From Bacteroides sp. (GTDB lineage: Bacteria; Bacteroidota; Bacteroidia; Bacteroidales; Bacteroidaceae): a stretch of 64,000 bases of DNA. Both the position numbers and the translations under genes were made by a program. Shown here piece by piece: positions 1-64,000 of this stretch; position 1 is the stretch's first letter, and every line of letters starts with the position of its first letter. Under the pieces are notes generated by a model, which was not told where the DNA came from, made no database searches, and saw nothing but the letters and a program-made list of their open reading frames with translations. The DNA is taken from contig JAFURM010000013.1 in NCBI GenBank assembly GCA_017471925.1, positions 21,887 to 85,886 of the forward strand, given 5' to 3'.

Positions 1-21
1 ACCATAAAACTTTTAATCTAT

Positions 22-2199
22 ATGAGAATCAAGAACATACTGCTCGCCACGCTGCTGCTTTCGGCTGCCTCCCTGCAAGCCCAGGAGGTGATTGCCCCCG
101 CACAGAAGGTGGCCAAGACCTCGTTTGCCGTCATCACCGACAGTGAAACGTGGAAACAGTGCGGCAACGAAATCAAAGACTACACTGCTGTCCTGGCCGA
201 AGAAGGCCTCCCCTCATTCATTGTTCACCACACGTGGCAACGCCCCGAAGAGGTGAAGGAGGTTATCAAGCGACTCTACAAGAAGAACAAGTTGGAAGGC
301 GTTGTCTTCATCGGCGACATTCCCATCGCCATGCTGCGCAAGGCCCAGCACTTCACCACCGCCTTCAAGATGGACGAGACCATCGACTGGCACGAATCTT
401 CCGTACCGAGCGATCGCTTCTATGATGACTTGGACCTGGAATTCGACTACCTGAAGCAAGACTCCCTGCATCCCGAATGCTTCTACTACAACCTGGCCGT
501 ACACTCTCCGCAGACCATCAAGTGTGACATCTACTCGGGCCGCGTGAAGCCGCTGAAGAACGGCACCGACCCCTATGAGCAGGTGAAACTCTTCCTGCGC
601 AAGACCATCGCCGAGCACAAGAGCGGCAACCAACTGGACCAGTTCTTCTCCCACACGGGCGAAGGCTCCTATTCCAACTCGCTCACCGCATGGGCACCCG
701 AAGAGTTCACCCTGCGCGAACAGATGCCCGGCCTCTTTGACGGACGGGGACGTGCCCGCTTCCTGCGTTACAACTTCCTGGACTATCCCAAGGATGACAT
801 CATCAACATGCTGAAGCGTGATGACCTGGACCTGACCATCATCCATGCCCACGGCCTGCCCCATCGTCAGTACATCAGTGCCGACCCCGAGACACACGAT
901 GCCGAGGCACACATCGAACGCATGAAGTATGCCGAGCGTCAGAACCTGCGTCGCTTAGAACGTCGTGGCAAGAACAGCGAGGAAATCCAGAAGGAGATAG
1001 CCAAGTTAGAGAGCAAATACTTCGTGGACAAGAACTGGGCCGATGGTTGGAATGACCCCGAGGTGCGTGCCAAGGACTCCATCTATGACCTGAAGATGGG
1101 CATCCTGCTGGACGACGTTACCGCCTTCAAGCCCAACTCACGTATGCTGATTTTCGATGCCTGCTACAACGGCGACTTCCGTGAGGACGACTACATCTCC
1201 GGCCGCTACATTTTCAGCGAGGGCAAGAGTTGTGCCGTGTTTGCCAACAGCGTGAATGTGTTGCAGGACAAGCAGGCCAACGAGATGCTGGGCACGCTGG
1301 CCCTGGGCGCACGCATCGGCCACTGGGCACGCATGACCAACATCCTGGAGAGTCACATCACCGGTGACCCCACCCTGCGCTTCGTCTCCAATGACCCCGA
1401 AGTGGACGCCTCCGAACTGTGCCGCAAGTTCGACAAGAAGAAGGCACTGGCCGCTTTAGATTCTCCCTATGCCGACATCCAGAACATCGCCATGCACCAG
1501 CTCTTCTACCTGGACCACAAGGGTATCTCCGATCTGCTGCGTCAGAAGTTTGAAAACTCTCCCTATACCGTGGTGCGCTACACCGCCCTCTCACTGTTGG
1601 AGAAGCTGAGCGACGACAACTTCAAGCAGATGCTGATTCCGGCCCTGACCGACCAGAATGAGTTCATCCGCCGTTATGCCGTACGCCAGATGAGCCACGT
1701 AGGTCTGAGCGAATATGTGCCCCACTTGGTGAATGCCTACATCCAAGACAACCTCTCCCAGCGTGTGGCCTTCAACATCACCATCTACCTGCCCGTGTTC
1801 GACAAGGCTGCCGTGGATAAGGCCATCGATGAGGCTTTTGCCAAGACCCACCTCGTGGAGGACAAGGAGGCCCGCCGTCAGGAACTGCTGAAGGCTTCGG
1901 CCAAGCGCGAAAGCTATCAGGAGATATTCGACAAGACGAGCAAGTGGCGCAAGTCCTACATCAGCGGTATGCGCAACACCATGATGCACTGCCTGATGGA
2001 CGATCTGCTGCCCATCCTGAAGGACAACAGCGAGAACGAAGAGGTGAGACTGAAGCTGTTCGACGCCCTGGCTTGGTTCAGGGAGTCCTACCGCCGCGAT
2101 GACATCATGCAGGCCTGCCAGAGCGTGATGAAGGACAAGCAGGCTTCGCAGGCTGTGAAAGAGGCCGCAGAACGCACCTATTACAGACTCAAAATCTAA
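22..2199 (+). CDS. Secreted C25 (gingipain)-like protein with HEAT-like repeats, paralogue 1
   Basis: A 725-residue protein with a Sec signal peptide ending near AQA/Q at residue 21. The N-terminal half has the layout of clan CD peptidases of the gingipain type: a VVFIGDIPIA strand, a VPSDRFYDD segment, a histidine followed by glycine (HAHG, His277) and a cysteine in FDACYNG (Cys381). These would be the His/Cys pair. From about residue 470 to the end the protein is helical and looks like HEAT repeats. No type IX sorting domain is visible, so it probably stays in the periplasm or on the envelope. It is the first of three tandem paralogues; the next starts 9 nt after its stop, so an operon is likely. 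Substrate unknown. Peptidase activity is inferred from the motifs only. Confidence 0.75.
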   Translation: MRIKNILLATLLLSAASLQAQEVIAPAQKVAKTSFAVITDSETWKQCGNEIKDYTAVLAEEGLPSFIVHHTWQRPEEVKEVIKRLYKKNKLEGVVFIGDIPIAMLRKAQHFTTAFKMDETIDWHESSVPSDRFYDDLDLEFDYLKQDSLHPECFYYNLAVHSPQTIKCDIYSGRVKPLKNGTDPYEQVKLFLRKTIAEHKSGNQLDQFFSHTGEGSYSNSLTAWAPEEFTLREQMPGLFDGRGRARFLRYNFLDYPKDDIINMLKRDDLDLTIIHAHGLPHRQYISADPETHDAEAHIERMKYAERQNLRRLERRGKNSEEIQKEIAKLESKYFVDKNWADGWNDPEVRAKDSIYDLKMGILLDDVTAFKPNSRMLIFDACYNGDFREDDYISGRYIFSEGKSCAVFANSVNVLQDKQANEMLGTLALGARIGHWARMTNILESHITGDPTLRFVSNDPEVDASELCRKFDKKKALAALDSPYADIQNIAMHQLFYLDHKGISDLLRQKFENSPYTVVRYTALSLLEKLSDDNFKQMLIPALTDQNEFIRRYAVRQMSHVGLSEYVPHLVNAYIQDNLSQRVAFNITIYLPVFDKAAVDKAIDEAFAKTHLVEDKEARRQELLKASAKRESYQEIFDKTSKWRKSYISGMRNTMMHCLMDDLLPILKDNSENEEVRLKLFDALAWFRESYRRDDIMQACQSVMKDKQASQAVKEAAERTYYRLKI

Positions 2200-2208
2200 T
2201 CAACTCCT

Positions 2209-4416
2209 ATGAAAAGTAAGATAACCCTCATAGCCGCCCTGTTCATGGGCTGGCAAGCCTCACAGGCACAGACTGTGGTTGTGAAGCCCACGGCCGAACA
2301 GGCCACCTCGTTTGCCATCGTGACCGACAACGAGACTTATCACCAGACGGAAAACTCCCTGCTGCGCTACCGTGATGCTGTGGAGAAGGACGGGCTGGCC
2401 ACCTATATCATCCGTGGCGACTGGAAGAATCCCACGGAAGTGAAAGAACAGATTGTGAAGGTGTACAAGGAGGCCAACCATCTGGAAGGCATCGTGCTGG
2501 TGGGCGACATTCCTGTGGCCCTGGTGCGCAATGCACAACACTTCACCACCGCCTTCAAGATGAATGAAGCCGTCTACCCCTTCGAACAGTCATCCGTACC
2601 TACCGACCGTTTCTATGATGCCTTAGACCTGGAGTTTGAATTCCTGCGTCCCGACAGCATCAACCCGCAGCACTTCTACTACAAGTTGAAGGAAAGCAGT
2701 CCGCAGGTGTTGCGTCCCACGTTCTACTCGGCACGCATCAAGTACCCCGTGGCACGCGGCGGCGATAAGTACAAGGCCATCGCCGCCTTCTTGGACAAGG
2801 CTGCCAAGGCCAAGGAGAGACTGCAGAAGGACCAACTGGATCAGGTGGTTTCCTACAACGGCTCTTCCTATAACTCCGACTGTCTGATTGCCTGGATGGA
2901 CGAGGAGAGGGCCTACAAGGAGAACTTCCCCCTGGCCTTCAAGACCAGCACCAGCTTCAAACACTGGAACTTCCGCATGGAGAACCCCATGAAGTACCGC
3001 CTGTTTGACGAGCTGCAGCGTCCCGACGTGGATGTCTTCATGTTCCACGAACACGGTATGCCCACTGCCCAGCTCATCAACAACGGTGCAACCGGCGAAG
3101 ACTTCAGCAGTCGCTATGAGCGTCTGCGCAGCGAGCTGTACAGCTATGTGCAGCGTATGGCCCGTCGCAAGAAGGTGGCCGAAGACACCATCCGTGTGGC
3201 CCTGGAGAAAGAGTTCGGCCTGAAGCCGGAGTTCTGGGGCAAGATGGGCACGCCCGAACAAATCAAGGCCGACTCCCTCTATGACGGCATCCAGCACATC
3301 ACCACTGAAGACATGCTGACCCGCAAGAGCAACCCCACTTTCGTGATGTTCGACGCCTGCTACAACGGCTCGTTCCATGAGGACGACTACATTGCCGGTT
3401 CCTATATCTTCAGCGGAGGCAATACCCTCGTGGCACAGGGCAACACCCGCAACGTGCTGCAAGACCGCTGGACCATCGAGATGATTGGTCTGCTCTCTCA
3501 CGGCATCCGCGTGGGCCACTATAATCGTCTCATTGCCTCATTGGAAGGCCACCTCATCGGTGACCCCACTGTGCGCTTCGCTCCCGTAGAGGCCAACGAC
3601 CTGAGTGCTTCCATCTCCACCCGTGCCGCCGACAAGGCTTATTGGGAGGGACAGTTGGAAAGCCCCTATGCCGATGTCCGCTCACTGGCCCTGCGCATGC
3701 TGGCCGACCATGACCAGGAGAAGCGACTCTCGGACATGCTCTACAAGACCTACTGCGAAACGCCCTTCATCACCGTGCGTGCCGAAGCACTGCGCCTGTT
3801 GTCACGCTACCGCGACGCCAACTTCACCAATGCCGTGAAGGCCGGTATCAGCGACAGCTATGAACGCCTGGCCCGCCATGCTTCAGACTATGCCAACAAG
3901 ATGGGCGACCCCGTATTGTTGCCTGCCATGGTAAAAGCCATCGTGGACGAAAGCGAGCGCCAGCGCGTGCAATACACGCTGATGGGTGCCATCCAGAACT
4001 TCAAGTGGGAAGATGTGGAAGCTGCCACACGTGCCTACTTCGCCACTGCCAACCGCGTGAACAAGGAGCAGGAAGAGGCCACCGTGCTGCGCATCTTCAA
4101 GCGTTCCATCGAAAAGATGGACAAGCAGAAGGCCAACATGACCAATCCGGAGCTGGAGCCTATGGACCGCATCATGAACATGCGCACGTGGCGCAACTAT
4201 CCGCGTCATCCGGAGATTGACTTCAGCCTGGCCTACATCGGTGACGACAGCAACCCGTTAGACACCCGCGTGGTGATGGCCGAGGTGCTGGGATGGTATC
4301 ACCTGAGCTACCGCAAGGACGACATCGTGAAAGGTCTCAAGGCTTTGCAGAAGAAGACCCTGCCCGACGAAGTGCAGGCCGAGATTGTGCAGACGCTGAG
4401 AAGAATAGAGTATTGA
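2209..4416 (+). CDS. Secreted C25 (gingipain)-like protein with HEAT-like repeats, paralogue 2
   Basis: A 735-residue paralogue of the gene before it, with a signal peptide ending at SQAQ. It keeps the same landmarks: VLVGDIPVALV, VPTDRFYDA, HEHG (His282) and FDACYNGSFHEDDY (Cys384), then GDPTVRF at the end of the putative catalytic domain and a helical HEAT-like C-terminal half. The stretch between the His and Cys motifs is highly charged. The 9-nt gap upstream and 22-nt gap downstream fit co-transcription of all three copies. Function is inferred from fold motifs; a carbohydrate or envelope role cannot be excluded. Confidence 0.75.
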   Translation: MKSKITLIAALFMGWQASQAQTVVVKPTAEQATSFAIVTDNETYHQTENSLLRYRDAVEKDGLATYIIRGDWKNPTEVKEQIVKVYKEANHLEGIVLVGDIPVALVRNAQHFTTAFKMNEAVYPFEQSSVPTDRFYDALDLEFEFLRPDSINPQHFYYKLKESSPQVLRPTFYSARIKYPVARGGDKYKAIAAFLDKAAKAKERLQKDQLDQVVSYNGSSYNSDCLIAWMDEERAYKENFPLAFKTSTSFKHWNFRMENPMKYRLFDELQRPDVDVFMFHEHGMPTAQLINNGATGEDFSSRYERLRSELYSYVQRMARRKKVAEDTIRVALEKEFGLKPEFWGKMGTPEQIKADSLYDGIQHITTEDMLTRKSNPTFVMFDACYNGSFHEDDYIAGSYIFSGGNTLVAQGNTRNVLQDRWTIEMIGLLSHGIRVGHYNRLIASLEGHLIGDPTVRFAPVEANDLSASISTRAADKAYWEGQLESPYADVRSLALRMLADHDQEKRLSDMLYKTYCETPFITVRAEALRLLSRYRDANFTNAVKAGISDSYERLARHASDYANKMGDPVLLPAMVKAIVDESERQRVQYTLMGAIQNFKWEDVEAATRAYFATANRVNKEQEEATVLRIFKRSIEKMDKQKANMTNPELEPMDRIMNMRTWRNYPRHPEIDFSLAYIGDDSNPLDTRVVMAEVLGWYHLSYRKDDIVKGLKALQKKTLPDEVQAEIVQTLRRIEY

Positions 4417-4438
4417 TTCATCATTAAGCATTCCTACA

Positions 4439-6652
4439 ATGAACAAGCATAAACTTTTCGCTCTCCCCCTGCTGCTCATGGCAACAGTGTCGGGAGCAGA
4501 GGCACAGGAGATTACGGCACCGAGCGTGAAGACGCCGACCACCTTTGCCATCATCATAGACAGCAAGAGCTACGACAAGGCCCGCGAGGCCGTAGACGAA
4601 TACCGTCAGAGCGTGGAGGCCGACGGCCTGGGCACCTACCTGGCTGTGGACGACTGGAAGTCTCCGCAACCCATCCGTGAACTGCTGCAACAGTGGCACA
4701 ACGACAAGAAGGCTCCGTTGGAGGGTTGCGTGCTGGTGGGCGATGTGCCCATTGCCATGGTGCGCGATGCCCAACACTTCAGCTCGGCCTTCAAGATGGA
4801 CCAGGAGCACGACTGGAAGGAGAGCAGCATCCCCAGCGACCGCTACTACGATGACTTCGACCTGACCTTCGACTACCTGAAGCAGGACTCCACCATCGCG
4901 CTCTATCACTACTTCACCCTGCGCGCAGACTCCAAGCAATACCTCTCGCCCGACATCTACTCGGCACGCATCAAGCCGTTGGAACTGGAAGGCGTGGACA
5001 AGTATGAACTGCTGAGAAAGTTCCTGAAGAAGGCGGTTGCCCTGAAGAAGGAAGACGCCAACAACGTAGTGGACAAGCTGACCGTGGCACGCGGCAATGC
5101 CTACAACTCGGAAGACCAGGCCGCCTGGGCCGGTGAACAGCTGGCGTTGCGCGAACAGTTGCCGGCCATCTTCCTGCCGGGAGGTACAAGCAAGTTCCTG
5201 GACTTCGACTTTGCCGATGCCGTGAAGGGACTCTACCTGAACGAGGTGCAGGCACCGGGCCTGGACATCATGCTCTATCATCACCACGGCTCCGAGGAGC
5301 GTCAGTACCTGAACTCCTACCCCAAGAGCAACACGCTGAACAAGGGTATCGAAGGTGTGAAGTTCAACGCCCGCAGCGAGGTGTCCTACCTGAACCGTCG
5401 CCGCAAGATGAGCCGCGAGGCCGCTATCGACAGTGTGGCCCGCAGATACGGCATTCCCCGCGAGTGGTGTGCCAACACCTTTGATAAAGAGGTATGGGCA
5501 GCCGACTCCATCATTGACCGTGGCATGGACATCTACACTACCGACATCCACGGCCTGAAGCCGCAAGCCCGCTTCGTGCTGTTTGATGCCTGCTACAACG
5601 GCTCGTTCCACGTGAAGGACTATGTGGCCGGTGCCTACATCTTCAGCGAGGGACGCACGATAGCTACCATCGGATGTACCGTGAACACCATTCAGGACAA
5701 GTGGCCCGATGAGTTCTACGGCCTGATGGGAGCCGGTATGCGTGTGGGCCACGTGAACCGCATGAACTGCTTCCTGGAAAACCACATGAGCGGTGACCCC
5801 ACCTATCGTTTCGCCTCCAACGCCCCCTGCAAGTTCGACATCAACGAAGCCCTCGTGCTGAAGGCCGGCAACGCAGGCTTCTGGAAGAAGCAACTGAAGC
5901 ATGAGATGCCCGACGTGCAGGCACTGGCCCTGCGCCAGCTGAGCGATGCCGACTATCCCGGCTTGCCCGAACTGTTGGAGGAGACCTACTTCAGCTCTCC
6001 CTCCTTCATCGTGCGCCTGCAGGCCATGCGCTTGCTCTACCTGAACTATCCCGAGAAGTCAGAGCGTGTCATCACGGCGGCCATCAACGACGGTTATGAA
6101 CTGATTCGCCGCTTCGCTACGGAGTATTGCGAACTGCACGGCAGTCCCAAGTGTGCCGAGGCCCTCGTGAGTGCCTACCTGGAGCGTGGCACGGAGATGC
6201 GCATGAACTTCCGCGCCATCTCCGGTCTCGATGCCTTTGATGCCGAGGTGGTGAAAGACCTGGCCAAGAAGCTGAGCGAAGGCCGCGCGTTCTATGACCG
6301 CAAGTATATGGAGAAGCTGGAGAAGTCCCTGGAATATCCCGCAGAGGAGAAGGCCGAACGGGTGAAGCTCATCAACAGCTCCGACCCCAAGCGTTCACGG
6401 CTGAAACTGGCCGTACGCCGCTTCCGCAACGGTCCTTACACCTTCGGCATTGACCTGCTGACAAACTATGTGACCGACACCACCCGTCCCAAGGAAGTAC
6501 GTGTCATTGCAGCCGAAGCATTGGGATGGTATGGCGGACATTACCTGAAGCAGGACATTATTGACAAGCTCAACACCATCCGTGTGGCGGATTCCGATGT
6601 CCAGAACGAATTGACAAAGACGCTGAACCGCCTGACCGGAAAGAGAAGATAA
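4439..6652 (+). CDS. Secreted C25 (gingipain)-like protein with HEAT-like repeats, paralogue 3
   Basis: A 737-residue third copy with a signal peptide (cleavage near GAEAQ). It has VLVGDVPIAMV, IPSDRYYDD, HHHG (His283) and FDACYNGSF (Cys385), so the putative catalytic pair is conserved in all three copies, while the residues around the histidine differ (HAHG, HEHG, HHHG). The C-terminal 250 residues are HEAT-like helices. It is last in the run and is followed by a strong 20-bp hairpin at 6672-6721 that probably ends the transcript. Confidence 0.75.
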   Translation: MNKHKLFALPLLLMATVSGAEAQEITAPSVKTPTTFAIIIDSKSYDKAREAVDEYRQSVEADGLGTYLAVDDWKSPQPIRELLQQWHNDKKAPLEGCVLVGDVPIAMVRDAQHFSSAFKMDQEHDWKESSIPSDRYYDDFDLTFDYLKQDSTIALYHYFTLRADSKQYLSPDIYSARIKPLELEGVDKYELLRKFLKKAVALKKEDANNVVDKLTVARGNAYNSEDQAAWAGEQLALREQLPAIFLPGGTSKFLDFDFADAVKGLYLNEVQAPGLDIMLYHHHGSEERQYLNSYPKSNTLNKGIEGVKFNARSEVSYLNRRRKMSREAAIDSVARRYGIPREWCANTFDKEVWAADSIIDRGMDIYTTDIHGLKPQARFVLFDACYNGSFHVKDYVAGAYIFSEGRTIATIGCTVNTIQDKWPDEFYGLMGAGMRVGHVNRMNCFLENHMSGDPTYRFASNAPCKFDINEALVLKAGNAGFWKKQLKHEMPDVQALALRQLSDADYPGLPELLEETYFSSPSFIVRLQAMRLLYLNYPEKSERVITAAINDGYELIRRFATEYCELHGSPKCAEALVSAYLERGTEMRMNFRAISGLDAFDAEVVKDLAKKLSEGRAFYDRKYMEKLEKSLEYPAEEKAERVKLINSSDPKRSRLKLAVRRFRNGPYTFGIDLLTNYVTDTTRPKEVRVIAAEALGWYGGHYLKQDIIDKLNTIRVADSDVQNELTKTLNRLTGKRR

Positions 6653-6671
6653 GCATACCGGATACTGCAGA

Positions 6672-6721
6672 AACGCGGATTATCGCAGATTTACGCAAAG
6701 TAATCTGTGATAATCCGCGTT
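6672..6721. terminator. 20-bp hairpin, probable bidirectional terminator
   Basis: The arms 6672-6691 and 6702-6721 pair over 20 bp with one G-U pair and a 10-nt loop; the left arm begins AACGCGGATTATCGC. It lies between two convergent genes (the third C25-like gene and topA). There is no long T-run, only TTCTTGTTT on the right, so it may act as a barrier or as an mRNA 3'-end protector. Confidence 0.6.
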
Positions 6722-6750
6722 CTTGTTTGGCGGCCTTCCATGAGGCAGCC

Positions 6751-6852
6751 TCTGTGCGCCTCTATACGTCTGTGCTTTCGCCTCTATACGTGCAGCTCAT
6801 CACGTCTATACGCATGTCCCGTCACGTCTATACGTGTGCCTCTTTACACCTA
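6751..6852. repeat. Cluster of degenerate CTATACG repeats
   Basis: Within about 100 bp the motif CTATACG occurs four times, as CCTCTATACGTC, CCTCTATACGTG, CACGTCTATACGCA and CACGTCTATACGTG, followed by a CTATATATATAAG run. It is in the 307-bp gap between the third C25-like gene and topA, which otherwise holds only the hairpin and the 76-bp repeat. No gene is convincing here. Confidence 0.55.
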
Positions 6853-6873
6853 TATATATAAGCGTTCGTCCAT

Positions 6874-6949
6874 ACACGTGTGGTCCGTGGACGAGACGTG
6901 TATGGACGATGGACGAGACATGTGTGGTCCACGGACAACACATGTATGG
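6874..6949. repeat. 76-bp dispersed intergenic repeat, copy 1
   Basis: This starts ACACGTGTGGTCCGTGGACG and ends CACATGTATGG. It matches 51447-51522 over the whole 76 bp without gaps, with 9 mismatches by my count. It contains several near-palindromic ACACGTGT / ACATGTGT blocks and GGACGA units. It is just beyond the 3' end of topA. I do not recognise the family. Confidence 0.75.
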
Positions 6950-6959
6950 ACGAATGGGC

Positions 6960-9302
6960 TCACTTTCTTGCTCTGCTGCGCTTTGCAGGGGCTTTGGCCA
7001 CCTTCTCGCTTTGCAGCTTTACGAGGTCCATGCAGGACTGGTAGGTGAGGTCTTGGGGAACGATGTCTTTGGGTATCTTATAATTGTTGCCCTTGTAAGA
7101 GATGTAGGGGCCGAAACGACCGTTCATGATTTCCAGCTCGGCATCTTCGGCAAAGGTCTTCAAGTGGCGCTGTGCCTCGCTCTGCTGCTTCTCCCTAATC
7201 AGTCCGGCGGCTTCATCCAGCGTCAGCGTCAAGGGGTCTGCGCCCTTGGGCAGGGAGACATACATGCCGCTGAAGTAGATATAGGGGCCGAAGCGTCCGG
7301 CACCCACCGTCACCGTCTTGCCTTCATATTCGCCCAGGGTGCGGGGCAGCTTGAAGAGTTCGAGCACCTCCTCCAGGTTAACGGTCTCTATCGACATCTC
7401 CTTCTTCAGCTGTGCGAAGCGGGGTTTGTCCTTGTCATCGGCCGTGCCTATCTGGGCCACGGGACCGAAGCGACCGATTTTCACCGATACGGGCTTCCCG
7501 CTCACGGGGTCGGTACCCAGTACGCGCTCGCCGGCCTTGTGCTCGCTCTTGGTGGTGAGGGTCTTCTCCACAGAGGGGTGGAAGTCCTTGTAGAAGGTCT
7601 TCAGGGCCTCGGTCCAGGTCTCGTTGCCTTCGGCAATCTCGTCGAACTGCTTCTCCACGCTGGCCGTGAAGTTATAGTCCATGATGTTGGGGAAGTATTC
7701 CAGCAGGAAGTCGTTGACCACCGTACCGATGTCGGTGGGAATAAGCTTGTTCTTCTCGGCACCGCATACCTCCGTCTGCAGGCTGTCGCTGATGGTGCCT
7801 TCCTTCAGGGAGAGCACGTTGTAGGTGTGCTCTTCGCCGGGCTTGTCGCCCTTCTCCACATACTCACGCTGCTGGATGGTGGAGATGGTCGGTGCATAGG
7901 TAGAGGGTCGGCCGATGCCCAGTTCCTCCATCTTGCGCACCAGGCTGGCCTCGGTGTAGCGCGCGGGATGCTGGGTGAAACGCTCGGTGGCCGTAATCTC
8001 ACGCTGCTGCAACACCTGTCCCTTCTGCAAGGGGGGCAGCAGTCCGCTCTCGCTGTCCTGCTCCATGTCTTCGTCATAGGACTCACGGTAGACGCGCAGG
8101 AAGCCGTCGAACTTCACCACTTCGCCCGTAGCCGTGAAGGTGTCGGCAGAGGTGCCCACGTTGATGGTCACCGTGGTCTTCTCCACCTCGGCGTCGGCCA
8201 TCTGTGAAGCGATGGTGCGCTTCCAGATGAGGTCGTAGAGGCGGCGTTCCTGAGCGGTGCCTTCAATCTTGGCATTCTCCATGTAGGTGGGGCGTATGGC
8301 TTCGTGCGCCTCCTGTGCTCCCTTCGTCTTGGTGGCAAAGTGGCGTGTCTTGACGTATTTCTCTCCCATCAGGTTGGTGATGGCCTCCTTGCTGCCCTGG
8401 AGGGCGAACTGTGAGAGGTTCACCGAGTCGGTACGCATGTAGGTAATCTTTCCCGATTCGTAGAGGCGCTGGGCCAGCATCATGGTCTGGGCCACGGTGA
8501 AGCCCAGTTTGCGTGCGGCCTCCTGCTGCAGGGTGGAGGTGGTAAAGGGGGCGGCGGGCGTCTTCTTCAGCGGACGGGTCGTGATGTCGCTGATGGCAAA
8601 GTCGGCCGTACGGCAGCTCTCCAGGAATTGTCGGGCCTCGGCCTTCGTCTTGAGACGACGGGCCAGCTCGGCCTTCAGCTCCACGGGCTTGCCGTCAGCG
8701 TCGGGCACCAGGAAGAGGGCGGTCACCCGATAGGACATCTCGCTATGGAAGTTGGCAATCTCGCGCTCGCGCTCCACGATGAGGCGCACGGCCACAGACT
8801 GCACACGTCCGGCCGAGAGGGCGGGCTTCACCTTTTTCCACAACACGGGCGAGAGTTCGAAACCCACGATGCGGTCCAGCATGCGGCGGGCCTGCTGGGC
8901 ATCCACCAGGTTGATATCGATGGCCCGCGGCTGCTCGATGGCCCGCAGGATGGCGCTCTTGGTGATTTCATGGAACACGATGCGTTTGGTGTTCTCGGGC
9001 TTCAGCTTCAGCACCTCATACAGGTGCCAGGCGATGGCCTCTCCTTCACGGTCCTCATCGGAAGCCAGCCACACGGTCTCGGCACTCTTGGCCTCCTCCT
9101 TCAGCTCGGACACCACTTTCCGCTTGTCGGCCGGAATCTCATAGTCCGGCTTGAAGTCCTGCTCTATGTCGATACTGAATTCTTTCTTCTTCAAGTCTCG
9201 GATGTGCCCATAGCTGGAGAGCACTTTATAATCCTTCCCTAAAAACTTCTCGATGGTTTTGGCTTTGGCCGGTGACTCAACGATTACAAGGTTCTTTTGC
9301 AT
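6960..9302 (-). CDS. topA: DNA topoisomerase I
   Basis: A 780-residue type IA topoisomerase that relaxes negative supercoils in the cytoplasm. The N-terminus has the Toprim signature (LVIVESPAKAKTIEKFLG, then ASDEDREGEAIAWHL). The active-site tyrosine is in the block GKITYMRTDSVNLS, and AGRVQSVAVRLIVERE marks domain IV. The C-terminus carries several degenerate zinc-finger-like modules of the form GRFGPYI (three or more copies) without clear Cys tetrads, as is usual in Bacteroidetes, and a basic tail KRSRARK. A -7 element lies about 45 bp upstream. It is transcribed alone, away from the outer-membrane gene behind it. Confidence 0.97.
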   Translation of the reverse strand: MQKNLVIVESPAKAKTIEKFLGKDYKVLSSYGHIRDLKKKEFSIDIEQDFKPDYEIPADKRKVVSELKEEAKSAETVWLASDEDREGEAIAWHLYEVLKLKPENTKRIVFHEITKSAILRAIEQPRAIDINLVDAQQARRMLDRIVGFELSPVLWKKVKPALSAGRVQSVAVRLIVEREREIANFHSEMSYRVTALFLVPDADGKPVELKAELARRLKTKAEARQFLESCRTADFAISDITTRPLKKTPAAPFTTSTLQQEAARKLGFTVAQTMMLAQRLYESGKITYMRTDSVNLSQFALQGSKEAITNLMGEKYVKTRHFATKTKGAQEAHEAIRPTYMENAKIEGTAQERRLYDLIWKRTIASQMADAEVEKTTVTINVGTSADTFTATGEVVKFDGFLRVYRESYDEDMEQDSESGLLPPLQKGQVLQQREITATERFTQHPARYTEASLVRKMEELGIGRPSTYAPTISTIQQREYVEKGDKPGEEHTYNVLSLKEGTISDSLQTEVCGAEKNKLIPTDIGTVVNDFLLEYFPNIMDYNFTASVEKQFDEIAEGNETWTEALKTFYKDFHPSVEKTLTTKSEHKAGERVLGTDPVSGKPVSVKIGRFGPVAQIGTADDKDKPRFAQLKKEMSIETVNLEEVLELFKLPRTLGEYEGKTVTVGAGRFGPYIYFSGMYVSLPKGADPLTLTLDEAAGLIREKQQSEAQRHLKTFAEDAELEIMNGRFGPYISYKGNNYKIPKDIVPQDLTYQSCMDLVKLQSEKVAKAPAKRSRARK

Positions 9303-9347
9303 ATTCTATATTTTCTGTTAAAGTGGCCATCGCCACGTATTTTGCCC

Positions 9348-9356
9348 GCAAAAGTA
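9348..9356 (-). promoter_or_regulatory. Probable topA promoter (-7 box)
   Basis: On the minus strand this reads TACTTTTGC, a perfect match to the Bacteroidetes -7 consensus TAnnTTTG, 46 nt before the topA start. No good -33 TTTG is seen 19-21 bp further up. Confidence 0.5.
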
Positions 9357-9444
9357 GGAAAAAAAGGAATGCTTCACCTTATAATATAAGGAGAATTTAA
9401 ATATTTTATGCAGAATGTAGGTGCAGGGGGCTAAGAAACTGTTT

Positions 9445-11127
9445 CTAAAAGCGGAAGGTCACACCGCCCAGAAAGTTGATGCCCTGTGCCGGATAGCCTG
9501 CGTAGAGCTGGTAGTTCCTGTTCAGCAGATTGCCCGCCCGCAGGTAGATGGCGATGTGGCGGAAGAGCTCGTAAGAGGCCTGCAGATAGAGGTTGCTGAC
9601 AGGCTCGTTCTCCTCCAGCCCAAGCTGCTTCTCACGCTCCACATGATGATAGCCCACCGAGAGCAGCAGCGGTTCCATCGGTCGCACATCGGCACGGAGG
9701 TCCAGCGTCAGCGTGGGCTTGAACTGGATGTTCATTCCCTCTCCATCCTTGTCGCTCCAGCTGCGGTAGAGGGCCGACAAGGAGAACTTCAGCACCTCCT
9801 TGTAGTTATAGGCGAGGTCCAGACCGGCAAAGAGATTCTCCGTATCGCCCTGGCTCCAATCCACGGTAATGCGGTATTCCCCTCCAGTCCACGGTTCATA
9901 GTAGGAAGTCAGGTCGTTCTTCAGGCTCTGATAGCCACCATAGAGGTTCATCCAGAAGCCGCCGCTGCCCAGACGATAGCCCAAGGTGGCGTTGAGCTGT
10001 TCATAGGTGGCGTCAAGCTGGTCGCTCAGTCGGGCGTAGGGATTGATGACCTCCAACTGGCGGAAGTCGTTCTCCCGACGTCCGCCGGTCAGGCCGGCAT
10101 AGAGCTGGCTGCCGTTCTCTAAGGTGTAGCGGGCCGTCACGTCGGGAGCCACCTGCAGTTTCTTGCCCAGTCCGAAGGTCGGGTCGATGTGCAGGCCGAG
10201 CCTCACGTCCCATGCCTCGCTGCGATAGCGGTAGTAGGGATTCAGGTTCAGGACCGTATAGTTCTCCATACGATTGCCGTCGAAGGATTCGCTGAAGTAG
10301 TCGTTCTGAGGATGCTCCTCCTGCGTGAAGAAGAAATTGTTCATGCGCAGTTCCACACCCACGTCCTGCCGGTCGTCAAGCGGTGCAAAGAGGTGGGCGC
10401 GTGTGTCGATGCGGGTCTCCCGGTCATTGATGCCCAGCTGGAAGTCGGCCTGCCGTTGATAGAGCATCAGGTTGGTTTCGGCCGAGAACTGCAGGGGCAG
10501 CGTCTTGTCGCGCGAGTCCACCCCCAAGGAGATACTGCCCGAGGTGAACTTCTGCTTGCTGTCGAAGGTAATGGGCAGCAGGTTGAAGTTGGAGAGCCCG
10601 AAGCGTGCTCCGGCACGGAGGTCCATACGGCTGAGGGCATAGGTGTAGTCCAGTGCCGCACGGGTGCGGTAGTAGTGGGAATCCCACTCCTCATCTCCCG
10701 GCCGTTCCAGCTTGCCGTCCATCCCGTCCAGGCTAAGCATGGCGTTCAGGCGGGCCTTGTCCGAGAGGGTGAAGAGGTAGTTGGCATAGAGGTCCAGGTT
10801 GCCCCGGTTGCCATAGCCTAAGCGGGCATAGCCGGGCAGTGCGGGTATCTCCTTCTCCTTGCCGGCACGGGGAGCCAACAGGGGAGACGGCACTTCATCG
10901 GCCGGAAGCAGGGAGGTGGCATAGTTCACCGGCTTCTTGCTCACGGTGACGGGGGGGACTTCGGGCAGCACGTTCACCTTCACGGCGTTCATGATGTCGG
11001 GGTTATACTCCTGCTCCACCACGACGGTGCGGTTCAGGGTGCTGTCTTGGGGTTGGGTCTGTGCCTGCATGGAAAGGCTCATGGCGCTTCCTGCGGCTAT
11101 TGCATAGAGGTATCTGAGTGCTTTCAT
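9445..11127 (-). CDS. TonB-dependent-receptor-like outer-membrane beta-barrel protein
   Basis: A 560-residue protein with a signal peptide ending near MQAQTQ. After a short proline-rich N-terminal region come alternating amphipathic strands typical of an outer-membrane beta barrel (YARLGYGNRGNLDLYANYLF, YRVGAGNLLNRNY-type C-terminal strands), ending in phenylalanine (GGVTFRF), as barrel proteins do. The last strands resemble those of TonB receptors, but at 560 residues there is no room for a full plug domain. It starts 27 nt after the stop of the large TPR gene and is probably expressed with it. Transport substrate unknown. Confidence 0.75.
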   Translation of the reverse strand: MKALRYLYAIAAGSAMSLSMQAQTQPQDSTLNRTVVVEQEYNPDIMNAVKVNVLPEVPPVTVSKKPVNYATSLLPADEVPSPLLAPRAGKEKEIPALPGYARLGYGNRGNLDLYANYLFTLSDKARLNAMLSLDGMDGKLERPGDEEWDSHYYRTRAALDYTYALSRMDLRAGARFGLSNFNLLPITFDSKQKFTSGSISLGVDSRDKTLPLQFSAETNLMLYQRQADFQLGINDRETRIDTRAHLFAPLDDRQDVGVELRMNNFFFTQEEHPQNDYFSESFDGNRMENYTVLNLNPYYRYRSEAWDVRLGLHIDPTFGLGKKLQVAPDVTARYTLENGSQLYAGLTGGRRENDFRQLEVINPYARLSDQLDATYEQLNATLGYRLGSGGFWMNLYGGYQSLKNDLTSYYEPWTGGEYRITVDWSQGDTENLFAGLDLAYNYKEVLKFSLSALYRSWSDKDGEGMNIQFKPTLTLDLRADVRPMEPLLLSVGYHHVEREKQLGLEENEPVSNLYLQASYELFRHIAIYLRAGNLLNRNYQLYAGYPAQGINFLGGVTFRF

Positions 11128-11154
11128 CTCGGTTGTCGCTTCTTTAAGTGGGGA

Positions 11155-14100
11155 TTATTTCAGTTTTTCCAAGCGTTCCTCAATCATGGGCAGGATGTCA
11201 TCCTCACCGGGATAGTTCTGCTGCAGGCTGAGGAGGTACTGGCGGGCATCGATTTGCTTGTCCATGGCTACATAGACATCGGAAAGGAGGATGAACCCGC
11301 GTGCCAGCCAGTAGGCATGGGGTGTGCTCTGGTCGATGAACTCCAGAATCTCACGCTCGGCCGTGGCATAGTCGCCGGCATCATAGAGGAGTTGGCCCAC
11401 GAGGTATTTGGCCTCGGCACCATAGGACGTACGGGTGTCCTTGGCCAGGCGGCGCAGGTCGTTCATGGCACTCTCCTTGGCCTGTTGGTTCAGGTAGGCC
11501 TTGGCCCGCAGGTAGAGTGCCTCATTTTGCAGTTCGTGGGAGAGTTTGTCCTCACTCAGAAGAGCAGTGGCGGCCTGGATGGCCTCGGCATCCTCGTTCA
11601 GGCGTGCGGCACAGCGCAGGATGCCGGTGGTTCCCACGATGCGGCGTTCCGGTGTAGCAGCCCGTGCCTGCAGCTTGCGGTAATCGGGCAGGGCCGTGGC
11701 ATAGTCACCCCGGTTGTAGAGAATCTCGCTGTGCATCAGCAGGGCCTCTTCGGAGTAGGGCGTATCGGGATAGGTCAGGAGCTTGCCGGTGTGTTCCAAC
11801 ACTGCATCGTCATTGCCCTCCTCACGGCCTATCAGGCTCAGGTAGTAGTGGCAGTTCAGACGGTAGGCTCCATCGGGGAAACTCTTCAGGTAGCGTCCGA
11901 AACTCTCCTTGCTTCCGGCATGGTCGCCACGCATGTAGACCTTCTCGGCAGCCACGTAGGTCAGGGAGTCCTGCTCATTGGCTTCAAAGCGTATCTCGCC
12001 CGGCATTTCCGAGGCCAACGCGGCAAACTCGTCCACCCGATTGGCCTCCACATAGATGGTCTTCAGGTCGCGCATGGCTAAGCGAGCCTCCTCGCTGCCG
12101 GGATATTGCACGATGACGTGCTTGTAGGCTTCGATGGCGCGGTTGTAGTCTTCGTTCTGGTAGTAGAGCAGGGCAATCTCCGTGGCGGCCTTGCGGCTGA
12201 CGGGACTTTCGGGATATTTGTCCAACAGTTCACGGAAGGAGGCGATGGCCTGACGGCTCTCTCCGGCCTGCACGTAGGAGCGTCCCTTCTCATAAAGGGC
12301 GTTGATGACGTAGGGCGATTGGGGGTACTTCTCGGTCAGGCGGTCCAGCAGTTGCACCTTGCCGGCATAGTCTTTCTGCAAACCGGCCACTAAGGCCAGT
12401 TGGTAGTTGGAGTAGTCGCCGGCCGATGTGGCCAGATTCCCGGCTTTGGTATAGAGTGTCTTGGCCTCTTCAAACTGGCGGTCGTGCATGTAGCAGTCGG
12501 CCATGCGGTTGTAGGCATCGGCCAGGATGGTGCGGTTGTCCTGCCGTTGCACCTGCAGGAAGGTTTCGAAACGGTCCAGCGCCTTGTCGTAGTCCTTGCG
12601 GTTGAAGGCAATGTAGCCCAGGTTATAGTAGGCCAGGGCGGCCGTCGGGGTGTTGCGCTGTGGAATGAGATGGAGGTAGCGCACGAAGTTCTCCTGTGCC
12701 TCATCCATGTGGCCCAGGCGGTAGTGCGCCTCACCTAACCAGTAGACGGCTTCGGCTTTGGTCTGTGCGTTGTAGCGTCCCAGGGCGATGCTGCGTTCAA
12801 AATAGTCGGCTGCCTGGTCGAAGCGGGTATTGGCAAAGGACTGCGTGCCCAGTTGGAAGAGAATCTTCTGCTTGGCCTCTAAAATGGCGTTGCCGGGCTG
12901 CTTGATGCGCTCGATGGAGCTGAGGGCGGCCTCATAGCTGCGGGTGTTCATGTAAACCTCCACCAGATAGCTGCCCACCTCGTCGGCATAGGTGGAGGCT
13001 GGGAAACGGTTCAGGAACTTCTCAAAGACGGTGACCGACTCGCCGAAGGCGGAATAGGAGGTCTCGTGGATGCAGAGGGCATGGTTGTAGGCAGCCTGTT
13101 CGCTCACCTTCAGGTCGGCATCCGAGGCGGCCGCCTGCTCAAAGGCCAGGCGGGCCTTGTTCTTGTCGTCCAACTGCAGGTAGGCCAGCCCCATGTGAAG
13201 ATAGGCATTCTGTGCCAGGGCATCACCGTCGGTGCGCGTCACCTCGCCCAAGAGGAGGGGAACCTGCGTGTAGACACCGCACTGGTAGCAGGAGATTCCC
13301 TCCATGTAGAGCGCATCCCGGCGGGGAAGACTGTCTAACGGCTCTTCCCGATAGACTCCGAAAGCCTTCATGGCTTCCAGATACTGCCCGTCACGATAGC
13401 AGGCCGTACCCAGCACACGCTGCATCTCGCCGGCATACCCTCCGTCGGGATGGGCAGCAAGGTAGTCGCGTGCCACACTTGCAGCGCGGCTGTTCTCCTG
13501 TTTCAGCAGGTAGATTTCAGCGATATAGTAGGGCACTAAGGAACGGTATTTACTGTCGGTCTGCAGGGAGAGGAAACCTTGGAGGGCTTCGTCGTGCCGA
13601 CCACGGGTGTAGTGGATATAGGCCAGGTAGTAGGTGCAGTCGGCTGCATATTTGGAGCTGACGCTTCGCAGGGTGTCGAACCAGACGGCGGCCTCCTTCA
13701 CGCGGCCCGTCTGCAGGTAGCTCACGGCCAGCCGATAGGTCATGTCATCGCGTTCCTCACCACCCAACTGCTCCATGCGACAGCGGGCGAAGGCTTGCAG
13801 TGCCTCTTCGTAGCGTCCTTCAAAGAAGTGGGCCGAGGCTACGAGGGCATGGAGGCGGTTGGCATGGGGCGTGTCGGGATGCTCTTCCAGGAAGGTCTGC
13901 AGGAGGGTGATGCGTCCCTCGGTGCCCAGTTCGTACTCACTGCACACCAGCATGTAGCCGGCCTCTAACAGCCGGGCGGTGCGCTCGGGATGCGCTTCGT
14001 TGTCTGTCTCCTGCCGCACGTAGTCGCGCAGGGGCTTCAGGGCGGCGGCGTAAGCCTCCTGACGGAAGAGTTGTTCTCCTTCCTGATAGAGTTGCAAGGG

Positions 14101-14190
14101 GGATGTCTGTTTCTCGGAAGTCTGTGCCAACGCCATCAAAGGAAGGCAGCACAGAAGTTGGCCAATCAGGCGGTATAGTCTCTGTTTCAT
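11155..14190 (-). CDS. Large periplasmic tetratricopeptide-repeat protein
   Basis: A 1011-residue protein with a signal peptide (LPLMALAQT) and almost continuous TPR or TPR-like helices, of the kind seen in YbgF/BamD proteins: repeated units such as AVYWLGEAHYRLGHMDEAQENF, AYYNLGYIAFNRKDYDKALDRF and ALYEKGRSYVQAGESRQAIASF. It is probably a periplasmic or envelope scaffold. It precedes the beta-barrel gene by 27 nt, suggesting the two work together. No enzymatic motif is visible. Confidence 0.85.
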   Translation of the reverse strand: MKQRLYRLIGQLLCCLPLMALAQTSEKQTSPLQLYQEGEQLFRQEAYAAALKPLRDYVRQETDNEAHPERTARLLEAGYMLVCSEYELGTEGRITLLQTFLEEHPDTPHANRLHALVASAHFFEGRYEEALQAFARCRMEQLGGEERDDMTYRLAVSYLQTGRVKEAAVWFDTLRSVSSKYAADCTYYLAYIHYTRGRHDEALQGFLSLQTDSKYRSLVPYYIAEIYLLKQENSRAASVARDYLAAHPDGGYAGEMQRVLGTACYRDGQYLEAMKAFGVYREEPLDSLPRRDALYMEGISCYQCGVYTQVPLLLGEVTRTDGDALAQNAYLHMGLAYLQLDDKNKARLAFEQAAASDADLKVSEQAAYNHALCIHETSYSAFGESVTVFEKFLNRFPASTYADEVGSYLVEVYMNTRSYEAALSSIERIKQPGNAILEAKQKILFQLGTQSFANTRFDQAADYFERSIALGRYNAQTKAEAVYWLGEAHYRLGHMDEAQENFVRYLHLIPQRNTPTAALAYYNLGYIAFNRKDYDKALDRFETFLQVQRQDNRTILADAYNRMADCYMHDRQFEEAKTLYTKAGNLATSAGDYSNYQLALVAGLQKDYAGKVQLLDRLTEKYPQSPYVINALYEKGRSYVQAGESRQAIASFRELLDKYPESPVSRKAATEIALLYYQNEDYNRAIEAYKHVIVQYPGSEEARLAMRDLKTIYVEANRVDEFAALASEMPGEIRFEANEQDSLTYVAAEKVYMRGDHAGSKESFGRYLKSFPDGAYRLNCHYYLSLIGREEGNDDAVLEHTGKLLTYPDTPYSEEALLMHSEILYNRGDYATALPDYRKLQARAATPERRIVGTTGILRCAARLNEDAEAIQAATALLSEDKLSHELQNEALYLRAKAYLNQQAKESAMNDLRRLAKDTRTSYGAEAKYLVGQLLYDAGDYATAEREILEFIDQSTPHAYWLARGFILLSDVYVAMDKQIDARQYLLSLQQNYPGEDDILPMIEERLEKLK

Positions 14191-14221
14191 TATCTTATCT
14201 GTTAGTTGGACGGGCTACCCC

Positions 14222-14230
14222 ACAAAAGTA
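14222..14230 (-). promoter_or_regulatory. Probable promoter of the TPR/barrel operon (-7 box)
   Basis: The minus strand reads TACTTTTGT 32 nt before the TPR gene start. It fits TAnnTTTG. The -33 element is not obvious. Confidence 0.45.
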
Positions 14231-14259
14231 GGGATTTTCACGGTAATACATGCATTCGC

Positions 14260-14793
14260 TCACGCTTTTTTCATCTGTTGCTCCAAAAAACGCTCCACTC
14301 CCTTGCGCACGGAGTCCAGACCGAACTCTTCGGGATGAATCTCCTCGGGGGAGAGGAAGAAGAGTTCGGCCGCATCGTCCATTGCCCGGAAAGGAGCGGT
14401 CTTCTTCACGCTGCAACGGAAAAAGAGGTCCAAGGTATGTACCAGGAAGCCCGAGTAGAGATAGGTGTTGGGCAGGGAGAAGAGGTAGTCGGCCCGTTGC
14501 ACCTGCAGTCCGGTCTCTTCCATCACCTCGCGGGCCACGCCCTCTTCGCCGGTCTCGTACAGGTCCAGGAAACCACCGGGCAGGTCCAGTGTCCCTTTGG
14601 CCGGCTCCTTGGCGCGTCGGCAGACAAGCAGGCGGCCCTCCTCGTCCACAATCAGAGCCACCGTGGCAGCTGAGGGGTTGAAATAATAGACGAATCCACA
14701 GTCGGCACAGCGGTGCGACTTTTCGTCGTTCACCTCAAAGCGGGCGGAGCCACACTTGGGGCAGTATCTGAACAGGGCAAGCGGATGTTTCAT
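14260..14793 (-). CDS. Nudix hydrolase with zinc ribbon
   Basis: A 177-residue protein when started at 14793; the frame is open further upstream but that extension looks noncoding. The N-terminus has a four-cysteine zinc ribbon (CPKCGS, then CADCGF), as in NudC-type enzymes. The Nudix box is complete: GGFLDLYETGEEGVAREVMEETGLQ, with the glycine, glutamates and REVMEE core. It should hydrolyse a nucleoside diphosphate linked to another moiety. The substrate cannot be told from the sequence. An ATG at 14796 is an equally good start. Confidence 0.85.
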   Translation of the reverse strand: MKHPLALFRYCPKCGSARFEVNDEKSHRCADCGFVYYFNPSAATVALIVDEEGRLLVCRRAKEPAKGTLDLPGGFLDLYETGEEGVAREVMEETGLQVQRADYLFSLPNTYLYSGFLVHTLDLFFRCSVKKTAPFRAMDDAAELFFLSPEEIHPEEFGLDSVRKGVERFLEQQMKKA

Positions 14794-14986
14794 CATCAGG
14801 CGTAGTGTTTGGGGTTGGCGTTCTCTTTCCATTCTCTGTTTGGACAGCGAAGGTACGAAGAAAGTTCCACACTGCCAAACGGCTATCCTCGCCCCGACAC
14901 CTCTCAACCTGCCGCCGCCCGCTCCGGTGAGTAGGTTTTGCTGCACGAAAATGGCAGGAAATGATGAAATACCCAACAATATTGCG

Positions 14987-14995
14987 TACCTTTGC
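14987..14995 (+). promoter_or_regulatory. Probable promoter for the U32 gene (-7 box)
   Basis: TACCTTTGC, 24 nt ahead of the U32-family start codon, fits TAnnTTTG. No clear -33 TTTG at the right distance. Confidence 0.5.
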
Positions 14996-15019
14996 CCTAA
15001 AATGCAAATAGACTGAATC

Positions 15020-16309
15020 ATGAAAGCAACCTTGAAGGATTTTGAGATAATGGCCCCGGTGGGCAGCCGTGAATCATTGGCTGCGGCCATCCAGGCTGGG
15101 GCTGACTCCATCTACTTCGGCATAGAGAACCTGAACATGAGGGCACGCTCGGCCAGTACGTTCAGCATCGATGACCTGAAGGAGATAGCCCGCACCTGCG
15201 ACGAACACGGCATGAAGAGCTACCTCACCGTGAACACCATTATCTATGACAATGACCTCCCCCTGATGCGCACCATCGTGGATGCGGCCAAGGAGGCCGG
15301 CATATCGGCCATCATTGCAGCCGACGTGGCGGTGATGACCTACGCACGAAGCATCGGACAGGAGGTGCATCTCTCCACACAGCTGAACATCAGCAATGCG
15401 GAGGCCCTGAGGTTTTACGCACAGTTTGCCGACGTGGTGGTGCTGGCACGGGAACTGAATCTGGAGCAGGTGGCTGAAATCTACCGCTGCATCCGCGAAG
15501 AGCACATCTGCGGACCGTCCGGTCAGGAGATACGCATCGAAATGTTCTGTCACGGTGCGCTGTGCATGGCCGTAAGCGGCAAGTGCTACCTCTCGCTGCA
15601 CCAGATGAACAACTCGGCCAACCGGGGTGCCTGCATGCAGGTGTGCCGCCGCTCCTACATCGTGACCGACAAGGAGACGCAGGCTGAACTGGAGGTGGAC
15701 AACCAATATATCATGTCGCCCAAGGACCTGAAGACCATTCACTTCATGAACAAGATGATGGATGCCGGCGTAAGGGTCTTTAAAATAGAGGGACGCGCGC
15801 GCGGGCCCGAATATGTGCGCACGGTGGTGGAGTGCTACAAGGAGGCTGTCCGCTCCTGCCTGGAGGGAGCCTTCACCGACGAGAAGATTGCGGCATGGGA
15901 CGAACGGCTGAAGACGGTCTTCAACCGGGGGTTCTGGGACGGCTACTACCTAGGTCAACGGCTCGGCGAATGGACCAAGAACTATGGTTCGGCTGCCACC
16001 GAGCGCAAGATATACGTGGGCAAGGGCATCCGCTATTTCAGCAATATCGGTGTGGCGGAGTTCCTGGTGGAAGCCGCCGAAGTGAACGTGGGCGACAAAC
16101 TGCTCATCACCGGCCCCACGACCGGGGCGGAATATGTCACCCTGGAGGAAGCACGAGTGGACCTGAAACCCGTGCCGACCGTAAAGAAAGGCCAACACTT
16201 CTCCATGAAGATGTCCAAGATACGTCCCAGCGACAAACTCTATAAATTGGTGACTGTGGAAGAACTCAAACGCTTCAAAGGGTTAGACGTGGAGCAACAA
16301 AGAGGGTGA
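15020..16309 (+). CDS. U32 family peptidase-like protein (tRNA/rRNA hydroxylation type)
   Basis: A 429-residue member of peptidase family U32, related to YegQ/TrhP and RlhA, which in E. coli act in hydroxylation of tRNA uridine-34 or rRNA rather than as proven peptidases. The start MAPVGSRESLAAAIQAGADSIYFG is the family's first block. The conserved cysteines are in IEMFCHGALCMAVSGKCYLS and GACMQVCRRSY, and the basic FKIEGRARGPEYV block follows. The C-terminal 80 residues are a small beta domain. The gene is downstream of its own -7 box. The exact RNA target is not decidable here. Confidence 0.85.
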   Translation: MKATLKDFEIMAPVGSRESLAAAIQAGADSIYFGIENLNMRARSASTFSIDDLKEIARTCDEHGMKSYLTVNTIIYDNDLPLMRTIVDAAKEAGISAIIAADVAVMTYARSIGQEVHLSTQLNISNAEALRFYAQFADVVVLARELNLEQVAEIYRCIREEHICGPSGQEIRIEMFCHGALCMAVSGKCYLSLHQMNNSANRGACMQVCRRSYIVTDKETQAELEVDNQYIMSPKDLKTIHFMNKMMDAGVRVFKIEGRARGPEYVRTVVECYKEAVRSCLEGAFTDEKIAAWDERLKTVFNRGFWDGYYLGQRLGEWTKNYGSAATERKIYVGKGIRYFSNIGVAEFLVEAAEVNVGDKLLITGPTTGAEYVTLEEARVDLKPVPTVKKGQHFSMKMSKIRPSDKLYKLVTVEELKRFKGLDVEQQRG

Positions 16310-16362
16310 TGGACAGTGACGAATGAACAGTGGTTAACGATTAACGGAAAACAATCAAGACA

Positions 16363-16767
16363 ATGACTCCTATCTACCAACTTGAAATGAAGGTGCGCGA
16401 TTATGAATGCGACCTGCAAGGTATTGTAAACAATGCCAATTACCAACACTATTTGGAACATACACGACATGAGTTCCTGCTGAGCGCAGGGGGCAGCTTC
16501 GCCAAACTGCATGAGCAGGGGGTGGACCCTGTGGTGGCCCGCATCTCCATGGCTTTCAAGACTCCGCTGAAGAGCGGTGATGAATTTGTCAGCAAACTCT
16601 CCCTGAAGAAGGAGGGCATCAAATATGTCTTTTATCAAGACATCTTCCGCAAAAGTGACGGCAAACTCTCCCTGAAAGGAGTCGTGGAAACGGTCTGTGT
16701 GGTGAACGGACGACTGAGTGAATGCGCCCTGTTCGACGAACTTTTTGCCGCCTACCTGAAAGAATAG
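16363..16767 (+). CDS. Acyl-CoA thioesterase, 4HBT/YbgC-like hot-dog fold
   Basis: A 134-residue single hot-dog domain protein. The N-terminal block VRDYECDLQGIVNNANYQHYLEHTRHEFL carries the catalytic aspartate/asparagine loop of the 4-hydroxybenzoyl-CoA thioesterase family (D-x-x-G-x-V-x-x-x-x-Y). It would hydrolyse acyl-CoA thioesters in the cytoplasm. It lies 53 nt behind the U32 gene and 41 nt before dprA on the same strand, so the three may share a transcript. Confidence 0.88.
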   Translation: MTPIYQLEMKVRDYECDLQGIVNNANYQHYLEHTRHEFLLSAGGSFAKLHEQGVDPVVARISMAFKTPLKSGDEFVSKLSLKKEGIKYVFYQDIFRKSDGKLSLKGVVETVCVVNGRLSECALFDELFAAYLKE

Positions 16768-16808
16768 TCCTTCCCCATATCCCTGAAAACGCTTAAACCA
16801 ATACCAAG

Positions 16809-17927
16809 ATGAGCACCGATGAACGCATTTGCAGCATGGCCCTGACACTCTGCCAAGGCATTGGCCACGTGGGAGCCAAACGTTTGATTGAAAGCTTGGG
16901 CAGTGCTGTCCATGTATTTGCCCGCCGCTAGGAACTTCCCGAACTGCTTCCCGGCATCAGCCCGGCCGTGGTAACGGCACTCGACGCACCTGCCGCCTTC
17001 CAACGTGCCGAGCGCGAACTGGAGTTTGTAGAGAAAAACCGACTGACTTGCCTCACCCTGAAAGACGAAGGCTATCCCTCACGACTGCGCGAATGTGACG
17101 ATGCTCCTGCCGTACTCTTCTTCAAGGGAAATGCCGACCTGAACAGCCTGCGCGTTATCAACATGGTGGGTACACGCCGTGCCACAGAATATGGCAAACA
17201 GTTCTGTGCCACCTTCCTGCGCGAACTGGCGGAGTTGTCTCCCGGAGTGTTGGTGATCAGCGGACTGGCCTATGGCATTGATGTCCATGCTCATCGGGCT
17301 GCATTGGCCTATGGATTGCCCACCGTGGGCGTACTGGCTCACGGGTTGGATCGCATCTATCCTGCCGTACATCGCAAGACGGCCGTGGAGATGCTCTCCC
17401 AAGGCGGACTGCTCACGGAATTCCCGTCTGATACCAATCCCGATCCGCACAATTTTGTGAGCCGCAACCGTATCGTGGCCGGCATGAGCGATGCCACCAT
17501 TGTCGTGGAATCACCGGCCAAAGGTGGTTCGCTTATCACGGCCAACCTGGCTGTGGGCTATCACCGCGACTGCTTTGCCGTTCCCGGACGCATCAGTGAC
17601 CCCGCTTCCGAAGGCTGCAACCGTCTGATTCGTGACAACAAGGCCGCACTGGTACAGAACGCTGAGGAACTGTTGCTGGCCATGGGCTGGATGGAGAACG
17701 AAGGCAAACGGAAGCCCGAGGCTGTACAGCGCGACCTTTTTCCCGAACTGACGGAGGAGGAAGAACGGGTAGTACGCATCTTGCAGCAGCGTGGCGAACT
17801 GCACATCAATACCCTCGTCGTGGAAGCCGACATCCCCGTACACCGCATGAGCGCCCTCCTCTTCGAACTGGAGATGAAAGGGGTCATCAAAGCCTTGGTT
17901 GGCGGAGTCTACCGCTTGCTGCTATAG
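16809..17927 (+). pseudogene. dprA: dprA (DNA processing protein), interrupted by an in-frame amber codon
   Basis: From the ATG at 16809 the frame reads a DprA-like N-terminus (MSTDERICSMALTLCQGIGH), then meets TAG at 16929-16931, codon 41, and continues in the same frame without further stops to 17927 (ELPELLPGISPAVV, then the Rossmann domain). The main domain is intact: VGTRRATEYG, SGLAYGIDVHAHRAAL, TVGVLAHGLDRIYP, SRNRIVAGMS and a C-terminal winged-helix segment. DprA loads RecA on incoming single-stranded DNA. A GTG at 16968 could restart translation and give a 319-residue protein lacking only the N-terminal helical domain. So this is either a nonsense mutant, a restart product or a sequencing error. 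Confidence 0.85.
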
Positions 17928-18070
17928 AGTTGCATTGCAACCCGGACGGTCTCACTCTCTTTAATACGGACGTAATGTTTATTTGTGTAGTTGGAGCTGG
18001 CGCATCGGCCTTTTATTATGCGGTTTGTGAACTGCTGTTCTTGGGCGCGGCGTTTGTTTTGAGGGTATGG

Positions 18071-18835
18071 TCAGAGTTTGCTTTCTCCTTCTATATAGTT
18101 TTCCAGGAAAAGGTTTTCTCCATCGAAAACGACATAGGAGAAATAGTTGATCCAATCACCAAGGATGAGCACACGGGCGGTAGAGCTGAGCATGAGGTCC
18201 AACTCGATATGACGGTGGCCATAGATGAAGAAGTTGATGTTGGGGTGGCTCTTCAGGTATTCTTTGCTGTAGCATACCAGGTGCTCCTTGTCTTCGCCCA
18301 AATAGTCAGGTTCGCGCCCGTCCACACGCTTCATGCGGCTATGCTTGGCCCAATTCAGGCCCAAATCCACGCTCCAGCGGGGATGTATGGCGGAAAAAAG
18401 TGTCTGTAGGGTGCGGCTGTGGAACATGCGGCGCAAAAGGCGGAACATACGGTCGGGGTCGCCGAGACCGTCGCCGTGGGCCAGATAGAACTCCTTGCCA
18501 TAGATTTCGGTGGTGAGCGGCTCGCGATGGATGATGACCCCGCACTCCTTGCTCAGGTAGTCGCCGCACCAGATGTCGTGGTTGCCAATGAAGAAGTGGA
18601 CCTCCACACCCATGTCGGTCAACTCGGAGAGCTTCCCTAAGAAGCGGGTGTACCCCTTGGGCACAACCAATTTGAATTCGTACCAGAAGTCGAACATGTC
18701 GCCCATCAGGTAGATGGCTGAGGCGCGGTGCTTGATGCTGTCCAGGAAGTTGACCAGACGCCGTTCCTGCGTGCGGCCATGCTCGATGGCGCGTGAACCG
18801 AGGTGGGCATCGGAAAGGAAGAAAACGCTCTTCAT
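18071..18835 (-). CDS. lpxH: UDP-2,3-diacylglucosamine diphosphatase (LpxH-like metallophosphoesterase)
   Basis: A 254-residue calcineurin-like phosphoesterase. The five metal-binding blocks are present: SDAHLG, GDMFDFW, GNHD, HGDG and GHRH. LpxH removes UMP from UDP-2,3-diacylglucosamine in lipid A synthesis at the inner face of the inner membrane. The length and the FFLSDAHLGS start agree with the Bacteroidetes members annotated this way. The gene is convergent with dprA and probably runs with nothing behind it. A different phosphoesterase substrate remains possible. Confidence 0.8.
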   Translation of the reverse strand: MKSVFFLSDAHLGSRAIEHGRTQERRLVNFLDSIKHRASAIYLMGDMFDFWYEFKLVVPKGYTRFLGKLSELTDMGVEVHFFIGNHDIWCGDYLSKECGVIIHREPLTTEIYGKEFYLAHGDGLGDPDRMFRLLRRMFHSRTLQTLFSAIHPRWSVDLGLNWAKHSRMKRVDGREPDYLGEDKEHLVCYSKEYLKSHPNINFFIYGHRHIELDLMLSSTARVLILGDWINYFSYVVFDGENLFLENYIEGESKL

Positions 18836-18865
18836 GGGATGGTGGGTTTATAAATGGTGAAACAA

Positions 18866-19177
18866 TCAGAGGAATCCCAACTCTAACTTGGCTTCCTCAC
18901 TCATCATCTCCTTGTCCCACTCCGGCTCGAAGACGAGGTTGACAGTGGCCGAAGGTATGCCCTCTATCGCCTCCACTTTTTGGCGGACATCCTCCATGAT
19001 GAAGTCTGCTGCCGGACAGTTGGGGGCTGTCAGGGTCATGTCAATGGTCGTTTCTCCATTCTCGGCTACATCTATCTTATAAATCAACCCAAGGTCGTAG
19101 ACATTCACCGGTATCTCGGGGTCGTAGACGGTCTTGAGCACAGTTACTATCTTTTCTTCTATCTCAAACTTGGTCAT
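18866..19177 (-). CDS. SufT/MIP18-type Fe-S assembly protein (DUF59)
   Basis: A 103-residue protein started at MTKFEIEEK (19177); an ATG five codons earlier is also open. The DUF59 core is clear: VYDPEIPVNVYDLGLIY, and a conserved cysteine in TLTAPNCPAADFI. Members help put iron-sulfur clusters into target proteins in the cytoplasm. It ends 30 nt before the LpxH-like gene on the same strand and has its own promoter at 19206-19237. Confidence 0.88.
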   Translation of the reverse strand: MTKFEIEEKIVTVLKTVYDPEIPVNVYDLGLIYKIDVAENGETTIDMTLTAPNCPAADFIMEDVRQKVEAIEGIPSATVNLVFEPEWDKEMMSEEAKLELGFL

Positions 19178-19205
19178 TGCTGCATGTGTCATTTGGTTTC
19201 GGAAA

Positions 19206-19237
19206 GCAAAACTATGGATTTTCTTTGGAATAACAAA
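19206..19237 (-). promoter_or_regulatory. Promoter of the SufT-like gene
   Basis: On the minus strand: TTTG (19234-19237), 19 bp, then TAGTTTTGC (19206-19214). This is a full Bacteroidetes housekeeping promoter, 28 nt before the chosen start. Confidence 0.7.
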
Positions 19238-19323
19238 GAATTAGAACCCGTTTTGAATTTATTCTGCTTTTTCATAAAGAAAGGCTTCCCTTAAAAGGGA
19301 GGCTTGAGTTTGGCAGGTGGCTC

Positions 19324-20052
19324 TTAGTCGAACAGTTCCTTCAGAACTTCCAGCGAGTTCAGCACGGGGAATCCGGGCAGATGGAGGCGGTAGTAGTCGT
19401 TCAGCACCGACAGGCAGCGCGTCCGCTCCTGCCGACTCATGCGGAACAGGTGCATCGTGTCGTAGTTCATGCGCATCAGAGTGGTGAGCAGCGCCGCCTC
19501 CTGTGGATTGATATAGTGAGGATGGAGTGCAGGCCGTATGGAGACGAAGTGGGCATTCTGCAAGTCGAAGTAGTCTCCGTCATGGTAGTCTTCCAGGTTG
19601 GGGTATAATCCCAGGAAGCGCGAAAGACGCATCAGGAACACCAGATGGAAATTGGCAATCCCCCGTTCGCATTCGTCCAACCAGATGATGGAGTGCTTCA
19701 GGTAGGCAAAGAGCGGACGGTTTTCCGCCTCCTCGCGAATGGCCCGATAGAGAAACTCGGAGAGGAAGAGGGCGATGGAGGATTTGTAGGGATTGAATGG
19801 AAGTGAAGAAAAGGGGTAGGCGGACTTCACCTCCTTCACCTTATATATATTAGCGCTCGTGCGAAAATCGGCTTCCAATTCCAGTAGGGCCAATGGTTGG
19901 AAGAGGGAGCTTTTCACCAAAGCTTTGCGGCTGCGCGACACGGAAACCATAAACGATGCGCGTCCACACCATTCTGTGTAGACATCCACGATGAGGGAAG
20001 TGTCCCTGTACTTCAGTGTGCGGAGCACGATTCCTTGGGTCTTTTGTAGCAT
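19324..20052 (-). CDS. recO: DNA repair protein RecO
   Basis: A 242-residue protein. The start at 20052 ([19 protein letters not shown]) matches the RecO N-terminal OB-fold; the frame is open upstream but is not coding-like. RecO works with RecR (and RecF) to load RecA on SSB-coated gaps. The middle is helical ([17 protein letters not shown]) as in the family. The usual zinc-binding cysteines of some RecO proteins are not seen. Probably transcribed alone from TAGTTTTGC at 20115-20123. Confidence 0.9.
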
Positions 20053-20114
20053 CTGGTGGTCGGCAGTTTCTGTTTGGTAAAGTGTAAATGGGGCGCATGG
20101 CCTCTCAATGCACG

Positions 20115-20123
20115 GCAAAACTA
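20115..20123 (-). promoter_or_regulatory. Probable recO promoter (-7 box)
   Basis: The minus strand reads TAGTTTTGC, 62 nt before the recO start. It fits TAnnTTTG; no clean -33 element. Confidence 0.45.
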
Positions 20124-20271
20124 CGAAAAAAGCACGAAATGTCAGCTGAACTTGTATGTAAGAAAAGAAAAAAGTGGGGGGAGTGCTTCTTTTGTCCTTT
20201 TGCAAAGTGTTGAAAATCAGCTTAAATCGCCCAATTTAAAATAACGCTGAAAATATTTTTTAGAAGAATGC

Positions 20272-20303
20272 TTTGCCAATTCAAAAATAGTTTCTACCTT
20301 TGC
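20272..20303 (+). promoter_or_regulatory. Promoter of tRNA-Glu and rpsT
   Basis: TTTG at 20272-20275, a 19-bp spacer, and TACCTTTGC at 20295-20303. A full consensus promoter 56 bp before the tRNA. Confidence 0.75.
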
Positions 20304-20359
20304 ATCCGCAAACGAAGGAAACGACGTTGGCGAAAGAGCGGAAACGCTTCACTACGGAT

Positions 20360-20431
20360 GGCCCGTTCGTCTATCGGTTAGGACGCAAGATTTTCATTCT
20401 TGAAAGGGGGGTTCGATTCCCCCACGGGCTA
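20360..20431 (+). tRNA. tRNA-Glu (anticodon UUC)
   Basis: A 72-nt cloverleaf can be drawn. The acceptor GGCCCGT pairs with ACGGGCT (first pair G-U), the D stem is GTCT/GGAC, the anticodon stem CAAGA/TCTTG holds the loop TTTTCAT with anticodon TTC, and the T arm GGGGG-TTCGATT-CCCCC is perfect. The discriminator is A and CA follows in the genome. It reads GAA/GAG (Glu). It sits 40 nt before rpsT, so one primary transcript is likely. Confidence 0.95.
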
Positions 20432-20471
20432 CAAATAAAAAGATAAACGAATTTTTAAAAGATTAGTCGAG

Positions 20472-20726
20472 ATGGCAAATCACAAATCATCACTGAAAAG
20501 AATCAGACAAGAAGAGAAGAGAAAACTTCACAACAGATATTATGGCAAGACCATGAGGAATGCTGTTCGTAAGCTCCGCGCCACTACAGACAAGGCTGAA
20601 GCTGCGGCTATGTACCCTGGCGTAACGAAGATGTTGGACAAGTTGGCCAAGACCAACGTTATCCACAAGAACAAGGCTAATAACTTGAAGTCCAAGTTGG
20701 CTTTGTACATCAACAAGTTGGGATAA
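20472..20726 (+). CDS. rpsT: 30S ribosomal protein S20
   Basis: An 84-residue, very basic protein with the S20 start [18 protein letters not shown] and the block [27 protein letters not shown]. It binds 16S rRNA in the small subunit. It follows tRNA-Glu from a shared promoter and is followed by a good terminator. Confidence 0.97.
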
Positions 20727-20770
20727 GTTTCCGCTGACTTACCATAAGTCATAGGAATTTGGTATAGAGA

Positions 20771-20803
20771 GGCTGAACCAAGACGGTTCGGCTTCTTTTT
20801 TTG
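20771..20803 (+). terminator. Rho-independent terminator after rpsT
   Basis: GGCTGAACC (20771-20779) pairs with GGTTCGGCT (20785-20793) with two G-U pairs, followed by TCTTTTTTTG. Confidence 0.85.
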
Positions 20804-20909
20804 TATATACTCACTTGGACGGGTGTGCCCCAAGGGAGTTAGTAGCGAAAAAAAAGTTCAAACGGAAATTTTCTTTCCCCTGTGGGGTGGTTATCTCAAA
20901 GAAATTCAC

Positions 20910-20918
20910 TACTTTTGC
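20910..20918 (+). promoter_or_regulatory. Probable gyrB promoter (-7 box)
   Basis: TACTTTTGC, 31 nt before the gyrB start, fits TAnnTTTG. The -33 region is not a good match. Confidence 0.5.
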
Positions 20919-20934
20919 TCTGTTATTACACTAA

Positions 20935-22923
<1,989 letters not shown>

Positions 22924-22967
22924 CATAACCATTTATTTAAAATCCTTAATCGCATCTTACAGCGAAG

Positions 22968-23004
22968 AAGCCCCGGCTCAGTATCCCTGATGCCGGGGCT
23001 TTTC
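22968..23004 (+). terminator. Rho-independent terminator after gyrB
   Basis: A 10-bp perfect stem, AAGCCCCGGC (22968-22977) with GCCGGGGCTT (22992-23001), followed by TTTC. Confidence 0.85.
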
Positions 23005-23066
23005 TGTGTAATGGTCGGGTAATGACGGAATAGAAGCAGAAGTCCCGACGGAAAAATCCCCAAACA

Positions 23067-23099
23067 TTTGCCATTTGCATGCGAATGGCGTACATTTGC
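23067..23099 (+). promoter_or_regulatory. Promoter of the methyltransferase-like gene
   Basis: TTTG (23067-23070), 20 bp, TACATTTGC (23091-23099). It gives a leader of about 20 nt to the ATG at 23127. Confidence 0.7.
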
Positions 23100-23126
23100 A
23101 TCCCAACGCTTGTAATAAAGAAAAAG

Positions 23127-23762
23127 ATGAACCGTCTATTGCTGACATTGAAACGTCCCTTCGTATGGCTCAGCCGCATCCGCTACCGTTGCGGATATGG
23201 TGTGCATTCTCCTTTTGCCTACGACCTGATTGTCCACGTCATTCATGAACGCCTGCCCTATTATGCCTATGGCTTCCTGCAGAAGGAGCAGGAATGGATG
23301 ACCCGGGAGCGTGGGGAAGCATGGGGGCGGAACGACTCGTTGAAACTGAAACGCTTGCTCTTCCGTCTGGTGAACCGCATGCAGCCCGACACCGTGCTTG
23401 ATGTCGGTGTGCCTTCGGCTGTCTCGCTTTACCTGCAAGCTGCCAAACGGCAGGCGGACTACACTGCGGCTACCGACCTTTCGGAACTCTTCCTGGAGAG
23501 TGGCGTAAGCGTTGACTTCCTTTACCTGCATGACTATCGCAACCCGCGCTTGATGGAAGAGGTCTTTGAGGTGTGCGTCCGGCGGAGTGCACCCCGTTCG
23601 CTCTTTGTCATTCAGGGCATAGGCTACAGTAGGGAAATGAAACGCCTGTGGCAGCAGATGAAACAGCATCCGCAGGCCGGCGTCACCTTTGACCTGTATG
23701 ATGCCGGACTCATCTTCTTCGACCGTAGCAAGCACAAGCAGGACTATATCGTCAACTTCTGA
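23127..23762 (+). CDS. Class I SAM-dependent methyltransferase-like protein
   Basis: A 211-residue protein started at MNRLLLTLKRPFVW (23127), just after its promoter; the ATG at 23079 would lie before the -7 box. The block DTVLDVGVPSAVSLYL resembles the SAM-binding motif I, with a proline-serine in place of the usual second glycine. The rest follows a Rossmann-like strand pattern. It may be an inactive or divergent methyltransferase of the kind common in Bacteroides. The next gene begins 46 nt later on the same strand. Confidence 0.6.
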   Translation: MNRLLLTLKRPFVWLSRIRYRCGYGVHSPFAYDLIVHVIHERLPYYAYGFLQKEQEWMTRERGEAWGRNDSLKLKRLLFRLVNRMQPDTVLDVGVPSAVSLYLQAAKRQADYTAATDLSELFLESGVSVDFLYLHDYRNPRLMEEVFEVCVRRSAPRSLFVIQGIGYSREMKRLWQQMKQHPQAGVTFDLYDAGLIFFDRSKHKQDYIVNF

Positions 23763-23807
23763 ATCTACCGAAACGTTAAACTCAAGAATCGCATAATCTG
23801 AAACATC

Positions 23808-24371
23808 ATGAAGAAAAGCCTTATCTATACCGGAACCGGAGACCAAGGAACCACCTCGTTAGTGGGCGGTACGCGCGTCTCCAAGACAGACATACGCATA
23901 GAATCCTATGGCACTGTGGATGAGCTGAATGCCCAATTGGGCCTGCTTGCCACCTATTTACGGAACGATGCCGACCGCGACTTCCTGTTGCAGGTGCAGC
24001 ACACCCTCTTTTCCGTGGGAGGCTATCTGGCCACCGACCGCAGTCATACCCCTCTGCATGCCAACAGCATCATTACGTCCGGACAAGTGGAAGAACTGGA
24101 GCGTGAGATAGATCGTATAGACGGACTGCTGCCCCAGCAAAGAGCCTTTATACTTCCCGGAGGGGGGCGCGGTGCCGCTGTGTGTCATGTGTGTCGCACG
24201 GTTTGCCGGCGTGCCGAGCGTTGCATATTGGCCTTGGGCGAGCAGACAGAGATAGCCCCTGAACTATTGGCCTATATCAACCGTTTATCCGATTATCTCT
24301 TCGTTTTGTCGCGCAAGATGAATCAAGATGAAGAAAAAGAAGAAATAATTTGGAATAATCGTTGTAAGTGA
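23808..24371 (+). CDS. PduO-type cob(I)alamin adenosyltransferase
   Basis: A 187-residue protein that moves adenosyl from ATP to cob(I)alamin to make coenzyme B12. The ATP-binding N-terminus [20 protein letters not shown] and the block [15 protein letters not shown] are typical of PduO; the [10 protein letters not shown] and [17 protein letters not shown] helices complete the active site. It probably shares the transcript of the methyltransferase-like gene. Confidence 0.93.
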
Positions 24372-24383
24372 AATAATTTGTTA

Positions 24384-24392
24384 TACATTTGC
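24384..24392 (+). promoter_or_regulatory. Probable promoter of the DUF2795 gene (-7 box)
   Basis: TACATTTGC, with GTTG 19 bp upstream as a near-consensus -33 element. It lies 49 nt before the start codon. Confidence 0.55.
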
Positions 24393-24441
24393 CGAAAATT
24401 TCTAAAGGACTTAATACTTACATTTTAATACTGACGAGAAT

Positions 24442-24663
24442 ATGTATTGGACACTGGAATTGGCTTCCAAGTTGGAAGATGCTCCTTGGCCGGCAACCAA
24501 GGATGAGTTGATTGATTATGCCATGCGCTCGGGTGCTCCACTTGAAGTCATTGAGAACTTGCAGGAGATGGAGGACGAAGGCGAGATTTATGAAAGCATT
24601 GAAGATATCTGGCCCGACTACCCCAGCAAGGACGACTTCTTTTTCGACGAAGAGGAATATTGA
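24442..24663 (+). CDS. DUF2795 family small acidic protein
   Basis: A 73-residue acidic protein. The N-terminal 55 residues (LASKLEDAPWPATKDELIDYA, then PLEVIENLQEMED) match the DUF2795 family, whose function is unknown. The tail ends in an acidic DDFFFDEEEY. It has its own promoter and is followed by a strong terminator, so it is a single-gene unit. Confidence 0.85.
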   Translation: MYWTLELASKLEDAPWPATKDELIDYAMRSGAPLEVIENLQEMEDEGEIYESIEDIWPDYPSKDDFFFDEEEY

Positions 24664-24700
24664 GCGTCTTTTTCAGGAGAAGAGCCAATCAATAGAAAAG

Positions 24701-24735
24701 GTGGGTGGACAGACTGTCCATCCACTCTTTTTATA
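24701..24735 (+). terminator. Rho-independent terminator after the DUF2795 gene
   Basis: GTGGGTGGACA (24701-24711) pairs with TGTCCATCCAC (24715-24725), one G-U pair, followed by TCTTTTTAT. Confidence 0.88.
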
Positions 24736-24805
24736 TAGGGGTGAGGCATGCCGAAAGTAAAGAGGATATGCATGACACGCTAACGCCGCTTTGGTATCAA
24801 CCCGT

Positions 24806-27016
24806 TCATTTGAACCTCTTGATACGCAGGCTGTTGGTCACCACGCTGACGCTGCTGAAGGCCATGGCTGCGCCGGCTATCATGGGGTTCAGCAGGAAAC
24901 CGTTCAGGGGATAGAGCAGTCCGGCGGCAACGGGTATGCCGATGAGGTTGTAGATAAAGGCCCAGAAGAGGTTCTGACGGATGGTGCGCACGGTGAGGCG
25001 TGAGAGGCGCAGGGCTTCGGCTATCTTGTTCAGGTCGGAGGAGATGATGGTCATCTGGGCCACGTCCATAGCGATGTCGCAGCCGCTCCCCATGGCGATG
25101 CTGAGGTCGGCCCGTGCCAGGGCGGCACTGTCGTTGATGCCGTCACCTACCATCGCCACCTTATGTCCTTTCCCCTGCAGCCAGGCGATGTAGCCAGCCT
25201 TTTCATCGGGCATCATCCGGGCCTCGTAATGGCTGATGCCGGCCAGTCGGGCCGTGTGGGCCGCACTCTCCGGACTGTCACCTGTCAGCATGATGACCGT
25301 TATCCCTTCCTGTCTTAACCGTTCCACGGCCTGTGCGCTGCCTGCCTTCAGCCTGTCGCTGATGCCTGCCACGGCGAGTGCCCTTGTGCGGTCGGCAAAG
25401 TAGATGATGCTCTTGCCCTCTGCCGCCATTTCCTCCGCTTCCTGCTTCAGGTCCGGGGCGATGGTGACACCCTGTGCTGCCAGTAGCGGTTCGTTGCCGG
25501 CATAGTAGAGCGTGCCGTCTATGCACCCCTTGATGCCCCGGCCCGTCAGGCTCTCTATCTCTTTGGCCTCCACCTCCTTGCATGTTGCCAAGTGGCGACA
25601 GATGGCTTCGGCCAGCGGGTGTTCGGAATGTTTCTCCAGCGTATAGAACAGGTCGGGAGAGGGCGTGGCCGAGGCCGTCCACACCAGTCGCTCCACGACG
25701 GGATGCCCTTCGGTCAGTGTGCCGGTCTTGTCCACCACTATGGTATCCACCTGTCGGGCCACTTCGATGCTCTCCGCATCCTTTATCAGTATTCCCTTTT
25801 CGGCCCCTTTGCCGATGCCCACCATGATGGCGGTAGGCGTGGCCAGTCCCAGGGCACACGGGCAGGCGATGATGAGCACCGTGACTAACGCCAGCAGGCC
25901 GTGGGTGAGTCCGTTGGCATCGTCTAACCATAGCCACAGGCCGAATGAGAGCAGGGCAATGCCCATGATGGTCGGAACGAATATGGCCGCAATCCTGTCC
26001 ACCAGCTGTTGTACGGGTGCCTTGCTGCCTTGTGCCTCCTGCACCAGGCGTATGATGTGGTCCAGGCGTGTCTCGCCGCTCACCTGCTCGGCCCGTAGGC
26101 GGAAACTTCCCCGCTGGTTGATGGTGCCGGCATAGACTCTGCTGCCAGGTCCCTTCGCCACGGCCACCGGCTCGCCGCTCATCATGCTCTCGTCCACATA
26201 GCTGCTGCCTTGGGTGACGATGCCGTCCACGGCTATCCGCTCGCCCGGCCTGATGAGGAGCAGGTCGCCTCGCCGCAAAGCCTTGATCTCCCTTACCGCC
26301 TCGTCGCCCGAGGACAACAGCACGGTGACGCTGCGGGGCTGCAGTCCCATCAGTCGCTTGATGGCCGTGGTGGTGGCCCCCTTGGCACGCGCCTCTAACA
26401 GACGTCCCAACAGGATGAAGGCAATGATGACGCTCGATGCCTCAAAGTAAACGTGGGGCGTGATGCCGCGTGACAGCCAGAACTCCGGCCACAACAGGTT
26501 GAAGAGGCTGAAGAGATAGGCGATGCCCGTACTGCAGGCCACGAGGGTGTCCATGTTGGCCCCGCCATGCTTCAACTGCCGCCATGCGTTGATGAAGAAC
26601 CCGCGTCCCAGCCAGAAGACCACTGGTGTAGCCAGGAGGCACATCGCCCCATTGGCCCAGGGCCGGTGCATGAAGCCCATGCCGATGACGGCTACGGGCA
26701 GGGCGAGGAGAATGGCCCACACGGTGCGGAAGCGCAGGTCGCGGAACGCTTGCCGCTGCTGCTCCTCGGCTGTGTCTGCCGCTGTCTCTGTCGCTTCGGG
26801 CGAAGCGATGATAAGTCCGAAACCTATCTTCTGCAACGCCTCCTGCAGGGCTTCGGGCGTGCAGACTGTGTCGTCATACTCCACGGTGGCGGTGGCTGCG
26901 GCCAGGTTTACGGCTGCGTGCAGTACGCCTGCCTGCCGCGTCAGCGTCTTCTCCACCCGTGCGGAACAGGCCGCACAGCTCATCCCCGTTACGGGAAAGG
27001 TCTCCTGTCTGCTCAT
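24806..27016 (-). CDS. copA: Copper-exporting P1B-type ATPase
   Basis: A 736-residue heavy-metal ATPase of the inner membrane. One N-terminal HMA domain carries GMSCAAC (Cys14 and Cys17). The transmembrane metal site is CPC (about residue 385, IIACPCALGLATP), which points to Cu(I). The phosphorylation site DKTGTLTEG is near residue 430, the HP motif is SEHPLAEA, and the hinge is MVGDGINDSAAL. Eight membrane helices can be placed. It ends 143 nt beyond the DUF2795 gene in convergent orientation. Its start is 18 nt after the birA stop, so the two are probably one unit. Confidence 0.93.
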   Translation of the reverse strand: MSRQETFPVTGMSCAACSARVEKTLTRQAGVLHAAVNLAAATATVEYDDTVCTPEALQEALQKIGFGLIIASPEATETAADTAEEQQRQAFRDLRFRTVWAILLALPVAVIGMGFMHRPWANGAMCLLATPVVFWLGRGFFINAWRQLKHGGANMDTLVACSTGIAYLFSLFNLLWPEFWLSRGITPHVYFEASSVIIAFILLGRLLEARAKGATTTAIKRLMGLQPRSVTVLLSSGDEAVREIKALRRGDLLLIRPGERIAVDGIVTQGSSYVDESMMSGEPVAVAKGPGSRVYAGTINQRGSFRLRAEQVSGETRLDHIIRLVQEAQGSKAPVQQLVDRIAAIFVPTIMGIALLSFGLWLWLDDANGLTHGLLALVTVLIIACPCALGLATPTAIMVGIGKGAEKGILIKDAESIEVARQVDTIVVDKTGTLTEGHPVVERLVWTASATPSPDLFYTLEKHSEHPLAEAICRHLATCKEVEAKEIESLTGRGIKGCIDGTLYYAGNEPLLAAQGVTIAPDLKQEAEEMAAEGKSIIYFADRTRALAVAGISDRLKAGSAQAVERLRQEGITVIMLTGDSPESAAHTARLAGISHYEARMMPDEKAGYIAWLQGKGHKVAMVGDGINDSAALARADLSIAMGSGCDIAMDVAQMTIISSDLNKIAEALRLSRLTVRTIRQNLFWAFIYNLIGIPVAAGLLYPLNGFLLNPMIAGAAMAFSSVSVVTNSLRIKRFK

Positions 27017-27034
27017 GATTGTCGGTGTGAAAGG

Positions 27035-27799
27035 TTACAGTACATATTGCACCTCCTTGAAGAGGTATTCCCGTTCCCGTCCGTTCTCGTCTTCCAGTAC
27101 GAAGCGTCCGTCCGGCTCCACCCGCAGCAGTCGTGCCTGGAACAGGCCGTCGGCATCCCGGTAGGTGTGGTAGCCCCGTCTGCGGAAGAGGGAGCGGGCA
27201 TAGCGTGCATTGATGTCGGTCTCAAAGCTTGCCGGCTCCTCCAGGCGCAGGGCGTTGTAGTAGACGGCCATGCGTTCCATGATGCCGGCCAGTATCTGCT
27301 TGCGGTCGTGCTCCCGTCCGGTAATCAGCCTCAGGGAGGTGGGGTTGGGCGCATTGCTCACGAAGCGTTCCTGATTGATGTTCAGCCCTATACCCACAAT
27401 GCTGCGTGCCAGGCAGCCTTGGCTCAGGTCGTTCTCTATCAGGATGCCGCATATCTTCTTCTCCTGCCAGTAGATGTCGTTGGGCCACTTGATGCTCACG
27501 TCGGCGATGTGCTGCTCCAGTTCTTCCTTGATGGCGAGCGAGACGATTTGTGAGAGGATGAACTGTCGGCGTGCGGGCAGGAAACGCGGATAGCACACGA
27601 AGCTGAAGAGCAGGTTCTTGCCCGCCTCGGCTTCCCATGAGTTGCCGCGTTGCCCCTTGCCGGCCGTCTGGTGGTCGGCTACGACGGTGGTCAGTTCGGT
27701 CACTTCGCTCTTCAGGTCGTGACACAGTGAGAGCAGGAAGCGGTTGGTACTGTCGGTCTCGTTGATTTCGATGATGGGGGGTAGGGATGAGGGTATCAT
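27035..27799 (-). CDS. birA: Biotin--[acetyl-CoA-carboxylase] ligase
   Basis: A 254-residue biotin protein ligase that makes biotinyl-AMP and attaches biotin to carrier domains. Motifs: ETDSTNRFL, DHQTAGKGQRGNSW (the biotinyl-AMP loop), IKWPNDIYW and GILIE. There is no N-terminal helix-turn-helix, so it does not act as a repressor. The yraN gene precedes it by 24 nt on the same strand. Confidence 0.92.
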   Translation of the reverse strand: MIPSSLPPIIEINETDSTNRFLLSLCHDLKSEVTELTTVVADHQTAGKGQRGNSWEAEAGKNLLFSFVCYPRFLPARRQFILSQIVSLAIKEELEQHIADVSIKWPNDIYWQEKKICGILIENDLSQGCLARSIVGIGLNINQERFVSNAPNPTSLRLITGREHDRKQILAGIMERMAVYYNALRLEEPASFETDINARYARSLFRRRGYHTYRDADGLFQARLLRVEPDGRFVLEDENGREREYLFKEVQYVL

Positions 27800-27823
27800 A
27801 AGCGATGGATAGGGGGAATGGAG

Positions 27824-28189
27824 TTAAAACATCGGGGGATAGAAGGCGTCGCGGATATGTTCCAGGTGCAGGTGGTCCGCAGAGCCGGTGGCCGTGATGA
27901 TGTCGAACCTCACGGGGGCGTCAATGGCATGCTGCTTGATGTAGGCATCGGCCGCCCTGACGATGCGTCTTATTTTCAGAGCGTTCACCGCCTCTTCAGG
28001 TTCCTGGTATTCGGTAGTGGTGCGGGTCTTCACCTCTACGATGACCAGCTCGCCCTCCTTGGCGGCCACGATGTCTATCTCTAAGTGTCCCTTCCGCCAG
28101 TTGCGCTCGCGGATGAGGTAGCCGTTACGTTCCAGGTAGGCAACGGCGGCATCTTCGCCTTTTTGCCCTAATGTATGCTGTTCTGCCAT
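27824..28189 (-). CDS. YraN family (UPF0102) endonuclease-like protein
   Basis: A 121-residue protein started at 28189 (MAEQHTLGQKGEDAAVAYLERNG). The core GHLEIDIVAAKEGELVIVEVKTR carries the D-x(n)-E-x-K arrangement of the PD-(D/E)XK nuclease fold. The family's role is unclear, with suggestions of DNA processing or Holliday-junction work. It is first in a run with birA and copA. Confidence 0.88.
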   Translation of the reverse strand: MAEQHTLGQKGEDAAVAYLERNGYLIRERNWRKGHLEIDIVAAKEGELVIVEVKTRTTTEYQEPEEAVNALKIRRIVRAADAYIKQHAIDAPVRFDIITATGSADHLHLEHIRDAFYPPMF

Positions 28190-28229
28190 CTTTTTTCTTA
28201 CTTTGAGGACAAAAATACGCTTTTTCTGC

Positions 28230-28260
28230 TTTGAAATTACAGAAGTAAGACTAAATTTGC
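28230..28260 (+). promoter_or_regulatory. Probable promoter of the small basic gene
   Basis: TTTG (28230-28233), an 18-bp spacer (1 bp short of the usual 19-21) and TAAATTTGC (28252-28260), just 7 nt before the ATG at 28268. Confidence 0.5.
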
Positions 28261-28267
28261 AGAAAAT

Positions 28268-28501
28268 ATGAGAAAGCGAGATAAGGCGTGTGCCAAGACA
28301 CCACACGAAGAACCCCGACGCCGTCAGCGCATGGTGTGCCTGATGAGCGATGACGAGCAGCGTATCGTAGACCGTTATCTGGAGAAATACAAGATAACGA
28401 ACAAGTCACGCTGGTTAAGAGAAACTGTGTTGATGTTCATCCATCGCAACATGGAAGAGGACTATCCCACGCTCTTCGGCGAACACGACATGCGCCGCTG
28501 A
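28268..28501 (+). CDS. Small basic protein, possible ribbon-helix-helix DNA-binding protein
   Basis: A 77-residue protein with a very basic start (MRKRDKACAKTPHEEPRRRQ), then a short strand RMVCLMSDDEQ and two helices (VDRYLEKYKITNKSRWLRETV and LMFIHRNMEE). This strand-helix-helix pattern with NKSRWLRE suggests a MetJ/Arc-type fold, as in small mobilisation or antitoxin regulators, but I do not recognise a family. No toxin or relaxase is next to it. The leader is only about 7 nt if the promoter is right. Confidence 0.6.
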   Translation: MRKRDKACAKTPHEEPRRRQRMVCLMSDDEQRIVDRYLEKYKITNKSRWLRETVLMFIHRNMEEDYPTLFGEHDMRR

Positions 28502-28563
28502 CCCGTCGCTGTGCGCTTCGCCCTTATCCGACAATGATTCCGCTTCTTCAAACGACGATTCCC

Positions 28564-28995
28564 ATGACCGACAACGACTACATGAAGCAGGCACTCGCCG
28601 AGGCACGCAAGGCTGCCGAGCGGGGCGAGGTGCCCGTAGGTGCAGTGGTGGTGTGCCGCGACCGCATCATTGCCCGTGCCCATAACCTGACCGAGACGCT
28701 GACCGACGTGACGGCCCATGCCGAGATGCAGGCCATCACCTCGGCCGCATCCATGCTGGGCGGCAAGTACTTGAACGAGTGTACCCTCTATGTAACCGTG
28801 GAGCCGTGCGTGATGTGTGCCGGTGCCATAGCCTGGGCACAGATGGGGCGGCTGGTCTTTGGGGCCGATGACGAGAAGCGCGGCTATCAGCGCTACGCCC
28901 CGCAGGCACTCCATCCCAAGACCGTCGTGGTGCGTGGAGTCCTGGCCGACGAATGTGCCCGCCTGATGAAGGAGTTCTTTGCGGCCAAGCGTTAG
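28564..28995 (+). CDS. tadA: tRNA-specific adenosine deaminase
   Basis: A 143-residue zinc deaminase that turns adenosine-34 into inosine in tRNA-Arg(ACG). The zinc site is HAEMQAI (His and catalytic Glu) and EPCVMCAGA (two Cys). The start MTDNDYMKQALAEA at 28564 fits the family better than the upstream ATG at 28534. It follows the small basic gene by 62 nt on the same strand. Confidence 0.93.
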   Translation: MTDNDYMKQALAEARKAAERGEVPVGAVVVCRDRIIARAHNLTETLTDVTAHAEMQAITSAASMLGGKYLNECTLYVTVEPCVMCAGAIAWAQMGRLVFGADDEKRGYQRYAPQALHPKTVVVRGVLADECARLMKEFFAAKR

Positions 28996-29072
28996 GACGC
29001 GTTGGGCTTCGCGCCTATAGGGCGTGGGTTGTTATATATATAAGGTGTAGGGCTTCGCGTCTATAACGCGTT
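28990..29072. repeat. Two near-identical GGGCTTCGCG(C/T)CTATA units
   Basis: The gap between tadA and the convergent transglutaminase-like gene has GTTGGGCTTCGCGCCTATAG and TAGGGCTTCGCGTCTATAAC about 40 bp apart, separated by a TATATATATAAG run. They resemble the CTATACG repeats at 6751-6852, which are also followed by TATATATATAAG. Confidence 0.45.
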
Positions 29073-29080
29073 TCGGCAGG

Positions 29081-30190
29081 CTACTTGTAGAACAGCGCCC
29101 CGCGCCTGTTGGCAGGCGTGGCATAGTAACGGTCCAGGAACTCCTTCTGCCTTTCGATTTTCTCCATGCTCTTGGTCTGATGCCCGGCCAGCTGCCGGCA
29201 CATCTCCCTGATGTCCTCGCGTGTGGCTTCCCGAGCCATCTCCAGTTTCTCCATGCAGCTCTTCATGCACTGCTCGGCCTGTGCCACCATCCGGCGGGTC
29301 TCCTCTTCACTCTTCTCGGGCTTGAACTGCCGGTTGCGGTAGTCCACGAAAGCATTCAGCAGGTCGATGCCCCGATTGAACTCCTCCTGCGCCTGCATGA
29401 AGAGACGCACCCGTGCATTGTCGTCCATGATGGCATTGGCCTCTTCCAAACGCTCCAGCTCATTGGTCACCAACTCGTTGGGAATACCGTTCCGGCACAT
29501 GCGCTCATAGGCGGCCCGGAGCCTCTCGTCCAGGGGCAGCCGGGCGTGGTGCAGGGTGGTGGTGCGTATGGCTTCGGCTATGGCGGCGGTAGGCGGGGTG
29601 ACCTCCACCCGTTGTCCGTCAAAGGCTTCATAGGTGACCGGCCGTTGCAGGCATTGCCACAAGGGGTCGAAAGGCATGTAGTCCTTTATCCATGCCTCGG
29701 GTGTCTGTCGGTAGTGTTTCCGCTGGGGCAGGCGGGTGAATACCCCGTTCTGCACGTGGCCGGCATCCAGCATGGGGTCGTAGAAGTAGATGCCCTCGGC
29801 CAGCCACACACACCAGTCGTGCTTGAGGGTGCGCCCGGCATTGCGGGCATATCCCTGGATGTGGAAGACGCCGGAGACTCCGGCCTTCTCGGCCAGCAGT
29901 TTGAAGAGCAGGGCGAAGCCGCTGTTGCGTCCTTGCCGTTCATAGAAGACGCCTTCGGCCAGCAGGTGCTCCTCGCCGTAGCGGATGAAGGTGTCTTCAT
30001 TCGTGCTGGTGTCATAGGCAATGTGGCGGGTCATCCAGTCATAGATGGCTCCCAAACGGTCATCCGGTCGCTCATACTGCTGCCTGATGCGCGTGGCCAG
30101 TTCCTCCAACGTCTCGTCCGTGGCCGGCTGTTGCGCGGCCGATGGCAGGAAGAATAGGACAGACAGTATCAGGACATACAGACGCTTCAT
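29081..30190 (-). CDS. Secreted transglutaminase-like protein lacking the catalytic cysteine
   Basis: A 369-residue protein started at 30190, with a signal peptide MKRLYVLILSVLFFLPSAAQ. Residues of about 90-180 match the transglutaminase-like core: RQGRNSGFALLFKLLAEKAGV, then GYARNAGRTLKHDWCVWL and IYFYDPML. The usual GxCxGYA block reads GRNSGFA, so the nucleophilic cysteine seems replaced by asparagine, while the His (KHDW) and Asp (YDP) remain. It is therefore probably a binding protein rather than an enzyme. The C-terminal half is helical, with a coiled-coil-like stretch. It follows the DUF4834 gene by 13 nt. Confidence 0.75.
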   Translation of the reverse strand: MKRLYVLILSVLFFLPSAAQQPATDETLEELATRIRQQYERPDDRLGAIYDWMTRHIAYDTSTNEDTFIRYGEEHLLAEGVFYERQGRNSGFALLFKLLAEKAGVSGVFHIQGYARNAGRTLKHDWCVWLAEGIYFYDPMLDAGHVQNGVFTRLPQRKHYRQTPEAWIKDYMPFDPLWQCLQRPVTYEAFDGQRVEVTPPTAAIAEAIRTTTLHHARLPLDERLRAAYERMCRNGIPNELVTNELERLEEANAIMDDNARVRLFMQAQEEFNRGIDLLNAFVDYRNRQFKPEKSEEETRRMVAQAEQCMKSCMEKLEMAREATREDIREMCRQLAGHQTKSMEKIERQKEFLDRYYATPANRRGALFYK

Positions 30191-30203
30191 GCTTTGCTCC
30201 TCC

Positions 30204-30446
30204 TCACTCCTTGATTTCCTCAAACTCCACATACTCCCCTTCGTCCTTGTCGAATATCTTCTTGCGTCCGGTGACGGTGGTGCCCGTGCCGGCAGGGCGG
30301 TCCTGCATCGTGGGGCCGTCGGAGTAGGTGCGGGCAGAGGCATCCCTCTTTCCGAAAAGGGCGCGGACCACTGTGCCGATGATGCCTGCCCCGATGAGGA
30401 GCAGAACCATAATCAGAATGAACAGGAAGCCGAGTAGGTGGAGCAT
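30204..30446 (-). CDS. DUF4834 family membrane protein
   Basis: An 80-residue protein with one N-terminal membrane helix (LLGFLFILIMVLLLIGAGIIGTVV) and a short polar tail ending GRKKIFDKDEGEYVEFEEI. This matches DUF4834, a small Bacteroidetes family of unknown function. It lies between pssA and the transglutaminase-like gene in a run that begins with psd. Confidence 0.8.
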   Translation of the reverse strand: MLHLLGFLFILIMVLLLIGAGIIGTVVRALFGKRDASARTYSDGPTMQDRPAGTGTTVTGRKKIFDKDEGEYVEFEEIKE

Positions 30447-30509
30447 AATGGAACGGTTTGGGTGGCCTGCCCGTGCAGACCGTGAAACAATAGGGGAAGG
30501 AGGGTGGCC

Positions 30510-31217
30510 CTACTTTTGCTTACGGGTGAGCAACGAGAGCAGGATGTACCACACGATGACGGCCGCGAATCCGCTGATGCGGAGGCAGAGCAGCAAGGGA
30601 ATACAGACGGCCAGGAAGAGGAAACTCACCTTGTTGTCCCTCCATGACAGACTCTTGAACTTTAGCGAGAACATGGGTATCTCGCTCACGAGCAGCCACG
30701 AAGAGAGCAGCACCGGCACCAACAGCAGCAAGGGATGGAGCGCACCCGATGCCATCCACTGGTGATGGCCGGCAACGAGTGAGGCCCAGAACAGCGCATT
30801 GGCCGGTACGGGCAGGCCGATGAACGAGGTGGTCTGTCGGCTGTCGTTATTGAACTTGGCCAGTCGCAAGGCAGAGAACACCGCGATGAGGAAAGCGGCA
30901 TAGGGGAGCCAGCTGCCGAGGCAGGCCATTGCCCCATGGAAAGGCATCTCCCTGTAGAGCGAGAAGACAATCAGGGCGGGAGCCACGCCGAAGCTGACAT
31001 CGTCGGCCAGCGAGTCGAGGTCCTTGCCGATGATGGAGTGGGCGTTCAGGGCACGTGCGGCCAGTCCGTCGAAGAAGTCAAAGGCCGCACTAAGGATGAT
31101 GAATGCGAGTGCCAGGTCATACCTGGCCTCGAAAGCCATGACGCAAGCCACGCCGCCCGAAAAGAGATTCAGGCAGGTCAGCGTGTTGGGGATATGGCGG
31201 GTAATACAGTTTGCCAT
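30510..31217 (-). CDS. pssA: CDP-diacylglycerol--serine O-phosphatidyltransferase
   Basis: A 235-residue inner-membrane enzyme that makes phosphatidylserine from CDP-diacylglycerol and serine. The CDP-alcohol phosphatidyltransferase motif is complete (DFFDGLAARALNAHSIIGKD followed by LDSLADD). Six or more membrane helices are visible. It starts 12 nt after the psd stop; the two enzymes are consecutive steps to phosphatidylethanolamine. Confidence 0.94.
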   Translation of the reverse strand: MANCITRHIPNTLTCLNLFSGGVACVMAFEARYDLALAFIILSAAFDFFDGLAARALNAHSIIGKDLDSLADDVSFGVAPALIVFSLYREMPFHGAMACLGSWLPYAAFLIAVFSALRLAKFNNDSRQTTSFIGLPVPANALFWASLVAGHHQWMASGALHPLLLLVPVLLSSWLLVSEIPMFSLKFKSLSWRDNKVSFLFLAVCIPLLLCLRISGFAAVIVWYILLSLLTRKQK

Positions 31218-31229
31218 GATGATAAAGGG

Positions 31230-31919
31230 TTAGTTGAGTTTGGCAATCACGGTCTGGTTGCCTGTTGTTGCTTCTCCCATCTTGACCAGCACCTCGGTGC
31301 CCAGGGGGAGGTAGACATCGACGCGCGAGCCGAACTTGATAAAGCCCATGTGCTCGTCGATATAACACTCTTCGCCCGGCTCGGCATAGGTCACGATGCG
31401 TCGCGCCATGGCGCCGGCAATCTGACGTGCCATCACCTCCACGCCTTCGGGCGTTTCAATGACCACCATGGACCGCTCGTTGTCGGTGCTGGCCTTGGGC
31501 AGCCAGGCCTTCATGAACTTGCCGTTCTGGTGGTCCACCTTCTTCACCACGCCATCCACGGGATACCAGTTGGCATGCACGTTCACCAGGCTCATGAAGA
31601 TGGATATCATCAGGCGACGGTCGTGGAAGTATTCGTTCTCGTCCACCTCTTCAATGACCACAATCTTGCCGTCGGCAGGCGCCACCACAATCTTCTCGGT
31701 CTCCTGGCCGAAGAGACGGATGGGACAACGGAAGAAGTTGACCAGGATGCCATACACGATGAGGCTGGCAACGGCCACGATATAGAAAGGCAACCTGCAG
31801 TGGGGCAGGGCGAAATAGAGCGCGGAATTAAGGACCAGCAACAGCAGGAAACCGCCTATCAGTGTGTGTGTTCCTTCACGGTGTATGCGTATCTTCTTTA
31901 GTTTCTTTAGTCGGCTCAT
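31230..31919 (-). CDS. psd: Phosphatidylserine decarboxylase, archaeal-type proenzyme
   Basis: A 229-residue short-form decarboxylase. The self-cleavage site is the GS in [14 protein letters not shown]; the serine becomes the pyruvoyl group. [13 protein letters not shown] and [12 protein letters not shown] are the other family blocks. The N-terminus has a basic start and two membrane helices. It makes phosphatidylethanolamine. It is divergent from dnaE and heads the psd-pssA-DUF4834-transglutaminase-like run. Confidence 0.94.
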
Positions 31920-31954
31920 GGGGTTATCTTTATATCTTTAGCATAAAATTATCT

Positions 31955-31987
31955 GCAAAAATAGATTTATTTTGAGAATCAAGCAAG
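31955..31987 (-). promoter_or_regulatory. Probable psd promoter
   Basis: On the minus strand: CTTG (31984-31987), 20 bp, TATTTTTGC (31955-31963). The -33 element is one base off consensus. It lies 36 nt before the psd start. Confidence 0.55.
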
Positions 31988-32030
31988 TATTTGCCGATGT
32001 AAATACGCCTGTTGATAACTTTTCGGCAAA

Positions 32031-32039
32031 TATCTTTGT
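32031..32039 (+). promoter_or_regulatory. Probable dnaE promoter (-7 box)
   Basis: TATCTTTGT fits TAnnTTTG and lies 51 nt before the chosen dnaE start. It also shows that the ATG at 32012 is too far upstream to be used. Confidence 0.55.
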
Positions 32040-32089
32040 GGGCTGTGTCAATGATTGTACCTTTAGCCTCTCAAATCAAAAAATGGATT

Positions 32090-35000
32090 ATGCAGGATTT
32101 TGTTCATTTGCACGTGCACACGGAGTACTCGCTCCTTGACGGCCAGGCCAGCGTCAGCAAGCTGGTGGACAAGGCCATGAAAGATGGCATGAGGGGCATC
32201 GCCGTTACCGACCATGGCAACATGTTCGGCATAAAGGAGTTCACCAATTACGTCAACAAGAAGAACAGCGGCCCGAAAGGTGAAATCAAGGACCTGAAGA
32301 AACGGATGGCCGCCATAGAGAGCGGCGAGGTGGCGTGCGAGGACAAGGAGGCCGAACTGGCCGACTGCAAGGCCAAGCTGGCCGACGCCCAGGCACGCAT
32401 CTTCAAGCCCATCATCGGTTGCGAAATGTACGTGGCACGCCGCTCCATGGACAAGCGCGACGGCAAGCAGGACCAGAGCGGCTGGCACCTCATTGTGCTG
32501 GCCAAGAACGAGAAGGGCTATCACAACCTCATCAAGCTGGTGTCACGGGCCTGGACGAAAGGATACTACATGCGTCCGCGTACCGACCGCAGCGAACTGG
32601 AGACCTATCACGAAGGCCTCATCGTCTGCTCGGCCTGCATCGGAGGTGAGGTGCCCAAGAAGATTCTGGCCGGAGACATCGCCGCCGCCGAAGAGACGGT
32701 GCAGTGGTACAAAAACCTCTTTGGCGACGACTACTATCTGGAAATCCAACGCCACGAAGTGAAGGACCCCACCATACGGGCCAACCGTGAAGCCTATCCC
32801 TTGGAACAGCGGGCCAATGCCGTCATGCTGGAACTGGCCAAGAAATATGACATCAAGGTCATCTGCTCCAATGACGTCCATTTCGTGGACGAGGAGAATG
32901 CCGAGGCACACGACCGCCTCATCTGCCTCAGCACGGGCAAGGACCTGGACGACCCCACCCGCATGGTCTACACCAAGCAGGAATGGATGAAGACCAAGGC
33001 CGAGATGAATGCCCTCTTTGCCGACGTGCCCGAGTCGCTCTCCAATACGTTGGAGATATTGGATAAGGTAGAGATGTACTCCATTGACCATGCTCCCATC
33101 ATGCCGACGTTTGCCATACCCAAGGAGTTCGGCACCGAGGAGGAGTATCGCCAGCGACTGACGGAGCAGGACCTCTTCGACGAGTTCACCCGCGACGAAA
33201 ACGGTAACGTGGTGCTCAGCAAGGAGGCGGCCGATGCCAAGATTGAACGCTTGGGCGGCTATGACAAACTCTATCGCATCAAGTTTGAGGCCGACTACTT
33301 GGCCAAGTTGGCCTTTGACGGAGCCAAGCGTCTCTATGGCGACCCGCTGTCGCCCGAAGTGAAGGAACGCCTGATCTTCGAACTCTATATCATGAAGACG
33401 ATGGGTTTCCCGGGCTACTTCCTCATTGTGCAGGACTTCATCAATGCGGCCCGCAAGGAGCTGGGCGTATGGGTGGGACCGGGTCGTGGCTCGGCAGCCG
33501 GCTCTGCCGTTGCCTACTGCTTAGGCATCACGAAGATAGACCCCATACAGTATGACCTCCTGTTCGAACGCTTCCTGAATCCTGACCGTATCTCCCTGCC
33601 CGATATTGACGTGGACTTCGATGATGACGGACGAGGCGAGGTGTTGCGCTGGGTGACCGACAAGTACGGACAGGAGAACGTGGCCCACATCATTACCTAC
33701 GGCACCATGGCCACCAAGATGGCCATCAAGGACGTGGCCCGCGTGCAGAAGCTCCCCCTCTCGGAGTCGGACCGCCTCTGCAAGGCCATCCCCGACAAAC
33801 TGCCTTCGGGCAAGAAGATGAACCTCACCAATGCCATCGATGAGATTCCCGAGTTGCAGCAGGCCGAGGCTTCGCTCGACCCCCTGCTGCGCGACACCAT
33901 GAAGTATGCCCGCATGTTGGAGGGCAACGTGCGCGGCACGGGTGTGCATGCCTGCGGCACCATTATCTGCCGCGACCCCATCACCGACTGGGTGCCGGTG
34001 AGCACGGCCGATGACAAGGAGACGGGCGAGAAGATGCTCGTCACCCAATATGAAGGCTCGGTCATTGAAGACACCGGACTCATCAAGATGGACTTCCTGG
34101 GGCTGAAGACCCTCTCCATACTGAAGGAGGCGGTAGAGAACATCCGCCTCTCCCGGGGCATCGAGGTGGACATCGACAACATCTCCATCACCGACCCCGC
34201 CACCTATAAGCTCTACTGCGACGGACGCACGGTGGGCACCTTCCAGTTCGAATCGGCCGGTATGCAGAAGTATCTGCGCGAACTGCAGCCCAGCACCTTT
34301 GAGGACCTCATCGCCATGAACGCCCTCTACCGTCCGGGACCTATGGACTACATCCCCGACTTCATCGACCGTAAGCAGGGACGAAAGCCCATCGAGTATG
34401 ACATCCCCATCATGGAGAAGTACCTGAAAGATACCTATGGCATCACGGTCTATCAGGAGCAGGTGATGCTTCTGTCGCGTCTGCTGGCCGACTTCACCCG
34501 AGGCGAGTCGGACGCCCTGCGTAAGGCGATGGGTAAGAAACTGAGAGACAAGCTGGACCACATGAAGCCCAAGTTCATCTCGGGCGGACAGAAGAACGGT
34601 CACGACCCCAAGGTGCTGGAAAAGATATGGGCCGACTGGGAGAAATTCGCCTCCTATGCCTTCAACAAGTCTCACGCCACCTGCTACTCCTGGGTGGCCT
34701 ATCAGACGGCCTACCTGAAGGCCAACTATCCGGCCGAGTATATGGCGGCGGTGATGAGCCGAAGCCTTTCGGACATCACCACCATCACCAAGCTGATGGA
34801 CGAATGTAAGGCCATGGGCATCCTGGTGCTGGGACCCGATGTGAACGAGAGTAACCTGAAGTTCACCGTAAACAAGGACGGCAACATCCGTTTCGGTCTG
34901 GGCGCGGTGAAGGGCGTGGGCGAAGGCGCGGTGCAGAACATCATTGACGGACGGAAGAAAGATGGCCCTTATACCGGCATCTTCGACTTTGTGCAGCGCG

Positions 35001-35896
35001 TCAACCTGAATGCCTGCAACAAGAAGAACCTGGAGTGCCTGGCACTGGCCGGTGCTTTCGACAACTTCTCCGAACTGAAACGCGAGCAGTACTTTGCCGC
35101 CAACTCCAAGGGCGAAGTGTTCTTGGACACCCTGGTGCGCTATGGCACCCGCTATCAGGCGGACAAGGCCATGGCTGCCAACTCCCTGTTTGGCGGAGAG
35201 AACATGGTGGAAATAGCTACCCCCGAAGTGCTGCCGGCCGAACGCTGGAGCGACCTGGAACGCCTGAACAAGGAACGCGAACTGGTCGGCATCTACCTCT
35301 CGGCCCATCCGTTGGACGAATATGTGGTGGTGCTGGAACACGTCTGCAACACGCGCATGGCCGAACTGGACAACATCCCGGCCCTGGCCGGACGCGAGAT
35401 AACCATGGGCGGCATCGTCACCGGTCTGCGCACCGGCATGACCAAGAAAAACAATCCTTTCGGCATCGCCAAGATAGAGGACTATTCCGGCTCGGCCGAA
35501 CTGCCTTTCTTCGGCAACGACTGGATTACTTATCAGGGCTACCTGAACGTGGGGACTTTTCTCTTCATCCGGGGACGTTGCCAGCCCAAGCAGTGGAAGC
35601 CCGAAGAACTGGAACTGAAGGTAGGTTCCATGGAGTTGCTGCCCGACGTGAAAGAGAAAGTCATTGAGAAAATCACGATACTCATCCCGCTGAACGCCCT
35701 GAACTCGGCCCTGGTCATCGAACTGGCCGAACTGAGCAAGGCGAATCCGGGAACCTCCGAACTCTACTTCAAGATAAAGGACACGGACACGCGGATGACG
35801 GTGGACCTCGTCTCCCGACCGGTGAAGCTTTCGGTGGGACGCGAACTTATCTCTTATTTAAAGGAGCATCCGGAGTTGGAGTTTCAGATAAATTAG
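32090..35896 (+). CDS. dnaE: DNA polymerase III subunit alpha
   Basis: A 1268-residue replicative polymerase. The N-terminal PHP domain begins FVHLHVHTEYSLLDG. The C-family polymerase core includes GPGRGSAAGSAVAYCLG and PDIDVDFDDDGR (catalytic aspartates), followed by VRGTGVHACG, YRPGPMDYIPDF and the helix-hairpin-helix and OB-fold C-terminus (ITMGGIVTGLRTGMTKKNNPFG). The start at 32090 is chosen because the protein family begins there and the promoter lies between the two ATGs. trxA follows by 65 nt. Confidence 0.97.
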   Translation: MQDFVHLHVHTEYSLLDGQASVSKLVDKAMKDGMRGIAVTDHGNMFGIKEFTNYVNKKNSGPKGEIKDLKKRMAAIESGEVACEDKEAELADCKAKLADAQARIFKPIIGCEMYVARRSMDKRDGKQDQSGWHLIVLAKNEKGYHNLIKLVSRAWTKGYYMRPRTDRSELETYHEGLIVCSACIGGEVPKKILAGDIAAAEETVQWYKNLFGDDYYLEIQRHEVKDPTIRANREAYPLEQRANAVMLELAKKYDIKVICSNDVHFVDEENAEAHDRLICLSTGKDLDDPTRMVYTKQEWMKTKAEMNALFADVPESLSNTLEILDKVEMYSIDHAPIMPTFAIPKEFGTEEEYRQRLTEQDLFDEFTRDENGNVVLSKEAADAKIERLGGYDKLYRIKFEADYLAKLAFDGAKRLYGDPLSPEVKERLIFELYIMKTMGFPGYFLIVQDFINAARKELGVWVGPGRGSAAGSAVAYCLGITKIDPIQYDLLFERFLNPDRISLPDIDVDFDDDGRGEVLRWVTDKYGQENVAHIITYGTMATKMAIKDVARVQKLPLSESDRLCKAIPDKLPSGKKMNLTNAIDEIPELQQAEASLDPLLRDTMKYARMLEGNVRGTGVHACGTIICRDPITDWVPVSTADDKETGEKMLVTQYEGSVIEDTGLIKMDFLGLKTLSILKEAVENIRLSRGIEVDIDNISITDPATYKLYCDGRTVGTFQFESAGMQKYLRELQPSTFEDLIAMNALYRPGPMDYIPDFIDRKQGRKPIEYDIPIMEKYLKDTYGITVYQEQVMLLSRLLADFTRGESDALRKAMGKKLRDKLDHMKPKFISGGQKNGHDPKVLEKIWADWEKFASYAFNKSHATCYSWVAYQTAYLKANYPAEYMAAVMSRSLSDITTITKLMDECKAMGILVLGPDVNESNLKFTVNKDGNIRFGLGAVKGVGEGAVQNIIDGRKKDGPYTGIFDFVQRVNLNACNKKNLECLALAGAFDNFSELKREQYFAANSKGEVFLDTLVRYGTRYQADKAMAANSLFGGENMVEIATPEVLPAERWSDLERLNKERELVGIYLSAHPLDEYVVVLEHVCNTRMAELDNIPALAGREITMGGIVTGLRTGMTKKNNPFGIAKIEDYSGSAELPFFGNDWITYQGYLNVGTFLFIRGRCQPKQWKPEELELKVGSMELLPDVKEKVIEKITILIPLNALNSALVIELAELSKANPGTSELYFKIKDTDTRMTVDLVSRPVKLSVGRELISYLKEHPELEFQIN

Positions 35897-35906
35897 TTAC
35901 CTTTGT
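35876..35906 (+). promoter_or_regulatory. Probable trxA promoter inside the end of dnaE
   Basis: TACCTTTGT at 35898-35906 directly follows the dnaE stop; TTGG 18 bp upstream is a weak -33 element within the last dnaE codons. Confidence 0.5.
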
Positions 35907-35961
35907 CCCAATAAGCGAATAATAGAACCAATAACCATTATAAACCAAAACATTAAGAACT

Positions 35962-36276
35962 ATGGCTGTAGAAATTACCGACAACAATTACAAGGAACTG
36001 CTGGCTGATGGCAAGCCGGTCGTGATGGACTTCTGGGCACCGTGGTGCGGTCCCTGCAAGATGGTAGCCCCGATTATAGAGGAACTGGCCAAGGAGTATG
36101 AAGGCAAGGCCATCATCGGCAAGTGTGACGTAGACGACAACAATGACGTGGCTGCCGAGTTTGGCATCCGCAACATTCCCACCGTGCTCTTCTTCAAGGA
36201 CGGACAGCTGGTGGACAAGCAGGTAGGTTCTGCCCCCAAGTCCACTTATGTGAACAAACTGGAAGCTATTCTCTGA
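35962..36276 (+). CDS. trxA: Thioredoxin
   Basis: A 104-residue cytoplasmic disulfide reductase with the active site WAPWCGPCK and the cis-proline in RNIPTVLFF. Length and order are standard. It is followed 20 nt later by a small acidic protein gene on the same strand. Confidence 0.96.
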   Translation: MAVEITDNNYKELLADGKPVVMDFWAPWCGPCKMVAPIIEELAKEYEGKAIIGKCDVDDNNDVAAEFGIRNIPTVLFFKDGQLVDKQVGSAPKSTYVNKLEAIL

Positions 36277-36296
36277 ACCCGATAACTGCAGAAGAT

Positions 36297-36629
36297 ATGG
36301 GAATGGAAGATGATTTCTTGCTGGATGATGTGGACGACGAAAAGACGGTGGCCTACATCAAAAACTACCTGCCGCAGGAGTTGAAAGAGAAGTTCAGCGA
36401 CGATGAACTTTACTACTTCCTGGATGTACTGGACGAGTACTACGTGGAGAGCGGTGTGTTGGATGCCGAGCCCGATGCAGACGGCTGCATTGAGATAGAC
36501 CTGGAGAAGGTGGCTGCCTATATCGCCGGCGAGGCCGAGAAGGACGGGATAGGCAAGTTCACTCCCGAAGACCTCCTCTTCGTCGTTCAGGGCGAGATGG
36601 AGTATATGGATTCGATAGACGAGCCGTAA
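36297..36629 (+). CDS. Conserved acidic hypothetical protein
   Basis: A 110-residue, strongly acidic protein (runs such as LLDDVDDEKTVAYI and ELYYFLDVLDEYYVE). It has no signal peptide or membrane helix, and I do not recognise its family. It is probably co-transcribed with trxA (20-nt gap) and ends 31 nt before a long hairpin. An ATG two codons on (36303) is an alternative start. Confidence 0.7.
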   Translation: MGMEDDFLLDDVDDEKTVAYIKNYLPQELKEKFSDDELYYFLDVLDEYYVESGVLDAEPDADGCIEIDLEKVAAYIAGEAEKDGIGKFTPEDLLFVVQGEMEYMDSIDEP

Positions 36630-36660
36630 GCAGTCGCTACGGCAACCTCTTTCCTGATAC

Positions 36661-36732
36661 AGATTGCGCGGATAGACATGGACAAGCCCGGTGGTGTGCA
36701 CCGCTTGGCGACCATGTCTATCCGCGCAATCT
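36661..36732. terminator. Long hairpin between convergent genes (21-bp perfect arms)
   Basis: The arms 36661-36681 (starting AGATTGCGCGGATAGACATG) and 36712-36732 are perfect reverse complements over 21 bp. The 30-nt middle folds further (CAAG...CGGTG with CACCGCTTG), so the whole 72 nt can form one rod. It lies between the convergent trxA operon and the Imm17-like gene, and may terminate both. Confidence 0.7.
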
Positions 36733-36759
36733 TGTTGGTGGAAGTATGGATGTCTGCTC

Positions 36760-37041
36760 CTATGCCGTTGCGGTCAGGCTCTGCTGCAGGGCATAGAGCG
36801 TCATGCCTATCAGGATGAGGCCCAGGAGGGCATAGAGCCAGCGGGTTTTGGTAAGGCCGATTCGGGCGGCTATCCGTCGGGTGCTGGGCGCGGTGAAGAA
36901 CCACTTCCAGTTGAACGCCGAGGCCAGCACGCAGATGAGTCCGCACGCTCCCCACAGGCCCAGCGTGATGTAGCAGGCCCAGACAGCTACGGCCTCGTTC
37001 AGGACGATGAGGCTCGGGGTGGGAGAGGGGAACGTCGTCAT
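36760..37041 (-). CDS. Imm17-like small membrane protein (orphan immunity protein?)
   Basis: A 93-residue protein with two membrane helices ([19 protein letters not shown] and [18 protein letters not shown]). The NWKWFF segment between them fits the WxW hallmark of immunity family Imm17, which protects against polymorphic toxins. No toxin gene is adjacent; it overlaps the tsaE stop by 4 nt and so is at the end of the aroA-to-tsaE run. The family call is from the two-helix/WxW pattern and is moderate. Confidence 0.6.
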
Positions 37042-37463
37042 GCCATGCTCTCCATCGTGACGTTACGTGCTCCGTCCGCCGTCTCCTCGATGCACACCTT
37101 GACAGCGTTGCCGGGGAGCAGCTCCTCAATCAGTTCGGGCCACTCGATGAAACAGATGGCACCGCTGTAGAAGTAGTCCTCATATCCCATGTCGTAGACC
37201 TCCTCCAGTTTCTTGATGCGGTAGAAGTCGAAGTGGTAGATCAGTTCGCCGGCAATGTCCGAGCGATACTCGTTGACGATGGCAAAGGTGGGCGACGTGA
37301 TGGGGTCTTCCACACCGAGCACTTCGCATACGGCCTTGACAAACGTTGTCTTGCCTGCCCCCATCTTGCCGTAGAGGGCAAACACGGTATTGTCGCCCAT
37401 GGCTTCCACGAACTGGCGGGCGGCTTCCTGAATCTCTGCTAATGATTGAATCTTGATTTCCAT
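37038..37463 (-). CDS. tsaE: tRNA threonylcarbamoyladenosine biosynthesis ATPase TsaE
   Basis: A 141-residue P-loop protein with Walker [15 protein letters not shown], the block [12 protein letters not shown], and [24 protein letters not shown]. With TsaB and TsaD it makes t6A at position 37 of ANN-decoding tRNAs. It overlaps the Imm17-like start by 4 nt and follows the metal permease gene by 86 nt. Confidence 0.95.
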
Positions 37464-37549
37464 TGTTGTTCTGCTATGTTGATTTAATTATTGTCTTTTG
37501 CTGTTCACTTTATCTGAGTCTCTTTTCGCTTCTCGTTCTCTCCTTGTTC

Positions 37550-38362
37550 TTACGAACGTATGCACCGCCACACGTTGGGGATGATTTTGCAGCCTGCATA
37601 GATGAGGATGGAGAAGAAGATGATGGCGGCTCCCGAGGGCACGTTCCAGTGGAAGGAGATGAAGAGACCGCCCAGACAACCGATGTAGCCAATGAGGATG
37701 GAGAGCCAGATGATGTGCTTGAAGCGTGAGGTGAAGAGGTTGGCCGTCATCTGCGGGATGGTGAGCAGGGAGATGACGAGCACAATGCCCACCATGCGCA
37801 GACAGGAGACGATGCTCAGGGCAATGAACATCATCAGCAGATATTCGAAACACTGCACGGGGATGCCCTGGGAGCGGGCAAACTCGCGGTCGAAGGCCAC
37901 ATGGATGATGGGGTGCAGATAGAGCGTGAAGAAGAGGCTGAGCATCAGGGCCACGACGGCCAGCAGAATGATGTCGCCCACGGTGATGGTCAGGATGTTG
38001 CCGAAGAGGTAGGCAGAGAGGTCGGGCGCAAAGCCGGGAGAGAGGAAGGTGAAGATGATGCCCAATGCCATGCCCATGGTCCAGAAGATGGCGATGGCCG
38101 AATCTTCGCGCATGTCCTTCCGTTTGCTGAGCCACTCCACACCGAAGGCGGAGAGCACGGCAAACACTGCCGCCGACAGGATGGGTGGAATGCCCAGATA
38201 GAGTCCCAGCCCGATGCCGCCGAAGGAGGCGTGGGTCAGTCCGCCGCTGATGAACACCAGCCGACGGGTGACGATGTAGGTACCGATGATGCCGCAGACG
38301 ATGCTGGCCAGCAGGCTGCCTATCAAGGCGTGCTGAAAAAACGTATATTGCAATATCTCCAC
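37550..38362 (-). CDS. Metal ABC transporter permease (ZnuB/MntB family)
   Basis: A 270-residue inner-membrane protein with eight or so helices, of the ABC-3 family that imports zinc, manganese or iron. The block GGLTHASFGGIGLGLYLG and the mid-protein IALSIVSCLRMVGIVLVISLLTIPQ are characteristic. No ATPase or binding protein is next to it, so its partners must be elsewhere. It lies in a same-strand run after aroA and the hypothetical gene at 38401. Confidence 0.88.
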   Translation of the reverse strand: MEILQYTFFQHALIGSLLASIVCGIIGTYIVTRRLVFISGGLTHASFGGIGLGLYLGIPPILSAAVFAVLSAFGVEWLSKRKDMREDSAIAIFWTMGMALGIIFTFLSPGFAPDLSAYLFGNILTITVGDIILLAVVALMLSLFFTLYLHPIIHVAFDREFARSQGIPVQCFEYLLMMFIALSIVSCLRMVGIVLVISLLTIPQMTANLFTSRFKHIIWLSILIGYIGCLGGLFISFHWNVPSGAAIIFFSILIYAGCKIIPNVWRCIRS

Positions 38363-38400
38363 TTCCAGTCTATATCAATGGTGAATACTTCAGAATGTTG

Positions 38401-38823
38401 TCACTTGATTCCCCGACGTTCTCCCACGATGAGAAACACTTCGTCCTTCACGCTGTCCGGCAGGGCAATGCCGCGCAACTGCAGGCTGCGCACCCAGCCG
38501 GCCACTTCGTCGGACTTCATGGTGTAGAAGATGTCGCGGAACTCCTCCTCCTGCTCGGGCGTGTACCCCTCAGCCGGAACGCCGATGTATCGGTCCAGCT
38601 CTTCGTCGTCGTAATACTCTATCTGCTTGCTGACGGCGGCCAGCAGACTGTCGCGCTCGCACACTTCATGTTGTCCGCAACACTCCTGGTCTGCCTCCAC
38701 CACGTCGGGAATGCTTTCCAGTTCGCCGCGCTCCACCCTGCGCTGCAGGCGACGGTAGCGCAGCGTGCCCAGCAGGGCAGCCACTATGGCAAGGAGTATC
38801 AGGCTGATGATGAGAATCCACAT
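38401..38823 (-). CDS. Conserved membrane-anchored hypothetical protein
   Basis: A 140-residue protein with one N-terminal membrane helix (WILIISLILLAIVAALLGT) and a cytoplasmic, acidic C-terminal part. A CCGQHEVCE cluster of cysteines (about residues 48-55) could bind metal. It begins 6 nt after the aroA stop and is probably translated with it. I do not recognise a functional family. Confidence 0.7.
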   Translation of the reverse strand: MWILIISLILLAIVAALLGTLRYRRLQRRVERGELESIPDVVEADQECCGQHEVCERDSLLAAVSKQIEYYDDEELDRYIGVPAEGYTPEQEEEFRDIFYTMKSDEVAGWVRSLQLRGIALPDSVKDEVFLIVGERRGIK

Positions 38824-38829
38824 GGTACG

Positions 38830-40065
38830 TCAGGCTCTATGGGTGATGCGGAAGCCTGCGGCCTGCAGGTCTTCCCAATACTTGGGGTAGGACTTGGACA
38901 CCACGTGCGGCTCGGCAATCTCCACTTGGGGCAGTACCAGGCAGGCCGGTGCGAAGGCCATGGCCATGCGGTGGTCCTCATAGGTGGCGATGACGGGCTG
39001 CGCCTCGGCTGTGCAGCGCTCGCCTTCCCAGCTCAGGATGCTGTCCTGCTCGGCATGGAGCACGTAGCCCAGTTTCTTCAGTTCGGTGCAGAGGGCGGCC
39101 ATGCGGTCGGTCTCCTTAATCTTCAGACTCTGCAGGCCGGTGAAACGGAAAGGGATGCCCATCAGGCAACAGCTCACCACGAAGGTCTGTGCCAGGTCGG
39201 GGATGTCCAGCATCTCTTCCTCTAAGCGGTCAGGCTTTACGCCCGTATAGGTCAGCTTCACGCCCCGGTCGGTGTAGGTCGTCTGCACGCCGAGCTTGGC
39301 AAACAGTTCCGCTCCCCGGCTGTCGCCCTGGTGGCTGTGGTTGAACAGGCCCAGCAGTTCCACCGTTTTACTGCGTTCTCCGCCCAGTGCCACCATCTGA
39401 TACCAGTAGGAAGCCGCGCTCCAGTCGCTCTCCACGGTGAAGGGCACATCCCTGTAACCGCCCGCTTGCACCTGTATGTCCCGCTCCGATGTCCATGCGG
39501 CCGATGCGCCGAAACTCTTCATCAGTTGCAGGGTCAGGTCTATGTAGGGTCGGGAGATGATGTCTCCGGTCAGGTGCAGGTGCAGGCCGTTGGGCAGTGT
39601 GGCCCCAATCATCAGCAGAGCCGAAATGTATTGTGAACTGACGTTCCCCTCCAGCACGATGTCCGTGCCCTGCAGGGACGAACCTGTGATGCGGAGGGGC
39701 GGATAGCCCTCCTCGCCGGCATAGGCGATAGTGGCCCCCAACCGGCGCAGGGCATCCACCAGGATGCGGATGGGGCGTTGCTGCATGCGCTTCGTGCCGG
39801 TGATGGTGCGGGTGCCGGGAGTCACGCTGAGGTAGGCGGTAAGGAATCTCATGGCCGTTCCTGCCGCCATGATGTCGATGACTTCCTGTGCTCCTTTGAG
39901 CGCCTTGACCATGACGCGGGTGTCGTCACAGTCGCTCAGGTTGTCGGGCATGATGTGGCCGTGTGACAGTGCATGGAGGATGAGGGCACGGTTGCTGATG
40001 CTCTTTGATGCCGGCAGTTGCACGGAGGCCTGCAGGCTCTGCGGGGCAGAAACGGTGTATTGCAT
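38830..40065 (-). CDS. aroA: 3-phosphoshikimate 1-carboxyvinyltransferase (EPSP synthase)
   Basis: A 411-residue shikimate-pathway enzyme started at MQYTVSAPQSLQASVQLPAS (40065). Blocks: PASKSISNRALILHA (phosphate/shikimate site), AGTAMRFLTAYL and the C-terminal KIKETDRMAALCTELKKLG and YEDHRMAMAFAPA. It seems somewhat shorter than the E. coli enzyme but complete. A -7 box is 35 nt upstream. It heads a run through to the Imm17-like gene. Confidence 0.94.
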   Translation of the reverse strand: MQYTVSAPQSLQASVQLPASKSISNRALILHALSHGHIMPDNLSDCDDTRVMVKALKGAQEVIDIMAAGTAMRFLTAYLSVTPGTRTITGTKRMQQRPIRILVDALRRLGATIAYAGEEGYPPLRITGSSLQGTDIVLEGNVSSQYISALLMIGATLPNGLHLHLTGDIISRPYIDLTLQLMKSFGASAAWTSERDIQVQAGGYRDVPFTVESDWSAASYWYQMVALGGERSKTVELLGLFNHSHQGDSRGAELFAKLGVQTTYTDRGVKLTYTGVKPDRLEEEMLDIPDLAQTFVVSCCLMGIPFRFTGLQSLKIKETDRMAALCTELKKLGYVLHAEQDSILSWEGERCTAEAQPVIATYEDHRMAMAFAPACLVLPQVEIAEPHVVSKSYPKYWEDLQAAGFRITHRA

Positions 40066-40099
40066 AATGATAAAGTCGTACTTGCTATAAATTAAGGGC

Positions 40100-40132
40100 A
40101 CAAATGTAGCTCATTTCCCGAACAACTGCAAG
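40100..40132 (-). promoter_or_regulatory. Probable aroA promoter
   Basis: On the minus strand: CTTG (40129-40132), 20 bp, TACATTTGT (40100-40108). Confidence 0.55.
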
Positions 40133-40151
40133 GGCTTTCCCGTAGAATCTT

Positions 40152-40550
40152 CTACTGGCCGTTGGCTTGAATCAGTTTGATGAGGTATTCGCGTTGCAGG
40201 GAGAAGGTGTCTCCCTCCTGTTGCAGGTAGGTGAGCAGTTGCAGGCTCTCCTGTCTCAGTCTGGATTTCAGCAGGATGTTGTCTTCCACCTCTTCGGCCA
40301 TCTTCAGCATGTTGGCGGCCGCCAGTTCCAGTTTGCCGCAACGCTCCTCGTCGTCGGCATAGCGGGCAATCAGTTCGCCCGCCTCCATGCCTAACAGTTC
40401 CCGGGTGGAGAATCCCAGCAGCTTGTGCGACATGGCGTCATACTCCTCCCACGCCTTCTCCCTGATTTTCCGCTTGTTCATCAGTGCGGCAACCAGCAGG
40501 GAGATAATTTCCTGTATCATGCGTATCAGATAGTCTTGATGGATGGCCAT
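40152..40550 (-). CDS. Conserved hypothetical helical protein
   Basis: A 132-residue, nearly all-helical protein without signal or membrane segments: starts MAIHQDYLIRMIQEIISLLV and ends YLIKLIQANGQ. It resembles DUF6483-type proteins (IHQDYLIRMI start), but this call is uncertain. It lies 43 nt behind the response regulator on the same strand and could be the third gene of that operon. Confidence 0.65.
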   Translation of the reverse strand: MAIHQDYLIRMIQEIISLLVAALMNKRKIREKAWEEYDAMSHKLLGFSTRELLGMEAGELIARYADDEERCGKLELAAANMLKMAEEVEDNILLKSRLRQESLQLLTYLQQEGDTFSLQREYLIKLIQANGQ

Positions 40551-40593
40551 AGGCAGTTCTTGTTTGTTATAGGAGAGTGAATGTATCTGTCGT

Positions 40594-41298
40594 TTATACG
40601 GCCAGCAGCAGTCCCACGCCGCGCAGCGTCTTGAGTTCTATCGTCTGGTCCGTCTTCAGCATCTTGCGCAGATTGCTGATGAATACGTCCAGGCTTCGCG
40701 AGGCAAAGTAGTCGTCCTCGGTGTCCCAGAATCGGCTGAGGATGGCTTCACGTTTCACCACGTTGTTCTTGTTCTCCACTAACAGTTGCAGGATGCCGGC
40801 CTCTCTCACGGTCAACACCTTGCTCTCGTTGGAGTGTTCATTCCGCAGCGTGGCATGCTGTGCGTCAAGGGTGAAACTCCCGAACTTATAGCAGCAAGCC
40901 TCGCTTCTCGACTTCTCCCCCTGCTTCATTTTCAGTATGGCCCGTATGTGGGCGTCTATCTCATCGGGCACGAAGGGTTTCTTCACGTAGTTGTTGGCGC
41001 CCATCTTGTAGCCGCCGGTCACATCCTTGGGAGTGGTCAGTGCCGATGCAAAGAGGATGGGCGTATCTCCGTCCGTTTCGCGGATGCGTTCCACCATTTG
41101 CAGACCGTTCATTACCGGCATGTCCACGTCCGATATGATGATGTCGGGCTTACATTTCTTGTAGGCTTCCAGTCCCTCCTTCCCGTTTTCCGCAGTAGTC
41201 ACCTGATACCCTCCGATAATGTCTTCCAGACAACTCTGAAGGATATAACGCAAGTTGGCGTCATCTTCTACTAATAACAATTTAATAATCTTTTCCAT
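40594..41298 (-). CDS. OmpR-family response regulator
   Basis: A 234-residue regulator: receiver domain with acidic pocket ED (residues 11-12), phospho-acceptor Asp57 in IIISDVDMPVMNG and lysine in NYVKKPF, then a C-terminal winged helix (VLTVREAGILQLLVENKNNVV and FISNLRKMLKTD). OmpR-type domains usually bind direct repeats 10-11 bp apart, exactly the pattern of the TAAC operators at 42640, 42879, 44841 and 48305. The start codon overlaps the kinase stop (TAATG). Its base composition is like the host core, unlike the A+T-rich kinase gene. Confidence 0.93.
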   Translation of the reverse strand: MEKIIKLLLVEDDANLRYILQSCLEDIIGGYQVTTAENGKEGLEAYKKCKPDIIISDVDMPVMNGLQMVERIRETDGDTPILFASALTTPKDVTGGYKMGANNYVKKPFVPDEIDAHIRAILKMKQGEKSRSEACCYKFGSFTLDAQHATLRNEHSNESKVLTVREAGILQLLVENKNNVVKREAILSRFWDTEDDYFASRSLDVFISNLRKMLKTDQTIELKTLRGVGLLLAV

Positions 41299-42626
41299 TA
41301 GACTTGTGGTAAAAATATTGTGAATTCAGTAAATTCTCCTTCTACGCTGTTTACGACAATGTTGCCGTTATGAGCGGAAATGGCTTGATATACAAAGTTT
41401 AGTCCAAGTCCAAAGCCTGTAGCTCCTCCTTTTCGACTACGCTTACTGGCATCACCTCTTTCGAACTTTTCAAAAATGGAAGAGAGATGTTTAGGCGCAA
41501 TACCTAATCCATTATCGCATACTTTGATTATATTACGTCCTGTAGTATCTATAGCAGAACTGATTTTGATGTTGACTTCTTTGTTGGAGTATTTTATAGA
41601 ATTATCAAGCAAATTATATAATACTTCTTTTAATAGTTCTTCATCCGCATATACTGTAGCACTTTGTAAATCGACAGTGAAACTTATATTCTTTTCTATT
41701 TGAGTACTAAACTTGTTTGTTAGTCGATTGATGATCGGTTCCAATGAAACAGGCTTACGATCTATGTCTAATTTGTGACTTTCTAATTTGGAAATTGTAA
41801 GTATCCTGCTACTCAATGCGAGTAATTGTTCCAGTTCGTTTTCTGCAATCTCAATATATTTACTTTTGATTTGTGGATTTTTGTCTAGACGTCCAGTACG
41901 TATGAGATTTAACGTGGTCATTATACTGGTTAAAGGACTTTTCATGTCGTGAATCATGGCATAAGAAAAATCTTCGCGAATCGTGGCTATTTTATTCTGT
42001 AGAATGATAATCTTGATTTGATGATAAATACAACTTGCTACGAATATGATGATAATCAAAGTTGAAATGAGTATTAATCCCATCCGTTTGATTATTATGC
42101 TGTGTGGACTACATAGAATTATTTGTATTCCATCGGACATGTCAACCCTTGTTGTGACTATTTCCGACTCAATAGTGTCCCATTTGGAAAACTTAAGTGC
42201 TTTGCTGTTTTTGTGGACTTTAAGTGTACGCGGATTAATCATTCGGAGAAAGTATTGACTTTGAATGTTCTTGCTCGCTAATAAAACTCCTGTGATAGAA
42301 TCAATACGCTCTAACGAGGGAAGTCCCATTTGGTATAATCCGTCATAGAGATATGTGTATTCTGAGATTGAGTCATTAGTACAGGTCGCTACTATTCTCG
42401 TCCCGATTTCTGCGGTGTCAGGTAACTCGGGCATGATATAGTTAGCAATAAAATCAGCCTCTTTGTACAAAGCTTCTTCTAATATGTTGCTACATTCTTT
42501 TCTAAGGTCATTCCTTATTAATGTAAAGGTGTTGTATAGCCAAATGCCTTGCAATATAAAAATGGCCATTATGGCTAATACAGTAAGCCATTTTATTCTT
42601 CCTATTTTCTTATTAAGCTGTTTCAT
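41298..42626 (-). CDS. Sensor histidine kinase
   Basis: A 442-residue membrane kinase. Two membrane helices (residues 15-35, and about 182-200, LILISTLIIIIFVASCIY) enclose a periplasmic sensor of about 145 residues. His226 in YAMIHDMKSPLTS is the phosphorylated residue; the ATP site has NLLDNSIKYSNKE, VCDNGLGIAP and ATGFGLGLNFV. It is A+T-rich, like the peptide genes upstream and unlike the response regulator. A TATATTTGC box on the minus strand at 42630-42638 is so close to the ATG that the mRNA may be nearly leaderless. Confidence 0.93.
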   Translation of the reverse strand: MKQLNKKIGRIKWLTVLAIMAIFILQGIWLYNTFTLIRNDLRKECSNILEEALYKEADFIANYIMPELPDTAEIGTRIVATCTNDSISEYTYLYDGLYQMGLPSLERIDSITGVLLASKNIQSQYFLRMINPRTLKVHKNSKALKFSKWDTIESEIVTTRVDMSDGIQIILCSPHSIIIKRMGLILISTLIIIIFVASCIYHQIKIIILQNKIATIREDFSYAMIHDMKSPLTSIMTTLNLIRTGRLDKNPQIKSKYIEIAENELEQLLALSSRILTISKLESHKLDIDRKPVSLEPIINRLTNKFSTQIEKNISFTVDLQSATVYADEELLKEVLYNLLDNSIKYSNKEVNIKISSAIDTTGRNIIKVCDNGLGIAPKHLSSIFEKFERGDASKRSRKGGATGFGLGLNFVYQAISAHNGNIVVNSVEGEFTEFTIFLPQV

Positions 42627-42629
42627 GCT

Positions 42630-42638
42630 GCAAATATA
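42630..42638 (-). promoter_or_regulatory. Possible promoter of the kinase/regulator operon (-7 box)
   Basis: The minus strand reads TATATTTGC (TAnnTTTG) only 3 nt before the kinase start codon. The TAAC repeats of operator A lie where the -33 element would be. Confidence 0.4.
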
Positions 42639-42639
42639 A

Positions 42640-42706
42640 TAACATTATGATAAAGTAGGATAACGTTATGATAACATTTTATTCGAAAAACCTTAAATAA
42701 CTTTGC
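42640..42706 (+). promoter_or_regulatory. Operator A with promoter of the 43-aa peptide gene
   Basis: TAAC/TAAA units start at 42640, 42651, 42661 and 42672, the last two in the same register as the three other operators (11 bp apart, same distance to the -7 box). The -7 box is TAACTTTGC at 42698-42706. TAACGTTA at 42661 is palindromic, so the site could also serve the divergent kinase gene. Confidence 0.75.
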
Positions 42707-42757
42707 ACCGTCATTTAAAACTAAGGAGAAAAGTTATAATTTAAAATTTAGTATATA

Positions 42758-42889
42758 ATGGAAAAGGTTGTAGTAGAACTTACTTTGCAAGAGCAAAAGT
42801 GTATTTATGGTGGTGCCTATGTTTTTGTGTATATTGGGAATAAATGGGTCTGGTTAAAAGCAGATGCAGCTAAGGTGCAATTAACGTAA
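42758..42889 (+). CDS. 43-residue double-glycine leader peptide (candidate secreted peptide)
   Basis: A 43-codon gene. The leader MEKVVVELTLQEQKCIYGG (residues 1-19) has the ELxxxE(x)3-5GG shape of peptides cut by C39 ABC exporters. The predicted mature part is 24 residues, starting AYVFVYIGNKWVWL and ending KVQLT, with two tryptophans and a basic, aromatic character. It sits directly behind operator A, and operator B overlaps its last codons and stop. Its exporter is encoded at 46122. Not a known family to me; could be a bacteriocin or a signal peptide. Confidence 0.75.
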   Translation: MEKVVVELTLQEQKCIYGGAYVFVYIGNKWVWLKADAAKVQLT

Positions 42890-42938
42890 AGATAACGTTG
42901 TGATAACATAAGGCCTCATAAACTCCCTTTAACTTTGC
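42879..42938 (+). promoter_or_regulatory. Operator B with promoter of the second peptide/lipoprotein operon
   Basis: TAAC at 42882, 42893 and 42904 (exactly 11 bp apart), then a 22-bp gap and the -7 box TAACTTTGC at 42930-42938. It overlaps the stop codon of the 43-aa peptide gene. Confidence 0.8.
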
Positions 42939-42997
42939 AGCATCAAAAAACGAAAGTAGTATTGAAATTAATGTATTAACCCTTAAAAGAAAAGATT

Positions 42998-43036
42998 ATG
43001 AGAATAAGAGAAGGTCCTATTGGACATGTTTACTGA
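42998..43036 (+). CDS. Very short ORF (12 residues) in the operon leader
   Basis: ATG at 42998 opens MRIREGPIGHVY and stops at 43036. It is preceded by AAAAGAAAAG and starts about 55 nt after the predicted transcript start of operator B. It might be a leader peptide or an exported peptide without a leader. An overlapping 17-codon ORF begins at 43026. Support is weak: position and context only. Confidence 0.3.
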   Translation: MRIREGPIGHVY

Positions 43037-43114
43037 GACATTGACCAGCCAAGGTCTAAATATGGCAATTGCGAACTAATTAAAGCAACAACTTAATTTT
43101 AAAACAACAACATT

Positions 43115-43303
43115 ATGAACAGAAATTATTTTTATGAAGAACTCAGCGAGAAAGAAATGAAAGTGGTAAATGGCGGTAGCTTTGAAGAGTTTATGTTTTT
43201 CTTCAGCTCTAATTTCCACATACATGTTATACAGCCAGCGCCGGGCACTTGCTCGTGTGTGCCTTTGGATTCAATAACCAATACATCTCTTGAAAGATAT
43301 TGA
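43115..43303 (+). CDS. 62-residue double-glycine leader peptide (candidate secreted peptide)
   Basis: The leader MNRNYFYEELSEKEMKVVNGG (cut after Gly21) is a textbook C39-processed leader: ELSEKEM then VVNGG. The predicted mature part is 41 residues, beginning SFEEFMFFFSSNFHIHVIQP and containing a CSC pair (PGTCSCVP) that could form a ring or disulfide. It is in the transcript from operator B, ahead of the lipoprotein and small membrane protein that may be its immunity or receptor partners. Confidence 0.8.
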   Translation: MNRNYFYEELSEKEMKVVNGGSFEEFMFFFSSNFHIHVIQPAPGTCSCVPLDSITNTSLERY

Positions 43304-43330
43304 GTTCTTTTTGTATTATTCTTTATTAAA

Positions 43331-43372
43331 GGAAGGGGACGTCCCCTCGAATTGAGCTTGTCGTCCTCTTCC
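43331..43372 (+). other. Alternative hairpins between the peptide and lipoprotein genes
   Basis: GGAAGGGGACG (43331-43341) can pair with CGTCCTCTTCC (43362-43372), or locally as the palindrome GGGGACGTCCCC (43335-43346). No T-run follows. It may set the ratio of peptide to downstream expression. Confidence 0.45.
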
Positions 43373-43397
43373 AAACTTTAAATAACAAATGATTATT

Positions 43398-44051
43398 ATG
43401 AATACGAAATTATTTAATCTGCTTACAGTTTCAATATTGACTGCATTCTTTTGCCTGAGTTGTGACAATAGTGAAAATGTAGAGAAGATGGATGTCGTTT
43501 CTTGTCAAGATTTATACGGACAGTATCAAACAGTTCTTGTTGAAAGCGAGTCTTTTGGCGATTTGAATGAAAAGAAAAGCTTTATTGCTTCCCAAATTAA
43601 AGATTATGATTGGAATTGTGTGGCGACAACCCGTAGTTTGTTGAATTTGTCGGAAGAAGAACAGCAGGAGGAACTGAAAACTCTGCTTTCTCCTTATACA
43701 GTAAAGTGGATAGAGAAAATTGAGAATAGTTTCGTTTCCGATTCTCGGATTATGGTGGAGCAGATTTCATTAGATAATGTGTTGACCGATGATGAAAAAC
43801 GTATTCTTGTGACGCTTCTGGCCGGAGGTGACTATTTGAAGTCGAAAATAGTCAAGCTTAATACGAGAGGAGCAGCGGATTGTTATGCAAAATATCAAAG
43901 CGATTGTAATAGGGCACTACAGGTATATGCAATCAGTGGTAGTGTCGGTGCTATTAGCGCTGGTCCTGTTGGACTTGCTGCAGCTACTGCTATTTGTGCA
44001 CTGCAATTGCAATGGGCAGAAGATGACTATAATAACTGTCTAAAAGGTTAA
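43398..44051 (+). CDS. Putative lipoprotein in the peptide operon
   Basis: A 217-residue protein (ATG at 43398; an ATG three codons earlier is open too). The signal peptide ends in the lipobox-like FFCLSC, so Cys22 of the shorter form is probably lipidated. The middle is charged and helical. The last 60 residues stand out: a Gly/Ala-rich hydrophobic stretch (SGSVGAISAGPVGLAAATAI) flanked by four cysteines (two before, one in it, one after). It could be an immunity protein, a surface receptor, or itself a toxin. No family recognised. Confidence 0.65.
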   Translation: MNTKLFNLLTVSILTAFFCLSCDNSENVEKMDVVSCQDLYGQYQTVLVESESFGDLNEKKSFIASQIKDYDWNCVATTRSLLNLSEEEQQEELKTLLSPYTVKWIEKIENSFVSDSRIMVEQISLDNVLTDDEKRILVTLLAGGDYLKSKIVKLNTRGAADCYAKYQSDCNRALQVYAISGSVGAISAGPVGLAAATAICALQLQWAEDDYNNCLKG

Positions 44052-44063
44052 AAGGTGAATATT

Positions 44064-44369
44064 ATGAAAATCAGTTTCAAAGATCGATGTGGCTATAAGA
44101 AAGGTAATAGGGAACGTCCCTATTACCTTGTGATAGCTAATATTTTTGTCTATTCTATGTTGGCTTTTATCCTGTCGAATAGGTTGCTTCCTGGATATGT
44201 TCAGACGTTTGAGATTTTTATGTCGGTGTCAGGTTTGGCACTCGTTGCCTATTGTTTGGAAGAGGCACGTCGGGAATATGTGTGTGCTAAGGTACTCAAT
44301 CTAACTTCGTGCCTATATGCTCTCTTCTATATTGCAGCACTAATTTTACTTCCGCGACTTGTGGGATAA
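44064..44369 (+). CDS. Small polytopic membrane protein, possible immunity protein
   Basis: A 101-residue protein from the ATG at 44064 (a GTG at 44055 is also open). Three membrane helices: LVIANIFVYSMLAFIL, FEIFMSVSGLALVAYCL and SCLYALFYIAALILLP. It starts 12 nt after the lipoprotein gene. Position and size resemble bacteriocin immunity proteins, but sequence alone does not show this. A 13-bp hairpin (44101-44129) lies inside its first 25 codons. Confidence 0.65.
   Translation: MKISFKDRCGYKKGNRERPYYLVIANIFVYSMLAFILSNRLLPGYVQTFEIFMSVSGLALVAYCLEEARREYVCAKVLNLTSCLYALFYIAALILLPRLVG
44101..44129 (+). other. 13-bp perfect hairpin inside a coding region
   Basis: AAGGTAATAGGGA (44101-44113), loop ACG, and TCCCTATTACCTT (44117-44129). 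It falls just before the first membrane helix of the small membrane protein. Confidence 0.55.
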
Positions 44370-44401
44370 GTGTTAACTAAATAAAAACGGGAAGGCCGAC
44401 G

Positions 44402-44433
44402 TTTGTGGATGTATCCAATAAGTTTACCTTTGT
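44402..44433 (+). promoter_or_regulatory. Housekeeping promoter of the 43-residue coiled-coil/TM protein
   Basis: TTTG (44402-44405), 19 bp, TACCTTTGT (44425-44433). It has no TAAC repeats, unlike the other promoters of the locus. Confidence 0.7.
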
Positions 44434-44471
44434 GGCGATAAATAGATTTACTAACCACAAAATGATGTATT

Positions 44472-44603
44472 ATGAAAGAAGAAAAGAAAGAAATCGAACA
44501 GCAACTCAGAGAGGAAATTAAGCATCTGAAACGTGAACAACGGTTTTTGCTTGTTTTTGTTGTGGCGACTCTTGTTATTCAACTCTACAACGCAATTGCC
44601 TGA
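44472..44603 (+). CDS. 43-residue charged-helix plus membrane-helix protein
   Basis: Begins MKEEKKEIEQQLREEIKHLK (charged, coiled-coil-like) and ends with one membrane helix (FLLVFVVATLVIQLYNAIA). It has its own consensus promoter and a terminator behind it (44631-44666), so it is an independent one-gene unit inside the peptide locus. No double-glycine leader. Function unknown; it could be a constitutive immunity or regulatory partner. Confidence 0.6.
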   Translation: MKEEKKEIEQQLREEIKHLKREQRFLLVFVVATLVIQLYNAIA

Positions 44604-44630
44604 TATTTCCTCTGGATACATTTAGAGTTT

Positions 44631-44666
44631 AAGCCCCGAAAGGATGAATGTCTTTTCGGGGTTTTC
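44631..44666 (+). terminator. Terminator after the small membrane gene
   Basis: CCCCGAAA (44634-44641) pairs with TTTCGGGG (44654-44661), followed by TTTTC. The 336-bp gap 44604-44939 holds this terminator and operator C and no convincing gene. Confidence 0.75.
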
Positions 44667-44840
44667 TCTTGCCATAATCTTCGTTTGCTTCTCTTGCGAT
44701 GGAGTGTTAATAGATGTGTATCGCGGTCTCTTTGTTTTACATGACAATCCCCACTCTCCTCCAAAACTTCCGTCTTGGCCTCTATTCTGCAGGCAAAAAG
44801 TTCCCTCTGTGCATATAGTGATGAACGCTATCCACTGCCT

Positions 44841-44900
44841 CGTTAACGTAAAGATAACGTTGCGTTAACCTAACGTCTGTCGCCTGCCCGTTACTTTTGC
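44841..44900 (+). promoter_or_regulatory. Operator C with promoter of the exporter operon
   Basis: TAAC at 44844, 44855 and 44866 (11 bp apart), then the -7 box TACTTTTGC at 44892-44900. Spacing to the -7 box is the same as in operators B and D. Confidence 0.8.
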
Positions 44901-44939
44901 AACGTGAATAATGAGTATCAACATTAAAACAGAAAAAAG

Positions 44940-46109
44940 ATGTTATTATCGGATGAATGGATAGAAAACAGCATTGAGACCTATATCTATCAACACACAA
45001 CCAAGTCCCAGATGATTTATTGGGCGGTCTTATTGGCCGTTACAGCAACGCTTGTATCGCTTCCTTTTATTCATGTGGATATCTCGGTGAGAGGTTCGGG
45101 GGTGGTCAGGCCGGTGGCCGAGAAGGCTGAAATCACGTCGCCTATAGCCGAGACGGTGGATTCGGTGTTTGTACGCGAAGGCGAGCAGGTGCGCAAGGGA
45201 GATGCCATTCTGAAGTTCAGAACCAACAATCCCGACTATAAGATTCATTATCATTCGGGACGACTGAACGATTGTAGTGCACAATTGGCAGACTTGTCTT
45301 ATTTGGCCCAAGGAGAGTGCCCCGAGAAATTCAGTTCTCCTGTCCGCCGACAGGAATATGTCTATTTCGTCAAGCGGAGAAAGGAACTGGAGACAGCCTT
45401 GGCACAGGCGGAAAAGGAGTATGACCGTCACAAGGCCTTGTATGACAAACAGGTTATTTCAGAAGAAGAGTATGAGACCTATCTCTTTAAGCTACAGAAG
45501 CAACAGAATGAACTCGCCTCATTGATACAGAGCCAACTCAGCAGCTGGCAGGCCGATTTGAACAGCTGTCGGAATACGTATAGTGAGATGAATGCCAGCC
45601 TGAAGCAGGAAGTGAGAGAGAGGGAGATGTATGTGGTGCGTAGTCCGGTAGACGGAACGGTGGACCAGTTTTCGGGTGTCTATCGCGGCAGCAATATTCA
45701 GGCGGGGCAGACGTTGGCTGTGATAAGCCCGGATTCTACATTGTGCCTGGAGGTGTATGTCACTCCTCGCAATATAGGTTTTATCACGACAGAGATGCCG
45801 GTAAAGGTGCAGGTGGAATCCTTTAATTATAACGAATGGGGAAGTCTCATGGGAAGGGTGAAGGAGGTCTCTTCGGATTTCATGACCGATAGTCAGGGAA
45901 ATGCTTTCTATAGAGTGAGGTGTGAAGTGGAGCGTGACTATCTGCAATTGAAGAACGGGAGGATAGGACGGCTGAAAAAGGGTATGACGGCCGCTGTGCA
46001 TTTCATGGTAACACGCCGTTCCCTCTTCGACTTGCTTTACCAGAAGATGGACAGCTGGATGAATCCCAACCAATATGTCAATGAGAAAATGATTGCTAAG
46101 TTGAACTGA
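44940..46109 (+). CDS. HlyD-family periplasmic adaptor of a peptide exporter
   Basis: A 389-residue membrane-fusion protein. One N-terminal membrane helix (MIYWAVLLAVTATLVSLPF), a lipoyl-like half (GVVRPVAEKAEITSPIAETV, VREGEQVRKGDAILKF), a long coiled coil (about residues 115-225) and the second lipoyl half (YVVRSPVDGTVDQFSG). It should link the ABC exporter 12 nt downstream to an outer-membrane channel. Driven by operator C. Confidence 0.92.
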   Translation: MLLSDEWIENSIETYIYQHTTKSQMIYWAVLLAVTATLVSLPFIHVDISVRGSGVVRPVAEKAEITSPIAETVDSVFVREGEQVRKGDAILKFRTNNPDYKIHYHSGRLNDCSAQLADLSYLAQGECPEKFSSPVRRQEYVYFVKRRKELETALAQAEKEYDRHKALYDKQVISEEEYETYLFKLQKQQNELASLIQSQLSSWQADLNSCRNTYSEMNASLKQEVREREMYVVRSPVDGTVDQFSGVYRGSNIQAGQTLAVISPDSTLCLEVYVTPRNIGFITTEMPVKVQVESFNYNEWGSLMGRVKEVSSDFMTDSQGNAFYRVRCEVERDYLQLKNGRIGRLKKGMTAAVHFMVTRRSLFDLLYQKMDSWMNPNQYVNEKMIAKLN

Positions 46110-46121
46110 AATAAATAGAAG

Positions 46122-48290
46122 ATGATGTACAAGAGAAACATTAAAATCAAGCAGCATGACACAACCGATTGTGGGGCTGCATGTCTGGCTTCCGTGTGTG
46201 CCTATCATGGATTGCAATTCCCGGTGGCACGCATCCGGCAATATGCCTATACCGACCAAAAGGGAACTAACGTTTTGGGACTGATAGAAGCCGCCAGTAA
46301 ACTGGGCCTATCGGCCAAGGGAGTGAAGGCCAAACTGGAAGCTTTGCCAATGATTCCATTGCCATCCATTGCCCATGTGGTTGTGGGTGGCCACCTACAA
46401 CATTTTGTCGTGATTTATCGGGTAGGGAAAACGAAAATCACCTATATGGATCCGGCAGACGGACGGATGCATCGGGTGACGATGGAAGACTTCCAGCGGA
46501 TGTGGACAGGCGTCCTGGTGTTGATGGAACCCGAAGAAACATTCAGAAAGGGAAACCAAAAGACGAGTATGACCAAAAAGTTCCTTGCCCTGCTGGCTCC
46601 TCATAAATGTGTGATGACGCAGGCCATATTCGGTGCATTGATATACAGTGTTCTCGGATTGTCCACTTCGGTCTATGTGGGTAAGATAACGGACTATGTG
46701 CTGGTGGATGGCAATATCAACCTGCTCAACCTGATGGGGATAGTGATGTTGCTCATCCTGGTGTTGCGCACCTTCATTGGGGCCATGAAAAGCATATTGG
46801 CCTTGAAGACCGGACAGCGGATAGATGCGGCATTGATATTGGGTTACTATAAACATCTGTTGAGGCTTCCCCAGCAGTTCTTCGATACGATGCGGGTGGG
46901 TGAGATTATATCGCGCGTGAATGATGCCGTAAAGATTCGTCACTTCATTAATAATGTTTCACTCGATTTGGTGGTGAACCTGATGATGCTGCTGTTCTCG
47001 GTCTGCCTGATGTTTGTCTATTCATGGGAACTGGCTCTGATTACTTTGGCTTCTGCTCCGTTGTTCCTTCTTATTTTCAGAGGGTTCAACAAGCAGAACA
47101 AGAAGTATCAGCGAAGCATCATGGAGAGTAGCGCCGACCTGGAATCACAGTTGGTGGAGTCGATTAATAACATAACGACCATCAAGCGTTTCGGTATAGA
47201 GGAAGTGGCAGACTTGAAGACCGAGAAGCGTTTTGTCCTTCTGTTGAAGAATACGTTCCGCAGCATCTATGCCTCCATCATGGTACAAGGAGGAATACAG
47301 TTTATTTCAATGGCCATTACGATAGCCGTCTTGTGGGTGGGCAGCATGATGGTGGTGGACCAGGAACTTACTCCCGGCACATTGATGGTGTTCTATTCGT
47401 TGATAGGCTATGTCATATCACCGATAGGCTCATTGATTTCTTCCAATCAGACCATTCAGGATGCGCTGATTGCAGCAGACCGCCTTTTCCAGATTATGGA
47501 TCTGGAACGTGAAGAGGATGATACCCAAAAGATTGTCCTGACTCCGGAAATGGTGGGGGATATCTCCTTTGAACATGTCTCTTTCCGTTATGGTACGCGC
47601 CGGGAAGTCTTCAGGGACTTGAACCTGAAGATTGAGCAGGGTAAGAAAACGGTGATTCTCGGTGAGAGCGGTTCAGGAAAGACTACACTCGTTTCATTGC
47701 TCCAGCATATTTATCCCATCCAGTCGGGACGCATCCGAATAGGGGATTATGACATTGCGCAGATTGACAACAAGAGCTTGCGCAGACGGGTAAGTACGGT
47801 GCCGCAACAGATTGAGCTGTTTGCCGGTACGATTATTGAGAATATTGCGGTGGGAGACCTGCACCCCGATATAAAACGCATATCCGACCTGATTGACCAA
47901 CTCGGCCTGAGACCTTTTGTAGAACGTCTGCACGATGGATTGTTGACTCATATCGGTGAACATGGAGCCTCTCTTTCGGGTGGTGAAAAGCAAAGGATTG
48001 CCATAGCAAGGGCACTCTACAAGCAACCGGATATTCTCATTTTTGATGAAGCGACCTCTTCATTGGATTCCTTGTCTGAACGTTATGTGAAGCAGGCTTT
48101 GGAGGCTTTGCTTAAAGAGGGGAAGACCATTATAGTGATAGCCCATCGGCTGAGTACTGCAAAAGATGCCGATAAGATTGTAGTGCTTGATAAAGGACGG
48201 CTGGTAGAGACCGGCAATCACCGTGATTTGTACAATGCCGGCGGGAAGTATTACCTTTTCTGGAACGAACAGTTTGAAATGTTTGAATAA
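46122..48290 (+). CDS. Peptidase-containing ABC exporter (C39 type)
   Basis: A 722-residue exporter. The N-terminal C39 protease cuts after Gly-Gly: Gln11, Cys17 (DTTDCGAACLASV), His94 (LQHFVVIY) and Asp110 (MDPADG) form the active site. A six-helix transmembrane domain follows (about residues 165-450). The ATPase has Walker A GESGSGKTT (514-522), signature LSGGEKQR (about 617) and Walker B LIFDEATSSLD (about 640). It would cleave and export the peptides at 42758 and 43115. Cotranscribed with the HlyD gene. Confidence 0.95.
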   Translation: MMYKRNIKIKQHDTTDCGAACLASVCAYHGLQFPVARIRQYAYTDQKGTNVLGLIEAASKLGLSAKGVKAKLEALPMIPLPSIAHVVVGGHLQHFVVIYRVGKTKITYMDPADGRMHRVTMEDFQRMWTGVLVLMEPEETFRKGNQKTSMTKKFLALLAPHKCVMTQAIFGALIYSVLGLSTSVYVGKITDYVLVDGNINLLNLMGIVMLLILVLRTFIGAMKSILALKTGQRIDAALILGYYKHLLRLPQQFFDTMRVGEIISRVNDAVKIRHFINNVSLDLVVNLMMLLFSVCLMFVYSWELALITLASAPLFLLIFRGFNKQNKKYQRSIMESSADLESQLVESINNITTIKRFGIEEVADLKTEKRFVLLLKNTFRSIYASIMVQGGIQFISMAITIAVLWVGSMMVVDQELTPGTLMVFYSLIGYVISPIGSLISSNQTIQDALIAADRLFQIMDLEREEDDTQKIVLTPEMVGDISFEHVSFRYGTRREVFRDLNLKIEQGKKTVILGESGSGKTTLVSLLQHIYPIQSGRIRIGDYDIAQIDNKSLRRRVSTVPQQIELFAGTIIENIAVGDLHPDIKRISDLIDQLGLRPFVERLHDGLLTHIGEHGASLSGGEKQRIAIARALYKQPDILIFDEATSSLDSLSERYVKQALEALLKEGKTIIVIAHRLSTAKDADKIVVLDKGRLVETGNHRDLYNAGGKYYLFWNEQFEMFE

Positions 48291-48304
48291 TGGAGACGGA
48301 TATT

Positions 48305-48364
48305 CGTTAACCTAAAGATAACGTAGCGTTAACCTAATGGGTGGATAGCATCCCGTAACTTTGC
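48305..48364 (+). promoter_or_regulatory. Operator D with promoter of the DUF3836 gene
   Basis: TAAC at 48308, 48319 and 48330 (11 bp apart), then the -7 box TAACTTTGC at 48356-48364. Over its first 30 bp it is nearly identical to operator C. Confidence 0.8.
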
Positions 48365-48408
48365 ATCAGAAAAAGAAACATAATATAAACCATTAAAAAC
48401 TTGAATGT

Positions 48409-48912
48409 ATGAAACTGATTACAGCAACAACCATCTTTTTTATGACGATGAGCCTTCCGAAGACTGCAACAGAGTTTGCCTACAACGTGGAAATGACCAA
48501 TGAGAATGTTACTTCACAACTGGTGTATAAGAAAAGTGCGGATGGTCGCTACCTGTCTCATCACCTGAAGTATAACTTTACGTATGATGAGCAGGAACGT
48601 CTGGTGCGGAAAGAGGTCCTGAAATGGAACGGTGCCTTGGGCAATTGGGAACGTAGCTATTGCCTGGATTATTCTTATGACGCTTGTGGATACTCCGTTG
48701 AATATGTCATGTGGAATGCCGAGAAAGAGACTTATGCTTATGCCGTGGCCAAGCAGGTCTATGACGAAAGCTTGGAGGGTAGCGTGACAATGGCTTCGTA
48801 TCGCAAGGATAGAAGCAATGGAGAATGGGTGGTCGAAAACAGAACTGTGATGCTGAAACCCGATGCCACGCTTCTTGCTGCACAGGAAGCGGATATTATA
48901 AATTCTCTCTAA
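48409..48912 (+). CDS. DUF3836 family secreted protein
   Basis: A 167-residue protein with a short signal sequence (KLITATTIFFMTMSLPKTATEF) and the DUF3836 pattern of YKKSADGRYLSHHLKYNFTY, then YD-type repeats (WERSYCLDYSYDACGYSVEY). The family is Bacteroides-specific and of unknown function. Having operator D ties it to the peptide/exporter regulon. Followed by a hairpin at 48919-48956. Confidence 0.8.
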   Translation: MKLITATTIFFMTMSLPKTATEFAYNVEMTNENVTSQLVYKKSADGRYLSHHLKYNFTYDEQERLVRKEVLKWNGALGNWERSYCLDYSYDACGYSVEYVMWNAEKETYAYAVAKQVYDESLEGSVTMASYRKDRSNGEWVVENRTVMLKPDATLLAAQEADIINSL

Positions 48913-48918
48913 CAATCA

Positions 48919-48956
48919 AGCCCCGAAAAAGACAAATGCTCTTTTCGGGGCTTTCT
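48919..48956 (+). terminator. Terminator after the DUF3836 gene
   Basis: AAGCCCCGAAAA (48919-48930) pairs perfectly with TTTTCGGGGCTT (48942-48953). It lies between convergent genes. The core matches the terminator at 44631. Confidence 0.75.
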
Positions 48957-48981
48957 CGTTTATGCTGTCGCCTCCCTCTCA

Positions 48982-49875
48982 TCACCACCACAGCGTCATG
49001 CCAAAGGAGAGGGCGCGGAAGTCGGGACCCCACTCGGTGTTCAGCACCTTGCAGGGGGCGTACTTGGCGTAGAAGCCGATGCTGCGGAAGGAGAGATGGG
49101 CCATGAGGTCCACGGTGACACGGTTCTGGTGCAGCTCTTTCTCCGTCTCCTTGTACTTCTCGCCGTTCAGGGTGTAGCGGGTCTTCAGGCTGGCATGGGT
49201 GTTGAAGTTCACCACCGGGCCGATGCTGAAGTCCCAGTCGCGGGAGAGGTCGTAGTTCAGCATGACGGGCATGGTCCAGCTGAATACCTTCAGGCGGGAG
49301 AATTTCACGTCGGCCCCTTCGGGATAGCTGCCCAGAGTCACCTGGCCGTCCTGCTTCAGGAAGCGGGTGTGTCCCGTCATGCGGTAGTTCTTCCAGTTCA
49401 GGCCCACGCCGATGGAGAGGTTCAGCGGCGAGTTGCCCGGATAGTAGGCCCACTCCAGCGTGGGGCCCATCACTTCGTAGGATGCACCCAGGTCGGTGTC
49501 CATGCCCTGCGGAGCCTGTAGGGCGGAGACCAGGCCGAGGCCGAAGGCGTGGAGGCGCACTTTGTTCTTGGGACGGCGGACGTGGCGCTTCCGGTTCTTG
49601 AAGGGGAGGTCGAAGTCCCAGTCGGCCTGGCGCTCCTTGGTCACCACCGGTGCGTCGGAGGCCAGCGTCACCTGGCGTTTGTAGAGGAAGTCGGGGTTGC
49701 CGGCCTTGCCCTGCACGCTGACGGTCATGGTGTCGCCGCTGGTTTGCAGCGTCACGAAGTCGGGACGTTCAAAGGTCACTTGTTCCTGATGTTTCTCGGT
49801 CTCTTGTGCCACGGCCGGCGTGAGGGCGGCAGTGGCCATTATCCATGCCACGAGGGCTGATGCTGTTCTTTTCAT
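48982..49875 (-). CDS. Outer-membrane beta-barrel protein in the ECF sigma operon
   Basis: A 297-residue protein with a signal peptide (LTPAVAQE) and, from about residue 105, alternating amphipathic strands ending in an aromatic residue (ALSFGMTLWW), as in PorT-like small barrels. The region of residues 30-100 is a polar, basic linker. It is the last gene of the sigma factor run (51316 to 48982), so its amount is probably set by that sigma factor. Cargo unknown. Confidence 0.75.
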   Translation of the reverse strand: MKRTASALVAWIMATAALTPAVAQETEKHQEQVTFERPDFVTLQTSGDTMTVSVQGKAGNPDFLYKRQVTLASDAPVVTKERQADWDFDLPFKNRKRHVRRPKNKVRLHAFGLGLVSALQAPQGMDTDLGASYEVMGPTLEWAYYPGNSPLNLSIGVGLNWKNYRMTGHTRFLKQDGQVTLGSYPEGADVKFSRLKVFSWTMPVMLNYDLSRDWDFSIGPVVNFNTHASLKTRYTLNGEKYKETEKELHQNRVTVDLMAHLSFRSIGFYAKYAPCKVLNTEWGPDFRALSFGMTLWW

Positions 49876-49917
49876 TGTGCTATGTCTGTTTGTTTGTTTG
49901 ATTGACGGGGTTGGGTT

Positions 49918-50364
49918 TCATTGGAACATCCGTTTCAGTTCCTCCAGGGTGGCGTTGCCCTCCATGTAGACGATGGTCACTTCGTTGCGGGTGTGCTCTT
50001 TCTTTAGCGAGGCGTTGCGGTAGAAGAGGTAGCGGAAGCCCTCCTTGCCGGTGCGCCCCTGGCAGTAGAAGCCGTAGTAGAGTCGTCCGGAGAGCATGCC
50101 CTCTTCCTTATCCAGGGCTTCGTTGCGCTCTTCCATGACGATGCGTTCCAGCTCGGCGATGGCTTCGGCGTCGCCGCTCAGGGTGAGGCTGCGGAAGAGG
50201 GTCAGGTTGTAGGGGCGCAGTTCGCTGCCCTTTATCAGTACCTCCACGGCTTGGGGATGCTTCGTGAAGCGTTTGTCGAACAGCCGCTCGCTGCCGTGCC
50301 CTTTCTGTGCCGCGAGGGGCAGCACGGCGGCCATCCACAGGGTGAGTAGAATCAGTCGTTTCAT
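49918..50364 (-). CDS. DUF6108-like secreted protein in the ECF sigma operon
   Basis: A 148-residue protein with a signal peptide (MKRLILLTLWMAAVLPLAAQ). It begins 12 nt after the anti-sigma stop and is followed by the barrel gene 42 nt later. A likely match is DUF6108, a Bacteroides family found in this kind of operon; I hold this loosely. No catalytic motif. Confidence 0.65.
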   Translation of the reverse strand: MKRLILLTLWMAAVLPLAAQKGHGSERLFDKRFTKHPQAVEVLIKGSELRPYNLTLFRSLTLSGDAEAIAELERIVMEERNEALDKEEGMLSGRLYYGFYCQGRTGKEGFRYLFYRNASLKKEHTRNEVTIVYMEGNATLEELKRMFQ

Positions 50365-50376
50365 ATCGTTGGCTTT

Positions 50377-50808
50377 TTATTTCATGGTTTGGAATATGTC
50401 GTTCAGGCGGGCTTCCACGCTCTCGGCCGTGCTTTCGGGCTGCACCTTGAGCATGGACTGCTTCATCAGTTCCATCACCTGCTCGCTGTCGGCCACCCGT
50501 TGTCCGCCGATGTAGGCGATGCAGATGTCCTGCTCGGTGGCGGTGTGTGCCAGGGGGATGACGATGGCCAGGATGACGGCTGCTGCGGCGGCCCATCCTG
50601 CCGCACGCCGTCCGATGCCGGCCCGCTTTCTGCCGTGGCGCAGCTGCCGGCCCACGGCCACGTAGCCCATCACGGCCCGCAGTTCATCGAACTCGCCCCC
50701 ATCGGCGGCGGGACTTGCCGCGAAGCGTTTCAGTTGCTGTTCCTCCTCGCGGCTCGTTTCGCCGTCGAAGTATCGGGTGGCCAATGCTTGCCAGTAGGCT
50801 CTATCTTT
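50377..50808 (-). CDS. Putative anti-sigma factor, single-pass membrane protein
   Basis: A 143-residue protein started at MKDRAYWQALATRYFDGETS (50808), overlapping the sigma stop by 8 nt. A cytoplasmic N-terminal helical part (typical of short anti-sigma domains: RYFDGETSREEEQQLKRF), a membrane helix (AAGWAAAAAVILAIVIPLA) and a periplasmic tail. Pairing with the sigma gene makes the anti-sigma call likely. Confidence 0.7.
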   Translation of the reverse strand, partial: KDRAYWQALATRYFDGETSREEEQQLKRFAASPAADGGEFDELRAVMGYVAVGRQLRHGRKRAGIGRRAAGWAAAAAVILAIVIPLAHTATEQDICIAYIGGQRVADSEQVMELMKQSMLKVQPESTAESVEARLNDIFQTMK

Positions 50809-51316
50809 CATGTTCTGTCCTCCTTTCTCTATATACATCTCTTATTCTTTTTCTTGCTCTTGACAGGTTCACGCGTACGTTGGCGGCGTTCATCCCCAAC
50901 CGGGCGGCAATCTCTTCCATCTCCATTCCGTCGTAGTCGCGCAGACGGAGAATCTGCCGTTGCACGGCCGACAATTCGCTTTCTATCAGCCGCTCCACCT
51001 CCTCGAAGCGTTCCCTGCGCTCCATTTCCTCCTGTGGCGAGCGGGTGCTGCGGGTGTCGCGTTCGGGGTCGAACTCCACCTCTTCCAGTCGTCCTCTGCG
51101 TCTCACCTCGTCTATGCAGAGGTGCTTCACGGTGGTCACGGCAACGGCTTCGGTCATCTGTTCGCCCTCTAACCGGTCGGCCCGTGGCCACAGGCGGCAG
51201 AAGGCTTCCTGCAACACGTCGTCAGCATCGTCGGCCGAGGGCAGGAAGCGCATCACCATCCGCAGGAAGCGGTTGCGCTGTCGGGTGAAGGTGGATATCA
51301 GGGTCTCTTCGCTCAT
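50801..51316 (-). CDS. ECF RNA polymerase sigma factor
   Basis: A 171-residue sigma-70 family protein. Region 2 is FTRQRNRFLRMVMRFLPS to DADDVLQEAFCRLW; region 4 is LSAVQRQILRLRDYDGMEMEEIA followed by LGMNAANVRVNLSRARK, the helix-turn-helix. It heads an operon with an anti-sigma, a DUF6108-like protein and an outer-membrane barrel, suggesting an envelope-response circuit. Confidence 0.92.
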   Translation of the reverse strand: MSEETLISTFTRQRNRFLRMVMRFLPSADDADDVLQEAFCRLWPRADRLEGEQMTEAVAVTTVKHLCIDEVRRRGRLEEVEFDPERDTRSTRSPQEEMERRERFEEVERLIESELSAVQRQILRLRDYDGMEMEEIAARLGMNAANVRVNLSRARKRIRDVYRERRTEHER

Positions 51317-51446
51317 GGTTCTTGTCGCTGTTCAATAGGGTAAACGAAGCAGCTTCGTTTTTGTAACAGGGAAAGGCGTTTTTTTTCTTCGGACGGAGGG
51401 GAAAAAGTGGGGTGTGCAGAGGGGGTATTTATGGCCGTTGGACGGG

Positions 51447-51522
51447 ACACGTGTGGTCCGTGGACGGGACATGTGTGGACGACGGACGAAACATGTGTGG
51501 ACGACGGGCCACACATGTATGG
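51447..51522. repeat. 76-bp dispersed intergenic repeat, copy 2
   Basis: Same length and register as 6874-6949, 67 of 76 positions equal by my count. It begins ACACGTGTGGTCCGTGGACG. It lies upstream of the sigma factor gene and just beyond the 3' end of the DnaJ/TerB gene. Confidence 0.75.
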
Positions 51523-51555
51523 TGAAAAGGGGCCTCAGAAGGGGTTCTGACGGGG

Positions 51556-52374
51556 TTATTTTATCCCCCGTTCCTTCTTGATGATGTCGTAGGCTTCCGT
51601 GATTTGCTTCATCTTTTCTTCGGCGGCTTTCCGTATGTCCTCGCCGAGCGAATCCACCGTGTCGGGATGGTGTTTCAGGACCAGGCGGCGATAGGCCTTC
51701 TTCACTTCGGCATCGCTGGCCGAGGGGCCTATCTCCAGCACCTTGTAGGCGGCCTCTATTGAGTTCGTACCCAGGTTCAGCATGGAGTTCACCTCGTTGT
51801 CGGTCAGTCCCATGGAGCGGGCCACCTCCTTCAGGGCGGTCACCTCCTCGGGCGACACGTTGCCGTCGGCCTTGGCGATGCCGGCCAGGAAGCTGAGCAG
51901 TTGCAGGCGCTGTTCATAGGTCATGTGGGCGGCTATCTGTGCGCCGCATTGCCGGATGGTGTTGGCAAAGGCATGAGGGGACTGGGCGTCCATCTGCTTC
52001 TTCCGCTCGAAGAGGTTCAGCAGAATCTGCTGTCCCTGCGTCACGGCCTGTTCGCCGAAGTTCATGCGCAGGAACTGGCGCACATACTCCATCTCGCTGT
52101 GCATGATGCGTCCGTCGGCGCTGATGATGTAGGAAGACATGGTGAGGAGGCTGAAGAGGAAACTGTTGCGCTCGCCCTCGTCATAGCCTGTGCGCGAGGA
52201 GCCGCTGCGGCCGCCGTGAGCGGTTCCGTCATATCTGCCGGCCGCATCGTCCTGCCAGCCGTCGCTTTTGTTGCCCGATTCAAACAGTGAGCCGATGGCA
52301 TAACCTGCCAATGCTCCTAACGGTCCGCCCATCGCCCATCCGATGACGCCGCCTATCCATTTAGCCATTCCCAT
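51556..52374 (-). CDS. DjlA-like protein with TerB and C-terminal J domain
   Basis: A 272-residue protein. The Gly-rich N-terminus (KWIGGVIGWAMGGPLGALAG) is a weak membrane-associating segment. A TerB-like all-helical domain spans about residues 65-190. The C-terminal 65 residues are a J domain (AYKVLEIGPSASDAEVKKAY with the HPD motif in LKHHPDTV). It should stimulate a DnaK-type chaperone. An ATG two codons on (52368) is an alternative start. Transcribed alone. Confidence 0.88.
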   Translation of the reverse strand: MGMAKWIGGVIGWAMGGPLGALAGYAIGSLFESGNKSDGWQDDAAGRYDGTAHGGRSGSSRTGYDEGERNSFLFSLLTMSSYIISADGRIMHSEMEYVRQFLRMNFGEQAVTQGQQILLNLFERKKQMDAQSPHAFANTIRQCGAQIAAHMTYEQRLQLLSFLAGIAKADGNVSPEEVTALKEVARSMGLTDNEVNSMLNLGTNSIEAAYKVLEIGPSASDAEVKKAYRRLVLKHHPDTVDSLGEDIRKAAEEKMKQITEAYDIIKKERGIK

Positions 52375-52530
52375 ATTCTTTGGTCGTTTTTAAGTTTATG
52401 CCGACAAAGATAAGGTAATTTCCCTGACGTAGCAACTGTATGCTCTTTGAAAGAGCGAACAAAATATCTCGAAAAGACTCCTCATAAAAAGGATGAATAA
52501 ATTCAAAACAGACTCTAAAACCTTCATGCA

Positions 52531-52610
52531 GGAACTTTAAAACTTTTGGGGTGGGAACTTTAAAACTTTCGGGCGAAAAGTTTAAAACCTTTGCCCGAAA
52601 ACTTTTAAAG
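52531..52610. repeat. Four copies of a GGAACTTTAAAACTTT(C/T)GGG motif, two in each direction
   Basis: Units at 52531-52550 and 52554-52573 are direct copies; 52574-52589 (CGAAAAGTTTAAAACC) and 52594-52610 (CCCGAAAACTTTTAAAG) are related inverted forms. Together they can form a long hairpin. This is the main content of the 314-bp gap 52375-52688, with a GCACGGATTGCACGGATAAG stretch near 52645. Confidence 0.6.
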
Positions 52611-52688
52611 AGCCTGTGCCATAAGTCAAATCACTGATATTTTAGGCACGGATTGCACGGATAAGCACTGAGAATTTCACTATTCTAC

Positions 52689-54011
52689 TCACTTGGACTC
52701 TAAGTAGTCCGTGACGCGTCCGCTGATTTGCAGCAGGGAGATTTCGCAGAGCTTGGTGTCATACTCGGCGGCCAGGATGCGCTCTTCGGCGTCCAACAGA
52801 CTCTTCTGCGCCTCGCGCATCTCTATGCCCGAGAGGTCGCCCAGCATGTAGCGTTCCATGGCAATCTCCAGGTTGTCCTTGGCAGCCACGAGGTTCTGTC
52901 GCTCCAGGTGCAGCATTTGCAGGTTGTTCTGATAGGCCTGCCACAGGTTGGTGAGGTCGGCGTGGAGGGCCAGTTCCAGTTGTTCGCGCTCCAGACGGGC
53001 GTTCTGCACGGCAATGCGGGCATTCTTGCGTTCGCGGCTGCGGTTGCCGTCGAACAGCTTGAAGCCCACCGTCACGCCGAAGTTCGCCCCCAGGTTGGAG
53101 ACCTTGCTGTTGGCCGCCAGCTCATACTTGTTCAGCGTGTAGCCATAGCCGGCATTCAGCTTCACGTAGGGATAGTCGCGCGAGCACACCTTCTTGTAGT
53201 CCAGGCGGGCCAGCGTATTGTTCTGGTCGGCCTTCAGCAGGTTGGCATTGACCTTGCGGGTGGCGGCCCACAGCTCATCGAAGTCCAGCGCGGCCTCCAC
53301 ATCAATCAGCGTGTCGCGGATGGTGACAAACTGGTTCACGTTCTTGTTGGCCATCAGTTCGTTCAGGCGTATGCGTGAGGTGTGGAGCAGTTCGTGCTGC
53401 TTCATGTACTGTGCACTGTCGGCATTGAAGTCCACCTTGGCCTGCTGGTAGTCCAGTCGGGAGAAGTTGCCGATGTGGTAGCGTGCCTCCACGATGCGCA
53501 GGCGTTCCTTGGAGAGGGAGACGGCATAGCGGAAGTTCTTCAGGCGAATCTTCTGCTGCACGAAGTTGTAGTACTCGGCCGTGATGGTGGCGATGAGGTC
53601 TTCGATGGCCAGGCGTGTATCGGTCTCGCCCTGCCGTTCCAGCTCCTTCAGGCGTTGGTAGTCGGCCGTGATGTTGAAGCCGTCGAAGATGGTCCAGTTC
53701 AGGTTGATGCCGGCGTTCAGCGTCTGGTCGAAGACGCCGCTCTCCTTACTCTTCTCGCCGGTGGCCCTCAGGGTGCTCTCGGTGTCCTCCAGGCTTCCCT
53801 TGTAGCTACCGGAGAGTTCCAGCGTGGGCAGGTAGCCGGCATTGGCGGGAGTGGCGTTGTTATGGGCCACCTTTTCCTCGTTGCGCACGATGCGCAGGGC
53901 ATAGTTGTTCTGCAGCCCCAGCTCCAGGCAGGACTTCAGGGTGTATACTTGCTGTGCATGGGCCGTAAACAAGGCGCACAGCAGGGTCAGCAGGGATAGG
54001 ATGCGTTTCAT
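52689..54011 (-). CDS. TolC-family outer-membrane efflux protein
   Basis: A 440-residue protein with a signal peptide (LFTAHAQQ) and two similar halves of long helices with short beta segments, the TolC layout (YTLKSCLELGLQNNYALRI, then KLNAGYGYTLNKYELA). It starts by overlapping the RND gene stop by 4 nt and so is the channel of that pump. Confidence 0.92.
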   Translation of the reverse strand: MKRILSLLTLLCALFTAHAQQVYTLKSCLELGLQNNYALRIVRNEEKVAHNNATPANAGYLPTLELSGSYKGSLEDTESTLRATGEKSKESGVFDQTLNAGINLNWTIFDGFNITADYQRLKELERQGETDTRLAIEDLIATITAEYYNFVQQKIRLKNFRYAVSLSKERLRIVEARYHIGNFSRLDYQQAKVDFNADSAQYMKQHELLHTSRIRLNELMANKNVNQFVTIRDTLIDVEAALDFDELWAATRKVNANLLKADQNNTLARLDYKKVCSRDYPYVKLNAGYGYTLNKYELAANSKVSNLGANFGVTVGFKLFDGNRSRERKNARIAVQNARLEREQLELALHADLTNLWQAYQNNLQMLHLERQNLVAAKDNLEIAMERYMLGDLSGIEMREAQKSLLDAEERILAAEYDTKLCEISLLQISGRVTDYLESK

Positions 54012-57000
54012 AAGTTCCTCAGTTTGCTACGGTTGGTGGATATATAGGTGTAGATGGTCGGCACGATGTACATGGTGAGCACGGTGGAGACGAGCATGCC
54101 GCCCACTACCGCCGTGCCCATGGCAATGCGCTGGTTGCAGCCCTCGCCGGTAGCGAAGGCCAGGGGGATGAGGCCCAGGATGGTGGAGGCACTGGTCATC
54201 AGGATGGGACGCAGACGTTGCAGGGAGGCTTCGCGGATGGCCTGCAGCTTGTCAATGCCCTCTTCCTGCTTCTGGTTGGCAAACTCCACAATCAGAATGC
54301 CGTTCTTCGCCACAAGGCCAATCAGCATGATGATGCCTATCTGGCTGAATATGTTCATCGTGATGTCGCCGAAGTACATGAATATCAAGGCACCGGCAAT
54401 GGCCAGGGGAACCGTCAGCATGATGATGAGCGGGTCCTTGAAGCTCTCGAACTGGGCGGCCAGGATGAGATAGATGAGCACGATGGCCAGCACGAAGGCG
54501 AACATGAGGCTGGAGGAGCTTTCACGATACTCCTTGGATTCGCCCGTCAGTGCCGTGCGGAAGGTGTCGTCCAGGGTCTCCTTGGCTATCTTGTCCATCT
54601 CGTCCAGTCCCTGCCCGATGGTCTTGCCCTCGGCCAGGCCGGCGGAGATGGTGGCCGAGACGAAGCGGTTGTAACGGTAGAGCTTGGGCGGCGCAATGCC
54701 GTTGGTCAGCTCTATCAGGTTGTCCAACTGCACCATTTCGCCCTCGTCGCTGCGGATGTAGATGCCTTTCAGGTCGGCCGGCTTATTGCGCTGCTGGCGG
54801 TTGATTTCACCCAGAATCTCATACTGCTTGCCGTTCATGTAGAAGTAGCCCATACGCTGTCCGCTGAGTCCGTACTGCAGGGTCTGCGCGATGTTCTTGG
54901 TGCTGACGCCCATGATGCTCGCCTTGTCGCGGTTGATGTTGATGCGGGCCTCGGGCTTGCTGAACTTCAGGTCTACGTCTGCCATCTGGAAGACGGGGTT
55001 CTCATACACCTTGGTCATGAAGAGGGGCAGCACTTCCTGCAACTTCTCGATGTTGGTGGCCTGGAGCACATACTGCACCGGCATGCCACCGCGTCGTCCA
55101 CCGAAGGAGGAGGACTGTTGCACGAAGGCACGCGCCTTGGTCTTCTTCTGCACGGCTTTGGAGAGGGCTTCAGCCACACTCATCTGGCTATAGTCGCGTA
55201 CCTTGATGTCTTTCAGCGTGATGCGCACGTTGCCGGTTCCGCTGGACACGCGGGCGGTGACCGCCTCGGCATCGGGCACCAGGGAGTCCACCAGCAGATT
55301 GATATCCTCCGTATAGTCGCGGATATATTCATAGGTGATGCCTTCGGCACCGCGGGTGTTGATGCTGATTTGGGAACGGTCTTCCAGGGGAGCCATCTCG
55401 GCGGGGATACCGTTCCACAGAACTCCGATGAGCACAATGGTCACCAGCACAAAGGGCAGGGCCAGCCAACGCTTGCGCAGGAAGGCGGCCAGGGAACGGC
55501 TGTAGAGGTTGTTCATCCCTTCGAAGAAAGGTTCCGTCTTGCGGTAGAACCAGCTCTGCTGCTCCTGCTTCTTCAGCAGTTTGGTGGCCAGCATGGGGGT
55601 GAAGGTGAGGGCGGCGAAGGAGGAGATGATGACCGAACCGGAGACCACGATGCTGAACTCGCGGAACAGGCGGCCCGTGGTGCCCTCCATGAAGACGATG
55701 GGGAAGAACACGGCCACCAGCGTGATGGTGGTGGAGATGACGGCGAAGAAGATTTCCTTGGCTCCCTCAATGCCCGCCTCGATGGGCTTCATGCCACGCT
55801 CAATGCGCACGTAGATGTTCTCGGTCATCACGATGGCATCGTCCACCACCAGACCGACAGCCAGCACGACAGCCAACATGGAGAGCACGTTGATGGAGAA
55901 GCCCGCCAGATACATCACGAAAAAGGCACCGATGAGCGACACGGGAATCACGATGCAGGGCACCAGCGTCACGCGCCAGTCGCGCAGGAAGAGGAAGATG
56001 ATGATGATGACCAGCACGAAGGCTTCATAGACCGTCTGCTTCACCTCGTTGATGGAGGCGCGGATGAACTTGGTGTTGTCGAAGCCGTAGTTGTAGTGCA
56101 CGTCCTCGGGCAGGTCCTTCTGCATCTTGGCCATGCGCTCATAGACGGCGTCGGCAATCTCGATGTGGTTGGCTCCCGGCTGGGGGATGACCACTACGCC
56201 CACCATGGGCACACCGTTCATCTTCATGTAGCTCTTGATGTCGGCCGGACCCAGTTCGGCACGTCCGATGTCGCTGAAGCGCACGATGCGGTTGCCGTCT
56301 TCCTTCAGAATCAGGTTGTTGAACTCCTCGGCCGTGTGCATCAGGCCCAGGGTGCGGATGGTCAGTTCGGTGGTGTTGCCCTCAATACTTCCCGAAGGCA
56401 GCTCCACGTTTTCGTTGTCCACGGCGTTCTTCACATCCATGGGAGTGATGCCGTAGCCCGACATCTTGATGGGGTCCAGCCACAGGCGCATGGAGTAACG
56501 CTTCTCGCCCCAGATGTTGACGGCACTGACGTCGGAGATGGTCTGCAGCTGCTCCTTCACGGTGAGGTCGGCAATCTCGCTCAGCTCTAAGAGGGAACGC
56601 TTGTCGCTCTGCAGGGCCACCATCAGGATGGGCATGGCATCGGCGTCGGCCTTGGAGACGGTGGGCGGGTCACAGTCGCGCGGCAGGTAGCGCTGGGCAC
56701 GCGACACCTTGTCGCGCACGTCGTTGGCGGCTGTTTCCAGGTCCACGGAGAGTTCGAACTCTACCGTGATGCGGCACTGCCCCTGTTGGCTCACGCTGGA
56801 GAGGGAGCGGATGCCCGGGATGCCGTTGATGTTCTGTTCAAGGGGTTCGGTAATCTGGTTCTCAATGACATCGGCGTTGGCTCCCGCATAGGAGCAGGAG
56901 ACGGAGATGATGGGGTTGTCCACCGAGGGATATTCGCGCACGCCCAGGTAGTTGTAGCCGATGAATCCAAAGAGCAGGATAATCAGCGTCAGCACGGTGG

Positions 57001-57040
57001 AGAGAACGGGGCGTCGGATGCTTAGTTCGGAAATGTTCAC
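54008..57040 (-). CDS. RND-family efflux pump, inner-membrane component
   Basis: A 1010-residue pump with twelve membrane helices in the usual 1+6 / 1+5 order. The start NISELSIRRPVLSTVLTLIILLFGFIGYNYLG, proton-relay DD in AVGLVVDDAIVMTENIY, and the second-half block GLVAKNGILIVEFANQKQEEG are typical of HAE1-type multidrug pumps (AcrB/MdtB-like). Works with the adaptor 28 nt upstream and the TolC gene it overlaps. Substrates are not predictable. Confidence 0.95.
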   Translation of the reverse strand: MNISELSIRRPVLSTVLTLIILLFGFIGYNYLGVREYPSVDNPIISVSCSYAGANADVIENQITEPLEQNINGIPGIRSLSSVSQQGQCRITVEFELSVDLETAANDVRDKVSRAQRYLPRDCDPPTVSKADADAMPILMVALQSDKRSLLELSEIADLTVKEQLQTISDVSAVNIWGEKRYSMRLWLDPIKMSGYGITPMDVKNAVDNENVELPSGSIEGNTTELTIRTLGLMHTAEEFNNLILKEDGNRIVRFSDIGRAELGPADIKSYMKMNGVPMVGVVVIPQPGANHIEIADAVYERMAKMQKDLPEDVHYNYGFDNTKFIRASINEVKQTVYEAFVLVIIIIFLFLRDWRVTLVPCIVIPVSLIGAFFVMYLAGFSINVLSMLAVVLAVGLVVDDAIVMTENIYVRIERGMKPIEAGIEGAKEIFFAVISTTITLVAVFFPIVFMEGTTGRLFREFSIVVSGSVIISSFAALTFTPMLATKLLKKQEQQSWFYRKTEPFFEGMNNLYSRSLAAFLRKRWLALPFVLVTIVLIGVLWNGIPAEMAPLEDRSQISINTRGAEGITYEYIRDYTEDINLLVDSLVPDAEAVTARVSSGTGNVRITLKDIKVRDYSQMSVAEALSKAVQKKTKARAFVQQSSSFGGRRGGMPVQYVLQATNIEKLQEVLPLFMTKVYENPVFQMADVDLKFSKPEARININRDKASIMGVSTKNIAQTLQYGLSGQRMGYFYMNGKQYEILGEINRQQRNKPADLKGIYIRSDEGEMVQLDNLIELTNGIAPPKLYRYNRFVSATISAGLAEGKTIGQGLDEMDKIAKETLDDTFRTALTGESKEYRESSSSLMFAFVLAIVLIYLILAAQFESFKDPLIIMLTVPLAIAGALIFMYFGDITMNIFSQIGIIMLIGLVAKNGILIVEFANQKQEEGIDKLQAIREASLQRLRPILMTSASTILGLIPLAFATGEGCNQRIAMGTAVVGGMLVSTVLTMYIVPTIYTYISTNRSKLRNL

Positions 57041-57068
57041 GGTATGGGGGTGAGGGGAGATTCTACTT

Positions 57069-58151
57069 TCAGTTTATTTCATCCAGCGTTACGGCCAGTC
57101 CGGTGCGCAGCTGCAGGGTGCCCGAGGTGATGACGGTGTCGCCCACCTGCAAGCCTTCCAGCACCTGTACACGGTCTTCGGTGCGCAGGCCGGTGGTCAG
57201 TTCCACGGGCTGTGCCTTGCCGCTTCTGTAGACAAAGATTTTATCCTTGCCCATCTCGGGTACGATGGCCTCGGAGGGCACGGCAATGGCGTTCTCTATC
57301 TCGTCCTTGTTCAGGCGGATGCTGGCATAGCGTCCCGGCATCACCCGTCCGTTGGCGTTGGGATAGAGGGCGCGGATGGTCAGGGTGTGGGTCATGGGGT
57401 CTATCTTGGACTCGCGGGCATAGACCTTGGCTTCAAAGGGAGTGAGGTTGCCTTCCAGGGTGAACTCCAGGCCGGCACCCACCTTCACGTCGCCGGCATA
57501 GCGTTCGGGCACGGAAAACTCCACCTTCAGCGGGGTGACCTTGGTCAGCTTGGCCACAATGGTGGAGGGAGAGGCATAGGTTCCCACGCTGACCTGCCGC
57601 AAACCGATGATGCCGTCGAAGGGTGCGCGAAGCTCCGTCTGCTGGATGTTGGCCTCCACCAGGTCAATGTCGGCATTCAGCGTGGCCAGTTCGGTCTTCA
57701 CCTGTTCATAGGCTTCCTTGCTGACAGCGTCCTTGGCCAGCAGGGCGTTCTGACGGAATACACGGTCTTCGGCCAGTTTCAGCTGGGACATCAGACGCTT
57801 CAACTGGGCCTGCAGGGGGCGGTCGTTCACCTTGGCCAGCAGTTGCCCCTTCTTCACGAAGGTGCCTTCCTCAAAGTTTATCTCTATGATTTTGCCCGAG
57901 GTCTCGAAAGAGAGGTCCACCTCTTCGTCGGGCAGCAGACTGCCGCTAATCAGAATTTCGTCGCGCAGGGTACTGGGCCTTATCACCTGTGCGTTTACGT
58001 TCAGGGCCTTCTTGCCCTTGGGCTGGGCACTCACCACCTTGTCGGCGGCTGCCAGCTCTTCGTTCTGCTTGGGCAGCTGGGTGTAGATGCCCCCTGCGAC
58101 AAGCGCAACGGCGATGCCGGCTATGATGCCCCATTTTACTCGTTTGTCCAT
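57069..58151 (-). CDS. RND efflux periplasmic adaptor
   Basis: A 360-residue membrane-fusion protein with an N-terminal membrane helix (WGIIAGIAVALVAGGIYTQL), lipoyl half-motif ISGSLLPDEEVDLSFETSGK, a short coiled-coil hairpin, the second half RAPFDGIIGLRQVSVGTYAS, and the beta-barrel and membrane-proximal domains. First gene of the adaptor-pump-TolC operon. Confidence 0.93.
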   Translation of the reverse strand: MDKRVKWGIIAGIAVALVAGGIYTQLPKQNEELAAADKVVSAQPKGKKALNVNAQVIRPSTLRDEILISGSLLPDEEVDLSFETSGKIIEINFEEGTFVKKGQLLAKVNDRPLQAQLKRLMSQLKLAEDRVFRQNALLAKDAVSKEAYEQVKTELATLNADIDLVEANIQQTELRAPFDGIIGLRQVSVGTYASPSTIVAKLTKVTPLKVEFSVPERYAGDVKVGAGLEFTLEGNLTPFEAKVYARESKIDPMTHTLTIRALYPNANGRVMPGRYASIRLNKDEIENAIAVPSEAIVPEMGKDKIFVYRSGKAQPVELTTGLRTEDRVQVLEGLQVGDTVITSGTLQLRTGLAVTLDEIN

Positions 58152-58233
58152 GATGTTCTTCTTATATATATAATAGGTACGTACATAATCCTTTTATCCC
58201 TAAGACGTGCTCGGGGACTAAAGGTTTAAAAGG

Positions 58234-59166
58234 TCAATAGCCGGAACGGTATTTTCCCTCCTGCTTGTCCTCCAGCATGTTCAGATAGGAGGCATAGCGG
58301 GATTCGCTGATGAGGTGCTGCTCCACGGCCTGGCGCACGGCGCAACCCGGTTCATGGCGGTGGGTGCAGTTGCCATAGCGGCAGTCGGCCGAGGTGCGGA
58401 AGATTTCGGGGAAGTAGTGGCCTATCTCCTCCTGCTCCATGTCGAAGGTGCCAAAGCCCTTGATGCCCGGCGTGTCTATGAGATAGCCTTCGCCGGGCAC
58501 GGGAAACATTTCAGAAAAAGTGGTGGTGTGCATGCCTTTGTTGTGCACGCTGGATATTTCGCCCGTGCGGGCAGCCACTCCGGGAAGCAGGGCATTGATG
58601 AGGGTGGACTTGCCTACGCCCGAATGGCCCGAGAAGAGGGTGACGCGCCCCTTCAACTCCTCTCTGAGAACATCCACTCCCTCTCCTGTGCGGGCCGACA
58701 CCTTGAAGCAGGCGTAGCCAATCGTCTCGTAGAGGTGGCAGAGTGCCTCCAGGTAGGAGGTCTCCTCATCGCTGTAGCGGTCGGTCTTGTTGAACACCAG
58801 CTTCACGGGGACGCGATAGGCTTCGGCCGAAGCCAGGAAGCGGTCAATGAAGACCGTAGTGGTCTCGGGATAGTTCACGGTCACCACCAACAGGCTCTGG
58901 TCCAGGTTGGCGGCAATGATATGACTCTGCTTCGACAGGTTGGAAGCGCGGCGGATGATGTAGTTCTTCCGGTCTTCTATCTCGGTGATGAAGGCCGTAC
59001 CTTCCGTATTCAGAACAATCTGCACGTAATCGCCCACGGCGACGGGGTTGGTGCTCCGGATGCCTTTCAGACGGAAGTTGCCTTTGATTTTACACTCCAC
59101 CTCCTGTCCCTCATCGGTGCGTACCAAGTACCAGCTGCCGGTGTTCTTTATGACTAAGCCCCTCAA
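58234..59166 (-). CDS. rsgA: Ribosome small-subunit GTPase RsgA
   Basis: A 310-residue assembly GTPase: an N-terminal OB fold, then a circularly permuted G domain (NKTDRY before [15 protein letters not shown], and DTPGIKGFG after), and a zinc site in a C-terminal knuckle ([16 protein letters not shown]). It follows frr by 17 nt on the same strand. Confidence 0.95.
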
Positions 59167-59183
59167 AACAGTCTGCTCCTCGC

Positions 59184-59744
59184 TTATACGGTCATGATTT
59201 CCTTCTCTTTGGCGGCATACATGTCGTCAATCTGCTTGATATACTTGTCGTGTATTTTCTGCAGTTTCTCTTCGCCGCCCTTCTGTGCGTCTTCGGCCAG
59301 ACCTTCCTTCACTGCCTTCTTCAGGGCATCGATGGTGTCGCGGCGGGCGTTGCGCACGCTCACCTTGGCGGTCTCGGCCTCGTTCTTGCACTGTTTGGCC
59401 AGCTGCTTGCGGCGCTCCTCGGTGAGGGGCGGAATGCCGATGCGGATGATTTCGCCGTTGTTCTCGGGCATGATGCCCAGGGTGGAGTCGATGATGGCCT
59501 TTTCAATGATGCGGAACATGCTCTTGTCCCAAGGCTTGATGGCGATGCTGCGGGCATCGGGAGTGGTCACGGCGGCCACGTTATTAATGGGCACCATGCT
59601 GCCATAGGAGTCTACGCGGATGCCGTCCAGCAGGCGTACGTCGGCCTTTCCGGCACGGATGTGGGCCAATGTGTCTTCCAGGTACATCACGGCCATGTCC
59701 ATTTTCTCTTGAGCTTCGTTCAGAATGTCTTTTACGTCTTTCAT
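59184..59744 (-). CDS. frr: Ribosome recycling factor
   Basis: A 186-residue protein with the RRF fold: a long N-terminal helix ([23 protein letters not shown]), central [19 protein letters not shown] and [19 protein letters not shown]. It splits the post-termination ribosome with EF-G. It lies between pyrH and rsgA in one run. Confidence 0.96.
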
Positions 59745-59769
59745 AAGAATATATTTTTCAGTTTTCCAA

Positions 59770-60480
59770 TCAATTGTGTACCAATGTTCCGATTTCCTCG
59801 CCCTGCATCACCTTCTTCAGGTTACCCACGGTGTCCATGTCGAAGACGATGATGGGCAGGTTGTTCTCCTTGCACATGCAGGTGGCCGTCAGGTCCATCA
59901 CCTTGAGCCCGCGCTTCAGCACCTCGTCATAAGTAATGTCGTGGAACTTCGTGGCCGTGGGGTCCTTCTCCGGGTCGGCCGTATAGATGCCGTCCACGCG
60001 GGTGCCCTTCAGCATCACGTCGGCCTCTATCTCTATGCCGCGCAGGGAGGAGCCTGTGTCGGTCGTGAAGAACGGATTGCCCGTGCCGCCCGACATGATG
60101 ACCACTTCGCCGGCCTCCATGCTTTCTATGGCTTTCCACTTGCTGTAGAACTCACCGATAGGCTCCATGCGTACGGCCGTGAGTACACGCGCCTTCACAC
60201 CGGCTGCCACCAGTGCCGAACTGAGGGCCAGACTGTTGATGACCGTAGCCAGCATACCCATCTGGTCGCCCTTTACGCGGTCAAAACCTTTGCTGGCACC
60301 GCTAAGCCCGCGGAAGATATTGCCGCCACCGATGACGATGCCAATCTGCACACCCATTTCATGAATTTCCTTTATCTGGGCGGCATATTCGGCCAATCGC
60401 TTTTCGTCAATGCCGTATTGCTTCTCGCCCATCAGGCTTTCGCCACTAAGTTTCAGTAAGATTCTTTTATATGTAGCCAT
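59770..60480 (-). CDS. pyrH: Uridylate kinase
   Basis: A 236-residue UMP kinase started at MATYKRILLKLSGESLMGEK (60480), downstream of its promoter. It phosphorylates UMP in the cytoplasm. Blocks: IGIVIGGGNIFRG, SALVAAGVKARVLTAVRM and GTGNPFFTTDTGSSLR. Heads the pyrH-frr-rsgA run. Confidence 0.95.
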   Translation of the reverse strand: MATYKRILLKLSGESLMGEKQYGIDEKRLAEYAAQIKEIHEMGVQIGIVIGGGNIFRGLSGASKGFDRVKGDQMGMLATVINSLALSSALVAAGVKARVLTAVRMEPIGEFYSKWKAIESMEAGEVVIMSGGTGNPFFTTDTGSSLRGIEIEADVMLKGTRVDGIYTADPEKDPTATKFHDITYDEVLKRGLKVMDLTATCMCKENNLPIIVFDMDTVGNLKKVMQGEEIGTLVHN

Positions 60481-60511
60481 AGTTTTATGATGTTGATAAA
60501 TCTGCTTGCCG

Positions 60512-60543
60512 ACAAAGGTAGTACTAAAAAGCGAAAAAACAAA
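60512..60543 (-). promoter_or_regulatory. Promoter of pyrH-frr-rsgA
   Basis: Minus strand: TTTG (60540-60543), 19 bp, TACCTTTGT (60512-60520), 32 nt before the pyrH start. Confidence 0.75.
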
Positions 60544-60677
60544 CTCATCATGCGACAAATGTGCGAACCGCCCTGCCCGACGCAGCGTTATTCTGTTTTA
60601 AAGTCAAATGAATGTTAACATCGGGGGGAGAGGACGCACAAATTCCCCAAGGACTTTTTTCCTTGCTGCATTTGCGC

Positions 60678-60686
60678 TACCTTTGC
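60678..60686 (+). promoter_or_regulatory. Probable promoter of the inositol monophosphatase-comF pair (-7 box)
   Basis: TACCTTTGC fits TAnnTTTG, 38 nt before the ATG at 60724. The -33 element is T-rich but not consensus. Confidence 0.5.
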
Positions 60687-60723
60687 TCGGTGAAAAAGGG
60701 GGTGTGCCCAAAGTGTCAATGAT

Positions 60724-61572
60724 TTGATGGATGACACAGCCCTGTCAACCCCAAGAATGAATGATGTCATGATAGCACTGGACAAACTGACCGAAGAGGT
60801 CATCTGTATAGCCCGCAAGGCGGGAAGTTTCCTGAAAGAGGAACGGAAGAGTTTCCGGCGTGAAACGGTGGTGAGCAAGCATGCCCACGACTATGTCTCT
60901 TATGTGGACAAGGAGTCCGAACACCTGGTGGTGAAGGAACTCAGACGCCTGCTGCCCGAAGCCGGCTTCATCACCGAGGAGGGCTCGGCCACTTATACCG
61001 GCGAACCTTACTGTTGGGTGGTGGACCCCCTGGACGGCACCACTAACTTTATCCACGATTATGCCCCCTACTGTGTCTGCATTGCCTTGAGAAGCCGCGA
61101 CGAACTGCTCCTGGGTGTTGTCTACGACCCTTGTCTCGACGAATGCTTCTCCGCCTGGCGTGGAGGAGGGGCCTGGATGAACGGACATCCTCTGCGTGTC
61201 TCGGATGTAAAGACCTTGGAGGAGGCTTTCCTGGTGACCGAACTGCCCTATAATGCCGAGGAGTACCGTCCCACGGCCCGTCATCTGCTGGACACACTTT
61301 ATGGTCGTGTGGGGGCATTGCGCATGATAGGCTCGGCCGCATTGGCCATCTGCTACGTGGCGGCCGGACGGTTAGACGGTTGGCTGGAGGCTTTCATCGG
61401 CAAGTGGGACTATTCGGCGGCTGCCCTCATCGTGGAAGAGGCCGGCGGACGGGTGACCGACTTCCACGGTCAGGGAACATACATCGACGGACATCACATC
61501 GTGGCCACCAACGGACTGATTCACGACGGACTGCTGGAGGCCGTTCAGGGTGCCCTGCCACGGGGCGTATGA
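60724..61572 (+). CDS. Inositol monophosphatase family protein
   Basis: A 282-residue Mg-dependent phosphatase. Metal ligands: EEGS, DPLDGTTNF and the late KWDYSAAALIVEEAGG. The start could also be the ATG at 60757 or 60769. Family substrates include inositol-1-phosphate and PAP; the exact one is not shown. Its stop overlaps the comF start (ATGA at 61569-61572). Confidence 0.88.
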   Translation: MMDDTALSTPRMNDVMIALDKLTEEVICIARKAGSFLKEERKSFRRETVVSKHAHDYVSYVDKESEHLVVKELRRLLPEAGFITEEGSATYTGEPYCWVVDPLDGTTNFIHDYAPYCVCIALRSRDELLLGVVYDPCLDECFSAWRGGGAWMNGHPLRVSDVKTLEEAFLVTELPYNAEEYRPTARHLLDTLYGRVGALRMIGSAALAICYVAAGRLDGWLEAFIGKWDYSAAALIVEEAGGRVTDFHGQGTYIDGHHIVATNGLIHDGLLEAVQGALPRGV

Positions 61573-62300
61573 ACATAAGGCGGGGGACGGCTATGGAAAA
61601 GAGGTGGAAACTGATGGAGTGGTGGACTGCCCTGTGGCAACTCTTCTTCCCGCCCCATTGTGCGGCGTGCGGTGCCGTGCTTGTTCCGGGCGAGCAGGGG
61701 CTCTGCGTGAAGTGTCACTTGGAACTGCCCCGCACCGACTATCAGAAAGAAAAGGACAACCCTACGGAGAAACTCTTCTGGGGGAAAATCCGTCTGGAAC
61801 GGGCCTCCTCCCACTTCTACTACCGCAAGAGCGACAGTTTCCGCAGCGTGGTGCACCAGTTGAAGTATGACAATCGGCCGGACCTTGGCCTTTTCTTGGG
61901 AAACCTCATGGCCGCCGAACTGGCAGAAAGTGGCTTCTTCGACGGGATAGACCTGCTGATGCCGGTCCCCTTGCATCCCCGCAAGAAACTTAAGCGTGGC
62001 TACAACCAGAGCGAGCAGTTGGCCCGAGGCGTGGCACAGGTCACCGGCCTGCCCGTCAATACCACCGCCGTCGTGCGTCGGCGCTACACCGACTCCCAGA
62101 CCCGCAAGCAACTCCATGAACGCTGGCAAAACATGGAGGGTAGCTTCAGCCTGATCCGTCCCGACGAAGTGGCTCACAAGCACGTGCTCCTCATTGATGA
62201 TGTGCTGACCACCGGAGCCACTCTCTCCGCCTGTCTCTATGTGCTGCAGGAGGTCGAAGGCATCCGCCTCAGTGTCCTCACACTGGGCGTGGCCGGCTGA
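61569..62300 (+). CDS. comF: ComF family phosphoribosyltransferase-like protein
   Basis: A 243-residue protein with an N-terminal zinc ribbon (CAACG then CVKCH) and a C-terminal phosphoribosyltransferase-like domain (VPLHPRKKLKRGYNQSEQLA, VLLIDDVLTTGATLSAC). ComF helps take up DNA at the cytoplasmic side in transformable bacteria. The ATG at 61569 overlaps the upstream stop; ATGs at 61593 and 61614 are alternatives. Convergent with the AraC gene. Confidence 0.88.
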   Translation: MNIRRGTAMEKRWKLMEWWTALWQLFFPPHCAACGAVLVPGEQGLCVKCHLELPRTDYQKEKDNPTEKLFWGKIRLERASSHFYYRKSDSFRSVVHQLKYDNRPDLGLFLGNLMAAELAESGFFDGIDLLMPVPLHPRKKLKRGYNQSEQLARGVAQVTGLPVNTTAVVRRRYTDSQTRKQLHERWQNMEGSFSLIRPDEVAHKHVLLIDDVLTTGATLSACLYVLQEVEGIRLSVLTLGVAG

Positions 62301-62379
62301 TCCATTGTTCCGTTGTTCTCAAATCGGGTGTACCTAAAATTTTATGATACAGTACCTCTCAGAGCAGACTCTCAATCTC

Positions 62380-63285
62380 TTAATCGGTCTCCCGGCCGAA
62401 AGAGCGGTATTCCAAGGGCGTGAAGCCGGTGCGCTTCTTGAAGGAGGAGAAGAAATGCTCGGTAGACTTGTAGCCCAGCATGAAGGCTATCTCCTTGACC
62501 GACTGGGAGGTACTGATGAGCAGTTGCTTGGCCTTGCGCAGCTTCAACTCCTGGAAGTACTTGGCCGGAGCGTAGCCGGTGTAGTCCTTAAAGACCTTGC
62601 GGAACCAGGAGTAGCTGATGTTCAGTTTCAGGGCCAGTTCTTCGGGGTCCACCTCCTTGAAGACATTCTCGTTCATGATGATTTTGGCCTGTTCTATCTT
62701 CTGGTCCACATCGCTCATCTCAAAAATCTTGTTCTTGGACACGGAGAGTATCATGCCCAGCATGTGGAGCACGATGCCGGCCAGGTGCTGCTGGGCGGAA
62801 ATCTTGTCGCCTTCGGCAATCTCCAGTGCACGCGAATAGAGCGACACCAGCTCCTCGTTCAGCCCCACTTCATACAGTTGGCTCTCCTTGGAGAGGAATC
62901 CGCCTTTCAGCAGGTTGTCTATCACCGGCCCTTCAAAGCCGATGTAGTATTCGTTCCAACCCGTCTGCTGATAGGGATGATAGGTGTGCCACTGTCCGGG
63001 GAAGAGCAACATCAGACGCCCCCGGCAGACCTGCCGTTGGGGGGTGGTGTCCGATGTGAAGAGTCCGCGTCCCTTGGTGATGTAGACCAGTTGGTATTCG
63101 CGCAAGATGCGTCCCTTCTGGATATTGAAGTAGTAGCCTGACGGATGGTCTTTCAGGGGATAGGGCGAGTTGGGTGGAATGACCTGATTGCCTACAGTGT
63201 TCACCCACAGGCCGAACTTACGGTCCATGTCGTTCACGATGAGGTATTTGAACTCAAGGCTCAGGCCGTTTTCGTACTTAGTCAT
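62380..63285 (-). CDS. AraC-family transcriptional regulator
   Basis: A 301-residue regulator: an N-terminal cupin-like ligand domain (GRLMLLFPGQWHTYHPYQ) and a C-terminal double helix-turn-helix (ISYSWFRKVFKDYTGYAP, then SVKEIAFMLGYKSTEHFFSS and FKKRTGFTPLEYR). It may sense a sugar, as in many Bacteroides family members. TACATTTGC on the minus strand at 63311-63319 is a likely -7 box. Confidence 0.92.
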   Translation of the reverse strand: MTKYENGLSLEFKYLIVNDMDRKFGLWVNTVGNQVIPPNSPYPLKDHPSGYYFNIQKGRILREYQLVYITKGRGLFTSDTTPQRQVCRGRLMLLFPGQWHTYHPYQQTGWNEYYIGFEGPVIDNLLKGGFLSKESQLYEVGLNEELVSLYSRALEIAEGDKISAQQHLAGIVLHMLGMILSVSKNKIFEMSDVDQKIEQAKIIMNENVFKEVDPEELALKLNISYSWFRKVFKDYTGYAPAKYFQELKLRKAKQLLISTSQSVKEIAFMLGYKSTEHFFSSFKKRTGFTPLEYRSFGRETD

Positions 63286-63310
63286 AATTCGTGCTTTTCA
63301 AGATAACGGC

Positions 63311-63319
63311 GCAAATGTA
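63311..63319 (-). promoter_or_regulatory. Probable promoter of the AraC-type gene (-7 box)
   Basis: Minus strand TACATTTGC, 25 nt before the start codon. No clear -33 element. Confidence 0.45.
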
Positions 63320-63559
63320 ACGTTTATCTCCGGAAAAACGAAGGAAGTGCACGAAAAATGCCCTCATTACTCCTTATTCATCCTTTAGAGTTATACATCA
63401 GTTCGCTTGAAGGGCCTTTCACATGGATAGATGAGCTTTGCCTGAAAGTTGTTAGAAGGGCTTGCCAACCGACTGATGTCATGCGATTTCAATGCTATCA
63501 CGGTACAAATATCAAACGATGGAACAGATAATAATCCTCTGTTATAAGCATGAAAGGTT

Positions 63560-63754
63560 ATGAAGCATACGCAGACATTAACAGCCGTAACGGTGTTGGC
63601 AACCGGAGTGCTTTTGTCGTTCATTGACTACTTTATGCCATCGCAGGGAGAAATTGCAGCATCTGTTTTGGACTACCTGACCCATACCATGATGTTTTCA
63701 GGCTCTATCCTTGGAGTGAAAACCTATGTTGATTATCGCTTACCCAAGCAGTAG
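63560..63754 (+). CDS. Small two-helix membrane protein
   Basis: A 64-residue protein with two membrane helices (TLTAVTVLATGVLLSFIDYF and YLTHTMMFSGSILGVKTYV). It could be holin-like or a small structural protein; I do not recognise it. The 274-bp gap before it (63286-63559) shows only the AraC promoter. A longer antisense ORF (63391-63624) overlaps it but looks like a shadow. Confidence 0.5.
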   Translation: MKHTQTLTAVTVLATGVLLSFIDYFMPSQGEIAASVLDYLTHTMMFSGSILGVKTYVDYRLPKQ

Positions 63755-63888
63755 AATTTCATCAGACCTCTTTTAATAATCGGGCAAATGTAAAGAAGTA
63801 TTGCATTTGTCCGATTGGTTGTTTCTGAAAAAATGCGCTGCAAATGCTAAAAATGTTCTCTAAAATCTGTAGAATGCGAAAATTTGGT

Positions 63889-63967
63889 TACTTTTGCATT
63901 GCGAAAGTAGGCTGCACTCGTTGCAAAAGAGAATAAATTCTCTCTCACTCGTTTGCACTACTTTTGC
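63889..63967 (+). promoter_or_regulatory. Two TACTTTTGC boxes 70 bp apart
   Basis: TACTTTTGC at 63889-63897 and again at 63959-63967, both fitting TAnnTTTG. They probably serve a gene beginning at or after 63996 (ATGAA at the window edge), which cannot be judged here. Confidence 0.4.
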
Positions 63968-64000
63968 GCAGAGAAATATGCTTTAACAGAAAAGAATGAA

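Follow-up and report, generated by a model that had tools for sequence, protein, structure and literature searches.

Gene organization of the locus

Within the window, the 64,000-nucleotide stretch of Bacteroides DNA that was analysed, ten proteins are encoded between positions 40594 and 48912. An OmpR-type response regulator (RR, 40594..41298; Pfam Response_reg 93 bits, Trans_reg_C 58 bits) and a sensor histidine kinase (HK, 41298..42626; HisKA and HATPase_c over cut-off), the receptor candidate, lie on the minus strand. All other genes lie on the plus strand, beginning with two double-glycine precursors: pepA (42758..42889, 43 aa), a candidate pheromone recognized by its ORF, leader and position, and pepB (43115..43303, 62 aa), a candidate effector or bacteriocin-like peptide with a TIGR01847 match. 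They are followed by a lipoprotein-like protein of 220 aa with a hydrophobic stretch near its C-terminus (43389..44051), a candidate immunity or accessory protein for which no Pfam match exceeded the cut-off, and by a three-helix membrane protein (44064..44369; ATG start, helices assigned by eye), a possible immunity protein with no Pfam or NCBIfam family over cut-off. An HlyD-type periplasmic adaptor (44940..46109; HlyD_3, 63 bits), a C39 peptidase-containing ABC exporter (PCAT, 46122..48290; Peptidase_C39, ABC_membrane and ABC_tran over cut-off) and a DUF3836 protein (48409..48912) complete the series. The sequence-only reading had listed these same nine genes, and their ORFs were found in place, with the assigned families over cut-off. 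An extra ORF of 43 aa (44472..44603), with a coiled coil and a TM helix by eye, sits between the three-helix gene and hlyD; it has a 41% homolog in the Phocaeicola sartorii locus L006 and also in L008 (tblastn E 1.9e-4). L-numbers label loci or stretches fetched from related genomes, among them Phocaeicola massiliensis DSM 17679, which carries the locus (L004). The comparison set has one genome per species, and the gene maps of L057-L064 were covered in part.

The G+C content is 34-39% from the HK through the three-helix gene, 48% in the exporter, 53% in the RR and 55% in the whole window. The low G+C of the HK-to-three-helix segment fits an exchanged module, although here the kinase domain is AT-rich as well. 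The locus had no match in the plasmid collection, and generic promoter and terminator scans remained at or below shuffle level.

The HK has all of the H-box, N-box, G1 and G2 motifs, and its PDC/PAS-like ectodomain spans about residues 33-180 (DNA 42087-42530), with two TM helices by eye. A profile of the ectodomain gave no match better than E 0.1 against the PDB, and fold comparison gave only middling matches. The best NCBIfam model for the RR is RprY, at 189.1 bits against an equivalog cut-off of 370, and the RprXY two-component system was thus rejected as an identity for the pair. RR identity is 63-72% in the closer exporter loci and 50-56% in the more distant ones.

The claim that the C39 exporter has complete protease and ATPase motifs was borne out: Q11, C17, H94 and D110 of the C39 domain are present, as are Walker A and B, the signature and the H-loop. 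With TIGR01193, 'peptide cleavage/export ABC transporter', the exporter reaches 525.4 bits, just over the cut-off of 523.85; the HlyD protein scores 160 bits against TIGR01843, below the cut-off of 209. Unlike many relatives, the locus contains no TolC-like gene; the best match in the genome to the TolC of a relative has 40% identity and lies on another contig.

A common operator defines one regulon

Four promoters of the locus have in common an 11-bp TAAC direct-repeat operator. An exact-pattern scan located it on the plus strand before pepB (42882..42907), hlyD (44844..44869) and the DUF3836 gene (48308..48333). The copy before pepA, TAAAGTAGGA-TAACGTTATGA-TAAC (42651..42675, +), is degenerate. 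The exact pattern TAACN7TAACN7TAAC occurs at three sites in the 2.87-Mb genome, all of them in this locus, as compared with none genome-wide for the reversed-pattern control. With one mismatch allowed, the window yields six matches, where shuffled sequence averages 0.07; the six comprise the three exact sites, two of the same sites on the opposite strand and one shifted overlap. The shared operators noted in the sequence-only reading are therefore three exact repeats plus a degenerate fourth.

Each of the four operators is followed at the same +30 offset by the Bacteroides -7 element TAnnTTTG, which for pepA is TAACTTTG (42698-42705, +; offset counted by hand). The geometry is fixed in relatives: TTTG lies exactly 30 bases past the start of the third TAAC in 64 of 68 operators from 28 stretches chosen for having an exporter or pepA. 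The element is absent from the other four and was found at no other offset within 60 bases in any of the 68, with a background of 0.00057 per base. This count excluded the duplicates L006, L044, L074, L076 and L090 and all stretches with a pepA-less kinase and no exporter, and kept the near-copies L007, L008 and L089. Because exact operators occur genome-wide only here and the -7 geometry is fixed in relatives, we regard the locus as one regulon, with the RR presumably binding the operator.

The DUF3836 protein passes the gathering cut-off of PF12930 and has the DUF3836 fold; no second copy of its gene was found in the genome, which is 89% complete. Among the fetched loci, a full operator lies at most 160 bp upstream of 16 of 18 DUF3836-like genes, compared with 55 of 1093 ORFs of at least 150 aa, so that DUF3836 genes recur as outputs of this regulator family and are not a peculiarity of the locus. 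The link between DUF3836 and the TAAC operator comes from the present analysis: the family is not mentioned in the literature searched (open-licence PMC papers), and the titles of the structure entries for BVU_1206 (4r8o) and BDI_3222 (4r03) give no function.

pepA and pepB are not equivalent

The leader of pepA, MEKVVVELTLQEQKCIYGG, has a predicted cut after ..CIYGG that would release a 24-aa core (2784 Da unmodified), and pepB a predicted cut after ..KVVNGG that would release a 41-aa core (4700 Da). pepB narrowly passes TIGR01847, 'bacteriocin_sig' (16.8 vs 15.7 bits, E 0.0075), and pepA matches no family in Pfam or NCBIfam. On conservation of the peptide ORFs in related loci, a check named in the sequence-only reading, the outcome is mixed. 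Plain tblastn (E <= 1e-3) found no relative of either peptide in the compared loci; position and leader are kept for pepA, and pepB recurs only as one of several double-glycine peptides, its own position and leader not being kept.

At least 22 further kinase-adjacent peptides match pepA in position and leader. Of the 17 genomes with kinase and exporter on one stretch, 16 have a short double-glycine gene next to the kinase in divergent orientation; pepA could be located in 20 of the 24 genomes with an exporter, including G257 (L087), where it lies between two operators, as the layout predicted. The distinct pepA-type cores measure 19-25 aa in 19 of 22 cases. A strand-turn-strand pattern, written after the cores had been viewed, fits 16 of the 22, compared with 3.3 for shuffled sequences and at most 10 in 2000 shuffles.

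pepB is one of a variable set of downstream double-glycine peptides. Several of these in relatives have glycine-rich hydrophobic stretches like those of class II bacteriocins, judged by eye, and lie beside small membrane proteins. This resemblance, together with a variability that fits arms-race genes, makes it very improbable that the double-glycine peptides act on an animal host or on envelope physiology and that the locus does not serve bacterial competition or signalling, even though the lipoprotein, the three-helix protein and DUF3836, which have no known function, could be accommodated by such a role.

pepA and the kinase sensor half are replaced together in relatives

Among three loci from three species (L049, L088 and L040), DNA identity is 87-97% in the RR, 95-96% in the kinase domain and 91-96% in the next peptide, but only 52-61% in the sensor half with its TM helices and 47-56% in pepA, and the cassette edges are visible in sliding windows. 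The second trio behaves similarly: L051 compared with L080 and L084 is 91% identical in the kinase and 86-94% in the RR, against 54-56% in the sensor and 48-49% in pepA, whereas L080 and L084 agree throughout (81-89%). Furthermore, the kinase domain of L018 (= L049) is 97% identical to those of L011 and L126, yet the L018 sensor is nearer to that of L102 (55% vs 32-38%), as is the L018 core (DNSYKW.. / DKSYDW..), although the L102 kinase domain is only 64% identical. Because sensor half and pepA diverge while RR, kinase domain and next peptide stay near-identical, the swapping between such flanks reads as the signature of a pheromone-receptor specificity cassette. We thus consider pepA, fixed in position beside the kinase and with a core that changes together with the sensor half in relatives, the candidate ligand, and pepB the candidate effector. 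The pair in the window would presumably behave likewise, a view that rests on the relatives because this pair has no close relative of its own.

Across 21 pairs, a rank Mantel test of pepA cores against sensors was null (rho 0.02, p 0.37), which lends no support to a simple covariation in rank between core distances and sensor distances. The partial Pearson Mantel test of core and sensor given the kinase was positive (0.37, p 0.0005); the rank test of core and kinase was weakly positive (0.14, p 0.04), and the partial test of core and kinase given the sensor was also positive (0.19, p 0.006). The correlation with sensors is higher for leaders (0.47, p 0.0005) than for cores. Common descent of the segment may thus account for much of the signal. 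L118 and L120 have different cores with sensors 74-75% similar. Since the rank covariation is null, the case for joint change rests on the two locus-level swaps. The set comprised 21 of 22 pairs, with L113 (shortened HK) excluded and the near-copy L021 of L023 missed by the filter; L087 is not part of it. Twelve regex matches had been dropped manually: L022 for its 25-aa peptide, and the other eleven because they were judged chance ORFs.

The position of pepA and its joint change with the sensor would fit any direct contact with the kinase, activating or inhibitory. pepA might thus report export flux, repressing the kinase in unexported or exported form so that the kinase gauges exporter activity and not population density. 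We consider this quite improbable, as tripartite export favours a signal on the outside and known systems of such a layout activate.

Kinases without pepA and taxonomic distribution

No pepA was found beside 46 of 69 distinct related kinases, four of the 46 having less than 430 bp upstream to judge and L022 a shortened 25-aa pepA, which rules out that every such kinase has a pepA. The pepA-less and pepA-type kinases are intermixed in the tree. Several pepA-less sensors are near pepA-type ones, at 88% for L017, L131 and L132 to L018 and for L124 to L125 and L126, 85% for L014 to L015 (kinase 98% identical) and 76% for L107 to L019. Such similar sensors with and without pepA suggest that the ectodomain may sense something else, or that pepA may be dispensable.

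These kinases speak for an external cue, such as envelope stress or a host or foreign antimicrobial peptide, that the kinase would sense to switch on a weapon set through the operators when challenged, pepA being one more exported bacteriocin-like peptide. Several of them adjoin DUF3836 genes and an ABC ATPase under the same operator, they have sensors in common with the pepA-type kinases, and the null rank Mantel test also fits. Against this stand the near-constant, divergent pepA adjoining the kinase in exporter loci (16/17) and its replacement jointly with the sensor half next to a peptide that stays 91-96% identical; on balance, we find the external cue unlikely.

Outside the family, relatives of the exporter were found in 20 of 343 other genomes at E <= 1e-150. 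In the 12 of these whose stretches were examined (L151 and L161 being shorter than 5 kb), there was no exact operator. At least six of them (L151, L152, L155, L156, L158 and L159) contain plausible double-glycine peptides, an HK/RR pair was in reach only at L157 (27-32% identical), and L153 has a lone 947-aa HK-like protein (28%). With no exact operator outside and an HK/RR pair only in L157, the form that couples kinase, putative pheromone and exporter looks limited to Bacteroidaceae in the genomes sampled.

Discussion

Gene order, export machinery, common operator, promoter geometry and the joint replacement in relatives together argue that the locus is probably a self-induced peptide-signalling and peptide-export system, with pepA as autoinducing pheromone and pepB as effector. 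Once translated, pepA would be cut at the double glycine and exported by the C39 exporter and HlyD with an outer-membrane channel encoded elsewhere. The mature peptide of about 24 aa would bind the periplasmic ectodomain of the adjacent kinase, which would phosphorylate the OmpR-type regulator. By binding the three 11-bp TAAC repeats, the regulator would activate the promoters of pepA, of pepB with the accessory genes, of hlyD-C39 and of DUF3836, thereby closing a positive feedback loop. pepB would act as a bacteriocin-like effector, the small membrane protein and lipoprotein genes may serve as immunity or accessory genes, and DUF3836 would be a general output of the regulator family. The missing in-locus TolC and the degenerate operator before pepA count against this reading. 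The sequence-only reading, that the kinase switches on peptide production, export and a response gene, is supported in part: the sequence bears out well its gene make-up, common operators and C39-exported peptides under HK/RR control, with the refinements that the two peptides are not equivalent and DUF3836 is not peculiar to the locus.

More tentatively, Bacteroides and Phocaeicola might maintain a pheromone network with exchangeable pherotype cassettes of pepA and sensor half. The same sensors, shuffled onto pepA-less 'receiver-only' kinases that drive DUF3836 and ABC transporter genes via the same operator, might let cells listen to the signals of other species and prepare their defence.

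To our knowledge, no peptide pheromone with a kinase receptor has been described for Bacteroidota, and searches of open-licence PMC papers turned up no prior description of such a system; if confirmed, it would be new for this bacterial group. It would then offer a defined, testable signal for studying how Bacteroides species coordinate the making of bacteriocins and distinguish kin from rivals, together with some 20 natural pairs of signal and receptor. The operator with its -7 element would provide a ready promoter for reporter constructs, and DUF3836, a family whose structures include solved ones, would gain its first regulatory context.

Bacteroidetocins are Bacteroides peptide toxins from a region of four genes that include a peptidase/transporter, a membrane protein and a thiol oxidoreductase, the last two flanking the peptide gene (PMC6671954). 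The likeness lies in the peptide gene with its peptidase/transporter gene. The terms 'two-component' and 'histidine kinase' do not occur in that paper's text, and a bacteroidetocin locus is ruled out by the absence of a thiol oxidoreductase from the ten proteins here. Bacteroidales RiPP clusters have PCATs and GG-motif precursors in common with our locus, some with membrane fusion and outer-membrane genes, and carry radical SAM, YcaO, LanC or LanM enzymes; BGC5 has an HK and RR and no transporter, and the available portion of that source describes no pheromone regulation of the clusters (PMC10352776). A RiPP cluster was rejected, as no peptide-modifying enzyme is among the ten proteins of 40594-48912. 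Colicin V type systems are not known to have two-component regulation or a pheromone gene. Their export by a PCAT and a membrane fusion protein, with TolC encoded elsewhere (PMC10352776), resembles the arrangement here.

In its working the locus appears to resemble ComCDE/Blp quorum sensing, but its OmpR-type regulator and HisKA kinase place it outside that group. In ComCDE/BlpCHR systems, a double-glycine pheromone gene lies beside kinase and regulator, an accessory protein accompanies the C39 exporter, each target operon is preceded by repeat operators, the double-glycine peptides form a variable set that comes with small membrane proteins, and the pheromone varies in step with the sensor half of its receptor. 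As in these systems and in plantaricin-type regulation, a double-glycine gene adjoins the HK/RR here, by position and leader a putative pheromone. The exporter and accessory protein inside the same regulon, the repeat operators and the variable peptides with small membrane proteins likewise correspond to ComCDE/BlpCHR; the co-variation known from pherotypes is seen in the two trios of relatives, with a null rank and a positive partial test over the 21 pairs. Whereas ComDE/BlpHR pair a polytopic HPK10 kinase with a LytTR regulator, the kinase here is of HisKA type, its ectodomain being periplasmic and PDC-like, and the regulator is OmpR-type (Trans_reg_C). In contrast to ComCDE/BlpCHR, export would have to cross two membranes, DUF3836 is among the putative targets, and the hosts are Bacteroides and Phocaeicola.

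Composition of the locus and its relatives

All genes named in the sequence-only reading were found at their coordinates with the expected family assignments, the exporter and kinase motifs proved complete in both, and the predicted mature lengths of the two double-glycine peptides (encoded by pepA and pepB), 24 and 41 residues, agree with that reading. Translation, cleavage, export and ligand binding of the peptides are predicted; activation by the regulator, a bacteriocin function and immunity genes are putative. The G+C content is 34-39% from the kinase gene to the three-helix gene, 48% in the exporter (a C39 peptidase-containing ABC transporter, PCAT) and 53% in the OmpR-type regulator, with 55% for the whole window. 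The outer-membrane channel for the exporter would have to be encoded elsewhere in the genome, in which the best channel homolog is 40% identical.

By eye, a 12-codon ORF (MRIREGPIGHVY) was seen at window positions 42999-43037 between the pepB operator and pepB; it may encode a leader peptide or have arisen by chance. Likely terminators, also seen by eye, follow a 43-aa ORF (44634-44665) and the DUF3836 gene (48921-48958) as stem-loops similar to each other (..CCCCGAAA..TTTTCGGGG..); of these, the terminator scan picked up only parts of the one after DUF3836. A second C39 ABC exporter, 28% identical, is present in the same genome (G000:C11, locus L072), with a cysteine-rich double-glycine candidate peptide (594-809) near it.

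Among 61 Phocaeicola genomes, 8 carried a close exporter homolog (E <= 1e-150), as did 16 among 158 Bacteroides genomes, one of them the window's own (genus names inferred). The usual order in these relatives is regulator and kinase, a divergent pepA, then a variable series of genes for small membrane proteins and further double-glycine peptides, followed by hlyD and C39 and often by TolC and DUF3836. Amid the peptide genes of one relative (L042), two 302-aa ORFs with an identical start (4144-5052 and 6174-7082) appear transposase-like by eye and are a possible driver of cassette turnover.

Operator and predicted regulon

Exact operators, each of three TAAC units at 11-bp spacing, lie upstream of pepB, hlyD and DUF3836, and a degenerate form precedes pepA. 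The genome (2.87 Mb, with a completeness of 89%) contains three matches to the exact pattern, all within this locus, and none to the reversed pattern used as a control. Most units of the exporter loci carry the operator; its exact form is absent from L052, L054, L055, L081, L083, L085 and L086. The window and its relatives, 28 stretches in all, contain 68 exact operators. Downstream of 64 of them lies a copy of the Bacteroides -7 element (TAnnTTTG), whose TTTG is always exactly 30 bases past the start of the third TAAC; the remaining four lack TAnnTTTG over the next 60 bases, and no operator has the element at a different offset. The -7 and -33 elements have promoter roles in Bacteroides, and this geometry reads as that of an activator site in place of the -33 element. 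Because OmpR-type regulators bind direct repeats, we infer that the regulator of the locus is the operator-binding protein. The operator-bearing genes of the locus form one predicted regulon.

The full operator was found at 16 of 18 DUF3836-like genes, a count distinct from a genome-wide rate because the loci were fetched for this kinase or exporter. DUF3836 is among the operator-bearing genes beside kinases lacking pepA (four tested, all four over the cut-off). Another, beside such a kinase in L048, encodes an ABC ATPase and follows the genes of two proteins without Pfam match. The same regulator family and operator adjoin ABC ATPase genes in L041, L045, L046 and L048, with DUF3836-like genes also in L041 and L045. 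No convincing double-glycine peptide was seen beside the kinase in these four loci, which by their genes constitute a putative second locus type.

Exchange of the sensor half together with pepA

In loci from three species (L049, L088 and L040), the DNA is near-identical across the regulator and kinase domain, drops in identity near kinase residues 200-220 (L049 numbering; IREDF motif at 210), lies mostly at 20-68% over the sensor half (periplasmic ectodomain and transmembrane helices), intergenic region and pepA, and exceeds 90% again from the next peptide; farther along, L049 diverges anew from L088 and L040. Differences of L051 from L080 and L084 are mainly in sensor and pepA. L018 (= L049) is akin to L102 (= L003) in peptide core and sensor, although the kinase domains of these two share only 64% identity; in that domain L018 shares 97% with L011/L126. 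Joint replacement of sensor and peptide is known for the pherotypes of the Com, Blp and Agr systems, and pepA and the sensor half here follow the same cassette pattern. Mainly because the two change together, as in those pherotypes, pepA is a candidate ligand of the kinase.

Rank Mantel tests over 21 pairs gave no core-sensor correlation (0.02, p 0.37), with 0.14 (p 0.04) for core-kinase and 0.47 (p 0.0005) for leader-sensor; partial Pearson Mantel tests on 21 pairs gave 0.37 (p 0.0005) for core-sensor given kinase and 0.19 (p 0.006) for core-kinase given sensor. We weighted the locus comparison above these tests because the cores are short and divergent, and the null result still stands. The window's own kinase has no near relative (best sensor match 52%), so its behavior with pepA is presumed from the family.

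Sequence class and occurrence of pepA

The 22 distinct pepA leaders share L at -12 (21), E at -8 (20), I at -4 (18) and Y or F at -3 (17), and the cores span 19-34 aa, with 19 of 22 at <=25 aa. A strand-turn-strand pattern, composed after inspection of the cores, fits 16 of 22 (mean 3.3, maximum 10 in 2000 shuffles); it is enriched in pepA rather than exclusive, because 4 of 15 other, hand-picked double-glycine peptides fit too. By these features, pepA forms a separate class.

Of the 24 exporter genomes, 20 yielded a pepA. They comprise 16 of the 17 genomes in which a single stretch carries both kinase and exporter, three genomes with the kinase on a separate contig (G232, G267 and G432, of which G432 has a shortened kinase), and G257, where pepA sits flanked by two operators as predicted. 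Of the four genomes without it, G342 has three kinase-like genes and no intact hlyD was seen there, G323 has TolC split in two, and neither G323 nor G374 has a kinase at E <= 1e-75; in G409 the contig ends 55 bp from the kinase. Kinase-adjacent pepA also occurs in five genomes without a close exporter match (G149, G135, G327, G294 and G259). A second pepA-like gene without adjoining kinase, in L089 (6496-6594) and L006 (1884-1982), may be left over from an earlier cassette.

No pepA was found beside 46 of 69 distinct related kinases. Among these, the sensors of L017/L131/L132 are 88% identical to that of the pepA-type L018 from another species, with clearly different kinase domains (63-64%), and the L124 sensor is 88% identical to those of L125/L126, likewise pepA-type and from other species, with the kinase domain at 61%. 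Such kinases may be receivers of, or eavesdroppers on, the pheromones of other species; alternatively, they may respond to a common cue other than the pheromone. A search of 12 genomes for the L018 peptide found it in its source genome alone; G253, G254 and G255 gave weak matches (E 0.15-1.3) that are probably fortuitous, and such a search could miss a short, diverged copy. L014, which resembles L015 over its whole length (85% in the sensor, 98% in the kinase), lacks pepA, which was either lost or never present.

Relation to known systems

Judged by titles and abstract starts, the open-access literature yielded no earlier description of such a system; the nearest known, from the parts of the sources seen, are RiPP clusters bearing PCATs (PMC10352776), the bacteroidetocins (PMC6671954) and the bacteriocins surveyed in gut genomes (PMC4573289).
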